A DNA stretch of 64,000 nucleotides from Dastarcus helophoroides (taxonomy: Eukaryota; Arthropoda; Insecta; Coleoptera; Bothrideridae): positions 10,156,442-10,220,441 of the forward strand of contig CM053332.1 in NCBI GenBank assembly GCA_028583605.1, written 5' to 3'. The notes under the pieces were generated by a model. That model searched no databases, had not been told where the DNA came from, and saw only the letters and a program-made list of their open reading frames with translations. Below are positions 1 to 64,000 of this stretch, in pieces (the first letter of the stretch is position 1; the number at the start of each line of letters is the position of its first letter). The position numbers and the translations under genes are program-made.

Positions 1-540
1 ATTTAAATTATTACAAAAAGTTTTTCAACATCTACAATTACACAATTATTTTAAACTCAATGTTTAACCAGAGCACTTTGTCTCTATGGAGCCATTTTTC
101 ACACCCAATGCAATTACGCAATGCAATTTAAAAATAAATCAGGAAAGTAATACCCTTCGGATAATTTTATCGTTTTATCCCAGCATCTGCTTTTACTTAG
201 AAATTAAGGTAAGTAAACAACGTGTAATTCAATTGCTCTGCGCCACAATAGCAAGCAATTTTAAAGGGGGTTGGGTGGGTCGTAACAGTAATTGTTATTA
301 AATTACATCTCTTTGAAATTTATGCTTGAAGCTTTTTCTTGTTATTATGATGGATTAAATTTCCATTTTATTGCTTTATTTTATCAAGTGCATAATTCTG
401 CTGAAATTCTTCAGAAGTGTATTACAATATACTTGAAAAAATCCATAGAAAAGGACAAATAGGCACAACCGTTTTTGAAAATAGGTCCAAATCATGTATA
501 AAAAGGCAAAACATGAGCGAACTTGAAATTTAGGCAATAA
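1..540. other. AT-rich intergenic DNA, no gene seen
   Basis: A short open frame at 86-301 has no recognisable motif, and nothing else here supports a gene. Confidence 0.4.
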
Positions 541-1368
541 ACGCATGAACGACCTTTAATAGAAACTTTAAATTTGGGAAAAGTAGCAATTAAAAAAAAA
601 TGGAAATCTGGAAATTACATATTTTTAAAATATAAAGACGAAGTGTTCAAGAGAGTAAAGATTTTCAATAAAAATCGAAAAGTTAGACTTTTCAAAAATC
701 GTCAATTTCAGAAAGTCAAACTTTTGAGAAGACGAAATTTTGAAAAAGAGTAGAATTAAAGAAAACAAACATTTCAAGTGAGTCAATGTTTTTCAAAAGT
801 TGAAACATTGAAAAAATTAAAATTTTCTGGAAAATTGAATTTAAAAAAAGTTAGATTTGTAAAAAAGTTAAAATTTTTAGTCAAAACTTTAAAAATTATA
901 TACATTTTCACCAACAAGATGGGAATTTTGAGAAAGGGTTAACATTAAAAAAAAAGTCAAAAATATGAAAAAATTCAAAATTTTGTAATAAATTCAAGAT
1001 TTCAAAATAAAGTTAAATCATTCACAGAGATTTGTAGTATTAAGGAAATTTTCAAAAAAGTTGTAGTTGCCAAAAAAGAAAATTTATAATAAACTTAGAA
1101 ATTATCAAAAAGGTTTCCATAAAAATCAAAATATGTATATACAAAAAAGTTAAAATTTAAAGAAGTGTTAGATTTTTAAAAAAAGTCAAGAAAGTGAAAT
1201 TATCAAAATTGAGTCAAAATTAAAAAAAAATGAAATATTGGAAGTCTAACGAGAAAATATCGACATTTTGAAAAAAGTAGATAATGTCAAAATTTTCAAA
1301 ATAATTTAAAATTTTCAATAAAAATCGAATTCTTCAAAAAAAGTTGGAATTTTCATAAAGGTGACCCA
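541..1368. repeat. AT-rich quasi-periodic low-complexity tract
   Basis: The tract is a long run of degenerate AAAATTTTCAAAAAAGTC-like words with no fixed period and no open frame. The same texture recurs at 6120-7270, 44000-46620, 49000-51700 and 57700-59500, in either orientation. It may be a very old, decayed minisatellite or simply compositionally biased DNA. Confidence 0.6.
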
Positions 1369-1422
1369 AGAATCCTCTATTTTCTCTCACGCAGACGAAG
1401 GAATGGGTATCAGCTAGTGCTA
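1369..1422 (+). mobile_element. Short insect repeat end, possibly Helitron-like
   Basis: The stretch from CACGCAGACGAAGG to ATCAGCTAGT resembles 54268-54305 (ACGCGGACGAAGTCACGGGT to AACAGCTAGT). Non-autonomous Helitrons end in CTAG before a T, and both copies end CTAG|T. No 5' end was located, so the class is an inference. Confidence 0.35.
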
Positions 1423-1649
1423 AACCAACCACTGTTTTTGACATTTCTAAGTTATTTTGCTTAATGGAGCTATTACAACTGAAAGTCAAATATCTCGAAA
1501 ACGGTGACAGACAACTACTTTCATAAAGTATACCTTTTTGGGTAAAAATGTTGGAAAATTAGAATTTGATACCAAAAGTGAAAACAACAACGTGCAGAAA
1601 ATTCTGGACGTAAACTACCCTCCCGTTCGGATGTCTATGTGAAGGGCGT

Positions 1650-4480
1650 TCGAGGGAATCCAAAATCGACGGAAAATTTTAATGTGCCACAGGCCAAGTC
1701 TCTTTCAAATAACAAAGCACACAAAGTTTTGACAAAAGAGGGGAATTTTTGCTTTTGTGTGAACCGACCTGTCCTGTCAACGAGAACAAGCACTGGAATC
1801 TGCTGATCATGCTGTAATCTGACTGAAAATCTGCTCCAAAAGCGAAGTAATATTCATTTGTTCCCTTTATCTGTCTTCAAACGATCCCTCATACAAACAG
1901 CTCTTCTCTTATCTCTCCGTAACCTTCGATCACCTACAGACGAATTATCCAAATGCTGAGGTTGTCTTTCTCGGTGACTTCAACGTACACAACATCCCCT
2001 TGTTAAGGTTTTCTTCCCGAACTAATGACGCGAGAAGGGTGGTAGAGGCTTTCACCATCCCTTGAAAACTATCTCAATTGGTTGAGGAACTCACAAGAGT
2101 TCCTGATCTTGATACCTATCAACCTAATCTACTCGACCTTTTCCTTACAAATTCTCCAAATTCGTATAAAATCACTGTGATATCACCGCTTGGAAATTAC
2201 GATCACAAGCTTGTAGCAGCCTTTCTCTAGCTTTAAATACCACCCCCTTCTCAGAAACAGCCCCGTAGGGTTTGGCACTTTAACTCTGCAAACTATGAAG
2301 AATTAAGAGATTTCTTTGCATTTTTCCATGGCGGGAAGTCTGCTTTAACCCAGACAACCCTTCCTCAGTCGCCGAATCTGTCACTGCAACCATTCTAATT
2401 GGTATGGAATACTCAATTCCTCATTCTCAAAAAAGTTTGCCTTCAGTAAACCTTGGTTCAGCAAAAAATGTGCTTGAGTTGTCTTCTGCAAAAATGAAGC
2501 ACATAGTCGTTGGAGAAATAATCCCTCAGTCGAGACTCAGAGCACCATTGTAAATGCACGAATTTTTTGTAAATAGCTTATTGACAAGGCAAAAAGTGAT
2601 TTCGATCCTAAAATGGGCCTGAGGCTTATCACCTGTCCGAGCGGTTCCAAGTCCTTTTGGGAATTTGCAAAGTCAACTGAAAAAAAAATTTAAATATTCA
2701 AATTTTCCACCTTTTCTCAATGACAACAACAATATTACAACTACTTCCAAAGAAAAGGCTGACCTGCTAGCCTTAACGTTTGCTGAAAATTCTAACCTTC
2801 ATTCTCAAAATGCATAACTTCCTATTCTTCTTAAGGTTGGCACTTCGATGCCAAAAGTTGTTTTTAGACAACGCACGGTCAGGAAGGTTCTCCTCGAGCT
2901 CGACACATTGAAGCTTCTGGCCTTGATTGTATCCCTGCTGTTGTTCTTAAGAAGTGCGCTCCAGAGTTGACTTCTGTTCTAAGCAAATTGTTCACACTCT
3001 CTTACAACAAAGGTATATTCCCTAACATCTGGAAATCTGCTAGAGTGCAGCCTGTCCCCAAAAATGTAAAAAGGAATCCGGCTACCAACTATTGCCCTAC
3101 ATCTTTGTTGCTAACGATATCTAAAGTGATGGAAAAGGCTATCAACATCAAGATTTTCAAATATCTGGACGAGAATATTCTCATCTTGGACAGGCAATAC
3201 GGTTTCAGACAACAACGCTCAACTGGAGATCTACTGGCATATGTTACTCATATCTGTAACTTAGCTATGGAAAAACACAGTGAGGCTAGGATTGTCGCAT
3301 TGGATATCTCAAAGGTCTTTGATAGAATCTGGCACCGAACTGTTCTCGCCAAATTAACATCCTATGGTCTTCCTCCTGGACCCTGACATTTGATATCCAG
3401 TTTTCTCGCCGACAGATTTCGTCAGGTCGTCGTCGCTGGCATCTCATCCGAGACATTTGCGAGTAATGCAGGGGTGACTCAACGGTTTATGCTGTCTCCT
3501 ACTCTGTTTCTGTTTCACATAAACGATTTCTTAGCTTCAACTTTTAATCCGATATACAGCTACGCAGATGATAGTAGCCTGGGGTCATCTTTTTCCTCCG
3601 ACAAACCATTATCCGTCGCTGCTTCAGATCGACTAAGAGAACAGTAGATACAGATGAGTAATCGAGATCTCGAAATTATTCTGGAATGAGGTAAGAAAAA
3701 TCTAGCCGACTTCAACGTCTCAAAAACTCAGGTCACGGTTTCACTAAGAAAACATCAAGGGATAATGCAACAAACATACTCATGGACGGTAAAATCCTCT
3801 CGATGAAATCTAATTTGTCTATCCTAGGAGTGCATGCGAGCACTAGCTTCTCTTGGGACGATCATGTGGGCGCCATTGCCAAATCCGCATCTCAGAAGCT
3901 AGGCTTTCTTTTAAAGCTAAGGAGTACTTCACATCTCATCAGCTACTCACACTATACAAAGCTCGAGCTAGGCCAACCCTAGAATATTATTCTTATGTTT
4001 GGAGTTCAGCCCCAAAGCACACCTTAGCTCTTTTGGATTCAATTCAAACAAGAGCGATTCGCCTAATTGATGACCAGAGCTTAACCGATTCTCTCGAAAC
4101 ATTAGATCACATGCGGATAGTTGGTGACTTATCTCTTTTCTACAAGTACTATTATGGGAGATGCTCACAGAAACCAATAGAATTGATTTCCCCAAGGGCA
4201 AGATTTTGGAGGCAGATAAGACAGTCGGAGACAGCAAATTTCTGTGCGGTCCAGTTTGACACAGTGAGGACTTCTGTCTATGAAGGCTCTTTTTTTATAG
4301 AACTTGTAAGCTATGAAACTCGTTACCGAACGGAATTTTTCCTAAAAATTATAACCTATCCTTCTTTAGGAAGGCGGTTCATCGCCATCTATCTTTGTTT
4401 CCGCATCCTACCCGCGGTGTTTCGAAGGCATAATAGGGTTATCCTTTGCGAGTGGATTAAACATAAAAATAACATCTGAA
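1650..4480 (+). mobile_element. Decayed non-LTR retrotransposon, CR1/Jockey-like
   Basis: A degenerate LINE is read in pieces on the plus strand. The endonuclease part is visible near 1945-2065 (VVFLGDFNVHN). Reverse transcriptase follows at 2967-3647, with GFRQQRSTGDLL, ALDISKVFDRIWH, NAGVTQRFMLSPTLF and the catalytic YADDS motif. The post-RT part is at 3782-4479. Stops and frameshifts, such as the stop at 3385, break the frame, so it is dead. The 3' end near 4475 (TTTGCGAGTGGATTAAAC) is shared with the fragments at 52735 and 60305, which defines the family terminus. The clade call rests on motif style only. Confidence 0.8.
2967..3647 (+). pseudogene. Reverse transcriptase remnant of the CR1/Jockey-like LINE
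   Basis: Two open segments (2967-3386 and 3390-3647) together give RT palm motifs in order: a fingers region (NYCPTSLLLTISKVMEKAIN), the first catalytic block (ALDISKVFDRIWH), the NAG-TQ-LSPTLF block and the YADD box. A stop after GLPPGP separates them. It lies upstream of SULT-A with no functional link. Confidence 0.8.
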
Positions 4481-5307
4481 AGTATTAAGAGCTTATGTCG
4501 TTTTTAACACATTCAGTTTATTTTAGGTGGCACGTTCTATGAACTATAACCAAACTGCAAAGAGATTTTAATTATACTCTATCCAAAAGAGTTAAAGTTT
4601 CAAAATTTTGTTTGGCTATTAGAATTTGTTAAGAAATAAATGACAAATTACTGAAACAAAATTCCACATCTCATTCAACATTCCGTATTTCCTAAATTAT
4701 CAAGGACTAAACTGAATTCTAATGTTGGTCAAATCTAATATTTTTACTTCAGCAATTTACCTTGGCATTTTGGCCCATTACCTTGGGACCAGCCTGTATA
4801 TGTTTTTTTTTTCAGTGGCGAATTTAGGATATATTAAAATTTATAAAAAAAGCAAATGCTATCTTTGTTTATAGAAAGGTTTCTTTTTCCAAAGCACACT
4901 GCGATTGATTTGGAGCAAAACTACCTGAATTTTAAACTACAGTTTGATGGCAAAAAGTCGACTTTTTTGCACTTGTCTATTACAGAGCAATCCTCTATCG
5001 TACGGTCGTCGTGTGAAATTTTGGGTTATTTTAAATGGGTTAAAATGTAATTAGAAGTTTTTAGAAAGGTTAAAAAATTACATAACCCTGACTCTACTTA
5101 AATTATAATCTATCTTATCATCAAGACGTATTTTGAAAGTAACATAAATAATACAACATTATTGTAATTTTTGTAGCTAGAATGTTAATATTTTAATTAT
5201 TCCTACGTGCCAATGGGGTACCTTCATTACACCATATTATCTAAAACCGATAGTTTTTATGGCATAATTTATAAATGTTTAGGATCTGAACATATTTTTG
5301 CAATACA
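4481..5307. other. Intergenic DNA upstream of SULT-A
   Basis: No convincing gene is seen. A pyrimidine-rich stretch ending in CAG near 5308 could be a 3' splice site for a 5' untranslated exon of SULT-A. Confidence 0.35.
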
Positions 5308-5341
5308 GGTTCTCCAATATTCGAGACTTGAATTCTTAAGA

Positions 5342-8300
5342 ATGTCAGACATTATCCGCAAATTTTACGAAGGTTTTATCCTTATTAAAGGTTTCATTTT
5401 AGATATTCCGTATCTTATATATGAAGATACTATAAAAAATTTTACGATAAGAGATGATGATATTTGGATATGCAGTTTTCCCAGATCAGGTACATGTTAG
5501 TTTTAGTTTCATTTAATTCATAGCTTCCTTAAATGATATCAGTAATAACTAACACCATGTGTGATCAGACATAGGGCTATATATTATAAAAACTAGTTAT
5601 AAAAACTAGTTTAATTAAAATTTTAAAAATTTGGATATTGAAATTTTGATTATATGTAACTTCTTCAAAGAAAATAATGTTTACTTTGTGGCGCTTCTGG
5701 TTATAGCGGAAGTTGATCCAAACGTTTTAATTTTATCTAGTGCAGGATAGAGCTGGGCAAATTACTTTGAATTACTTTTAAAAAGGCATCATTACATTAC
5801 CCATTACTTTTTCAGAAAAAGAAATGAAGTTACTTTAAATTACATTACCATTGCTTAAAAGTAATTCAATTACCCATTACTTAGAAAAAGGAATTATTTA
5901 CAATGCAATTACATTTTCAATTACTTTTAAATTTTGCAACCTAAACGATAACATATAATGTATAAAACTTATCTTTTATTTAATAATACAAAATATACTA
6001 TCCACTAAAGGACACTAAAGTGCCATAAATGTTATGAATTATATTACCGGCAAGAGACTAAATAATAGCCTAGAAAAAATTGATATAAAGTTCGTTTCAA
6101 CGACTACAAAAAGAAAAAAAAATACAAAAAGTCAAATCTTTTTGAAAATTTCGGCCTGCTTTTCAAAATTTAGATTTTTAATTTCGACCTTTTTGAAAAG
6201 TCCGAGTTGAAAATTTCGTCATTTTTGAACATGGTGATTCTTTTTTTTTAAATTTCGTCTTTTCTCCAATTTTTTTCAAAATATCAATCACTTTTGAATA
6301 GTTAGACTTTCTTTGAAAATGTATACTTTTTTAAAAATACTGACTTCTATTAAAAATTCCGACTTATATTTCAAAATATTGACCTTTTGGAAGTTTCTAC
6401 TCTTTTTGGAGAAGTCGATTTTTATTACAGAACTGCAGTTTTTTAATTTATTAATTTATTTTGAAGATTTCGACTTTTTTTTGGAAATTTTCGATATTTT
6501 AAAATATCCACTTTTATTATAATTTCGAATATTTTCGAAATTTTCACTGATGTTTGAAAACTTCCACTGCCAAAATTTTGACTTTTTCTGAAAATTTTAA
6601 CTTGATTTTGAAAATTTCGACATTTTTTTTGATTATTTTTCAAAATTTAGATTAATTCTTGAAAATATTTACTTTATCTTGAATATTTGAATTTTGTAGA
6701 AAATTTCGACTTTTTAAAAGTTTTTATCTATTTTATAAAATTTCACCTTTTGTTTAATTTGCCTTCTTACCGAAACTGTATGGCTTTTTTAAAATTTTCG
6801 TAAGTTTGACTTTTCTAAAAGAATTACATATTTGAAAATTTGAAAATTTTGCAGGATTTCGAGTTTTTGTCAAGCCTTATGTACTTTCTGAAAATGATAT
6901 TTTTGAAAAATCTTACTTTGATTTTTATTCAAAATTTTCGACATACCTTGAAAATTTCGAATTTCAAATTTTCCATATTTTTAAACGTCCACATTTTCCA
7001 AAATTTGATTTATTTTGAAACTTTTTCGCAATTTCGCCTTTTTTTCAAAATGTCTACCTTTTCTAAAACTTCTTGGAAATCTGGAAATCTAAACTTTTTG
7101 TTAATTTATACTAAATTTTGACAAAATTTCGAACTTTGCTCAAAATTTTGAGACTTTCGAAATTATTGTTGAACATTTTTATCCTTTTTTTTAAATTTTG
7201 TCTGTGTTTTATTTTGATTTATTGGCGCTTTTTTTATTTGTTATTATTCTAACGTTTTTTTTTTCGATGTATTCACAAAAAAATTAAAATAAGTCAAAGG
7301 CCAGTAAACTAATTATACAAAATGTGTATATATTTGTCATCAGAATGATTGGAGGAATTTATTAAATTTGTCAATATATACAGGGAATTCCATTTAAAAG
7401 AACCTATTCTATTTGCGTTTCCTCTATATTTACAACGCTACTGCCAATCCATTAGCAAAAGTGAAATCTACATTAAAAACCTTCAAAGACTAACTTTTTA
7501 ATTTTTTGAACCTGTTAAAAATAACGATAAGAACGGAAGCTATCCATTAAGAAAACTAACCCTGAACACTCTGTATAAAATTAAATTTTTGAATCTATCG
7601 TCAGCACCAAATTTCGAAAACAGAGCTCTTAAAAACTCATGTGTTATATGTTCCTGCACCAATCTCCAAACGTTTTTCCATTCAATCACATTTGGTCTGC
7701 CAGGTTTAACAATCTAGATATCATTTTAAATGCAAACCATGGAAATAAACCACTTGATAAGAAAATGGTTAATTCTACATGCATCGCTCCTTCCGATATG
7801 CCAAATTGAAACTGGTTATTTTTAGTGCATAAATATTTTTTTTTTAGGTACATCTTGGGTGCAAGAAATGGTATGGTTATTGGTTAACAATTCAGACTAT
7901 AAGACAGCTAAGGAATTAAATCAAGATGATAGGGTTCCTTTTTTTGAGTAAGTCCTGAAATTTTAATTTTTTCAGTTTGTATTTATTAGTGTTGCTTTTA
8001 GAAGAGAAGCTTCCTTCAAACGTTTTGAATTACATACAGGATGTACATTAGAATACAGGAAGTCATTTGATTACATAGCAAATCTGAAATCCAGAAGAAT
8101 TATAAAAACACATCTACCATGGCCTTTAATACCAAAGGATTTACAATCCAAGACACAGAAAGCGAAGGTTTAACAATATCATTATTTGTCCAATTATTAG
8201 ATTATACAGAATGATTTAAAGGTTACATATTTGACGAGCGTATTTTTGGGGTCAAAATAAGGACTTTTTTTTTCTACAAACATGTGTCCTAAAACCCCCT

Positions 8301-10675
8301 CCGAGTTGCAGCGATCGTGTCCCACAGCCTATGTACAGAAGAATATAGAATTGTTTTGGGGATGGGATGGAAGACATTTCCAATATTTGTTATAAATTAA
8401 TTAATGCAGTTTACTAACAAATGTAAAATGTTCTTCTAAACTTAGTTAAAATGATGATAATGATGATGATTATTTTTATAATACTTCTCTTTAGTTGACT
8501 ACGATTTTCTTGTAAACGGTTAGTTGTATCAAAAAAATGAAAGAGATCAAAATATATTTTTTTACGGTCAACTAGATGATCTTGTTCGAATGTAAAGTTT
8601 TTCATTGGAAATGCAAAATTTTGGTCAAGAAAAGTGTAAATATCTCCATCGCTTCCTTAAAATTCAGTTTTTATTATTTTTGAAGCAAAAAATAGAGTGT
8701 CTTATAAAACAGGGCCTTGCGAATTTTCAGATGATTTGATCAATAACTGAAGTCACAATTTGATATAGTCAAGTGGGGTAATTGTAAAACCGGGAAAAAT
8801 AATAACAGCCTATTAATTTTTAAAACATCCAGCTCTGGAAACTTTAATTAATGGAAATTGTAACCTAAAGTATCTAGTTAGTTAATAAAATATTTAGCGC
8901 ATTAAACAGCAGAATAAAAAGTCACGATATTTAATGTGAAAAGGTGCGAAATCAGAATCAGTTCAGAGGTGGTTCGGTAACCATTTCAATGAAAATTGTA
9001 AAATATAATTATAGATAAATTATTGATAAATACTCTTAATTTACATAATATAAGTCAACAAACTGCATGATCATTTGAAGTTGTAAAAGCTTACAGATGA
9101 TGTGAGTTAGAGTTTACCACTGTGGCGGGAAATTAACTGAATAGGGGAAATTGGAAATGATGGGAAAATTAGGAACACCATTAAAGGACGCTGGTAATGA
9201 GACTTTTTTAAAAGTCAAAATTTTCTGAACTATTAAAGGACTTTTGGATGTTGAAAATTACTCCTGCCAATGCCATGAGAGGTTTTGCATCTACTGGAAT
9301 TTGTCCTGTAGATCCTACTTTTCTAGATGGGCAAGTTTGACCCTATTCTTTTACCAAAATATAGAAGACCAAAAAAATGATATCACGCTCCTCTACATAA
9401 GCAGATGATAATGACAGTACATGGGTCCAATTTCAGTCTGAAACAGTAAAGGCAATTGATCCAATGGAAACTATGACAAATCTTAGCACATCCAAAATGT
9501 CTGATCTTAATTACCCCATATATTTTCGACTGTTATTAAAAGCGAGTGGTTAATTGTAGATTGAATTTTTTGCAAAAAAAAATTAACAATATAAATTGAC
9601 ACAAAACTTAATAACCAATATCAATAACAAAGATGCCCTAATTTAAGTTTGTTTTTTTTGGTGCAACGGACTTGGTCCTTGGTTATCTTCAAAAATTGAA
9701 ATACAAATCTGGTCCCCTGAAATCAAGAAAGTTTAAAAAACACAACAAAGGTTCCTCTAACGCGTTTCGATAGCCAAGATATCATCTTCATTCATTCAGT
9801 ATCTCTCTGACAACCGTTGTTGTGTTTTTTAATCTTTCTTGGTTTCAGGGGTTAAAATTTGTATTTCAATTTCTAATTTAAGTTTCATTAAGAATACATA
9901 AAGTTTTAAAGTTCCAAAATCGTTTACAACTATCCCACTTGACCTTAATCATTTATCTAGGGCAATTTTCGATGGCTGTAGGCTCGGTGGGGGTGCTTTT
10001 AGGGAAACATGTTTATAGGAAGAAAGAATCTTATTTTGACCCCAAGAATAGGCTCTTAAAATATGTACATTGAACTTTGAATCACCCTGAATGTATTTCA
10101 GATCATATACATCATGAGGGATCCAAAGGATGTTGTGGTCTCATATTACCATTTTTTAAAATTATTGATTTCCTACAATGGAAGTTTTACTGAGTTCTTT
10201 CACTTATTTGTTGAAGATAAACGTATGTATTTACGCAAAGAGCTTAAAATTTTAAAAACATATTTTCATTTCAGTGGCTTACGCACCATACTGGAGTCAT
10301 ATATTCTCCTACTTGAATCGAGCACATCAGGAAAATATTTTTATTTTAAGGTACGAAGAAATGAAAAATGATTTGTCCGATGTCATCAAAAGAGTTTCGG
10401 AGTTTTTAAATATTGACATTGCTAAGATGAATGTAGAATCATTGATGAACTATTTAAGTTTTGAATCTATGAAGGAGAATGAGTCAATTATGAAAGAATC
10501 TACTGTAGAGATGTTTAGAAAATTTAATATTGCTAATAATAAAGGAAAATTTCTAAGAAGTGGGGCATGTGGGCAGTATAAAGAAGTCATGGATGAAGAA
10601 ATGGTGAAAATAATCAACGCTTGGATATCGAAACATACCAAAAATACGAATTTTTCATTTTATATAAATGAATAA
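5342..10675 (+). CDS. SULT-A: cytosolic sulfotransferase, complete, 5 exons
   Basis: The gene encodes a predicted 311-aa cytosolic sulfotransferase, an enzyme family that moves sulfate from PAPS to small hydroxyl or amine acceptors; the substrate cannot be told from sequence. Coding exons are 5342-5489, 7848-7947, 8002-8167, 10102-10222 and 10275-10675, all with GT-AG introns and a joined open frame. Motifs seen: the 5'-phosphosulfate loop FPRSGTSW across intron 1, KTHLPW with the catalytic His in exon 3, the 3'-phosphate motif RDPKDVVVSYYHF in exon 4, and LRSGACGQYK near the C-terminus, the place of the family GxxGxxK loop. Length fits the usual 290-320 aa. The start is the ATG before SDIIRKFYEG; the frame stays open further upstream, so a longer N-terminus is possible. 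Introns 1 and 3 hold repeats and transposon relics. Confidence 0.9.
5745..5945. repeat. TTACTTT-rich MITE-like sequence in SULT-A intron 1
   Basis: The segment begins GAGCTGGGCAAATTACTTTG and carries many ATTACTTT / AAAGTAAT words in both senses, a style seen in small insect DNA transposons. The ends are not clear, so the class is open. Confidence 0.35.
6120..7270. repeat. AT-rich quasi-periodic tract in SULT-A intron 1
   Basis: Degenerate TTTTGAAAATTTCGAC-like words run for over 1 kb. The short open frames inside are low-complexity F/K/I/L strings and are not credible genes. Confidence 0.6.
9116..9640 (+). pseudogene. Pogo/Tigger-like transposase relic, left copy
   Basis: Frame fragments around 9250-9335 read LKITPANAMRGFASTGICPV-DPTFLD, typical of the C-terminal end of pogo/Tigger-type DDE transposases. 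The same sequence lies at 36541-37250 in the right duplication copy. Nothing longer is open. Confidence 0.55.
9651..9872. mobile_element. Hairpin MITE copy 1
   Basis: A 222-bp foldback unit whose arms contain TGGTCCTTGGTTATCTTC, GAAATACAAATC and ACACAACAAAGGTTCCTCTA, with the inverse on the other side. It is flanked by the 13-bp direct repeat CTAATTTAAGTTT at 9638-9650 and 9873-9885, consistent with a target-site duplication. The core contains ACGCGTTTCGATAGCC. Related copies lie at 37312, 44991, 51718 and 55229. Confidence 0.7.
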
Positions 10676-12080
10676 TCATCAGTTTTGATTAAATGTATTC
10701 CTGGTCAGTTATTTGCATATTTAAATTCTTTAAAAAATATTGACTTGCAAGCATGAAAAATTTTTTCGTAATTGTTGTAACATAACATTTGAAAATATGG
10801 CGCCTAAAAATCAGATGAGAAAAAGAAACATTGAAGGTTCAAAACATTCTGAACATTCTTGTCTCTTCCCTTGTAATGTAGCTCTAGAAAAAAAAAATGA
10901 AAAGAAACTTTAATTATACTTTCATAAAGTGCCACATAATAGGTATTGTCGTGGAGTGAATTTTACTCAACGGTATTTGTTCTTGCTATTGACCCTGAAT
11001 TAAATAGCTTGGTTTACTACTGGATCCTTATTTATTCGACATGCTATAATGTTATACAAAGATAGACCTAACATAACATAGCACCATCTATATTTAAATA
11101 CTTTACTGTATTGTACGTAAAGGAAATCGCAGATCAAAATGCCGCTTATTTGAAGCTAAGACATTGGAGATAGTTGAAATACCAATCGTTTTACATTCTA
11201 GAATTTAGATCGTCATCTATTTACACATTGGATTTTTGGAAATCATTTCACAATTACAAATTTACAGAACAGTGGGCAGGCACTCTACGTACTGGTCACA
11301 CTGAGGATTTTTCTTCTTTGCAATCATTGAGTGCTTTCTTGTCGATGGAATATCTGTCAAATTTGACCTTGTCTTTAATTGGCTGTGCCCATAAACGAAT
11401 TCAAGTTATCAGATCTGGGAGGGCTAAAGTTCCAATATGACAAGATATATTCATTTCTTGTTATGTATATGTATGTATCATATTCGAATATTTTTGAGGG
11501 CTTGTCCGAATTTTGGGGACTAAGTCCTCCAAGTCTCCGCTTAACTGCGCCAAGGGCTGTACCAAACTAACAAGATCTAATAAGATCGAAATCTGTCTGT
11601 TTGTCGATGCATTGAGGTGCCAAGCTGCCAAAAAGATACTAAAAGTATGCATTGATATCAGGTGAACTAATTAATACAACTGGTAGAAATAGAGGCTCTA
11701 GGAATATACTATAATTAAAAATCTACTTTACAAAGTTTCGTACCAAAAATGGCTATCTTCTAACAGATAACACGCCCTTTTCGCGACACCAAAACGGTAT
11801 TATTTCCTCAAAAATGTCATTCTACTTCTGGTCGTATGCAATCTTCACTTTTTATTAAAATAATCTGAAAGATTTTAGAAATTTGTTTCCTGAAAATTTT
11901 TACTATTATAGCCATTTTGAACATAGAATTCATCATAAATATAATCCCCTTATAGGGACTACGATATTTGTAATCTAATTATTTAAATACAAAATTTAAT
12001 CCCAAATCGTTAAGCCCTGGAAAGTATTGATATCTTGATAACAAAGACTTTTTTATGCAATAACAAAAATACGAGACATT
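10676..12080. other. Region between SULT-A and the RTE relic
   Basis: No gene is supported. Around 11555-11620 the words CCAAACTAACAAGATCTAATAAGATCGAAATC resemble the right arm of the foldback element at 50113-50396, so a diverged fragment may be present. The small open frames at 11174-11652 show no domain. Confidence 0.35.
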
Positions 12081-12084
12081 GTTG

Positions 12085-13438
12085 GAAGACATGGAGGTGA
12101 CAAGATAAATGACAACGGGGAGCGACTGATAGAGTTGTGTGAGCAACCTTAAAAATTCAAAATGGGTTGTTCCAGTACTAATATTCATAAGTACACTTGG
12201 ACTCGAGAACAGTCGAAATCTATCGTTGACTACGTAATTACAAGACGACACACAAAAGTTAAAATTTATGATGTCCGAGTGTATAGGGGATTTGAGTGTG
12301 GGACAGACCACCATTTCCTGAAAACATCATGCAATTTACCTTTTCGGAAACAACCACAAAGAGATAAACAAAACACTGAAGACATCTGAAATAACCGACC
12401 GTAAATATAACACAAACAAATTAAACAATGCCTTAATTTCATTTGTCTACAAGAAAAATTTGCAGCAAAAGCTATAAATATGTACTATTAAATTATGAAT
12501 GAAATAAAAGAAACGGCCACAGAAGTGCTTGGTATGATTAAACAGAAGTTAAGAACCAATACCTACCCTGGTGGACAGTTGAGTTGGGCAGTGTTATACA
12601 AGACAAAAAACAAGGCTATTACAAATAGTCACAACGAGTGATGTAGAATTCGGAAAACAGTATGCTCGATTGAATAGAGAAGTGAAAAACTCAGTGCTAA
12701 AAGCAAAGAACGAACAGTGGGAACATAAATGCAAAGAATTGATGCCTACATTGGTTTAACGAAATCTAGGGCGGTCTGGAAAATAATAAAATGTCTCCGA
12801 ACTCACGGACGGGAGAGTACAGGGCTGAATATTATTCCAGTAGAAGAGGGGACAAGATATTACTCCAAACTTTTGACTGAAAATAGAGAGGCATTTCAAC
12901 AAGATCTAGAATATTTAGATGAGTACGACGAACAGGAAAGTGATGAAGAAGAACTAGACGCTATGATAACACCTGAAGAAATTCAAAGAGTATTACAAAA
13001 CCTAAAAAACAATAAGTCGCCAGGACCAGGAGAAGTGCCAAATGAACTACTTAAACATGGACCTCAAACTCAGCATACGTATTCTCGCGGTTGCTTAGGG
13101 GAAATAAATTACCACCAGAATGGACAAAGGCCTTTATAACTAATATATAAAAAAAATGATGACCGTAAAAAATATAATAATTGTAGGGGTATATGTATTA
13201 CAAACTCCCGATTTCAAGTATATGGAAAAATAATTAAAAACCGGATAGAAGGTCAAATAAAAGACATCGAGGAGCAAAATGGAGCTGGTAGATCCTGCGT
13301 GGACGGCATCTTCACTATATAGAGAAACGTTTAGCTTATAATCTTGCAACTCATATCGTCTTCATCGATTTAACCAAAGCCTATGACAGCGTTATTTTGC
13401 AGCTTCTGTGAAAAGCTATGAAAAACTAAAAAGTGAGT

Positions 13439-13481
<43 letters not shown>

Positions 13482-14440
13482 TCAACGAAATAGCTATACA
13501 AAGCCATGACAGCCCACATCAAAATTGGAAAAGGGCTTTCGACAGAAATTAGAATTACGAAACGTCTAAAACAGGACTGTTGTACAGCCCCAACACTATT
13601 TAAAATATTTTTGAATAAAACCTTAACATCATGGCGAAAGAAATGGGTATATATATTGAAAGTGAGATGCTATTCACATTCCATTTTGCAGATGACCAGG
13701 CCTTACTAGCTGGAGGATGATGTCAGTTATATGCTGCGGAAACTTGATGACGAATATTCTAAAAGGTATCTCGAGATCAATACAGATAAAACAGAATATC
13801 TTATAGAAGGAGATGAAGGAAAAAAATTGGAATTAGGCTCGAAAATAATAAAACAAACAAAGATTTTCAAGTATCTAGGTGTCACAATAACATCTGACAG
13901 CGACAGTAACCATGAGATTAAATCAAGGATGGAAAATGCTATAACTGGTAAAGGCAATTAAATAGTCTTCGGTGGAACACAAAAATTGAAAAGAAAAAGA
14001 AAATTACAATATTCAAAACAATTGTTAAAAGTGTAGATTTATACGGAGCAGAAGTATGGGAGGTATACAGAAAAATAAACCCAAAATAAAAGCGATGGAG
14101 ATGGATTACTGGAGATGATGCTGTCGACTAATAAAAATGGATAGAGTCAGAAATGTGGATATCAGAGCGGAGATGGGAATTAACATTGATATCATAGAGA
14201 CAATAGAAGTCAAACGGCTGAAGTGGTATGGGCATCTGAAACAAATGCCTATGGAAAGATGGCACAAAAGGATATGGGAATGGATTCCGCGTAATCGACG
14301 AAGAAGGGGGACACCAAAGCACTCCTTGAAGAAAGATGTACAGAAGGCTATGGAGGCGAGAAATCTCGCGGAGCATGAATGTCTCAACCGACGGCAATGG
14401 AAACTAAGATGTGAGAGCCGGCGCTTGCCGTAAAAAAAAT
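12085..14440 (+). mobile_element. Decayed RTE-like non-LTR retrotransposon, left copy
   Basis: The endonuclease C-terminal part is at 12162-12389 (YTW, SIVDYVITRR, DVRVYRGFECGTDHH). The linker and RT start are at 12729-13139 (NNKSPGPGEVPNELLKHGP). The RT catalytic block is near 13350 (HIVFIDLTKAYDS) and the second block near 13675 (FHFADDQALLAGG). The C-terminal tail at 14137-14433 has VKRLKWYGHLKQMPMERW and a PRNRRRRGTPK run. Frameshifts and a (TA)n tract at 13441-13481 break it. It lies just downstream of SULT-B exon 5, and its partner is at 37628-40925. Confidence 0.85.
13441..13481. repeat. (TA)n microsatellite inside the RTE relic
   Basis: About 20 TA dinucleotides. The matching site in the right copy is not expanded; there the expansion occurred at a different point (38454-38502). 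Confidence 0.9.
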
Positions 14441-14569
14441 CGCATAAATAAAACAAAAATAAGACTACTAAGTTTATTTAATTCTTTAATAGCTGTGTTT
14501 GAGTTATTGACATTTTTATTAAATAAATAATTACTTTTAATAATGCAATTCTTTTACTAAATGTGTTTC

Positions 14570-16834
14570 CTATTTTTCGAGATAAAATGGAAATTTTTTA
14601 TTATGGGTATTTTCCAGAACCCAGTCGTCAATTCGTTTAATCATATCGGATGTCATCTCCGTTTGATACTGTTGACATACGCCAGACCGTACAAATCCCT
14701 CTGATGCCTTACCAAAACCAACATTTTTAAGCGAATTTAAAAAGCGTGTTTTATTGACTGCCTCATTAGCCTTCATGTTCTCAAATGACAGGTGTTTTTC
14801 CAGTGTTATTATATTTTCAGTTGTAATGTCAATATTTAAAAACTTAGCACACTTTTTTATCACTTCTCTTAAATTGGTTTTCATCTCTTCGTAGTTAACT
14901 ATAAGTAGGTTAGACTGAGTTCTCAGGTTCCAATAAGAAAAGATATGAGACCAATAAGGCCCACACCAAACTGAAATAAAGGTATTTAATGATACAAATT
15001 TTATAAAACCTAAATTCTTTACTATCTCCTCTAAGGAAAAGGTTTAAGAATTCTTCAAAAGAATCTTCATATCCGAATAAGTTCTTCACAAAATAATAAT
15101 GTGACACTACCACATCCCGTGGATTTCTCATTACATAAATTATCTAAAAGAGTTGGAAAAAATAGAGATTTAATAGAAATTCAGCTTACTTTTGGAGTTC
15201 TCCTGTTGTTTTGAATATCCTCTGGTAAAAGTTGCCAAGGTAAATGAGTCTTAATTACTCGTCTGCCCTTAAGGTTAGCAACAAAATTTACAGAGTTGAC
15301 TACTTCATCTGGCAAATGTTGCAGCCTTGAATCAGAGACAGGAAAATACATTTGCCTTCTGAAAACAAACATATAATTATAAAATAATATTATGCAGACA
15401 ATTTTGGATTTACTGGCACTGGTTACTTAATATGAAACAGACAAAAAAGTTGAAAGTTCTATTAGGTAAAAATGCTGACTAGATATGTAACATTTCCAAT
15501 GAGTAAGAATTCATGCGTTATCATACACATTGAGATCCACCCATAACCGAATTTACGATTTTTCCGAGAAGGGGCAAAAACTTTTGACTAAAAAGAAAGT
15601 TCATTCTCCTCACAACTGCGCCCTAACCATTTGCGAATTTGGCGCTTTCCGATTAACTGGCTTCGCCACATGTCTCTGCTTGTCTTCCCCGGTGGATCCT
15701 TAGCTATATCCACTTTGTTCGGGTATCGAACGCAATGTTTTAGTCATTAAACTAACTCTAAGTTCTTCTGTAATTTCTCGGGTATGTTTGCTTGAATCAC
15801 CTTTGCTTAATGAATCTGTATTATTTGCCATGTTGTTGTTCCTTGTAGCAAAGCTCATATATAATGCAGGAATTATGCCAAATTTGAACTCTGCGATCAT
15901 TTGCTATTTCTTGCTTCAACATATTATGAGTGGCAATATTGGGAGGAGATTTTAGTAGTTTTGCATTTTCCATCCAACTTTAAACTGGTACATAAATAGT
16001 ACATTTTTATAAATTACTTTTTATTCCCTTTCAGTATTCAGAATTGAATTATCATTAGAATGGTCAACAAGTAAATATTGCTCATTTTATTAGAAAAAAT
16101 TATGAACACAATTGGTGGTCTAGTAACAAAGGGCAAAACATTTTTTATATAAAAGTGGACCAGCATTAACTTTCAAATACCAGTTAAAACATAAATACAT
16201 AAATATCTGCATAAGATAGTCAAAAAATATAGGGTGTTCTATTTGAGATAACAAAGTTATCGCTGTTTGAATTAACCAAAATGTTCATACCTGAATCCAA
16301 CGCTCGGTATAATGTTTTTTAACTTATAAAAGGTGTACAAAGTAGCTTCGTATGTGTTCTGCTTAAGTACCAAATATGAAATTAATATTTGGTTTTTGGA
16401 AAAAGATACAAAGACTTTCGTGGGACCTTGCATCTGTCAAATTTTTTATAAAAATCCAATTATCTCAAAACTATAAATTATAAGATCAATGTTTGTTATC
16501 CAAAGTGGCCTTAAAATATTAAATAAAATTTAAAAATGCAAAATATATAGGGTATCTTATTTAAAATAACTAAGTTGGTGTCAACTTCTGGCATAACCCG
16601 AAGCACTAAAACTTTGCGAACATTTTAGTTGTGTTAACCTTTGTCGAATTTGCTAAATTGTTAAATTTTAAAATTTTTTAGGTGAGTACTTTGTCAAAAG
16701 TCGATCGCAGTGGGACATGCTGTATATAGATTCTTACTCCAAAAAGGGACTCCTGATTTCCAAATCTTGCTGACAATTTATGAAATCAAGATTATTAACT
16801 AGCATCCATATCAACTCTTGCATCCACGTAGTGC
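14570..16834 (-). pseudogene. SULT-B: sulfotransferase exons 2-5, no exon 1 (truncated duplicate)
   Basis: Reading the minus strand, exon 2 is 16738-16834, exon 3 15190-15358, exon 4 15023-15143 and exon 5 14570-14970, of 97, 169, 121 and 401 nt, the same lengths as in SULT-C. All splice sites are intact and all four exons are open. Exon 2 gives GTTWMQELIWMLVNN, exon 3 KTHLPWQLLPEDIQ, exon 4 RNPRDVVVSHYYF and exon 5 CGPYWSHIFSYWN to FPFYLEK. No first exon encoding FPRSG is found before the transposon at 17493, because the duplicated block ends inside intron 1. It is either a pseudogene or an alternative 3' cassette spliced to the exon 1 at 47964-48123. A possible AATAAA lies at 14515-14520 (minus). 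Confidence 0.75.
15359..16737. other. SULT-B intron 2
   Basis: It matches 41832-43181 of SULT-C closely. It contains a MITE-like stretch (about 16230-16730) that begins AGGGTGTTCTATTTGAGATA and ends CAGTGGGACATGCTG, roughly inverse ends, present in both copies and so older than the duplication. No gene is seen. Confidence 0.5.
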
Positions 16835-17492
16835 CTGAAATAAAGATATATGCAGTAATGTCATGTGGTGGACACTGGGGTGTTAGAGGAATTAGTTTTG
16901 CAAAATATCTGAAGGTATTTATCGGATTTCTTGCTTATTAAGTATGTCAAATGAGTAGTTACAATGATATGATATGGATACTTATTTTTTTATTTTTAAG
17001 GAATTCACCGGTCAATTAGTTTCTTGTAATTTTTCTTTAAATTTCTGTCAGATTTTACTAACATTGTTAATTGTAAACCTGCAAAATTAAAAGACCAGTG
17101 GTGATGTCAAAGCTGAAATATTCAATGGCAAACTTACGATTTTTAACGTGTAAGGTAAAGGCGAAATATATTTTCAAAGATTTTAATTTATTTCGGCCAA
17201 ACGTTTCCATAAATTTTGATCAAAAAATAGGACGATGTAGGGTGATTTTGCGAATAAAATATTAAAATTTAAGGCTTTTTATTGTACCGTTTTTGCGTAA
17301 TCGTAATTTGAAATTATACATCTCATCGAAATTCGATGCTTTATTTCGCATATTAGAAATAATTGCAATATAGCAGCTCCACCACTCCTTCTAGCTAAAT
17401 GACTTCGGCTAAAGATTTATTGCTGAAATCTGTCGCATAAGCAGTGCAAGCTTGTCGAGTTGGTAAATCGCAAAGCAAAACGGTTTGGAGAT
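16835..17492. other. SULT-B intron 1 remnant and left flank of the foldback element
   Basis: Homology to 43279-43795 runs up to about 17388 and then stops. The next 105 bases up to the element terminus have no match that I can see elsewhere in the window. The short minus frame at 17409-17618 crosses the terminus and is not a gene. Confidence 0.5.
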
Positions 17493-17800
17493 ACCGGTGT
17501 GAAATAAGCAACAAAATTTCCAGCCACAAATTTTAATAGTGCATGTATTCGATAAAGCACTGGTCTGAGGCACTACAGTAAGAATTTGGTTATTAGAGCT
17601 TCGCCAATAATGTGCCATGCAATTATTTCTTTATAAATCCTTTTATTATAGGTAAACAAAGCTAATTGAAACAATAATTCTCCCTTCACCCCATCGATGG
17701 GCGAGCAAAATGGAGCTTCATAATAACGTGTTATAATAACCGTAAAAAAATTGTCACAGAAAAATTTACTATGGAAATCGATTCATTTTTGAATAAGAAC
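17493..17800. repeat. Left terminal repeat of element A
   Basis: The segment matches 25860-26130 directly and 36001-36303 in inverse. It contains CACCCCATCGATGGG, a near-perfect form of the palindrome CCCCATCGATGGGG, followed by a run resembling the array unit (CCGTAAAAAAATTGTCACA). The terminus itself looks like a diverged array unit. Confidence 0.85.
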
Positions 17801-20710
17801 TAAACTGACGCTCAGGCATTTGTCAGACTACCCCGTCGGAGGGGTAGTGGTAAAGGGGTAATGATATATTAAAAGTGTCGTAAAAAAAATTTGTCACAAA
17901 ACTTTTCTTTACAGATCGCTTTATTATTAAAAAAGGACAACACTGGACAGCTCAACATTTGTCAGCCTACCCTCATCGGAGGGGGTGAAAATCCCAATAA
18001 TATATTACAAGAGCTGTGAAAAAAAAATTGTCACAAAATTTTTTCTTTACACATCGTTTTATTATTAAAAAAGAATCAAACTGCCACTCTAACATTTTGC
18101 CAGCCTACCCCGTCGGAGGGGGTGAAAATCCCAATGATATATTACAAGTGTCGTAAAAAAAATTTGTCACAAAAAATTTTCTTTACACATTGTTAAATCA
18201 TTAAAAAAGAATCAAACTGACACTCAACATTTGCAGCCTACCCCGTCGGAGGGGGTGAAAATCCAATGATATATTACAAGTGTCGTAAAAAAAAATTTGT
18301 CACAAAAAATTTTCTCTATACATCGTTTAATTATTAAAAAAGAATCAAACTGACACTCAACATTTTTCAGCCTACCCCGTCGGAGGGGGTGAAAATCCCA
18401 ATGATATATCACAAGTGTCGTAAAAAAAATTTGTCACAAAAAATTTTCTCTATACATCGTTTAATTATTAAAAAAGGATCAAACTGACACTCAACATTTG
18501 CCAGCCTACCCCGTCGGAGGGGGTGAAAATCCCAATGATATATCACAAGTGTCGTAAAAAAAATTTGTCACAAAAAATTTTCTCTATACATCGTTTAATT
18601 ATTAAAAAAGAATCAAACTGACACTCAACATTTGCCAGCCTACCCCGTCGGAGGGGGTGAAAATCCCAATGATATATCACAAGTGTCGTAAAAAAATTTT
18701 TCACAAAAAATTTTCTCTATACATCGTTTAATTATTAAAAAAGAATCAAACTGACACTCAACATATGCCAGCCTACCCCGTCGGAGGGGGTGAAAATCCC
18801 AATGATATATCACAAGTGTCGTAAAAAAAATTTGTCACAAAAAATTTTCTCTATACATCGTTTAATTATTAAAAAAGGAATCAAACTGACACTCAACATT
18901 TGCCAGCCTACCCCGTCGGAGGGGGTGAAAATCCCAATGATATATTCACAAGTGTCGTAAAAAAAAATTTGTCACAAAAAATTTTCTCTATACATCGTTT
19001 AATTATTAAAAAAGAATCAAACTGACACTCAACATTTGCCAGCCTACCCCGTCGGAGGGGGTGAAAATCCCAATGATATATTCACAAGTGTCGTAAAAAA
19101 AATTTGTCACAAAAAATTTTCTCTATACATCGTTTAATTATTAAAAAAGAATCAAACTGACACTCAACATTTGCCAGCCTACCCCGTCGGAGGGGGTGAA
19201 AATCCCAATGATATATCACAAGTGTCGTAAAAAAAATTTGTCACAAAAAATTTTCTCTATACATCGTTTAATTATTAAAAAAGAATCAAACTGACACTCA
19301 ACATTTGCCAGCCTACCCCGTCGGAGGGGGTGAAAATCCCAATGATATATCACAAGTGTCGTAAAAAAAATTTGTCACAAAAAATTTTCTCTATACATCG
19401 TTTAATTATTAAAAAAGAATCAAACTGACACTCAACATTTGCCAGCCTACCCCGTCGGAGGGGGTGAAAATCCCAATGATATATCACAAGTGTCGTAAAA
19501 AAAATTTGTCACAAAAAATTTTCTCTATACATCGTTTAATTATTAAAAAAGAATCAAACTGACACTCAACATTTGCCAGCCTACCCCGTCGGAGGGGGTG
19601 AAAATCCCAATGATATATCACAAGTGTCGTAAAAAAAATTTGTCACAAAAAATTTTCTCTATACATCGTTTAATTATTAAAAAAGAATCAAACTGACACT
19701 CAACATTTGCCAGCCTACCCCGTCGGAGGGGGTGAAAATCCCAATGATATATTACAAGTGTCGTAAAAAAAAATTTGTCACAAAAAATTTTCTCTATACA
19801 TCGTTTAATTATTAAAAAAGAATCAAACTGACACTCAACATTTGCCAGCCTACCCCGTCGGAGGGGGTGAAAAATCCCAATGATATATTCACAAGTGTCG
19901 TAAAAAAAATTTGTCACAAAAAATTTTCTCTATACATCGTTTAATTATTAAAAAAGAATCAAACTGACACTCAACATTTGCCAGCCTACCCCGTCGGAGG
20001 GGGTGAAAATCCCAATGATATATCACAAGTGTCGTAAAAAAAATTTGTCACAAAAAATTTTCTCTATACATCGTTTAATTATTAAAAAAGAATCAAACTG
20101 ACACTCAACATTTGCCAGCCTACCCCGTCGGAGGGGGTGAAAATCCCAATGATATATTCACAAGTGTCGTAAAAAAAATTTGTCACAAAAAAATTTTCTC
20201 TATACATCGTTTAATTATTAAAAAAGAATCAAACTGACACTCAACATTTGCCAGCCTACCCCGTCGGAGGGGGTGAAAATCCCAATGATATATTCACAAG
20301 TGTCGTAAAAAAAATTTGTCACAAAAAATTTTCTCTATACATCGTTTAATTATTAAAAAAGAATCAAACTGACACTCAACATTTGCCAGCCTACCCCGTC
20401 GGAGGGGGTGAAAATCCCAATGATATATCACAAGTGTCGTAAAAAAAATTTGTCACAAAAAATTTTCTCTATACATCGTTTAATTATTAAAAAAGAATCA
20501 AACTGACACTCAACATTTGCCAGCCTACCCCGTCGGAGGGGGTGAAAATCCCAATGATATATCACAAGTGTCGTAAAAAAAATTTGTCACAAAAAATTTT
20601 CTCTATACATCGTTTAATTATTAAAAAAGAATCAAACTGACACTCAACATTTGCCAGCCTACCCCGTCGGAGGGGGTGAACATCCCAATGATATATCACA
20701 AGAGCTGTAA
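17801..20710. repeat. Array 1: 22 copies of a 134-bp unit
   Basis: Successive CCTACCCCGTCGGAGGGGGT cores lie about 134 bp apart from 17827 to 20659. The unit also carries GTCGTAAAAAAAATTTGTCAC and ATCGTTTAATTATTAAAAAA. Most interior copies are almost identical, with the private variants TCTCTATACATCG and GATATATCACAAG, and the outermost three units are the most diverged. The period is not a multiple of 3, so the open frames inside (18224-18412, 19618-19917) are by-products. Confidence 0.97.
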
Positions 20711-20879
20711 AAAAAAATTGTCGTAAAAAACACATTGACACATATAATTTGTGTGCCCTATCCAGCAGGCTAAAATCCCGAAAAGGTATTTCAACAGCTG
20801 TTAAAAATTAGTGATAATATTTTTTCTTCATAAATCAATGTGTTATGTTAAAAAGAGCAAATTGAACTTACATTTGTCA

Positions 20880-21132
20880 GCACTTCGTCGGAGAGGTGAA
20901 ATTTTTGCAAAGGGAGGTATCAGGTCCATAAACTTTGAAATATACCACGCATTCCTTTCCGCACCACCTATGAGGTAGAATGCAAGGCGCGTTTTTTTTT
21001 ACATGGTTTCCCCTTGAGGCCTAATCCATTTTTGATTTTATAACATTTCTTAATTTCTCTATATAAGTCATTACATAGCTCATTATAACTCCTTTGCTGA
21101 ATGAGTGGCATTAATCGTTTGTTTTCAAACAT
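20880..21132 (-). pseudogene. Small Cys-rich downstream ORF of element A, frameshifted
   Basis: It begins MFENKRLMPLIQQRSYNELC and overlaps the end of the large ORF by 22 bases in another frame. At the poly-A run after KPCKK it has nine A where element B has eight, so the frame ends early. The intact form is at 30699-30953. Its function is unknown. Confidence 0.6.
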
Positions 21133-24100
21133 AAATCGCAAATGATATTTGAATTAATAGTTATACATTTTTTGTGGAACTGTCTTAGGCAAATTTTGCA
21201 AACAAATTCGTTTTTAACTTTCTCGTAGCAGACCAAGCAGTAAAATTTGACTGATGCAGACTCTTTAATTATAAGACCTTTTAAATAATTTCTGTATTCC
21301 TTCATATCTTTGGGACTATCTAAAGAACGACCTTTAACTATTTGTTCAGCAAAATATAAAATAAAAGCGCCGCAATGGTAGGGATCTTGTTGTAAGATAT
21401 GTTGCTTATTTTCTAAACTAAGATTATTTGGAAGTATTATGTCAAATTTACTATTGTAGACAAGTAGAAAATTTTGAAATTTGAGCAAATAATTTAGTTT
21501 TATTGTTCTAGAGATTGTGCTTTTTGGATCAATAAAATAGAATTGGGATTTTATGAAATCAATAAATATGAGACACCAGTGATTTCCGTCTACATGAACC
21601 GGAATTAACAGATAATCTCTACAGGAGATGACATTTAAATCGGCAAAGAAACCCTCCTCTATCTGAAGGTTAAAAATCGCAAAAGACTGATCAACAGTAA
21701 AGAATTTAACATTTGTGCAAAACTTTGTAATAACAAAAAGTCCCATATTAATGGCAACATCAGATAGCCAATTGCAGTTCGAAATTGTATCAAAATCTTC
21801 AAAAGAAAACAATTCATATTTGGAAAAATTAAATTTCGCTATCAAATAATTTTTGAAGGTTGGACAACTTTTATAATAATTAGGATTCTTTATCAATCCA
21901 TTCGGCAGTAATGAAACAGAATTAACGAGGGTTGCTGCACCTTTTTCTATTTTGTAAAGTGAGTTAGGCCAAATTCGTTTTTTAATTTTTACTGGATATT
22001 GAGGGTCAACTATTTCGGGTAAGAGGTAGAACATATAAAAATCTCTGAGTTTTGGCAACGCCTTCAACCAAAATGTAGTATTTCTCAAAATTCTTTCTAC
22101 ATGAATATTGCGTTCGGTGTATATTACTAAATCGCACCAGTCACGCCCAGTAATATTAAGAATACCTTGAATTTGATAGTAATAATCATGTGATTGGCGA
22201 AGCTTTCCATCAATACTGTAATATTTTAGTAAGCCTTGTTTTATGGCATCAGCAGGATCGAAATGACGCACTGCATAAGGGCACTTAACCTCAACTACAC
22301 CACTATCACTAACAAATCCATCAGGAGAACATGCCAAAAATGGAAATTCAGAAGATATAATTAAACCACATTTAGAGACTATTTCTGTCGGATATTTTGC
22401 GCTGTATGCCTTTAGCGCATTTTCTTCATTTTTCTTTCCATGCATTGTTGCCACTGAATAAAACTCTAAAGTATGCAATAAAACGTTAACTTTATTACTC
22501 AACGAGCTTTCATTTCTACTTTTACAGATCTTGCCAAAGTTTGAAGAAGTAAGTCTCTTTCTTCGTTCAATTTTCCACAATTTTGAGTCATTTTGCGCAA
22601 TTGTTTCCCTATTCAATTGTACTCTTTCTTCATCTTCTAACACCAACTCTTTTATAAAGTCATCACATTTGTTTTGTAAATCAAAACCGCTAAGAGGCAT
22701 ATTTACATGTTTTTCTGTTACTGCACTGTCATGTTTTTTTTTTGTTAATAAAGGCATTTTAGTTATTTCTTTAAGGTGTGCTGTGTCAAAATTAGTTACT
22801 GATTGAATAGATTTTTTTTTCCAAGTTTCTTGACTTACTAAAATGTCAATTTGAGAAAGGCAGTCGATGCCAATTTCTAAATTCTTTGCGCTTTTTACCC
22901 GAGCACAACGATATTTTGGTACCTTAAATTCTTCCTCTTTATAAATCGATAATACTCGTTTCCTAATTTCTCTGATGACTCTACTGATTTTCTGATTTTC
23001 TAATTTACCTTGAATCAAGTTCTTTACAACGGAAAACCAGTTTTCCACAGGCGCATTGCTTAACCTGTTTTCATCTGACGCCAATAATATACCGCTCCAT
23101 AAGGGCAAATATGGAATATATTTTTTAAGAATGATTTGCAAAACTAATGGATTGTAAAAACAGTTTAAATGCTCAGAATTAATATCTATTTCATTAGCAA
23201 CAGTATTATCAAAAATAACTTTAAATTTTTTGAAAAATGGGCTATTCAAATATATGGCTTCAGTATTTTCTGAAATATTGTTACTTTCGTTATAATCGTA
23301 AGGCGTTTCCAAAAGATCCATAGATCCTTTATCAATACACAACCGAATTAAATTTGATTTTGCTTCATTCACTTGTATGCTGACAAATTTGGAAGTTAAC
23401 AAAATTGTCATATATTGGAACCAGAGGCATATATCTTGAAAATATTTTATATTAAATGAGGCAGCTAAACATTCTTTAAAAAAGGTTTGTGCTTCTTTAT
23501 TATTGACAGTTTTTTTTATATCATTTGCTATTATTTTAAAAAAATGTGAGCAACATATATGTACGGAGACGATTTTTTTCAAGGATGCAGTATTTTGATT
23601 CTGAATAACATCATATGTTAAATTTAAGTAAGAAATTATATCCATTGAATTAAAAAAGATCAATATAGCGTTGATTATGGCAAAACTAAAATCACAAACT
23701 ACTTTTTGGAATATTGGCCACTTTTTAGTTTCTTCCAAAACGTATGACTTAAAAGCACCTAACCACATCCCGATTGAAATAGTATCATGTTTACAGCTTA
23801 TCAGTTCAAATACGGGACATACACGTTTATTATTGCTTGTTACTATAACTGCAGCATAATAAAATACCCTTTTTTGGCATAAATATTTTGGTTTCCGAAC
23901 TAAAGATCCAGTAGCATCTATGTGAACAGTTAGCCCCTTTTCTGCCTCAGATAAAATTAAATTTAGTTGTTCTCTACTAAAAATACATACATTCAAAGGT
24001 TGTGCCACTACTTTAACATACTGAAAATTGTTTCTTTGCATCAGTACCAAATCTATTAGGTCATCAGGATGGCGATCGTTAATTGCTAGTCGTTCTGACT

Positions 24101-24563
24101 TAATTTTACGAAATACTTGATCTGATTTAATGCCCTGTAGATTTCCAACTTTCAAGAGTGTTCTGTTTGCTTTTAAAACGCTTTCTTCGCGCAATTTAGA
24201 TGGTTTGATATATTTAATATCTTTTCGATATAATTTTCGAGCATCTCCATTCAAATATCTGGTTAATTTATCAACGTGATTGTAGTTAAGTGATGAACTG
24301 TATACTGTTACCTTATGAAGGACATTTGAATATATATCGCAAATTGTAAGGACAAACTTTTTACAGTTATGGGCGCAGTATGCATATATCTTTCCGAAAG
24401 CTTTCTTTTTTGATATGTAAGTTCTTTTAAAATTAAAAATACATATATTATTAACTCCTTTCAATTTTTCAGAAAAAACATAGTTCCAGCGACCAGTAAC
24501 AAATTTCTCTCCGTCGAATATATCAAGTAAATTCAGTATGTGAAAGAAAAAACGACCCCTCAT
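21111..24563 (-). CDS. Element A large protein: DDE-like transposase + YqaJ nuclease + Ulp1-like protease + PHD finger
   Basis: An uninterrupted 1150-aa ORF. Residues about 200-520 look like a DDE transposase of Mutator/KDZ style: D216 in HIDATG, D291 in VVCDFSFAI, a C/H cluster at 335-340 and E507 in NAPVENWF. Residues about 660-800 match the YqaJ/lambda-exonuclease fold: SSNFG, E713/E714, D748 in SPDGF, E758-x-K760 in VVEVKCPY and Q797/Q799. Residues about 955-1075 match C48/Ulp1-type cysteine proteases: H995-W996, D1012, Q1058/Q1059 and C1064 in DPYHCG. Residues 1109-1145 form a C4HC3 PHD-type finger (C1109, C1112, C1122, C1125, H1130, C1133, C1142, C1145). All key residues are present, so it may be active. 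The real N-terminus probably lies in the overlapping upstream ORF. Domain calls are by eye; the transposase superfamily is the least certain. Confidence 0.85.
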   Translation of the reverse strand: MRGRFFFHILNLLDIFDGEKFVTGRWNYVFSEKLKGVNNICIFNFKRTYISKKKAFGKIYAYCAHNCKKFVLTICDIYSNVLHKVTVYSSSLNYNHVDKLTRYLNGDARKLYRKDIKYIKPSKLREESVLKANRTLLKVGNLQGIKSDQVFRKIKSERLAINDRHPDDLIDLVLMQRNNFQYVKVVAQPLNVCIFSREQLNLILSEAEKGLTVHIDATGSLVRKPKYLCQKRVFYYAAVIVTSNNKRVCPVFELISCKHDTISIGMWLGAFKSYVLEETKKWPIFQKVVCDFSFAIINAILIFFNSMDIISYLNLTYDVIQNQNTASLKKIVSVHICCSHFFKIIANDIKKTVNNKEAQTFFKECLAASFNIKYFQDICLWFQYMTILLTSKFVSIQVNEAKSNLIRLCIDKGSMDLLETPYDYNESNNISENTEAIYLNSPFFKKFKVIFDNTVANEIDINSEHLNCFYNPLVLQIILKKYIPYLPLWSGILLASDENRLSNAPVENWFSVVKNLIQGKLENQKISRVIREIRKRVLSIYKEEEFKVPKYRCARVKSAKNLEIGIDCLSQIDILVSQETWKKKSIQSVTNFDTAHLKEITKMPLLTKKKHDSAVTEKHVNMPLSGFDLQNKCDDFIKELVLEDEERVQLNRETIAQNDSKLWKIERRKRLTSSNFGKICKSRNESSLSNKVNVLLHTLEFYSVATMHGKKNEENALKAYSAKYPTEIVSKCGLIISSEFPFLACSPDGFVSDSGVVEVKCPYAVRHFDPADAIKQGLLKYYSIDGKLRQSHDYYYQIQGILNITGRDWCDLVIYTERNIHVERILRNTTFWLKALPKLRDFYMFYLLPEIVDPQYPVKIKKRIWPNSLYKIEKGAATLVNSVSLLPNGLIKNPNYYKSCPTFKNYLIAKFNFSKYELFSFEDFDTISNCNWLSDVAINMGLFVITKFCTNVKFFTVDQSFAIFNLQIEEGFFADLNVISCRDYLLIPVHVDGNHWCLIFIDFIKSQFYFIDPKSTISRTIKLNYLLKFQNFLLVYNSKFDIILPNNLSLENKQHILQQDPYHCGAFILYFAEQIVKGRSLDSPKDMKEYRNYLKGLIIKESASVKFYCLVCYEKVKNEFVCKICLRQFHKKCITINSNIICDLCLKTND

Positions 24564-25233
24564 AATGACTGCACTCTTTATACTTTGGCCGAATCCAGTC
24601 CTTAGATTTCATATTTTTGGCGTTTAATGGAATGATGTTTTTTGTAATGACATTTAAGTTATATAGGTCGATAATAGTCTGTGGAATGTCTTCTTGTTCA
24701 GTGGAGACTTCTTTGGTGCTTACGTTCCAACTATGTTCACTAAATGATACTGATTCTTCCGAATTATCCTTACTATAATTCTCCACCTTCTTGCATTCAT
24801 TAAATTGGTTTACATTAATGGAATGCAAATTAATTTTAGAATTTGAAAAATATTTACGTAATTCTTTGAAAGCCTCTTTACTTAATTGTAGTTCTTTTGG
24901 TAGAAGGTAATTAGATATAACTTTAATTTTTGCCTGCTGTACGTTGTTTGACGAAAAATTTACCATATTATTTTCATCATTGCTAAATTTCTCAGATTTA
25001 ATCATGCCCAAATCAACTTGTATCGTATCTTTCATTCGTTCAATACATTTCTTAATCTTATATCTGTTGCTAAATGAATTTTTCATTTTCAATTTTATGC
25101 ATATGTTTGATAACAAAGAGTTTTCTAATCTCGGTGATATTTTGATAGCGTCAGGAATATTCTCAACAAATTTTAACAATTTTGTTATGTCTATCGTGGA
25201 TTTTTTACCCCTGATGTTACGATTATTTGCCAT
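24523..25233 (-). CDS. Element A upstream ORF, 236 aa, probable N-terminal part of the large protein
   Basis: It starts MANNRNIRGKKSTIDITKLL at 25233 and ends 41 bases inside the large ORF. It is rich in Lys, Asn and Ser, and I recognise no domain. Near its end it reads DWIRPKYKECSHYEGS, after which the large ORF continues in the +1 frame with GRFFFHILNLL. This looks like one protein split by a 1-nt frame change, or by a small intron or recoding site. A separate regulatory protein is the alternative. Confidence 0.6.
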   Translation of the reverse strand: MANNRNIRGKKSTIDITKLLKFVENIPDAIKISPRLENSLLSNICIKLKMKNSFSNRYKIKKCIERMKDTIQVDLGMIKSEKFSNDENNMVNFSSNNVQQAKIKVISNYLLPKELQLSKEAFKELRKYFSNSKINLHSINVNQFNECKKVENYSKDNSEESVSFSEHSWNVSTKEVSTEQEDIPQTIIDLYNLNVITKNIIPLNAKNMKSKDWIRPKYKECSHYEGSFFLSHTEFT

Positions 25234-25859
25234 TTACCAGTTTATTAATATAAGTTCTATTTGAAAATTGGGGTGAAAAATGAAATATGATTAATTGTTC
25301 TTAACCTTCAGTTAAATGCTTGCGATTAACTTAAAACAATTATTTGTCACAAGCAAAATAGATACCAGTTTTAAGTAATGTCCAAAATAGATCAGCAGGA
25401 AAAGCTTTCCAAATGTTTAAATCCAAAACGAGAACTTACCTCGCAAACGTAATTAATATGTAAAAAAATCACTATTTTACACAAAAATAGAACACAGTTC
25501 AACGGTTTAGTATAAACACGTTTATAATACTAAACTAAGAGTTGGTGGAAATTGAGATGAAAGCTTTAATAAGATTCGAGTTTGCTGATCACACAATTCT
25601 CACCAAAATTGTTTTGTCTGCACCACCAGAAACCACGTTACGATGTTTATGTTTGAAATAACGGTTCCTAGGCTTTCGGAAATAATGCAAGGCTACTGAT
25701 TTTAGCTACTTATACTTCGGGAAATGATATAGAAGTCTGTTGTATGTTTATATAAGATTTTGCACCAAATACAGAAACGACATCTCTACGAAAAATGAAA
25801 CCGGCGAAATCAGCAAGGCAAAACTCTCTGGTTTAACTCCCGTATCAATAAAAATGTTA
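25234..25859. other. Upstream region of the element A gene
   Basis: No ORF and no 134-bp units are present. It should hold the promoter of the minus-strand gene, but no clear core promoter motif is seen. Element B starts directly after it. Confidence 0.4.
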
Positions 25860-26130
25860 ACCGGTGTGAAATGAGCAACAAAATTTCCAGCAACAAATTT
25901 TAATAGTGCATGTACTCGATAAAGCACTGGTCTGAGGCATACAGTAAGAATTTGGTTATTAGAGCTTCGCCAATAATGTGCCAGGCAATTATTTCTTTAC
26001 AAATCCTTTTATTATGTTAAACAAAGCTAATTGACACAATAATTCTCCCTTCACCCCATCGATGGGGGAGTAAAATGGGCTTCGTAATAACGTGTTATAA
26101 TAACCGTAAAAAAATTTCTCACAAAAAATT
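25860..26130. repeat. Left terminal repeat of element B
   Basis: It matches 17493-17800 and the inverse of 36001-36303, including CACCCCATCGATGGGGGAG near 26054 and ATAACGTGTTATAATAACCG. Confidence 0.85.
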
Positions 26131-29100
26131 TTCTCTACACATCGTTTAATTATTAAAAAAGAATCAAACTAACACTCAACATTTGTCAGCCTACCCCGTC
26201 GGAGGGGGTGAAAATCCCAATGATATATTACAAGTGTCGTAAAAAAAATTTGTCACAAAAAATTTTCTTCACACATCGTTTAATTATTAAAAAAGAATCA
26301 AACTGACACTCAACATTTGCCAGCCTACCCCGTCGGAGGGGGTGAAAATCCCAATGATATATTACAAGTGTCGTAAAAAAAATTTGTCACAAAAAATTTT
26401 CTCTACACATCGTTTAATTATTAAAAAAGAATCAAACTGACACTCAACATTTGCCAGCCTACCCCGTCGGAGGGGGTGAAAATCCCAATGATATATTACA
26501 AGTGTCGTAAAAAAAATTTGTCACAAAAAATTTTCTCTACACATCGTTTAATTATTAAAAAAGAATCAAACTGACACTCAACATTTGCAGCCTACCCCGT
26601 CGGAGGGGGTGAAAATCCCAATGATATATTACAAGTGTCGTAAAAAAAATTTGTCACAAAAAATTTTCTCTACACATCGTTTAATTATTAAAAAAGAATC
26701 AAACTGACACTCAACATTTGCCAGCCTACCCCGTCGGAGGGGGTGAAAATCCCAATGATATATTACAAGTGTCGTAAAAAAAATTTGTCACAAAAAATTT
26801 TCTCTACACATCGTTTAATTATTAAAAAAGAATCAAACTGACACTCAACATTTGCCAGCCTACCCCGTCGGAGGGGGTGAAAATCCCAATGATATATTAC
26901 AAGTGTCGTAAAAAAAATTTGTCACAAAAAATTTTCTCTACACATCGTTTAATTATTAAAAAAGAATCAAACTGACACTCAACATTTGCCAGCCTACCCC
27001 GTCGGAGGGGGTGAAAATCCCAATGATATATTACAAGTGTCGTAAAAAAAATTTGTCACAAAAAATTTTCTCTACACATCGTTTAATTATTAAAAAAGAA
27101 TCAAACTGACACTCAACATTTGCCAGCCTACCCCGTCGGAGGGGGTGAAAATCCCAATGATATATTACAAGTGTCGTAAAAAAAATTTGTCACAAAAAAT
27201 TTTCTCTTACACATCGTTTAATTATTAAAAAAGAATCAAACTGACACTCAACATTTGCCAGCCTACCCCGTCGGAGGGGGTGAAAATCCCAATGATATAT
27301 TACAAGTGTCGTAAAAAAAATTTGTCACAAAAAATTTTCTCTATACATCGTTTAATTATTAAAAAAGAATCAAACTGACACTCAACATTTGCCAGCCTAC
27401 CCCGTCGGAGGGGGTGAAAATCCCAATGATATATTACAAGTGTCGTAAAAAAAATTTGTCACAAAAAATTTTCTCTACTACATCGTTTAATTATTAAAAA
27501 AGAATCAAACTGACACTCAACATTTGCCAGCCTACCCCGTCGGAGGGGGTGAAAATCCCAATGATATATTACAAGTGTCGTAAAAAAAATTTGTCACAAA
27601 AAATTTTCTCTACTACATCGTTTAATTATTAAAAAAGAATCAAACTGACACTCAACATTTGCCAGCCTACCCCGTCGGAGGGGGTGAAAATCCCAATGAT
27701 ATATTACAAGTGTCGTAAAAAAAATTTGTCACAAAAAATTTTCTGTACACATCGTTTAATTATTAAAAAAGAATCAAACTGACACTCAACATTTGCCAGC
27801 CTACCCCGTCGGAGGGGGTGAAAATCCCAATGATATATTACAAGTGTCGTAAAAAAAATTTGTCACAAAAAATTTTCTCTACACATCGTTTAATTATTAA
27901 AAAAGAATCAAACTGACACTCAACATTTGCCAGCCTACCCCGTCGGAGGGGGTGAAAATCCCAATGATATATTACAAGTGTCGTAAAAAAAATTTGTCAC
28001 AAAAAATTTTCTGTACACATCGTTTAATTATTAAAAAAGAATCAAACTGACACTCAACATTTGCCAGCCTACCCCGTCGGAGGGGGTGAAAATCCCAATG
28101 ATATATTACAAGTGTCGTAAAAAAAATTTGTCACAAAAAATTTTCTCTACACATCGTTTAATTATTAAAAAAGAATCAAACTGACACTCAACATTTGCCA
28201 GCCTACCCCGTCGGAGGGGGTGAAAATCCCAATGATATATTACAAGTGTCGTAAAAAAAATTTGTCACAAAAAATTTTCTCTATACATCGTTTAATTATT
28301 AAAAAAGAATCAAACTGACACTCAACATTTGCCAGCCTACCCCGTCGGAGGGGGTGAAAATCCCAATGATATATTACAAGTGTCGTAAAAAAAATTTGTC
28401 ACAAAAAATTTTCTCTATACATCGTTTAATTATTAAAAAAGAATCAAACTGACACTCAACATTTGCCAGCCTACCCCGTCGGAGGGGGTGAAAATCCCAA
28501 TGATATATTACAAGTGTCGTAAAAAAAATTTGTCACAAAAAATTTTCTCTATACATCGTTTAATTATTAAAAAAGAATCAAACTGACACTCAACATTTGC
28601 CAGCCTACCCCGTCGGAGGGGGTGAAAATCCCAATGATATATTACAAGTGTCGTAAAAAAAATTTGTCACAAAAAATTTTCTGTACACATCGTTTAATTA
28701 TTAAAAAAGAATCAAACTGACACTCAACATTTGCCAGCCTACCCCGTCGGAGGGGGTGAAAATCCCAATGATATATTACAAGTGTCGTAAAAAAAATTTG
28801 TCACAAAAAATTTTCTCTACACATCGTTTAATTATTAAAAAAGAATCAAACTGACACTCAACATTTGCCAGCCTACCCCGTCGGAGGGGGTGAAAATCCC
28901 AATGATATATTACAAGTGTCGTAAAAAAAATTTGTCACAAAAAATTTTCTCTATACATCGTTTAATTATTAAAAAAGAATCAAACTGACACTCAACATTT
29001 GCCAGCCTACCCCGTCGGAGGGGGTGAAAATCCCAATGATATATTACAAGTGTCGTAAAAAAAATTTGTCACAAAAAATTTTCTCTACACATCGTTTAAT

Positions 29101-30525
29101 TATTAAAAAAGAATCAAACTGACACTCAACATTTGCCAGCCTACCCCGTCGGAGGGGGTGAAAATCCCAATGATATATTACAAGTGTCGTAAAAAAAATT
29201 TGTCACAAAAAATTTTCTCTATCACATCGTTTAATTATTAAAAAAGAATCAAACTGACACTCAACATTTGCCAGCCTACCCCGTCGGAGGGGGTGAAAAT
29301 CCCAATGATATATTACAAGTGTCGTAAAAAAAATTTGTCACAAAAAATTTTCTCTACACATCGTTTAATTATTAAAAAAGAATCAAACTGACACTCAACA
29401 TTTGCCAGCCTACCCCGTCGGAGGGGGTGAAAATCCCAATGATATATTACAAGTGTCGTAAAAAAAATTTGTCACAAAAAATTTTCTCTACACATCGTTT
29501 AATTATTAAAAAAGAATCAAACTGACACTCAACATTTGCCAGCCTACCCCGTCGGAGGGGGTGAAAATCCCAATGATATATTACAAGTGTCGTAAAAAAA
29601 ATTTGTCACAAAAAATTTTCTCTACACATCGTTTAATTATTAAAAAAGAATCAAACTGACACTCAACATTTGCCAGCCTACCCCGTCGGAGGGGGTGAAA
29701 ATCCCAATGATATATTACAAGTGTCGTAAAAAAAATTTGTCACAAAAAATTTTCTCTACACATCGTTTAATTATTAAAAAAGAATCAAACTGACACTCAA
29801 CATTTGCCAGCCTACCCCGTCGGAGGGGGTGAAAATCCCAATGATATATTACAAGTGTCGTAAAAAAAATTTGTCACAAAAAATTTTCTCTACACATCGT
29901 TTAATTATTAAAAAAGAATCAAACTGACACTCAACATTTGCCAGCCTACCCCGTCGGAGGGGGTGAAAATCCCAATGATATATTACAAGTGTCGTAAAAA
30001 AAATTTGTCACAAAAAATTTTCTCTACACATCGTTTAATTATTAAAAAAGAATCAAACTGACACTCAACATTTGCCAGCCTACCCCGTCGGAGGGGGTGA
30101 AAATCCCAATGATATATTACAAGTGTCGTAAAAAAAATTTGTCACAAAAAATTTTCTCTACACATCGTTTAATTATTAAAAAAGAATCAAACTGACACTC
30201 AACATTTGCCAGCCTACCCCGTCGGAGGGGATGAAAATCCCAATGATATATTACAAGTGTCGTAAAAAAAATTTGTCACAAAAAATTTTCTTTACACATC
30301 GTTTAATTATTAAAAAAGAATCAAACTGACACTCAACATTTGTCCAGCCTACCCCGTCGGAGGGGGTGAAAAACCCAATGATATATTACAAGTGTCGTAA
30401 AAAAAATTTGTCACAAAAAATTTTCTCTACACATCGTTTAATTATTAAAAAAGAATCAAACTGACACTCAACATTTGCCAGCCTACCCCGTCGGAGGGGT
30501 GAAAATTCCAATAATATATTACAAG
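26131..30525. repeat. Array 2: 33 copies of the 134-bp unit
   Basis: Cores spaced at 134 bp run from 26190 to 30483, in the same orientation as array 1. The copies are strikingly uniform, with TCTCTACACATCG and ATATATTACAAG as the dominant variants, shared with array 3 but not array 1. Occasional 1-bp changes (CTCTACTACATCG, CTGTACACATCG) recur in neighbouring units, as expected from unit duplication. Confidence 0.97.
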
Positions 30526-30698
30526 AGCTGTAAAAAAAATTGTCATAAAAAACACATTAGCACATATAATTTGTGTGCCCTATCCAGCAGGCTAAAATCC
30601 CGAAAAGGTATTTCAACAGCTGTTAAAAATTAGTGATAACATTTTTTCTTCATAAATCAATGTGTTATGGTAAAAAGAACAATTTGAACTTACATTTG

Positions 30699-30953
30699 TC
30701 AGCACTTCGTCGGAGAGGTGAAATTTTTGCAAAGGGAGGTATCAGGTCCATAAACTTTGAAATATACCACGCATTCCTTTCCGCACCACCTATGAAGTAG
30801 AATGCAAGGTGCGTTTTTTTTACATGGTTTCCCTTTGAGGCCTATTCCATTTTTGATTTTATAACATTTCTTGATTTCTCTATATAAGTCATTACATAGC
30901 TCATTATAACTCCTTTGGTGAATGAGTGGCATTAATCGTTTGTTTTCAAACAT
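30699..30953 (-). CDS. Small Cys-rich ORF of element B
   Basis: An 84-aa frame starting MFENKRLMPLIHQ and ending CKNFTSPTKC, with Cys spread through CYKIKNG, PCKKNAPC and WCGKEC. It overlaps the former end of the large ORF and runs into a sequence resembling the array core (CTTCGTCGGAGAGG). It may be a small zinc-binding accessory protein or the last exon of the large gene; no known domain is recognised. It is intact here and frameshifted in element A. Confidence 0.5.
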   Translation of the reverse strand: MFENKRLMPLIHQRSYNELCNDLYREIKKCYKIKNGIGLKGKPCKKNAPCILLHRWCGKECVVYFKVYGPDTSLCKNFTSPTKC

Positions 30954-30959
30954 AAATCG

Positions 30960-32197
30960 CAAATGATATTTAAATTAATAGTTATACATTTTTTGTGGAA
31001 CTGTCTTAGGCAAATTTTGCAAACAAATTCGTTTTTAACTTTCTCATAGCAGACCAAGCAGTAAAATTAGACTGATGCAGACTCTTTAATTATAAGACGT
31101 TTTAAATAATTTCTGTATTCCTTCATATCTTTGGGACTATCTAAAGAACGACCTTTAACTATTTGTTCAGCAAAATATAAAATAAAAGCGCCGCAATGGT
31201 AGGGATCTTGTTGTAAGATATGTTGCTTATTTTCTAAACTAAGATTATTTGGAAGTATTGTGTCAAATTTATTATTGTAGACAAGTAGAAAATTTTGAAA
31301 TTTGAGCAAATAATTTAGTTCTATTGTTCTAGAGATTGTGCTTTTTGGATCAATAAAATAGAATTGGGATTTTATGAAATCAATAAATATGAGACACCAG
31401 TGATTTCCGTCTACATGAACCGGAATTAACAGATAATCTCTACAGGAGATGACATTTAAATCGGCAAAGAAACCTTCCTCTATCTGAAGGTTAAAAATCG
31501 CAAAAGACTGATCAACAGTAAAGAATTTAACATTTGTGCATCTTCTAATACCAACTCTCTTATAAAGTCATCACATTTGTTTTGTAAATCAAAACCGCTA
31601 AGAGGCATATTTACATGTTTTTCTGTTACTGCAGTGTCATGTTTTTTTTGTTAATAAAGGCATTTTAGTTATCTCTTTAAGGTGTGCTGTGTCAAAATTA
31701 GTTACTGATTGAATAGATTTTTTTTTCCAAGTTTCTTGACTTACTAAAATGTCAGTTTGAGAAAGGCAGTCGATGCCAATTTCTAAATTCTTTGCGCTTT
31801 TTACCCGAGCACAACGATATTTAGGTACCTTAAATTCTTCCTTTTTATAAATCGATAATGCTTGTTTCATAATTTCTCTGATGACTACTGATTTTCTGAT
31901 TTTCTAATTTACCTTGAATCAAGTTCTTTACAACGGAAAACCAGTTTTCCACAGGCGCATTACTTAATCTGTTTTCAACTGACGCCAATAATACACCGCT
32001 CCATAAGGGCAAATATGGAATATATTTTTTAAGAATGATTTGAAAAAATAATGCATTGTAAAAACAGTTTAAATGCTCAGAATTAATATCTATTTCATTA
32101 GCAGCAGTATTTTCAAAAATATTTTTAAATTTTTTGAAAAATGGGCTATTCAAATATATAGCTTCAGTATTTTCTGAAATATTGTTACTTTCGTTAC
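30960..32197 (-). pseudogene. Element B copy of the large gene, internally deleted
   Basis: The segment is nearly identical to parts of 21111-23300. The C-terminal protease piece is kept at 31067-31520. It then jumps near 31540 from the position equivalent to about 21718 to about 22633, removing most of the nuclease part. The transposase C-terminal part, including NAPVENWF, is kept at 31637-32153 but frameshifted near 31885. Everything upstream of the point equivalent to about 23297 is replaced by array 3. The ORF that would encode the first two catalytic Asp residues is gone, so no working transposase can be made. Confidence 0.9.
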
Positions 32198-35100
32198 AAA
32201 AATTTTTTTTTTACAAATGTTGACAAATGTTGAGTGTCAGTATGATTCCTTTTTAATAATTAAACGATGTGCAAAGAAAATTTTTTGTGACAAATCTTTT
32301 TTAACGACACTTGTAATATATCATTGGGATTTTCACCCCCTTCGACGGGGTAGGCTGGAAAATATTAAGTGTCAGTTTGATTCTTTTTTAATAATTAAAC
32401 GATGTGTAGAGAAAATTTTTTGTGACAAATTTTTTTTACGACACTTGTAATATATCATTGGGATTTTCACCCCCTCCGACGGGGTAGGCTGAAAAATGTT
32501 GAGTGTCAGTTTGATTCTTTTTTAATAATTAAACGATGTGTAGAGAAAATTTTTTGTGACAAATTTTTTTTACGACACTTGTAATATATCATTGGGATTT
32601 TCACCCCCTCCGACGGGGTAGGCTGAAAAATGTTGAGTGTCAGTTTGATTCTTTTTTAATAATTAAACGATGTGTAGAGAAAATTTTTTGTGACAATTTT
32701 TTTTTACGGCACTTGTAATATATCATTGGGATTTTCACCCCCTCCGACGGGGTAGGCTGAAAAATGTTGAGTGTCAGTTTGATTCTTTTTTAATAATTAA
32801 ACGATGTGTAGAGAAAATTTTTTGTGACAAATTTTTTTTACGACACTTGTAATATATCATTGGGATTTTCACCCCCTCCGACGGGGTAGGCTGGCAAATG
32901 TTGAGTGTCAGTTTGATTCTTTTTTAATAATTAAACGATGTGTAGAGAAAATTTTTTGTGACAAATTTTTTTTACGACACTTGTAATATATCATTGGGAT
33001 TTTCACCCCCTCCGACGGGGTAGGCTGGCAAATGTTGAGTGTCAGTTTGATTCTTTTTTAATAATTAAACGATGTGTAGAGAAAATTTTTTGTGACAAAT
33101 TTTTTTTACGACACTTGTAATATATCATTGGGATTTTCACCCCCTCCGACGGGGTAGGCTGGCAAATGTTGAGTGTCAGTTTGATTCTTTTTTAATAATT
33201 AAACGATGTGTAGAGAAAATTTTTTGTGACAAATTTTTTTTACGACACTTGTAATATATCATTGGGATTTTCACCCCCTCCGACGGGGTAGGCTGGCAAA
33301 TGTTGAGTGTCAGTTTGATTCTTTTTTAATAATTAAACGATGTGTAGAGAAAATTTTTTGTGACAAATTTTTTTTACGACACTTGTAATATATCATTGGG
33401 ATTTTCACCCCCTCCGACGGGGTAGGCTGACAAATGTTGGGTGTCAGTTTAATTCTTTTTTAATAATAAAACGATGTGTACAGAAAATTTTTTGGGACAA
33501 ATTTTTTTTTACGACACTTGTAATATATCATTGGGATTTTCACCCCCTCCGACGGGGTAGGCTGACAAATGTTGAGTGTCAGTTTGATTCTTTTTTAATA
33601 ATTAAGCGACGTGTAAAGAAAATTTTTAGTGACAAAATTTTTTTACGACACTTGTAATATATCATTGGGATTTTCACCCCCACCGACGGGGTAGACTGGC
33701 AAATGTTGAGTGTCAGTTTGATTCTTTTTTAATAATAAGACGATGTGTAGAGAAAATTTTTTGTGACAAATTTTTTTTACGACACTTGTAATATATCATT
33801 GGGATTTTCACCCCCCTCCGACGGGGTAGGCTGGAAAATGTTGAGTGTCAGTTTGATTCTTTTTTAATAATTAAACGATGTGTAGAGAAAATTTTTTGTG
33901 ACAAATTTTTTTTACGACACTTGTAATATATCATTGGGTTTTTCACCCCCTCCGACGGGGTAGGCTGAAAATGTTGAGTGTCAGTTTGATTCTTTTTTAA
34001 TAATTAAACGATGTGTAGAGAAAATTTTTTGTGACAAATTTTTTTTACGACACTTGTAATATATCATCGGGATTTTCAACCCCTCCGACGGGGTAGGCTG
34101 AAAATGTTGAGTGTCAGTTTGATTCTTTTTTAATAATTAAACGATGTGTAAAGAAAATTTTTTGTGACAAATTTTTTTTACGACACTTGTAATATATCAT
34201 TGGGATTTTCACCCCCTCCGACGGGGTAGGCTGACAAATGTTGAGTGTCAGTTTGATTCTTTTTTAATAATTAAACGATGTGTAGAGAAAATTTTTTGTG
34301 ACAAATTTTTTTTACGACACTTGTAATATATCATTGGGATTTTTCACCCCCTCCGACGGGGTAGGCTGAAAATGTTGAGTGTAGTTTGATTCTTTTTTAA
34401 TAATTAAACGATGTGTAGAGAAAATTTTTTGTGACAAATTTTTTTTACGACACTTGTAATATATCATTGGGATTTTCACCCCCTCCGACGGGGTAGGCTG
34501 GAAAATGTTAAGTGTCAGTTTGATTCTTTTTTAATAATTAAACGATGTGTAGAGAAAATTTTTCGTGACAAATTCTTTTTGCGACACTTGTAATATATCA
34601 TTGGGATTTTCACCCCCTTCCGACGGGGTAGGCTGGAAAATAGTTGAGTGTCAGTTTGATTCTTTTTTAATAATTAAACGATGTGTAGAGAAAATTTTTT
34701 GTGACAAATTTTTTTTACGACACTTGTAATATATCATTGGGATTTTCACCCCCTCCGACGGGGTAGGCTGAAAATGTTGAGTGTCAGTTTGATTCTTTTT
34801 TAATAATTAAACGATGTGTAAAGAAAATTTTTTGTGACAAATTTTTTTTACGACACTTGTAATATATCATTGGGATTTTTCACCCCCTCCGACGGGGTAG
34901 GCTGAAAATGTTGAGTGTTCAGTTTGATTCTTTTTTAATAATTAAACGATGTGTAGAGAAAATTTTTTGTGACAAATTTTTTTTACGACACTTGTAATAT
35001 ATCATTGGGATTTTCACCCCCTCCGACGGGGTAGGCTGGCAAATGTTGAGTGTCAGTTTGATTCTTTTTTAATAATTAAACGATGTGTAAAGAAAATTTT

Positions 35101-36000
35101 TTGTGACAAATTTTTTTTTACGACACTTGTAATATATCATTGGGATTTTCACCCCCTTCCGACGGGGTAGGCTGAAAATGTTGAGTGTCAGTTTGATTCT
35201 TTTTTAATAATTAAACGATGTGTAGAGAAAATTTTTTGTGACAAATTTTTTTTACGACACTTGTAATATATCATTGGGATTTTCACCCCCTCCGACGGGG
35301 TAGGCTGAAAATGTTGAAGTGTCAGTTTAATTCTTTTTTAATAATTAAACGATGTGTAAAGAAAATTTTTTGTGACAAATTTTTTTTACGACACTTGTAA
35401 TATATCATTGGGAATTTCACCCCCTTCGACGGGGTAGGCTGAAAAATGTTGAGTGTCAGTTTGATTCTTTTTTAGTAATTAAACGATGTGTAGAGAAAAT
35501 TTTTTGTGACAAATTTTTTTTACGACACTTGTAATATATCATTGGGATTTTCACCCCCTCCGACGGGGTAGGCTGAAAAATGTTAAGTGTCAGTTTGATT
35601 TTTTTTTAATAATAAAACGATGTGTAGAGAAAATTTTTTGTGACAAATTTTTTTTACGACACTTGTAATATATCATTGGGATTTTCACCCCCTCCGACGG
35701 GGTAGGCTGGAAAATATTAAGTGTCAGTTTGTTTCTTTTTTAATAATTAAACGATGTGTAGAGAAAATTTTTTGTGACAAATTTTTTTTACGACACTTGT
35801 AATATATCATTGGGATTTTCACCCCCTCCGACGGGGTAGGCTGACAAATGTTGAGTGTCAGTTTGGTTCTTTTTTAATAATAAAAGATGTGTAAAGAAAA
35901 AATTTTGTGACAATTTTTTTTCACAGCTCTTGTAATATATTATTGGGATTTTCACCCCCTCCGATGGGGTAGGCTGACAAATGCTGAGTGCCAGTTTAGT
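32198..36000. repeat. Array 3: 28 inverted copies of the 134-bp unit
   Basis: The inverse core CCCCCTCCGACGGGGTAGGC recurs every 134 bp from 32347 to 35967. Units near the outer end and around 33430-33720 are the most diverged (1-bp indels, TAATAATAAAACG), while the inner ones match array 2. The open frame at 32217-32450 is a by-product of the repeat. Confidence 0.97.
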
Positions 36001-36303
36001 TCTTATTCAAAAATGAATCGATTTCCATAGTAAATTTTTTGTGACAAATTTTTTTACGGTTATTATAACACGTTATTACGAAGCCCATTTTGCTCCCCCA
36101 TCGATGGGGTGAAGGGAGAATTATTGTGTCAATTAGCTTTGTTTACTATAATAAAAGGATTTATAAAGAAATAATTGCATGGCACATTAGTGGCGAAGCT
36201 CTAATAACCAAATTCTTACTGTATGCCTCAGACCAGTGCTTTATCGAATACATGCACTATTAAAATTTGTGGCTGGAAATTTTGTTGCTTATTTCACACC
36301 GGT
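36001..36303. repeat. Right terminal inverted repeat of element B
   Basis: This is the inverse of 17493-17800 and 25860-26130. It includes the perfect palindrome CCCCATCGATGGGG near 36095 and ends ATTTCACACCGGT. Confidence 0.9.
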
Positions 36304-36540
36304 CTGGATCGACCGTTAAAGTTGCTAGTCCCCCTAATCCCTACCATTGTCAAAAAATATATATGTTTTATTGCTCCTTGCGCGGTTGAGGGGGTTATTC
36401 AAAAGCTCAAACTCGGAGGTCCAATTCGTTGTTTGAAAATTAGAGTGGGGGAATATCCGCGCAACTTTAATGATCGTATCCTGATAACTTTAACAAGCCT
36501 GCAACTTTAACGGATGCAACTTTAGAAAAGGTCGACTGTA
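36304..36540. mobile_element. Pogo-type MITE copy 1, 5' end cut by element B
   Basis: It matches the intact copy at 36584-36808 from ATCGACCGTTAAAGTTG to the end GGTCGACTG, followed by TA. Its own left end is missing where element B ends, and that left end is not found at 17493 or 25860. Confidence 0.75.
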
Positions 36541-37250
36541 CCATTGTCGCAGGAAATTAACTGAATAGGGGAAATTGGAAATAAAGCAGACTCCCGCTAA
36601 AGTTGCGCTACCGTAACTGAATCGACCGTTAAAATTACTACTCCTCGCTATCCCCACCATTGTCGAAAAATATACATGTTTTATTGATCCTTGCACGATT
36701 ATTCAAAAATTGGAGTTTAGGAATATCCGCGCAACTTTAACGTTCGTATTCTGACAACTTTATTGAGCGGACAACTTTAAAGGGCGCAACTTTAGCGAGA
36801 GTCGACTGTAATAGGGAAATTAGGAAGATCATTGAATGCGCAGGTAATGAGACTTTTTTCAAAGTCAAGAATTTCGATGTTAAAAATTACTCCTGCCAAT
36901 GTCATGAGAGGTTTTGCATCTACTGGAATTTGTCCTGTAGATCCTAATTTTCTAGATGTGCAATTTGACCCTATTCTTCTATCAAAATATAAGAAAACAA
37001 AAAAAAATTGATATCTCACTCCACTACATAAGTAGATGATAATGACAGTACACAAGCCAAGTACACAAGCCAAGTTCATCTGAAACAGTAAAGGCAATTG
37101 CCTCAATGGAAACTATTACAAATGTTAACAAACCCAAAAATGTCTATTCTTATTACCCCCATATTTTTGACTGCCATTAAAAGCAAGTGGTTAATTGTAA
37201 ATTGATTTTTTTGGCAAAAAATTCCACAAAATGTGCATATTTAACAATAT
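36541..37250 (+). pseudogene. Pogo/Tigger-like transposase relic, right copy
   Basis: Reads LKITPANVMRGFASTGICPV-DPNFLDVQFDPILL near 36890-36975, matching the left copy at 9116-9640 and interrupted by MITE copy 2. Confidence 0.55.
36584..36808. mobile_element. Pogo-type MITE copy 2
   Basis: About 225 bp with inverted ends: CAGACTCCCGCTAAAGTTGC on the left, and the inverse of GCAACTTTAGCGAGAGTCGACTG on the right, with TA next to it. It is inserted in the pogo relic, and the left duplication copy lacks it at the matching site (near 9147). Confidence 0.75.
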
Positions 37251-37311
37251 AAATTGACACAAAAATTAATAATAAAATATATCAATCACGAAGATGCCCT
37301 AATTTAAGTTT

Positions 37312-37559
37312 TTTTTGTTCCAACAAGGGCTGGTCCTTGGGTTATCTTCAAAAATGAAATACAAACCTTGTCCCCTGAACCAAGAAAGATTAAAAAATAC
37401 AATAAAGGTGCCCTAACGCGTTTCGATATCCAATCTATCATCTTCATTCATTAGTATCTATCTGAAGACGATAGCTTGGCTACAAATCGCGGTAGAGCAA
37501 CCTTTGTTGTGTTTTAATCTTTCTTGATTTCAGGGGACAAAGATTTGTTCTTTCAATTT
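37312..37559. mobile_element. Hairpin MITE copy 2
   Basis: Orthologous to copy 1 and flanked by the same CTAATTTAAGTTT direct repeat (37299-37311 and 37560-37572). Arms carry TGGTCCTTGGGTTATCTTC and the inverse. Confidence 0.7.
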
Positions 37560-38453
37560 CTAATTTAAGTTTCATTAAGATACATGGAGATTAAACTTCA
37601 AGGTCCAAAAATCGTTTACAATTATCCCACTAGTACAGGGCTGAATATTATTCCAATAGAAGAGGGGACAAGACATTACTCCAAACTTTTGACTGAAAAT
37701 AGAGAGGCATCTCAACAATATCTAGAGTATTTAGATGAGTACGATGAACAGGAGAGTAATGAAGAAGAACTAGACGCTATGATAGCACCTGAAGAAGTTC
37801 AAAGAGTCTTACGAAATCTAAAAAACAATAAGTCGCCAGAACCAGGAGGAGTACCAAATGAACTACTTAAACATGGACCTCAAACTCAGCATACGTATTC
37901 TCGCGGTTTCTTAGGGGAGATAAATCACCACCAGAATGGACAAAGGCTTATAGAACTATTATATAAAAAAAATGTGACTGTAGAAAATTTGATAATTATA
38001 GGGGTATATGTATTGCAAACTCCCGATCTCAAGTATATGGAAAAATCATTAAAAACCGGATAGAAGGTCAAATAAAAGACATCGAGAAGCAAAAAAAGTT
38101 TCCGAGCTGGTATATCCTGCGTGGACGGCATCTTCACTATATAGAGAAACGTTTAGCTCATAATCTTGAAACTAATACTATCTTCATCCATTTAACCAAA
38201 GCGTTTCTTTACAGCTTCTGTGAAAAGCTACGAAAAACTAAGAAGTGAGTCCAAAGTCTAAGTCTAAGGAGTGAATTCAACGAAATATTTATACAAAAGC
38301 ATCACAGCCCACATCAAAATTGGAAAAGTGCTTTCGACAGAAATTAGAATTACGCAAGGCCTAAAACAGGACTGTTGTACCTGCAGCCCCAACACTATTT
38401 AAAATATTTTTCAGTGAAACCTTAACATCATGGCGAAAGAAATGTTACAATAT

Positions 38454-38454
38454 G

Positions 38455-38502
<48 letters not shown>
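38454..38502. repeat. (TA)n microsatellite in the right RTE copy
   Basis: About 24 TA units, grown from a short GGGTATATATATTG seed still seen at 13645-13660 in the left copy. Confidence 0.9.
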
Positions 38503-38503
<1 letters not shown>

Positions 38504-39058
38504 AAAGTAAGAAGCTATTCACAGGTCTTACTAGCTGAAGACGAGGATGATGTCAGTAATATGCTGCGGAAACTTGATGACGAATATTCTAAATGGGGTC
38601 TTGAGATCAATATAGATAAAACAGAATATCTTGTGGAAGGAGATGAAGAAAACAATTTGGGATTAGGCTCGAAAATAATAAAACAAACGAAAAGTTTCAA
38701 GTATCTAGCTGTCACAATAACATCTGACAGCGACAGTAATCACGAGATTAAATCAAGGATGGGAAATGCTACAACTGCTATAAGGCAATTAAATAGTCTT
38801 CGGTGGAACACAAAAATAGAAAATAAAAACAAAATTACAATATTCAAAACAATTGTTGAAAGTATAGGTTTATACGAAGCAGAAGTATGGGAGCTACACA
38901 GAAAAATAAACCCAAAATAAAAGCGATGGAGGTGGATTACTGGAGGCGATGCTGTCGACTGACGAAAATGGACAGAGTCAGAAATGTGGATATCAGAGCG
39001 GAGATGGGAATTGACATTGACATCATAGAGACAATAGAAGTCAAACGGCTGAAGTATG

Positions 39059-40701
39059 CACTGAACCAAAAGTGAGCATAAATACAATGAAAAAGTTCGT
39101 AGCGCAGATGAAATGTTTCGTTAAAGTTGGTCCTACGTAAAGGTTCATTGGGCTAACGAAACTTAGTTCGTCACTTAATGTAATGAAATCTCAACGAATT
39201 CCGTTCATGTTTTAATGTCATATATTTGTTGATGCAATGATCATTCGTTGTTAATTTTATGAATACAATTCGTAATCTTTATGAATTGTAATAATTGGTT
39301 GAATGAACAGGAGCATTGATGCAATGAATCGTATTCGTTGGTAAAACGATTATTAGATATTTCTATTACCATAATGTTCATTGTGTTTATGAATTTCGAT
39401 AATTGCTAGAATGAATAAGGTTGTCATTGTAATGAATTTTATTGAAAAATAATAGTATACAAAATTTCATTAATATAATAATGTTAAATCATCAATGTCC
39501 TTCTGTGCAACATGTAAAGAGTTGAATCTGGAGATTTTTCTATTTTAGATTCTGGTTCCTCGATGTATGTAGATGTTTTACAAGAAGCAAACAATAATTC
39601 CGGCTAATCTTTGATGCTTCTTTCATTATTTGCTTCCTTTTTCATTATCAGATTCGTTTTTATGGAGTATCGATGAATTGTCCACGTCCATCTGTTCGTA
39701 TGTGTACCTACCAAACATAATTCAATAATATTGATTGCAGAATTACCTTAAAATATTAAGACCAAATAGGTAACTAATACTTACTTTTAGAAATATTTTC
39801 CTTGGTTTTGACCTACTCCAATGAAACCTTGATATTTTTTCACATGATAAAGTTACCCAGAAAAATAAGTATGTCGTTTATCATGTTGTTCCAAGTATTA
39901 ATCCATTTGAATGATCGAGAACAACGTTATTCAATCTGCAAGGAAGAGAAAATAAAGAAAGTGCTAGATTTATTTAAACCATACGTACCATCATATAGGG
40001 ATTTACTAAAAGCGCCATTTTTCCGCTGGTGTTTTGCTTCTAAATGATTTTGAATATGGTTAAGTGAAGTTGCACCTTATAATAACTGTAACAGAAATAA
40101 TTGAACTAGGCAAAACTTTATATTTAATAATAATAGTTACCTTTTCCTTTCTAAACATTTAGTAAATATTTCACAGAAAGCCCTCGCTGTATCGTTTCGT
40201 TTATCTGCAAACGATTGAACCAAACTGAGTTCTTATTTTGCAGGTAGTGGACGAAATGGTAATGACAAAATGGCAAGCACATGTACTTTCTCATTATAAG
40301 TTAACAAATCCTGGGTTCAATTGATTCTTTCGTTATTGCAACGTATGGTTTTCAATAATTTATGTTTTTTGTTCGTTATGACAATGAATCACAAAACATT
40401 AAATTAGAAATAGATTATCATATAATACTTTACTACGTTATTACAATGAACAATTTTATAAAACTGTTCGTAAACTGGCAATGAACGTAATTCTTTTATC
40501 CAATAAAATAGTTCATTGGATTTATGAAAATTTTGTTATTAAAATAAATCTTTTACATCCATCCATTCATTAGTACAATGAATGGTAATTTATTTTGACA
40601 ATGAACTCCATCATGAAATTTCATGAAAAAAATAATTGTCTCGATAATATCTTGTCAAAAACCACTTGTTATTGATATTATAAACAGTATTTTTTTCAGT
40701 G
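39059..40701. mobile_element. CACTA/Mirage-like non-autonomous element
   Basis: It is absent from the left RTE copy (site near 14225). The ends are CACTGAA and TTCAGTG, with TG on both sides (39057-39058, 40702-40703), fitting a 2-bp target duplication. Many CAATGAA / TTCATTG words lie near both ends, like the subterminal repeats of CACTA-type elements. The only sizeable frame (39802-40047) shows no domain, so no transposase is encoded. The superfamily is an inference. Confidence 0.5.
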
Positions 40702-41042
40702 TGGGCATCTGAAACGAATGTCTATGGAAAGATGGCTCAAAAGCATATGGGAATGGACTCCGCGTAATCGACGAAATAGGGGGAGACCAAAGCACTCCTG
40801 GAAGGAAAATGTGCAGGAGGCTATGGAGGCGAGAAATCTCGCGGAGCATGAATGTCTTAACCGACGGCAGTGGAAACTAAGTTGCGAGAGGCGGCTCTTG
40901 CCGCAAAAAAAATTGCATAAATAAAACAAAATTAAGACTACTAAGTTTATTTAATTCTTTAATACCTGTGTTTGAGTTATTGACATTTTTATTAAATTAA
41001 TAATAATTTTGAATGATGCAATTCTTTTACTCAATGTGTTTC

Positions 41043-44000
41043 CTATTTTTCGAGATAAAATGGAAAATTTTTATTTTGGGTATTTTCCAGAACCCAGTCG
41101 TCAATTCTCTTAATCATATCGGATGGCATCTCCGTTTGATACTGTTGACATAGGCCGGACCGTACAAATCCCTCTGATGCCTTAACAAAACCAATATTTT
41201 TAAGCGAATTTAGAAAGCGTGTTTTATTGACTGCCTCATTAGCCTTCATGTTCTCAAAAGACAGGTGTTTTTCCAGTGTTATTATATTTTCAGTTGTAAT
41301 GTCAATATTTAAAAAATTAGCACACTTTTTTATCACTTCTCTTAAATTGGTTTTCATCTCTTCGTAGTTAACTATAAGAAGGTTAGACTGAGTTCTCAGG
41401 TTCCAATAAGAAAAGATATGAGACCAATAAGGCCCACACCAAACTGAAAGAAAGGCATTTAATGATACAAATTTTATAAAACCTAAATTCTTTACTTTCT
41501 CCTCTAAGGAAAAGGTTTAAGAACTCTTCAAAAGTATCTTCATATCCCAATAAGTTCTTCACAAAATAATAATGTGACACTACTACATCCCGTGGATTTC
41601 TCATTACATAAATTATCTAAAAGAGTTGGAAAAAATAGAGATTTAATAGAAATTCAGCTTACTTTTGGAGTTTTCCTGTTGTTTTGAATATCCTCTGGTA
41701 AAAGTTGCCAAGGTAAATGAGTCTTAATTATTCGTCTGCCCTTAAGGTTAGCAACAAAATTTACAGAGTTGACTACTTCATCTGGCAAATGTTGCAGCCT
41801 TGAATCAGAGACAGGAAAATAGATTTGCCTTCTGAAAACAAACATATAATTATAAAATAATATTATGTAGACAATTTTGGATTTACTGGGCACTGGTTAC
41901 TTAATATGAAACAGATAAAAAAGTTGAGAATTCTATTAGGTAGAAATGCTGACTAAATATGTCACATTTCGAATGAGTAAGAATTCATGCGTTATCATAC
42001 ACATTGAGATCCACCCATAACCGAATTTACGATTTTTCCGAGAAGGGGCAAAAACTTTTGACTAAAAAGAAAGTTCATTCTCCTCACGACTGCGCCCTAA
42101 CTATTTGGGAATTAGGCGCTTTCCGATTAACTGGCTTCGCCACATGCCTCTGCTTGTCTTCCCCGGTGGACCCTTAGCTATATCCACTTTGTTCGGGTAT
42201 CGAACGCAATGTTTTAGTCATTAAACTAACTTCTAAGTTCTTCTGTAATTTCTCGGGTATGTTTGCTTGAATCACCTTTACTTAATGAATTTGTATTTTA
42301 TCCTGTTCCCTGTAGCAGAGCTCATATATTATGCAGGAATTATGCCAATGTTGCGATCATTTGCTATTTCTTGCTTCAACATATTATGAGAGGCAATATT
42401 GGGAGGAGATTTTAGTAGATCCAACTTTAAACTGGTAAATAAATAGTACATTTTTATAAATTACTGCTTATTCCCTTTCAGTATTGAGAATTGAATTATC
42501 ATCAGAATGGTCAACAAGTAAATATTGTTCATTTCATTAGAAAAAATTATGAACACAATTGATGGTCTTGTAACAAGGGGCAAAACATTTTTTATATAAA
42601 AGCGGACCAGCATTACCTTTCAATTACCAGTTAAAATATAAATACATATATATCTGAACAAGGCAGATAAAAAAAATATAGGGTGTTCCATTTGAGATAA
42701 CAAAGTTATCGCTGTTTGAATTAACCAAAACGTTCAGACGTGGATTCAACACTCGGTATAATGTTTTTTAACTTATAAAAAGTATGCAAGATAGCTTCGT
42801 ATGTGTTCTGCTTACGTACCAAATATGAAATTAATATTTGGTTTCTGGAAAAAGATACAAAGACTTTCGTGGGACCTTGCATCTGTCAAATTTTTTATAA
42901 AAATTAAATTATCCTAAAAACTGTAAATTTTAAGATCGATGTTTATTATTTAAAGTGGCCTTAAAATATCAAATAAAATTTAAAAATGCAATAATATACA
43001 GGGTATCTTATTTAAAATAACTAAGTTGGCGTCAACTTCTGGCATAACCCGAAGCACTAAAACTTTGCGAACATTTTAGTTGTGTTAGCCTTTGTCGAAT
43101 TTGCTAAGTTGTTAAATTTTTTAGTTGAGTACTTTTGTCAAATGTCGATCCCAGTGGAATACACTGTATATAGATGCTTACTCCAAATAGGGACTCCTGA
43201 TTTCCAAATCTTGCTGACAATTTATGAAATCAAGATTATTAACTAGCATCCATATCAACTCTTGCATCCACGTAGTGCCTGAAATAAAGATATATGCAGT
43301 AATGTCATGTGGTGGACAGGGGTGTTAGAGGAATTAGTTTTGCAAAATATCTGGAGGTATTTATCGGATTTCTTGCTTAACAGGTATATCAAATAAGTAG
43401 TTACAATGATATGATATGGATAGTTATTTTTGTTTATTTTTAAGGAATTCACCGGTCAATTAGTTTCCTGTACATTTTCTTTAAATTTCTGTCAGATTTT
43501 ACTAACATTGTTAATTGTAAACCTGCTAAATTGGTGCCGAAGCCGAAATATTCAATGTCAAACTTACGATTTGTAACGTGTAAGGTAAAGGCGAAAAATA
43601 TTTTCCAAGATTTTAATTTATTCGGGCCAAACCTTTCCATAAATTTTGATTAAAAAGTAAGGTGATGTAGGGTGATTTTGCGAATAAAATATTAAAATGT
43701 AAAGTTTTTTAATTGTACCGTTTTTGCGTAATCGTAATTTGAAATTATACATCTCACCGAAATTCGTTGCTTTATTCTGCATATTAAAAAAAAAAGTTTC
43801 GCAGCCTCTATAAATAAGAAAATATTTGAAATAGAAAAGTTATTAAATAATTGGTTTCAAAGTATCATTCCATGTACTATAGAGCAGCGTTTCCCAAACT
43901 TTTTTTTGTCACGGCCCAGTTATTTTTATGCCTCCCCTTCGCGACCCCTTTCTTAACTGTCTTAAAACTTCGTTTTTCTTCTTAAAATTTTGACCACATT

Positions 44001-47000
44001 TTTGAAGCTAGAAGTCAAAATTAAGTCTTTTCTTTCTTTTGTACAATTTTTAATTTTCTTTTCGCAAAATTTCTATTTTGATCCCAATATTTTACGTCGA
44101 ATCCTGAATTAAAATTTTAAATATGGACACATTTCTCTTTAATATTAAAATTGAATTTTTGCACCGTGCTGAGTTTCTTTTAAAATTTCGGTACCTTTTT
44201 GAACATTTTTCGAGCAGATTTAATTCTTTATATTTGTTTAAAAATTCGATGTTAAATAGAGACTTAAATTTCTTAATATTTTGGTTGAAATCTTGTTACT
44301 TCGAATTTCGAAGTCAGCGAAACACATTAACATTCAACGTCGAAGAAACGTGAAATGATAAAACTTTGAAATTTGAATTTAAATTTCTAATCTTTGATGT
44401 TTAACTTCTTCTGTTCTTTTTTATTAAGACTTTTTTCTAAAGATGTTCACTTTAGAAATCGTAAGGTTTTTTCCAGATTTTTGTTAATTAGAGTTAAAAT
44501 GTCATTTTCTTTTTATTTTTTACAACACAAACGTTTAATTATTTTCTAAACTTCTGGTCTAAACTTAAACTCGTTTTTTTTCTTAAGCCAATTTTAGGAA
44601 GAATTTTTCTCAATATTGAAACTGACATTGATTTTTTATTAACTTTTAATAAAAACTGAAAACTTTAAATAGAAATTTGGACTTTTTTTTTAAATTTAGA
44701 AAGGAAAAGCTATAATTGGTTTTTTTTCTAGATTTTTTTACCATTTCTCCTAAAATTTCTATTTTAATTAAAAAATTCGATCTCTTGTTAAAAATGGAAA
44801 CTTCAAAAATATGAGCTTAAACGTGGACTTTTAACCTTTTTATTAGGAATCTATAATTCAATATTTCAATTCCTCTGAGAACTACAAATTAAGATGTTCA
44901 GTTTTTAGTTTCAGTGAGTTTAAACCAGCAAGTTTGAGAAAAATAGCATTGGAAATTTTCAGAAAATTAAAATCGTTTACTTTTTAAAGGAAAATTGAAA
45001 TACAAATCTTGTCGCTTGAAACCAAAAAAGATTAGAAAACACAACAAAGGTTTCTCTAACGCGAGATGCATCTATCTGAAGATGATAGCTTGGCTTCAGA
45101 GAGATGTACCTCTCTAAAAATGATAGTTTGTTTATTGAAACGCGTTAGAGCAACCTTTATTATGTTTTCTAATCTTTCTTGGTTTCAGGGGACAAGATTT
45201 GTATTTGCATTATTGAAAATAACCAAGGACTAGTCCGTTGCATCAAAATGTTTAAAGGAAGTCAAAATTTTATAAAGTGGACATCCTCAATATAAATCAA
45301 AATTTTATAAAAAAAAGTCGAAATTTCGATAAAAATCAAAATTAGTCAAAATTTTGAAAAAAAGTATAAGTTTTGAAAACAGTATAAATTTTAAAATGCT
45401 GAAATTTTCAGAGTCCAAATGTTAAGAAAATTTGAGAATTGCTTAATTTCTGAAAGTCAAACTTTTCTAAAAACATCGAATTTTTGAAAAAAAGCTAATA
45501 ATGTATAAAAAAAGTCGAAATTAAAAACAATAGAATTTTTTTTAAGTGAACAATTGCAAAAAGTAAATCTGAAGAAAGTTAAAATGTACCAAAAAAGGTC
45601 AAAATTTTCTGTCTAACTATTGAAAAAACTCAAAAGTTTGAGATGTTCATTTTTTAAAGTTAAATTTACAAAACAATTTCTTAAAAAAGTATAACATTTA
45701 AAGTAAAAGTCGAAATGTTCATAAAAATGGAAAAAAAGTGGAAATTTTAAATTAGAAATTTTATATTAAATGTCAAAATTTAGATAAAGGCAAAAATTTG
45801 AAACCGAAATTTTTACAAAAAATCAAAATTTAGAAATGATGTAAATTTTGAAATGTCGAAATTTCAGAAAATGAAAGTTTTTAAAAAGTCGAAATTTTCA
45901 GAAAAATAATTTTGATAAAAGCTGAATGCTTCAGAAAAGAGTAGAAATAGTGTCAGAAAGTTCTTATTTCAAGAAAAATTAGAATCATTTAGAAATAGTC
46001 CACCTTTTGAAAAAAGTCGAAATTTTTATTGGAAAAATTTCAAAAGTTTTTAGAAGGTACAATAAAAATCGATCATTTCAGGACCAAGTACAAAATTGAA
46101 ATTTATAAAATAGGTCGAATTTTTCAAAAATAAAGTGAAAACTTCAGAGAAAAGTCAAAATTTTGAATCGAAATTTTCAAAATACACAAAATAAAATTCT
46201 CCAAAAAACCAAAATTTTGAAAAAGGTAGACATTTTTGAAATAAGTCCAAAAAATGCTAAAAAGGTCGAAATTTTGAGGTAATTACAGAAAGTCCCAAAA
46301 TAAGTAAAGTTTTTAAAATACCAACATTTTGAAAAAAACTGAGATTTTGAAAAAGTGCAAATTTTGAAAAATAAAGGGGATTTTTAAATGTCGAAGAAAT
46401 TATAAATAGTGAAAATGTTCTAGAAAATCGTTTTCTTTAAAGTCGACAGTTTCAAAAAGTTGAATTCATCAAAAAGTTTCAAAGAAAATAACAGTTTTGA
46501 ACAAAGTTGAGATTTGCAGTTAATTATTAAAAAAGTGGAAATTTTCAATAAATTAGATTTGGAAAAAATCATTTTTAAAATCAGTTTTTAAAGCACAATT
46601 AAAAAAATATTGAGAAATAGAAAAAAAAATGATTTCTTCTTAGCTTAGCCGCCTGTCGTGTGGTACGTCGAGGAGGGGTTAAAATCTAAATTTGGGGAAC
46701 AAGCCATCATTTTTAAGGGTATAAAAATTTTCTGAGAAAAAATATAAAAAATCCGAACTTATTAACAAAAAGTTTGAAAAAGAGCTAATTCTTTATAAAA
46801 AAAATGCTTCATATTTATAGGATTACAAAATGCCCTAGAAATTTAATATCCCTTGTTCGCGCAAATTTTATGAATGTAACTGAACAATATGGAAAAAGTT
46901 TTGCGCTTCGGTATTTTATTTTCATGGCCCGGTCCCAGTATTTAAGTATTTGAGCTATAACTGGATTGCCCATTTTTTTAAATAAAATTAATTTTTTGCG

Positions 47001-48123
47001 CGATTTTTTTCATTCTCTTTTCAATCATGTGCCTGTGAGTGAAAATTCGTAAGAAACGTGCTCTTTCTTCATTAGATAATCTATATATTTTTTTATATTG
47101 TGGGTTTTTTGTTTTTAACAAAAGCTTCCAACCTTTCGATACTTAAAATATGATGTGGTCGAGTTAGTGTGAGGTTCTCTACGGATTCGGTCACGAATTT
47201 TGCTACGAATTTATCGTTACGAATCCGCTGCGAAAAATTGAGTTGGTTTGGGGGTGCCCTTATTGTTTCCACGCGTACAGTCTATGTTAAAAACAGTTGG
47301 GGATTAGAGCAGCCATACATTTTCTAGAAAAATTCCTTAAGTACTAAATTCTATAACATTTCGTTACAGTACCTTATTCTGCTCTACTAAACGCTTACAT
47401 GAAACTACTAACATTTTAATTCCAGATTCTATATTTAAGACTTTGTTAATAAACAACCTTCTGAAATTGTTACATAGTTGACACCAGAGCATGAAGCCAA
47501 ATCTGCGGAATATTCTTTTATTTACTGCTTCATTCTTTAATGATCGTAATATCGTTCCATCTACGAAAATGATGATTCAAGAGGCCAAAATAAATTTGGA
47601 GGTAATTTTTGACATAGATGTGCTTTTAAAAAATTTTCTAACAAAACTACATATGTACCTATATCATGGTATTTGTCAAAATACAATGCAAATATGTAAA
47701 TAGAATTATTGTTAATTTTACTGATTTTTTTTTAAATAAAATTTCTCAGTGCCAGCAATTGTAACACCTTAATCATTGGTGGAACTGATTGGAAATTTTA
47801 ATTTAAAGAAAAATGTATATCGTATATTGAAATATGTATATTGGCTAATTTTTAATGATTCTTCTGTACTCTGATATTAAAATAATAAAAGGTAACCCTG
47901 GATAAAATAATTTTTCAAGCTTTTAAAATTGATGAAAATACAAAATATATGCTTTACAATTACCTGATCTAGGAAACGTGCATATCCAAATATCATCTTC
48001 CTTCACGTTAAATGTTTCAATAGCATGCTTACATTCTAAAAATGTTTTCGGTATTGAGAATTCCTTAATTTTCAGTTGAATTTGTAAGATATTTTTACAT
48101 GCTGATATTATATTTTCTGACAT
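41043..48123 (-). CDS. SULT-C: cytosolic sulfotransferase, complete, 5 exons
   Basis: A predicted 315-aa PAPS-dependent sulfotransferase. Minus-strand exons are 47964-48123, 43182-43278, 41663-41831, 41496-41616 and 41043-41443, each with GT-AG sites, joining to one open frame. Motifs: CTFPRSG|GTTW PAPS loop split by intron 1, KTHLPW with the catalytic His, RNPRDVVVSHYYF for the 3'-phosphate, and RSGLCQQYQ in place of GxxGxxK (second Gly replaced by Gln). The start is the ATG of MSENIISACKN. Intron 1 is about 4.7 kb and full of AT-rich tracts. A possible AATAAA (minus) lies near 40988-40993. Exons 2-5 are the source or sister of SULT-B. The substrate is unknown. Confidence 0.9.
43885..43960 (+). 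mobile_element. hAT-like transposon end
   Basis: CAGCGTTTCCCAAAC followed by TTTTTTTTGTCACGGCCC resembles the common hAT-type terminal repeat of insects. No matching right end was found, so only one terminus is reported. Confidence 0.4.
44000..46620. repeat. AT-rich quasi-periodic tract in SULT-C intron 1
   Basis: Degenerate TTTTGAAATTTCGAC / GTCGAAATTTTCAAAA words on both sides of hairpin MITE copy 3; the orientation of the words changes near the MITE. No gene is seen. Confidence 0.6.
44991..45249. mobile_element. Hairpin MITE copy 3
   Basis: The right arm is complete to ACCAAGGACTAGTCCGTTGC and the left arm lacks its outer 40 or so bases. The core has two small internal hairpins (AGATGATAGCTTGGCT and ATGATAGTTTG). 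Confidence 0.65.
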
Positions 48124-49960
48124 TCTGTCCACGACTGTCCATTGACTGAAAAATGATATCTTCGTATTTGAAACTTATCGTACAATAATTGTCATAATTT
48201 AAATTATTTTACTTAATAGCTTTATTTTTTCCTTGATAATACGCTTGTGCATAGATAAAGCGAATAATTATTAGGAATATGAAATCGCTGTAGTAATTGC
48301 CTTTTGTCTAGTTTTCATGCTACTTATCAAAATAAGTGCCTGCGATAAGTATACCGCATTGCAAAATTCAAAAAGTTTAGGAAACACCTTTTATTTCTCA
48401 AAACTATGAGTCTTCAGTCAAAATTTTTAATTTAATTCAGTCATACTCAGATGTTGGTGGCTTTGAGCAAAAAATTGGAAAAATTCGATTTTTCGAGAAG
48501 CTTTTGAAATTTATAAAATAAATCAAATTTTAACTCGAAATTTCGATTTTTTATGTTTGGATCCTTATTGACTCCTCTTGAATGATATCAACAAATTATT
48601 TTTTCTTTTAAAATAAAAAGAGCCGGATATTTTTGTAATTATTTGATATCCAAAAGTTTTACACAATTTTGGTGCTATATAAGACTTAGATATACCTTTC
48701 GAGGAAGGTAATTTTAATTTAAGTAGCATTTTAAGACAAATTCTTAAGAAGTTATTAATGTTGACGCCCATTGCAAAATTTGCATTTTTTAGGTGTAGCA
48801 ATATATGTTTGCAAGATTAAAACACGGGTTCTGCAGTATTTGTCCGCAGACTCCACACACGGTTACGGAAAGGAAAAAAAATTGAATTCATAATGAAATT
48901 TGGTGTTGGGGCTCAAAATCAAACTTTAAACATTTTTTTCATTACTTCAACGTGAAGCAAATTATCGGAAAGAGAATCAAATTTAAGGACTGTCGCCTTA
49001 GATTGTTACTTACATTTAAAATTGTAGCTTTGGAGCAAAATTTGAAATTTTGAACTACATTTTAAAGTTTTATCTTCGAAATATGCAAGTATTTATTTAA
49101 TTTTTAAGTTTCAAAAATTATTAATTAATGAATATTTTCAAAGGAATATTTAAATTTTTATTTGTTCGTGAAAATCTAAATACTGGAACAATATATTAAA
49201 AATTTTGGAAATAGTATTTAATTTTACCAAAAAAATTAAATTATTACCATTTAAATTAAAATAATTTTTTCGTTCTGATTTTTTTCAAAACTCAATTGCC
49301 AAAAAGCATCTCTGTGTTAATGATTTGTTTTTTAATTTCTCAAATTTCAAAAAAAGGTTTTAGCATTTGAAATATATTAAGAAAAAACAACCGTTGAGGT
49401 TTCATAGCTCCATGTTTCAGTAGAAATTGTTTAGATCTCTTTATTTTTTCTGGATCCCGCCTAACATTTCTTTGGGCTGAACCGAAAATTCAAAAATATT
49501 AGGTAATTTTTGTTTTAGCTTAAATTTTGTTTTAACCTGAATTTTCGATTTTTTGTAAAATTCTACTTATCTAAAAATTTCAACTTCAAACTTGAAATGT
49601 TCAGAAATTTTTACATCCTTTTAAATTTTCTCTTAAATTTGTTTTTTTTTGTTTAGTTTTTGTAATTTTCAGTTTAAATCTAACATATATTCTTAAACTC
49701 TATATTTTTTAAAACTTTTATTTTTTTCGGAATTTTGAGTTAAAAGTTACAATTTCTATTTTTTTAATATCTCAATTCGAAAACCAAGTTTCAAATATTT
49801 TGATTCAAATTTTTTATCATCATTTTAAAATTTTAACTTCTTTTATGAAATTTTATCTCAGATTATTCATTCAAAGCTAAAAAGTTTAACACTTTTTTTT
49901 TCGACATTTTGACATTTTTCTCGAAATTTATAGTAAAACATCATTTTTTTATGAAGTATG
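48124..49960. other. Intergenic DNA upstream of SULT-C
   Basis: No gene is supported; the small minus frame at 48565-48801 has no recognisable motif. The SULT-C promoter should lie just above 48123, but no core element is clear. Confidence 0.35.
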
Positions 49961-50112
49961 TGTTTTACGCAAGTAGAATACAACCTAGACTACAAATTCA
50001 TGCAGCCCTCCAGGCGTATATAGTGAATCATAGGTAGCTCAACTACCAACAGTTTAAACATTGCCACCTAGCGAAGCGGTTGCTCTTTAGGAAAGTTCCC
50101 AGAAGAAAAGTA

Positions 50113-50396
50113 TTCTAATGCACAGACCAATAGGTTTGAATATTTATTAGATTCGAAGTTTTGAAACCAAATACCGGTTTCGATCTTGTTAGATTTCATC
50201 CAACTCGAATGCTAACAAATATTCCGACAAGTAAAGAATTCACGGACGTCAAGCAAGGTGACTTATCAGTACTACCGTCACTTTTGGCGAGTTGGATATA
50301 CCAAACTGACAAGATATAACAAGATCGAAACCGGTATTTGGCTTCCTAAACTTCGAATCTAATAAATGTTCAAACCTATTGGTCTGTGCATTAGAA
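50113..50396. mobile_element. 284-bp foldback element
   Basis: Arms of about 100 bp: TTCTAATGCACAGACCAATA at the left and its inverse at the right, with ACCGGTTTCGATCTTGTTA and its inverse further in. GTA sits on both sides (50110-50112, 50397-50399), a possible 3-bp target duplication. It has no coding capacity. Diverged fragments may lie near 11555 and 57125. Confidence 0.7.
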
Positions 50397-50399
50397 GTA

Positions 50400-51717
50400 T
50401 GTGTTTGTTTTGAAATGTCTTTATTTCAAAACTTTAAATTAAGGCTTGAAATCTCTACAATTTTGGGTAAAATTTTAGCGTAAGAAGTTTAAGATTAATT
50501 TTAATTTTTTTTTCGCTATTGCAGTTTAAAATTATTTTTCAAACTTTAAATTTTACAATAGAAATTTCTACTTTCTTTTGGTAATTTTGTGTTTAATAGA
50601 TTATTAAAATCCGAAGTTTTGATTTTCGTTAAATTTTAAGTTGAATTCTTTTTTCCTACAATTTTGATATCTGAGCTAAAAGATGAATATTTCAGAAGTA
50701 ATTTAATCCCAAAATATGCATTGTATACATCAAATTTGGACTTTTCTTTAACAGATTTCGTGTTTAAATTTAAAAGTTTGACCTTTTTCTAAACATTTTG
50801 GATTAGAACTTGATTATTATTTCAAAATTCTCAGTTTAATTTTTCTCGACTATCAAATATTCAACTTTTTTCTGTATATTTTGATGGAAAACTGAAATAT
50901 GATTTTATAAATTAATCAGCTAATATATTCAAAAAGTCTTTACGGCTTAAACTCAAAATTTTAACTCAGAATGCTTAAAAAAATAATTTTAAAATTCGGA
51001 TTTTGAAACTAAAAATTCGAAATTTTGGGAAGAAAGTAAAATTTGAAATTTAAATTCAAACTTTTGACATGACATTTTTAGGAGAAAGTAAGAGATAAAA
51101 TTTTAAGTTTAATGTGAACATTTCGAGATTAAAGTTGAAACGAGGTAAAGTCGAAAGTTCGACATTTCGAAATTTTGAAGATAGGTGTTAGTCGAAGTTC
51201 CGAGAAAAAGTTTTTCGAGATTCAACTCAAAATTTCAACTTTCAATTCGAAACCTTTTAAAAAAGTACAAATTTGAAGTTACAATTCAACTTTCTTCCCA
51301 AAATCGAAATAAACTGCAAAACGTGGAAATCGAAGTTGCCACTGTAACAAAATCCTTTTTTTTTAAGAGTGAATTTGAAATTTCTACTAAGACCTTAATT
51401 TTGAAAAAGTAGAAATTTTGAAATGGAAATGGAGGTTTGGAGATATTAGTAGAAATGGTAATTGGGTGAAATTTCGAGGGTGAATTTAATATTCTGAGCA
51501 AGCACTTGAATTTTTATGGGAAACATAGAAAATTGGCATTTGAAATCAAACTTCTAACTTTTTATGAAATGCTTAATTTAAAGTTGAAATTTTGGGATGT
51601 AAAGTTGGCACTTTGAGAAAAAAGCATAAATGTTAAGTCTAGACTGGCACCTTTTAATTCTTTTTTACAAGTTTTAATTTCAAAGTTAATATTTTTGCCT
51701 TTGTTAGAAACTTGACA
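50400..51717. repeat. AT-rich quasi-periodic tract
   Basis: Same texture as 541-1368. The open frames at 51185-51501 on both strands mirror each other and are not genes. Confidence 0.55.
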
Positions 51718-51797
51718 GCACTATTTTCAAAAATTGAAATACAAATCTTGTCCCTGAAACCAAGAAAAATTAAAAAACACAACGAAGGTTGCTTTAA

Positions 51798-52370
51798 CCC
51801 TTATATACTAAGAATATGCGCTTCGTGTATCTTCGACCGCATTCGGACGCGCATGCGCATCCAATTATACACGTCGTAGTGTCACAATTCCTTATTTATC
51901 AACCTGAACTATTTTTAACAGAGATAATGGCCTAAAGGCTCAGTGCAACCATTCTTAAGGTTGTCTCCAGCCTTATGGATGGCTAAGTTTTCACATGCAT
52001 TTAACATAGAATTCTTATTTACTACCCTTAACAGTTTAATATTATTATCTAGCCTATGACCCAATTCAAAAGCATGTCGAGCAACACTTCTCAGTTATTC
52101 CTTACCTCAAATGAGCCAAATACTCCTTCAGTCGGATTTTAAGAGATCGTTTAGTCTGCCCGACATACTTTTGAGAACAATCTTAAGGCAGACTGGCTGG
52201 AGACAACCTTATGAATGGTTGCGCTGAGCCTTTACGTCATTCATCTCTGTTAAAAATAGTTAAGGTTGATAGATAAGGAACTGTGACACTACTACGTGCA
52301 GAATTAGATGCCCATGCGCGTTAAGATGCGGTCGATTATGCACGAAGTGGATATTCTTAGTAGATAAGGG
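51798..52370. mobile_element. PiggyBac-like palindromic element, TTAA target duplication
   Basis: 573 bp flanked by TTAA (51794-51797, 52371-52374). The ends are CCCTTATATACTAAGAATAT and its near-perfect inverse; the arms extend about 180 bp. A TTAA duplication with CCC-type ends is the piggyBac signature, though Kolobok elements also use TTAA. No transposase is present. Confidence 0.7.
51975..52185 (-). pseudogene. GIY-YIG-type endonuclease remnant (Penelope-like) inside the TTAA element
   Basis: The minus strand reads DCSQKYVGQTKRSLKIRLKE (about 52185-52125), a short gap, then SVARHAFELGHRLDNN and ENLAIHK (about 52090-51970). This pattern, YVGQTKRSL-x-R followed by a HA-x-x-x-GH block, is typical of GIY-YIG domains of Penelope-like retroelements. 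It is too short and broken to be active. Confidence 0.55.
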
Positions 52371-52734
52371 TTAATTTTAGGATTAGGTGTTAGTATCTCT
52401 CTGAAGATGATAGATTGGCTATCAAAACGTTGTTGTGTTTTTTAATCTTTCTTGATTTTAGGAGACAAGATTTGTATTTAAATTTTTGAAGATAACCAAG
52501 GACCAGTCACTTGCACTAAAAAAGGCACTATTTTAAATGGATTTCTGTCAATTTCAGAAACTATGATTTTATGTATACTGTTTGTAACATTGGACAGCTG
52601 ATTGCAGTATGTTGTTTAGATGTTAATTTTTTGCGTGCTACATTCGTTTTATTGCATTTATCTAACTGTAATTTTATAAATAGAAAAATGTGTTGCAGTG
52701 TAATTGTATCTAGTGATGCGCTCTTTCGTATTCA

Positions 52735-53795
52735 ATCCACTCGCAAAGGCTATCCCTATTATGCCTTTAAAGTACCGCGAGTAGGATGTGGAAACAAGAA
52801 TAGATGGCGATGGACCGTCTTCTTAAAAAAGAATAGGTTATAATTTTTGGGAAAAATTCCGTTCGGTAACGAGTTCCATAGCTTGGAATCTCTATAAAAC
52901 AAAGAGACCCCGTAGAAAGAAGTCCTCACTGTGTCACGTTGTACCGCACAGGAATTTGTTGCTTCCGACTGTCGTGTATGCCTCAAAAATCTTGCCCTTG
53001 AGGGATCAATCCTATTAGTTTCTATGAGCATCTTTCATGAAAGTAATTGTAGAAAAGAGATAAATCATCTACCTTACGCCTGTGCTCTAGTGTTTCGAGA
53101 GAATCGGTCAAACTCTCGTCATCAATTAGGCGAATCGCTCTTTTTTGAATTGAGCCCAGAAGAGCTAAATTGTGCTTTGAAGCTGAACTCCAACCGTGAT
53201 AACAGTATTCTAGTGTTGGCCTAACATTGAGCCTTGTATGATGGGATGTGAAGTACTTTTTAACTCTAAGAAGAAATCCTAGCTTGTGAGAGGCGGATTT
53301 GGCAATGGCGCGCACATGATCGTCCCAAGAGAAATTAGTGCACGCATTCACTCCTAGGATAGACAGATTAGATTCTATTGGGAGGATTTTACCGTTCATT
53401 AGAATGTTTGTTGCATTATCCCTTGATGTTTTCTTACAGAAAACCGCAGCCTGAGTTTTTGAAGTCGGCCAGATTTTTCTTATTTTATTCCAGAATGATT
53501 TCGAGTATCCAATTAATTATCCGTATTTGCTGTTCCCTGAAGCAGCGACGGATAATGGTTTGTCGGAGAAAAAAGATGATACCAGGCTACTATCATCTGC
53601 ATAGCTGTATATCGGATTGGAATTTTAAGCTAATAGATCTTTATGTGTAACAAAAACAGAGTAGGAGACAAGACATACCCTGAGGTACACCTGCATTGGA
53701 TGAGATACCATCGAGGACGACCTGAAGAGATCTGTCAGTGAGAAAACTGGATATCAAATGACAGAGCCCAGGAGGAAGACCATAGGCTGTCGTGC
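52735..53795 (-). mobile_element. CR1/Jockey-like LINE 3' fragment
   Basis: Same family as 1650-4480, on the minus strand. YADDS near 53590, then the post-RT part at 53022-53399 (SILGVNACTNFSWDDHVRAIA, RPTLEYCYHGWSSASKHNLALL) and the C-terminal part at 52759-53031 (KLWNSLPNGIFPKNYNLF). It is broken by frameshifts and truncated 5', as is usual for dead LINE copies. Confidence 0.85.
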
Positions 53796-55228
53796 TATCT
53801 TATGACAATATTCATACTCAGGATTATTTTTTGGTTAAAATGGATTTTTTTAGCTGAGCAGCTAGCAGGAATAAAGCAATGTTTAATAAAAGCCCTGTTA
53901 TCGAATTCATACCTAAAACAAAACAAATCGATTTCCTAATTTAACTAATCTTGAATCTGCATGAACTGTTTGTAACTTTGGATAGTTGATCACACACAGA
54001 TATTTTTAATAGTACTCTAGACCTTTTTGTTTTATTACCTTTTCATATGCAATATTAAAGAATAAAATAAAGAACATTAAAGAAGGTAATTATTGATGGA
54101 TCAATGCATGACCTAAATCTCTCGATATAGAAATCTAAGCTTGCATAGTAAATTTGAATAAAGAATTAACCAGTAAATGGACACGGTCTTAGACGTAAAG
54201 TGTTTTTTTACGAAAATCAAACCTTGAGGAAGTAAAATAGTATAACATTTTTTAGAAAAACAGTTCTCTCATTTTACGCGGACGAAGTCACGGGTAACAG
54301 CTAGTTTCGAATAAAAATGTTACATTTCAACTGCTACTGTTCACACATATTAATAAACTCTAAATCAAATCTGAATCTCTTTTTATTGCACTGGAGTGTT
54401 TCAAAAGCTTTCTAGACTTCTTTTTTAAAACTGATTGATTTTTGATTAAACTATTTTAATAGTTGTTAAATAAATAGGGTACTTCATGTTGACTCTTCGT
54501 TAGAAAATTTTTGATTTTGCAAAAGCGTGTTAGATAATCATAATTGATTGCTTTAAGCCTAAATTAAATATTTTTAATAATGTGACACATAAAAATGCCA
54601 AAAATAAACACCATCTTTGTTTTTTTTTTGGTGAAAATATTTAATCTTGATATCATATTCAGCTTCTACATGAAATTTAAAGATGAGAACGTATCATCCT
54701 CGTGTCATAGGTTTTGACTTTCCAAAACTCAACATGACCTGTAAAAACTAAATATGAAATCAAAATTGGGTTTCACTTAAAAAAAACAAAGATGGCGTCC
54801 ATTTTAGATATTTTTGAAAGTGTTACCATTTTGAAAATTATTCACTTAGACTGACAGTAGTCAATTATGACTGTCCACCAAATTGTATGTTAATACGATT
54901 CTGGGAAACGCAACAATTTTCTAACAAAAGTTTCACATGTATGTCTGAAAGTCTGCTTTACCGCAGCCACGTACTCTTCCCAACTGTACATTACAAGCGT
55001 TGATTAAATTCAATCAACGCTACAAGTAACAGATTGGCACTAACAGGCGGTGCTTCTGCAACAAGAATTACCTCCAGAGGATGAAAAGTGATTCCCAATT
55101 ATTTAAGAAGACTGCTTCAAATAAACCTTTGGATTTCCGGAGAAAATGAATTAAAAGACCGAATGGAAGTTTTACCGAAGATATAATTATATTGTAACAA
55201 ATTTTATTTCATATCCCAACTTCCCATC
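53796..55228. other. Intergenic DNA, no gene seen
   Basis: AT-rich, with a repeat end at 54268-54305 (GCGGACGAAGTCACGGG to CAGCTAGT), like 1369-1422. Nothing else is supported. Confidence 0.4.
54268..54305 (+). mobile_element. Short insect repeat end, possibly Helitron-like
   Basis: Second copy of the CTAG|T-ending motif described at 1369-1422. Confidence 0.35.
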
Positions 55229-55497
55229 AACTAAAAAATTGAAATACAGAACTTGTTCCCTGAAACCAAGAAAGATTAAAAAACACAACAAACGTTGCTT
55301 TAACGCGTTTCCACAGCCAAGCTGTCATCTTTAGATAGATTCATTCATTCGGTATCTCTCTGAAGATGACAGCTTGGATGTCGAAACGCGTTAGAGGAAC
55401 ATTTGTTGTGTTTTTTTAATCTTTCTTGATTTCAGGAGAAAAGTTCTGTATTTCAATTTTTGAAGGTAACCAAGGATCAGTTCGTTCCACCAAAAAA
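55229..55497. mobile_element. Hairpin MITE copy 5
   Basis: Full foldback structure with GAAATACAGAACTTGTTCCC and the inverse, a core carrying ACGCGTTTCCACAGCCAAGC, and an outer end CCAAGGATCAGTTCGTTCC. It lies just downstream of SULT-D. Confidence 0.75.
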
Positions 55498-55548
55498 AAT
55501 CTCATCAACTACTTTAGCTAATATATTCATAAGACTGAAACTAAACAT

Positions 55549-58500
55549 CTAGCTTTCCAAATAAAAGGGAAAATTCATGTTCATAGTATTCTTCAAAACC
55601 CACTGGTCTATACATTCAATCATCTCCTTTGACATCGCCTTCTTGTACTGCTGGCAGGTTCCAGATCGAAGAAAACATCCTTTTCCATCTGTGAGATTCG
55701 CCTTCTTCGACAAAGCTATCATTTGCTCCTTGTTAACTGCTTTGTTTTGCCTCATACTTTCAAAAGAAAGATGTTTCCTCAGCAGAGCTACTTTCTCATT
55801 TGTCAGCTTAATATCTAAAAAGTTGGTAACGTTTCGTATTGCTTGATCTAAGTCACTTTTCATATCTTCATATCTTAGAAAAAGTATGTTAGTGAGATGT
55901 CTCTTATTCCAATATGTAAAGATGTGAGACCAATAAGGTCCATACAAAACTATAAAAAAGTAGTTTATTATTTGGTCACTTTTAAGATTAAATTACCTTT
56001 ATCTCCAACAAATGACTTAAAATAATCTTCAAAAGTTTCCTTGTTGCCGTTTAGGAGTTTGGTAAAATAATAGAATGATATAACTACATCTCTCGGATCT
56101 CTTATTATGAAAATTATCTAAAAGCTTTTCATTAAAAAACACATGAGGGTAGACTTCATTTTATACGTACCTTAGGTTTCTTTGTAGCTGTTTGAATATC
56201 TTTAGGTAAAAGAGTCCATGGTAGGTGGGTTTTGATGATTCGACGGCCTTCGAGGTTCTTTACAAACCTTATTGAATTTTTCATATGTTCTGGAAAATGT
56301 TGATATTCTGGTCTCGAGAAATCAGATAGCACTTGTTTCCTGAAAATTCTCATTTATTGTTCAAATGACTAAGTAAGTTTTTTGTTTAATTTTCAAAACA
56401 AAGTATCGCTACAGGATTTATTTGCTTATATAAAATGAATATAGACGAAATAATGGTTCCAAACTACCAGTTTTCAATGCAATTATAGCAAATATTCCCT
56501 AATATATTTTTCCACGAACGCTAGATTCAACAGTGTTTTTGCTTGTCTTTTTCTTTAAATCCTATTCTATTTATTTTCCTTTCCGTTATTCATCAGATTG
56601 AATATTTCTTAAAATTGTTTGAAAACAGCCGTTCAAAAATTAAGAATCAAAGCTATCTCAATTTTATAAATCATGAAAACAATGTTTCTTAATAGAAGAA
56701 ATGGAATGTAAATGATTTGGAGTTTTAACAAAATATTGGAAATAAAAACCTTTTTAAAATAAATTCAGCAGACTAGATGGCATGATCTTCTGACATGATT
56801 ATTGATGTTTTTTTTGTTAGATAGGTTAAATGCTGTTGGAAATAAAATAAATCACCCATACTCAAAAAACGGACTCCTTATATTCAGATCCTGCTGGCCT
56901 CCAACGAAATCTAGATTATTGACTATCATCCACACCATTTCCTGCATCCAAGTTGTTCCTACAAAGGCAATAAGATAAACTAAAGAATTATGTCATTATT
57001 ATGTTATATATTTAATGTTATATTTTAATATTTAATCTAAACCATAAAAATAGGAAATGCTGCAAACACATAGCCCAACAGTTGTCCCTGAGAACTCAGA
57101 TTTTAATAAATGGAGCACATACAGATTGAAATATTTATCTCGATCAATCTTTGGAAACCAAAGACCGCTTTAGGTCATATTAGAACTCTTCAGCTTGGTT
57201 GGATACATCCAAGCTGAATAAAACAAATGATTTGACATTAAATTATGTGACCACATAAAACGCTACAAGAAGGAATAAAGTCTTATTTATCAACTAGAAT
57301 ACTTACGAAATTGCACAAAGCAATTAAGCGATCTCTCAAGAAACTTAGATATGACAAGAAAAAATTTGGAACTCCAGTTGTAACAGCAAACTTTATGAAA
57401 TTATTTCATTCAATTTTTTAAAATGAGTGACGTTAATAAGCTTAAGTTATAATTGTAAAGATAGAAAGCCTTTTACAGATTCGTTACAACTTAACATTAA
57501 ATTAAAGCTGCATTATTTTAAAATGAAAACAAATTTTAATTCTAGTGGGTTATTCCTTTAATGTGGAAGAAACAAGAGAAGCAGAAGATTATATTGCTTC
57601 TACCATAAACCACATCATCTAATAAAAAGTCTTGTAAGACGATATATACAAAAGAACGTACTTTGCTTATCATTTTGATTCAAATGAAAGTAAAATTTCA
57701 TAGAATTATTAATAAAAATAATTTTTTTTAACCATTTCGATTTGGATTTATAATTTTCACATGTTTTTCCTAAAACTTTGACCGCAATCCCTTTTTTTTT
57801 TAATAAACATAAATTTTCCTCAACAGTCTACATTTTTAGAATTACTTCTAAAATTTTTATTTCAACTCTAAATTAAAAAAAAAATATTTTACAAATTTTA
57901 AATTTATTCTCAAATTTTTTATTTTTCCTTCCTAAAGCCTCTAGTTGAATATTGAAATTAAATATTTTATTTGCAAATTCTTTATATACAACTAAATATT
58001 TATTTTCCTCTCGCAATTTCGACATTAACCTCAAAATGTTGATGTTTTTGCAAAATTTTGAGCTAAAACTTTTTACTTAAAACTTCCAATCAACCTTAAA
58101 TGCTCTTAAAATTTCGGGTTGAAATTTAACATGTAAATCTTTTTCACGAAAATTCTAATTCTAATTTGACATTTTTTTAACTAAAGGTTTTCTCTCTTGA
58201 CCTGTTACGTTTCCTGTTGGTATTCCCTTTTTTATTTTAACTCTAAACTCAAAATTTAATAGTTTTTTCCGAAAAAATGATCCTTTTTTTTAAATGTCTC
58301 ATTTGAGCTTGACAGTCGAAGTTTAGTCTTTTTTCTTTATTTTCTGAACATTTCGGTTTTATCTTACAACTTCGAGTTAAAACTTAAGTATTTTAATATA
58401 CATTTTAAGTTTTTTCTTTTATTTCGAAGGATTTCTCAAATCAGGTGTTTAAAATAAATTTCTTTTTTGTTGTGTATAAAATTTTGGATTTAAACTCGAA

Positions 58501-59862
58501 ATGTAAAGAAATCTATAGATTAGAATTTCAATTTCTTAAAATTTTAACTCTATTTGAAATTTTTAAAGTTAAGATTGGTATTTTTTTTTTGAATTCCGAC
58601 TGATAAATTTGTAAATTTGAAATTTAAGAATCGAAAATCCTAGAAAAATTAAAAAATTGCAAGATTATAAAAATTATTTTTTCGAATCGCTATTTTTTTC
58701 CTTGCAATTTTATGTTTTTTAAGGCTTAAACCATAAATTGCAAAATCTTGGGGTTAAAGACGAAATAAAATATTAAAACTGAAAAATAAAATTTTTGGAA
58801 TTCGAAACTTAAATTCAAATTTGATCTTTAACATGACAATTTCTAAGTTATAAACGAAATGTAGAGATTAAAACAACACAACTGAGAAATTTCTTTTGTA
58901 GAAATTCTCGAGATTCGAAAATTATGTTGAAGTTTTTCTTCAAATTTCTACTTATGAACATCATAATGCCTAAAGCAAACATTTTGGGTCCAAAATCAAA
59001 ACCTGTAAGTTGGAGGAGTAAAATGTTCCTATTTGAAGTCAAAGTTTCGAAATTGAAGTAAAAATTTCGAATTTAAAGTAGCAATTTTACTCAATACTTG
59101 AAAAAAAATTGGTGTTATGATCGCCGATGGTGCAGTAATGCGAAACCTGGTCCGGTGTTGGCAAATATTTATCGAAACATTGTGGAATTTTTAATATAAG
59201 TTGCTTTTTAATCGTTAATAAACTTTAATAGTTGTCAATACTTGAAACCAATATTTTAAAATTCATCTCCAAATTCTAAGAATTTTTGAAATAAATGAGC
59301 CTAAATTTAAATTTGGTTTCTTTACTAGAAATTTCAACCTTATACAGTACTTATAAAAAGTTTCACACATTTTGGAGTTTAAAAATTTGAAGCTTAAACC
59401 TCGCATTTCAAATAAAAATTTCAAATTTTGAGTAAAACTCGAAATTTTTAAAAGAACACAAAAATTTCGAGAAAAATTTAAAATCGAATTTGTTGTAAGC
59501 GTACATTATGAATGCAATAGCATATTTTAATATTATTTAACAATAATAAGAAAAAATAGTTTGGAATTATGCGTGCTATAAATGATTTTATTTTATTTGT
59601 GGGGTTGTTCAAGTCATTATACTCTTTTTACAATCTTCCTCATTCATTAAATAATACTCCCAGTTTTAACTCTAACATCTAATGTCATTAAATTTTTATT
59701 TGTTCAATAACTCATTCGTCTAGAAACAAGCATTAATATTTTACCTGATTTCGGAAATGTGCAGATCCAGATATCATCATCCTTAACTTCAAAGTTTTCT
59801 ATATCATCTTTATATTTCAAAAATTCTTCAGTAAGGTTATAATCCTTATAAACTTTGCCCAT
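55549..59862 (-). CDS. SULT-D: cytosolic sulfotransferase, complete, 5 exons
   Basis: A predicted 301-aa PAPS-dependent sulfotransferase. Minus-strand exons are 59745-59862, 56862-56958, 56171-56339, 55997-56117 and 55549-55949, with GT-AG sites and one joined open frame. Motifs: CTFPKSG|GTTW for the 5'-phosphosulfate, KTHLPWTLLPKD with the catalytic His, RDPRDVVISFYYF for the 3'-phosphate, and RSGTCQQYKK near the C-terminus. The start is the ATG of MGKVYKDYN; the frame is open above it, but only from a TTG codon, so the shorter start is preferred. Exons 2-5 have the same lengths as SULT-C, which points to tandem gene birth. The substrate is unknown. Confidence 0.9.
56959..59744. other. SULT-D intron 1
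   Basis: About 2.8 kb; the half at 57700-59500 is AT-rich quasi-periodic DNA. The frame at 58848-59042 is low-complexity and not a gene. Confidence 0.5.
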
Positions 59863-60304
59863 TTTCAAATTAAGTTGACAAAACAAAGTTGCTATTAATA
59901 AAGTAAAAGACAATGTACAGACAATATACTCTATTCCTCTGTAAAGTTAATTGTAATATATTGCTACAAATATTTGAATTAACCTTACCTTAGTTATTAT
60001 CTAGGATTAAATTTAAGTTATGTACACACTGGTAGATTTAAAATTGGCCATCCTGATAAATGATTCTAGGTCAATATCATTAGGAACTCTTTAAGATCTA
60101 ATGCAACTATGAGAAAAGTTTTCTTTCGTTTAATTATTCACATCCTATTACACTCCAGAAGAAGGTTTCATCAGTTTATTAATTTAGTAATTAGCAATAC
60201 TTATGCATGATACATATTTTGTCAGCAGAGTTAACATTCTCACAGCCCCAGTGCTTTATTAACTATAAAAAATGACCTTTTTCTAAACCAATTTTTTTTA
60301 AGCT

Positions 60305-60800
60305 TGATCCACTCGCAAAGAGCAACCCTATTTTGTCTTTTTTGTCTTTTGAGACTCCTACTACTAGCATGCAGAAATAAAGATAGATGGCGATGAACAG
60401 CTCTTTTAAATGAAAATTAATTACCATTGTTTGCAAAAATTCCGTTTGTTACCGAATTTCAGAGTTTGGGAGTTCTATAAAAAAAAAGAGTCTCCATAGA
60501 CAGAGGTCCTCATTATGTCAAGCTGGAAGTCACAGGAATCTGCTTTCTCCGGCTGCCTTGTGTGTTTAAGGATGGGAAAATCAAATTTATAAGTTCTTGA
60601 GAGCATCTCCCATAAAAGTACTTGTAGAAAAGAAATAAGTCACCAACCATCCACCTCTGATCAAGTGTTACGTCAGAATCGTTCTAATACTCGTAATCGA
60701 TTAGGCGAATCGCTCTTCTGTGAATTGAATCCAAAAAATCCAGATTTGGAGCTAAACTCCAAACATGAGTACACTATTCCAGAGTTGACCTAACTTAAGC
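60305..60800 (-). mobile_element. CR1/Jockey-like LINE 3' end fragment
   Basis: It begins (plus sense) with GATCCACTCGCAAAGAGCAA, the inverse of the 3' terminus at 4437-4465, and runs through diverged C-terminal coding sequence. The frame is fully broken. Confidence 0.7.
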
Positions 60801-61139
60801 TTTTTGAAGAAATATCCAAATTATTTAAATAATTGAAAAATTTGCTTATGAATTGTTTTACATAACAAGAGTCAAGTAGAGATTAGATTAAATTATGCTA
60901 ATGAAATATTTTCATTGTAGTGTTAAGTGGATTGTCATTTTTAACAAAGAAAAAATAATTTTAAGACTTACAAATGCTAAGAAACAATCCGGTAATGTAA
61001 AGAAATAAACCGAATTAAAAGGATTCCAACGGGCAGATCTTCAGCTGCCAAAAATGACAAGTGTTTTGGTAAAAATGTTAGTAGGCGTTCACTGATGAGA
61101 CCTTGTTAATCTCGTCCTAAATTTTGAACAGGAGTTTTT

Positions 61140-64000
61140 AACAAGTTTTCTGGTTTTCTAGGAAATATTGGTAGATGATAATCTTCACAACTTCACCTGG
61201 GGCAGATGGTGGGTGGACTGAGTAACCCATCATCGGTTTCTGCCGGTCCCAAGCCCAGACAAAGAAGGAGGGTTTTCAGGCGAGGTTAGCTACCTATCTG
61301 AGGTAAGAAAAAGCCATAGCTCACAGAATTGAAGAACAGCCTCGGATAACAAACGGATCTTCATGATGATGAACAATGCTACGAAAAAGGATAAACGAAG
61401 ATGGAAACACAAAAGGAACATAACTAAAACTGCCTGCTGGAACATAACATCATGGAATGGAAGAGATCAAGGGACCATAATCGAAATGAGAAAACACAAA
61501 ATTGATATCTGCGGACTCTCGGAGACAAAAAGAAAGGGACAAGGAACAACCGCGTATGGACAGTATATACTAGTCTCTACAGTGGGAAACCCAAGCAGGA
61601 AAGAGCACACTCAGGAGTAGGAATACTAATACACGAGAAGTACAAGCAAAACATCGAACATATGGAATACATAAGTGATAGAATACTGAAAGTTACACTA
61701 AAAATAAATTGTACTACAACTCATCTGATTAGTGTATATGCACCAGATACAACCAAACCGGTGGAAGAATCCGAGAACTTCTACCGACACTTACAAGATT
61801 GGGTCAACAAGATAAATAACGCACATAAAACGGTAATATTCGGCCGCGTCGGAAACGAAATAATCTTAAATGTAAAACAAAGATTTAACGAACCCATTAT
61901 CGATGAAAACGGTGAATTTCTAATTGACTCCTGCACCAGAAACGAAATGAGAATAACCAACACTTATTTCCAACACAAAGATCAACATAAGTACACATTC
62001 AATAACACGAGAGGACACCGATCTTGCATATATTTTATACTTACGAGCAGGACGATCACAACAGTGCAGATACTTAATGTCAGAGCTCTAACATTAGCTA
62101 ATCTAGTAACAGACCACAATCTTGTCTTCTTCAAAATTCTGATGGAACGCCCCCGCGCAATCAAGAAACTCCCAAGCTACATAGAAAAATACAACATAGA
62201 GTCACTAGCAACAGAAAGTACACAAAAGCTGTATGAAAATAGACTAACCAACAAACTATAGAAATATGACTCAATAGCCAAAGGGAAAGTAGAAAGCTGC
62301 TGGCAGAAAATCAAGTACTGTATTCAACATGCCGCAGAGAAAATTATAGGAAAACGGAAAGTCAACACTACGCAAGGAACAACAATAAACCATGGTTCTA
62401 TCAGAAAGTCAAGGAACTACCAGAACAAGAAAGAAAAAGTTTTCTGCCTTGCAAAATCAAACCAACAGAAGAACTACATGAAGCATACATATAAATAGAA
62501 AATGCAGCAAACTCAAAAATAAAAGCAATTAAAAGGGAACACTGGGCTAAATTTACCAGCTACATGGAACACGACATGTATGGGGGTACAGAGGAAAGTG
62601 TGGAAAATGCTAAAAAATAGAAAAAAGCCAGTAAATGAATATGTACAAACCAAGGGTCTATCCATAGACATATGGAAAGAATATTTAAGAAGACTATATA
62701 ACGCCAAAGAAGCGCCAGATGTCGACTACGAAACAGCAGCAGGCGCAGTAATCACAAAAGATGAGGTAAAAGCGAAACTGGCAAGCTTGAAAAACAGAAA
62801 AGCACTTGGAACAGACATTATACCAAATTAATTTCTGAAATATGGTGTACAAGAATTTGTTAGAAATACAACAATACCGTTTAATAAAATTCTGCGCTTA
62901 TCAGAAATATCTACAGCCAGGCATGAGAGCGTCACAGTACTCATTTTCAAGAAGAATCAAAGGACTCGCCCCGAGAATTACAGAGGGAAAACACTATTAA
63001 ATACCACGATGAAGTTATTCACTGGAATACTGAAAGACAAACTGGAAAAACAAATGGAGAACAGAGAAGAGCAGCAAGAGTTTCGAAGAGGAAGGTCGAT
63101 AACAGATGCCATATTTATTATTTAACAAATAAAAGAGAAGCCAACACCCCAGCATACTTGGCCTTAATGGACCTAACCAACAAAATACTCTTGTAAGATA
63201 TCATGGAAATATTGAAAGAAAAGTAGACACCAGCCCATATCGTCAGCCATTCGCAAGAAGTTAAGAGCGGGAGAACAAACATTAGAAACCATTCCGATTC
63301 TAGGAGGAATTAGACAAGGAGATAGCCTCAGTCCTTTTTTGTTTAATATCTGAAGAAGTAATCTTATTTAAACTGGGATACAGGATGAATAAACATAAAA
63401 TCAGCATATGTTATGCAGATGACGCAGTAATTGTCGCAGAAACAGAAGACAACATATAGCAACAGCTTTTTAAATTCTGTCAAATAAGAAAATAACTTAA
63501 TTGGAAATATCTTCTGATAAAACTAAAACAAAACACCCCATCAGATGTAAATTCATCATTGAAAATCAACCCATAGAGCAAGTTACCCAATTTAAGTACA
63601 TCGGTGTTATTCTCTCCAGTAGACATGACTCTCTAAACGACTTAAGAAGCCAAATCAACAAAGCAACGGCAATATCAGGCTGCCCACAGGAAACTATTTG
63701 GAACAACTAATATATGCGCCAAGACAGCAAGATCAAAATATACAAAACATGTATAAGGCCAATCATGACATACGGAATAGAGGCACGAGAAGAAACCAAC
63801 AAGACCAAGAGTATGCTGCGAGTAGCGGAGATGAAAAGTTTTAAAACTATAGAGGGAAACACCAGAAGAAACAGAGTAAGAAACACAGAGATTACAAAGC
63901 AGTTCGGTATACAGAATATCGTAAGATGGGGTAGACAAAGAAGGAGATAATGGTACGCTTATGTAAACAGAATGATAGAAGATCGATTACCACGCATCGC
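61140..64000 (+). mobile_element. RTE-like non-LTR retrotransposon, decayed, runs off the window
   Basis: A 5' leader (61180-61360) is followed by an endonuclease at 61363-62261 (WNITSWNG, KIDICGLSETKRKGQG, ISVYAPDT, then VIFGRVGNE where the family has a GDFNA-type motif). The RT start is at 62580-62831 (LKNRKALGTDIIPN), the YADDAVIVAETED box near 63413, and the post-RT tail at 63501-63950 (QFKYIGVILSSRHD, SKIKIYKTCIRPIMTYGIE). Stops and shifts separate the parts, so it is dead. It is a different subfamily from the 12085 and 37628 copies. Confidence 0.85.

Follow-up and report, generated by a model that had tools for sequence, protein, structure and literature searches.

Does the open frame at 21111-24563 of this DNA from Dastarcus helophoroides encode one transposon protein that joins a DDE-like transposase, a YqaJ nuclease, a Ulp1-like protease and a PHD finger, and does it mark a new transposon lineage? 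Both were proposed in a sequence-only reading of the window, by which we mean the whole 64,000-nucleotide stretch analyzed. The uninterrupted 1150-aa frame is present at these coordinates on the minus strand, and the plus strand over the same stretch is rich in stops. From the N terminus, its modules are the region containing D216/D291/E507, the YqaJ domain, Peptidase_C48, and the C4HC3 finger. The frame likely covers most of the gene for the transposase of a DNA transposon that is Rehavkus-like (MULE-related) and has inverted arms made of tandem repeats. A tRNA scan and an Rfam scan of the 64-kb window gave no matches. The features of the locus are as follows.

17493-17743, plus strand: outer tip of element 1, starting ACCGGTGTGAAATAAGC
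17744-20730, plus strand: 134-bp tandem array 1, forming the arm of element 1; TRF counts 22.2 copies, and 21 units are anchored
20731-25859, minus strand: body of element 1, compared with the intact copy on contig C4
21111-24563, minus strand: 1150-aa frame with predicted transposase, YqaJ, C48/Ulp1 and C4HC3 finger
21129-21239, minus strand: C-terminal C4HC3 (PHD-like) finger, residues 1109-1145, by sequence pattern with a weak profile match
21255-21917, minus strand: C48/Ulp1-like protease domain, about residues 883-1103 (H995, D1012, Q1058, C1064)
21993-22637, minus strand: YqaJ/lambda-exonuclease-like domain, residues 643-857 (D748, E758, K760)
22926-24017, minus strand: predicted RNase-H-fold DDE transposase core, about residues 183-546 (D216, D291, E507), by predicted fold and alignment
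24523-25233, minus strand: 236-aa ORF that encodes the N-terminal part of the protein, in a frame shifted by one base; continuous with the rest in the intact 1373-aa copy
25860-36303, no strand assigned: element 2, a deletion derivative that starts at the point where element 1 is truncated
26108-30552, plus strand: 134-bp tandem array 2, with 33 anchored units, forming the left arm of element 2
30553-32196, minus strand: reduced body of element 2, which corresponds to 20731-21719 plus 22625-23292 of element 1
32225-36055, minus strand: 134-bp tandem array 3, with 28 anchored units, forming the right arm of element 2 in inverted orientation
36056-36303, minus strand: right tip of element 2, ending CACACCGGT

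The predicted model of the DDE region has an RNase-H fold with the D, D, and E residues in place, and its top structural match is ISCth4, an IS256-family, MULE-like enzyme. KDZ/Zisupton enzymes are absent among the best 50 structural matches listed, an absence that excludes nothing. Alignment of the window protein with 30 homologues places D216 and D291 in all 31 rows and E507 in 27, the remaining four being gapped at that position. Based on predicted fold and alignment, residues ~183-546 are predicted to be an RNase-H-fold DDE transposase, and the fold claimed for this region did find its structural counterparts. The profile evidence is divided among the four regions. Pfam matched YqaJ at residues 663-807 (E 7.6e-16) and Peptidase_C48 at residues 978-1101 (E 7.1e-11), both above the curated cut-offs, but the 1150-aa frame gave no transposase family, MULE included, at E≤1, with HMMER filters limiting the sensitivity of this search, and the finger match is weak (C1_2, E 0.023, below cut-off).

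The YqaJ and C48 modules are each marked by a profile match, a predicted fold, and the expected site residues, D...E-x-K in the former and H-D-Q-C in the latter. The top matches in a sequence search of the PDB were the LHK alkaline exonuclease (1.2e-08) and SENP1 (1.2e-07), and proteases of SUMO, NEDD8, and ubiquitin are all among the structural matches to the C48 domain. E758 and K760 are found in 8 of 8 YqaJ rows and D748 in 7 of 8. H995, Q1058, and C1064 are present in all 16 rows aligned over the C48 part (15 of the homologues together with the window); at position 1012, 13 rows have D and 3 have N. The catalytic residues named from the sequence are kept across homologues (D216/D291, E758/K760, and H995/C1064 in every aligned row). 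For the finger, the spacing C-x2-C...C-x2-C...H-x2-C...C-x2-C is read in the sequence, but the only profile match is the subthreshold C1_2. PHD is above cut-off in some homologues and lies close to the C terminus in P0030. Judged by its cysteine and histidine spacing, the C-terminal C4HC3 module is likely a zinc finger.

The single-frame description needs a correction. Four modules do share one frame, but the frame is incomplete, with its N terminus encoded by the adjacent ORF at 24523-25233 in another frame. This 236-aa ORF is the next upstream on the minus strand and matches the N-terminal part of homologue P0003, in which one frame covers the equivalents of both window ORFs. A second copy on contig C4 of the same genome has a single open frame of 1373 aa that spans both, and the only other listed ORF of at least 100 aa in that copy (106 aa) overlaps it on the opposite strand. 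The body of element 1 and the intact C4 copy are 99.4% identical across 5129 bp. The two coding sequences are separated by a one-base frameshift and by differences in 21 of 1372 codons, 11 synonymous and 10 nonsynonymous. The resulting dN of 0.0033 and dS of 0.0137, a ratio underlain by few changes, point to selection on the protein. By sequence comparison, the copy in the window is young and carries a frameshift, while the gene is intact elsewhere in the same genome; the frameshifted copy is probably inactive.

The satellite-like arms were correctly recognized as 134-bp tandem arrays in the window. Tips beginning ACCGGTGTG are located at 17493 and 25860, and the inverted one ends at 36303. 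Element 1 extends from 17493 to 25859 and is truncated at the start of element 2; the ~356 bp and one arm expected after its body from the C4 plan are missing in the window. The tip aligns to the 134-bp unit with a local score of 42, compared to 29 for the best of 200 shuffles. The C4 copy (12,520 bp, C4:36903496-36916015) is organized as tip, array (21 unit matches), ~356 bp, gene, inverted array (28), and tip, and has GCGTAATTG at both flanks. A 7630-bp copy (C8:26036134-26043763) has an internal deletion that matches the one in element 2, give or take a few bases, and is flanked by GAAATCGAG. The tip search of the genome gave at least 43 matches, and the arrays in non-window copies contain 3 to 28 unit matches.

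Exact 9-bp target duplications flank five of the nine copies with both ends, namely C4, C8 at 26.0 Mb, L044, L045, and L046. They are absent from C2, L047, L048, and the window pair, where comparison of the flanks found no target duplication. Four of the five exact duplications flank internally deleted copies, which shows that these copies have moved. The five short tip pairs among these nine copies comprise three with exact 9-bp duplications, one with a 6/9 match, and one with an eroded left tip. The duplications uphold the proposal that this is a transposon protein; they mark a mobile element, not a gene of the host.

The family does not appear to be a new lineage. Rehavkus DNA transposons, a sister or outgroup of MULEs, are described as having a single ORF, a PHD finger, a 9-bp duplication, and a minisatellite, with arthropod and annelid hosts, and in 2019 were said to be described only in Repbase (PMC6446971). 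Rehavkus-1_TC has 164-bp units in its inverted termini (PMC10218199). Compared by published descriptions, the window family shares the 9-bp duplication, the terminal minisatellite in both arms, and the single ORF, and in place of a recognized PHD finger it has the C4HC3 pattern with a profile match under the cut-off. These are published Rehavkus traits, which argues against a new lineage, as do earlier reports of the other modules. Ginger1 and Mutator DDE transposases with a C-terminal Ulp1, sometimes a PHD finger, or OTU instead, were published in 2010 (PMC2836005), and plant Kaonashi/Vandal MULEs carry Ulp1 (PMC13317346). The Ginger1 core is of the Gypsy-integrase type (YPYY, H2C2, GPY/F) (PMC2836005), whereas the window frame matches no Pfam integrase family at E≤1. 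A YqaJ exonuclease accompanying a DDE transposase was known by 2015 in ISL2EU, a PHIS/Harbinger-like group (PMC4482050, PMC9179366), whose authors called the role of this ORF unknown (PMC4482050).

The window family differs from ISL2EU in carrying YqaJ in cis within the same ORF rather than as a separate second ORF and in duplicating 9 bp rather than the dinucleotide AT, so it lacks the two ORFs and AT duplication that define that group. The ISL2EU transposase carries THAP/HTH (PMC4482050, PMC9179366). Another parallel is a different family, the PF20700 "Mutator-like transposase", in which YqaJ is also fused to the transposase. PF20700 + YqaJ proteins are present in the same genome, and precomputed Pfam domains place them also in Ceutorhynchus assimilis and Melanaphis sacchari. 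Unlike the window protein, the PF20700 + YqaJ copy scanned has no reported Ulp1 or finger, and the repeats of this type have TTAA at their termini and short inverted ends. FB/NOF are foldback elements. The Tetris foldback has long inverted arms of tandem repeats and 8-10 bp duplications and is placed in Mutator by its authors; the copies found have no conserved ORF, unlike the window family (PMC4079207). The words Ulp1, protease, and YqaJ do not occur in the main text of the Rehavkus paper (PMC6446971), and the accessible portions of the Ginger1/Mutator and Kaonashi/Vandal accounts (PMC2836005, PMC13317346) make no mention of YqaJ. Searches of open-licence PMC papers found no YqaJ nuclease joined to a transposase of the MULE or Rehavkus type, nor all four modules together. 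As far as these searches reach, the novel part is that a Rehavkus-like transposase carries YqaJ in cis.

The history of the fusion was traced through homologues. A one-sequence search returned 4, and a profile of those 4 plus the window returned 29 (26 new), giving 30 in total. Two are named by organism, both insects (Ceutorhynchus assimilis and Prorops nasuta). YqaJ is present in 7 of the 30, including one from the weevil C. assimilis with 33% identity over 99% of the query, and the C-terminal halves of the carriers are 30-37% identical to that of the window. The 23 homologues without YqaJ include some with C48 and some that are truncated, and absence of YqaJ from truncated rows is uninformative. 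An extra PHD match stands directly before YqaJ in P0007, P0011, P0013, P0015, and P0018, that of P0011 being below cut-off; carrier P0008 had none in the profile scan, which covered six of the seven carriers, all except P0017. Other proteases occur or may occur among the homologues without YqaJ: P0029 has an N-terminal OTU (8.4e-08) and P0006 a weak UCH match (0.043, below cut-off).

The DDE tree was reduced to 20 rows by dropping 11 of 31, the truncated ones and distant ones without a recognized C48. The nearest relative of the window in this tree is P0003 (98/96), which lacks YqaJ. The YqaJ label requires 4 changes, at least 3 of them forced by well-supported branches, and a single clade of YqaJ carriers is rejected with both 31 rows (p 1.9e-48) and 20 rows (p 3.3e-11). 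The YqaJ tree was built from 50 domains picked by hand from 106 matching sequences. It places nine Rehavkus-like domains (the window, the 7 carriers, and L031) together with one long-branched PF20700 row (99/97), and one clade of Rehavkus-like domains is not rejected (p 0.238). The organism-named rows in this half of the tree are all insects. For the 8 carriers, YqaJ, DDE, and C48 give trees without significant conflict over the grouping in the DDE tree. Two or more independent captures within Rehavkus are disfavored, since the YqaJ tree unites these domains, although the DDE tree splits their carriers. Swapping of YqaJ between Rehavkus elements, raised by the differences between the DDE and YqaJ trees, was also dropped, since the YqaJ data by themselves do not contradict the DDE grouping (p 0.283). 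A single old capture followed by losses is preferred because the YqaJ tree groups the window, carriers, and L031 with one PF20700 row, although these trees do not separate gain from loss for certain.

Cut-and-paste transposons normally rely on the host for repair of the donor break. Lambda exonuclease resects 5' ends in phage recombination. We consider it probable that this Rehavkus-like transposase gene joins predicted DDE, YqaJ, and Ulp1-like domains and a likely C4HC3 finger that act together in transposition. Based on the predicted fold and the target duplications, the DDE core would bind a repeated motif in the arms, cut the ACCGGT ends, and join them to the target with a 9-bp stagger. 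The N terminus is predicted to contact the 134-bp unit at the GGGGTGAA/palindrome part. At the donor break, the tethered YqaJ domain would resect the 5' ends and steer repair toward copying from the sister chromatid or annealing between repeats, and the donor copy would be restored or shortened accordingly. At the site, the Ulp1 domain may free repair or chromatin proteins of SUMO or a related tag, and the finger may serve as chromatin anchor. Bao and colleagues had already proposed a repair-related function for the Ulp1 and OTU domains of transposases (PMC2836005). We infer that end resection and SUMO or chromatin control may be supplied by the element's own protein. A more tentative possibility is a single-chain machine that cuts, resects, and de-SUMOylates, with net copy gain because the donor is copied back; YqaJ would then have been recruited in the same way by ISL2EU in trans and by PF20700 and Rehavkus-like elements in cis.

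The alternative that survives best, which we nevertheless regard as unlikely, is that YqaJ is a captured passenger carried or lost without effect, with the element moving by means of DDE, Ulp1, and finger alone. The missing YqaJ in P0003 and the repeated label changes on the 20-row tree favor it. Set against this are the conserved catalytic D, E, and K, kept although the C-terminal halves of the carriers have diverged so far from the window, the intact C4 frame that reads through all domains, and the retention of a YqaJ nuclease by other transposon groups. Distinctly less probable is an anti-silencing function, as proposed for the Ulp1-bearing proteins of plant Vandal/KIU (PMC13317346), in which Ulp1 and finger would act on chromatin and YqaJ would be a module that binds arm-repeat DNA rather than a nuclease. 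Plant MULE proteins with captured Ulp1 do cause loss of silencing marks on related copies (PMC13317346), and the ISL2EU YqaJ protein was termed DNA-binding with an exonuclease domain by its authors (PMC4482050), but DNA binding alone needs none of the nuclease residues that are conserved here. We give still less weight to the idea that the nuclease remodels the element itself, with resection and single-strand annealing between 134-bp units lengthening or shortening the arms and producing internally deleted copies. The variable arm lengths in the window and elsewhere and the existence of short derivatives fit it, but tandem arrays can vary through host recombination alone, and Rehavkus and Tetris also have arrays in accounts whose accessible text does not mention YqaJ (PMC10218199, PMC4079207). 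A host gene, or an assembly artefact fusing unrelated genes, has nothing in its favor and is scarcely credible given the near-identical intact copy on another large contig, YqaJ in 7 homologues, and terminal repeats with target duplications.

If the domains do act together as proposed, the combination of transposase, recombination-type exonuclease, and SUMO-protease-like domain would let the element influence the choice of repair pathway. The fusion makes the recurrence of YqaJ nucleases beside animal transposases a testable question. For the Rehavkus group, the family supplies a candidate relative that is intact, has defined ends and target duplications, and is accompanied by short derivatives that moved.

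A diverged second Rehavkus-like copy was identified by domain matches at another locus of the same genome (L031).
L031:4454-6280, minus strand (G000 contig C12, 29.60 Mb): diverged second Rehavkus-like copy
This copy has YqaJ (9e-16) and C48 (2.2e-06) domains and a finger-like end, and it adjoins a 148-bp tandem array of 15.9 units that is its own. The sequence GGGGTGAAA is common to the 148-bp unit and the 134-bp arm unit of the window elements, and GGGGTGAA is present in the element tip too. This common sequence may therefore be the protein-binding part. The tips of the window elements are also found on four non-autonomous short derivatives of 0.5-1.4 kb (L044, L045, L046, and L048, all in G000), three of which have exact 9-bp duplications. 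On contig C4, the intact copy ends on its right side in two tandem tips about 316 bp apart (G000 C4:36915452-36916015), and its 9-bp duplication directly adjoins the outer one.

In the window, the transposons are enclosed by two tandem duplicates at 9115-17359 and 36539-43790 that match piecewise with 92.7% identity over 3.1 kb. These elements may have been involved in making this duplication. The surroundings contain the following features.
14570-14884 and 41043-41357: sulfotransferase exons inside the tandem duplicates
10274-10675 and 55549-55947: further sulfotransferase exons
2967-3386: reverse-transcriptase fragment (RVT_1, 8.6e-12)
38501-38920: reverse-transcriptase fragment (RVT_1, 2.3e-04, below the cut-off)

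The end of a PF20700 transposase is fused to YqaJ in a separate repeat family of approximately 7 kb (L032, L034, L035, and L036, with L041-L043).
G000 contigs C3, C10, C12, and C7: PF20700-YqaJ repeat family members
The L032 matches are YqaJ at 1.9e-21 and PF20700 at 2.2e-17. All three copies examined (C3, C10, and C7) have the inverted ends TTAAGGCGGSGGTCTGGTA and are flanked by TTAA on both sides. These ends resemble those of TTAA-duplicating transposon groups, of which Kolobok is an example, more than those of Mutator.

Among distant transposases of the same family as the window's protein, the homologue P0029 has OTU at its N-terminus and P0006 may have UCH, and C48 was not reported in either protein. 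Since OTU or a possible UCH stands where C48 is unreported, the transposase family may be able to exchange one type of ubiquitin/SUMO protease for another.
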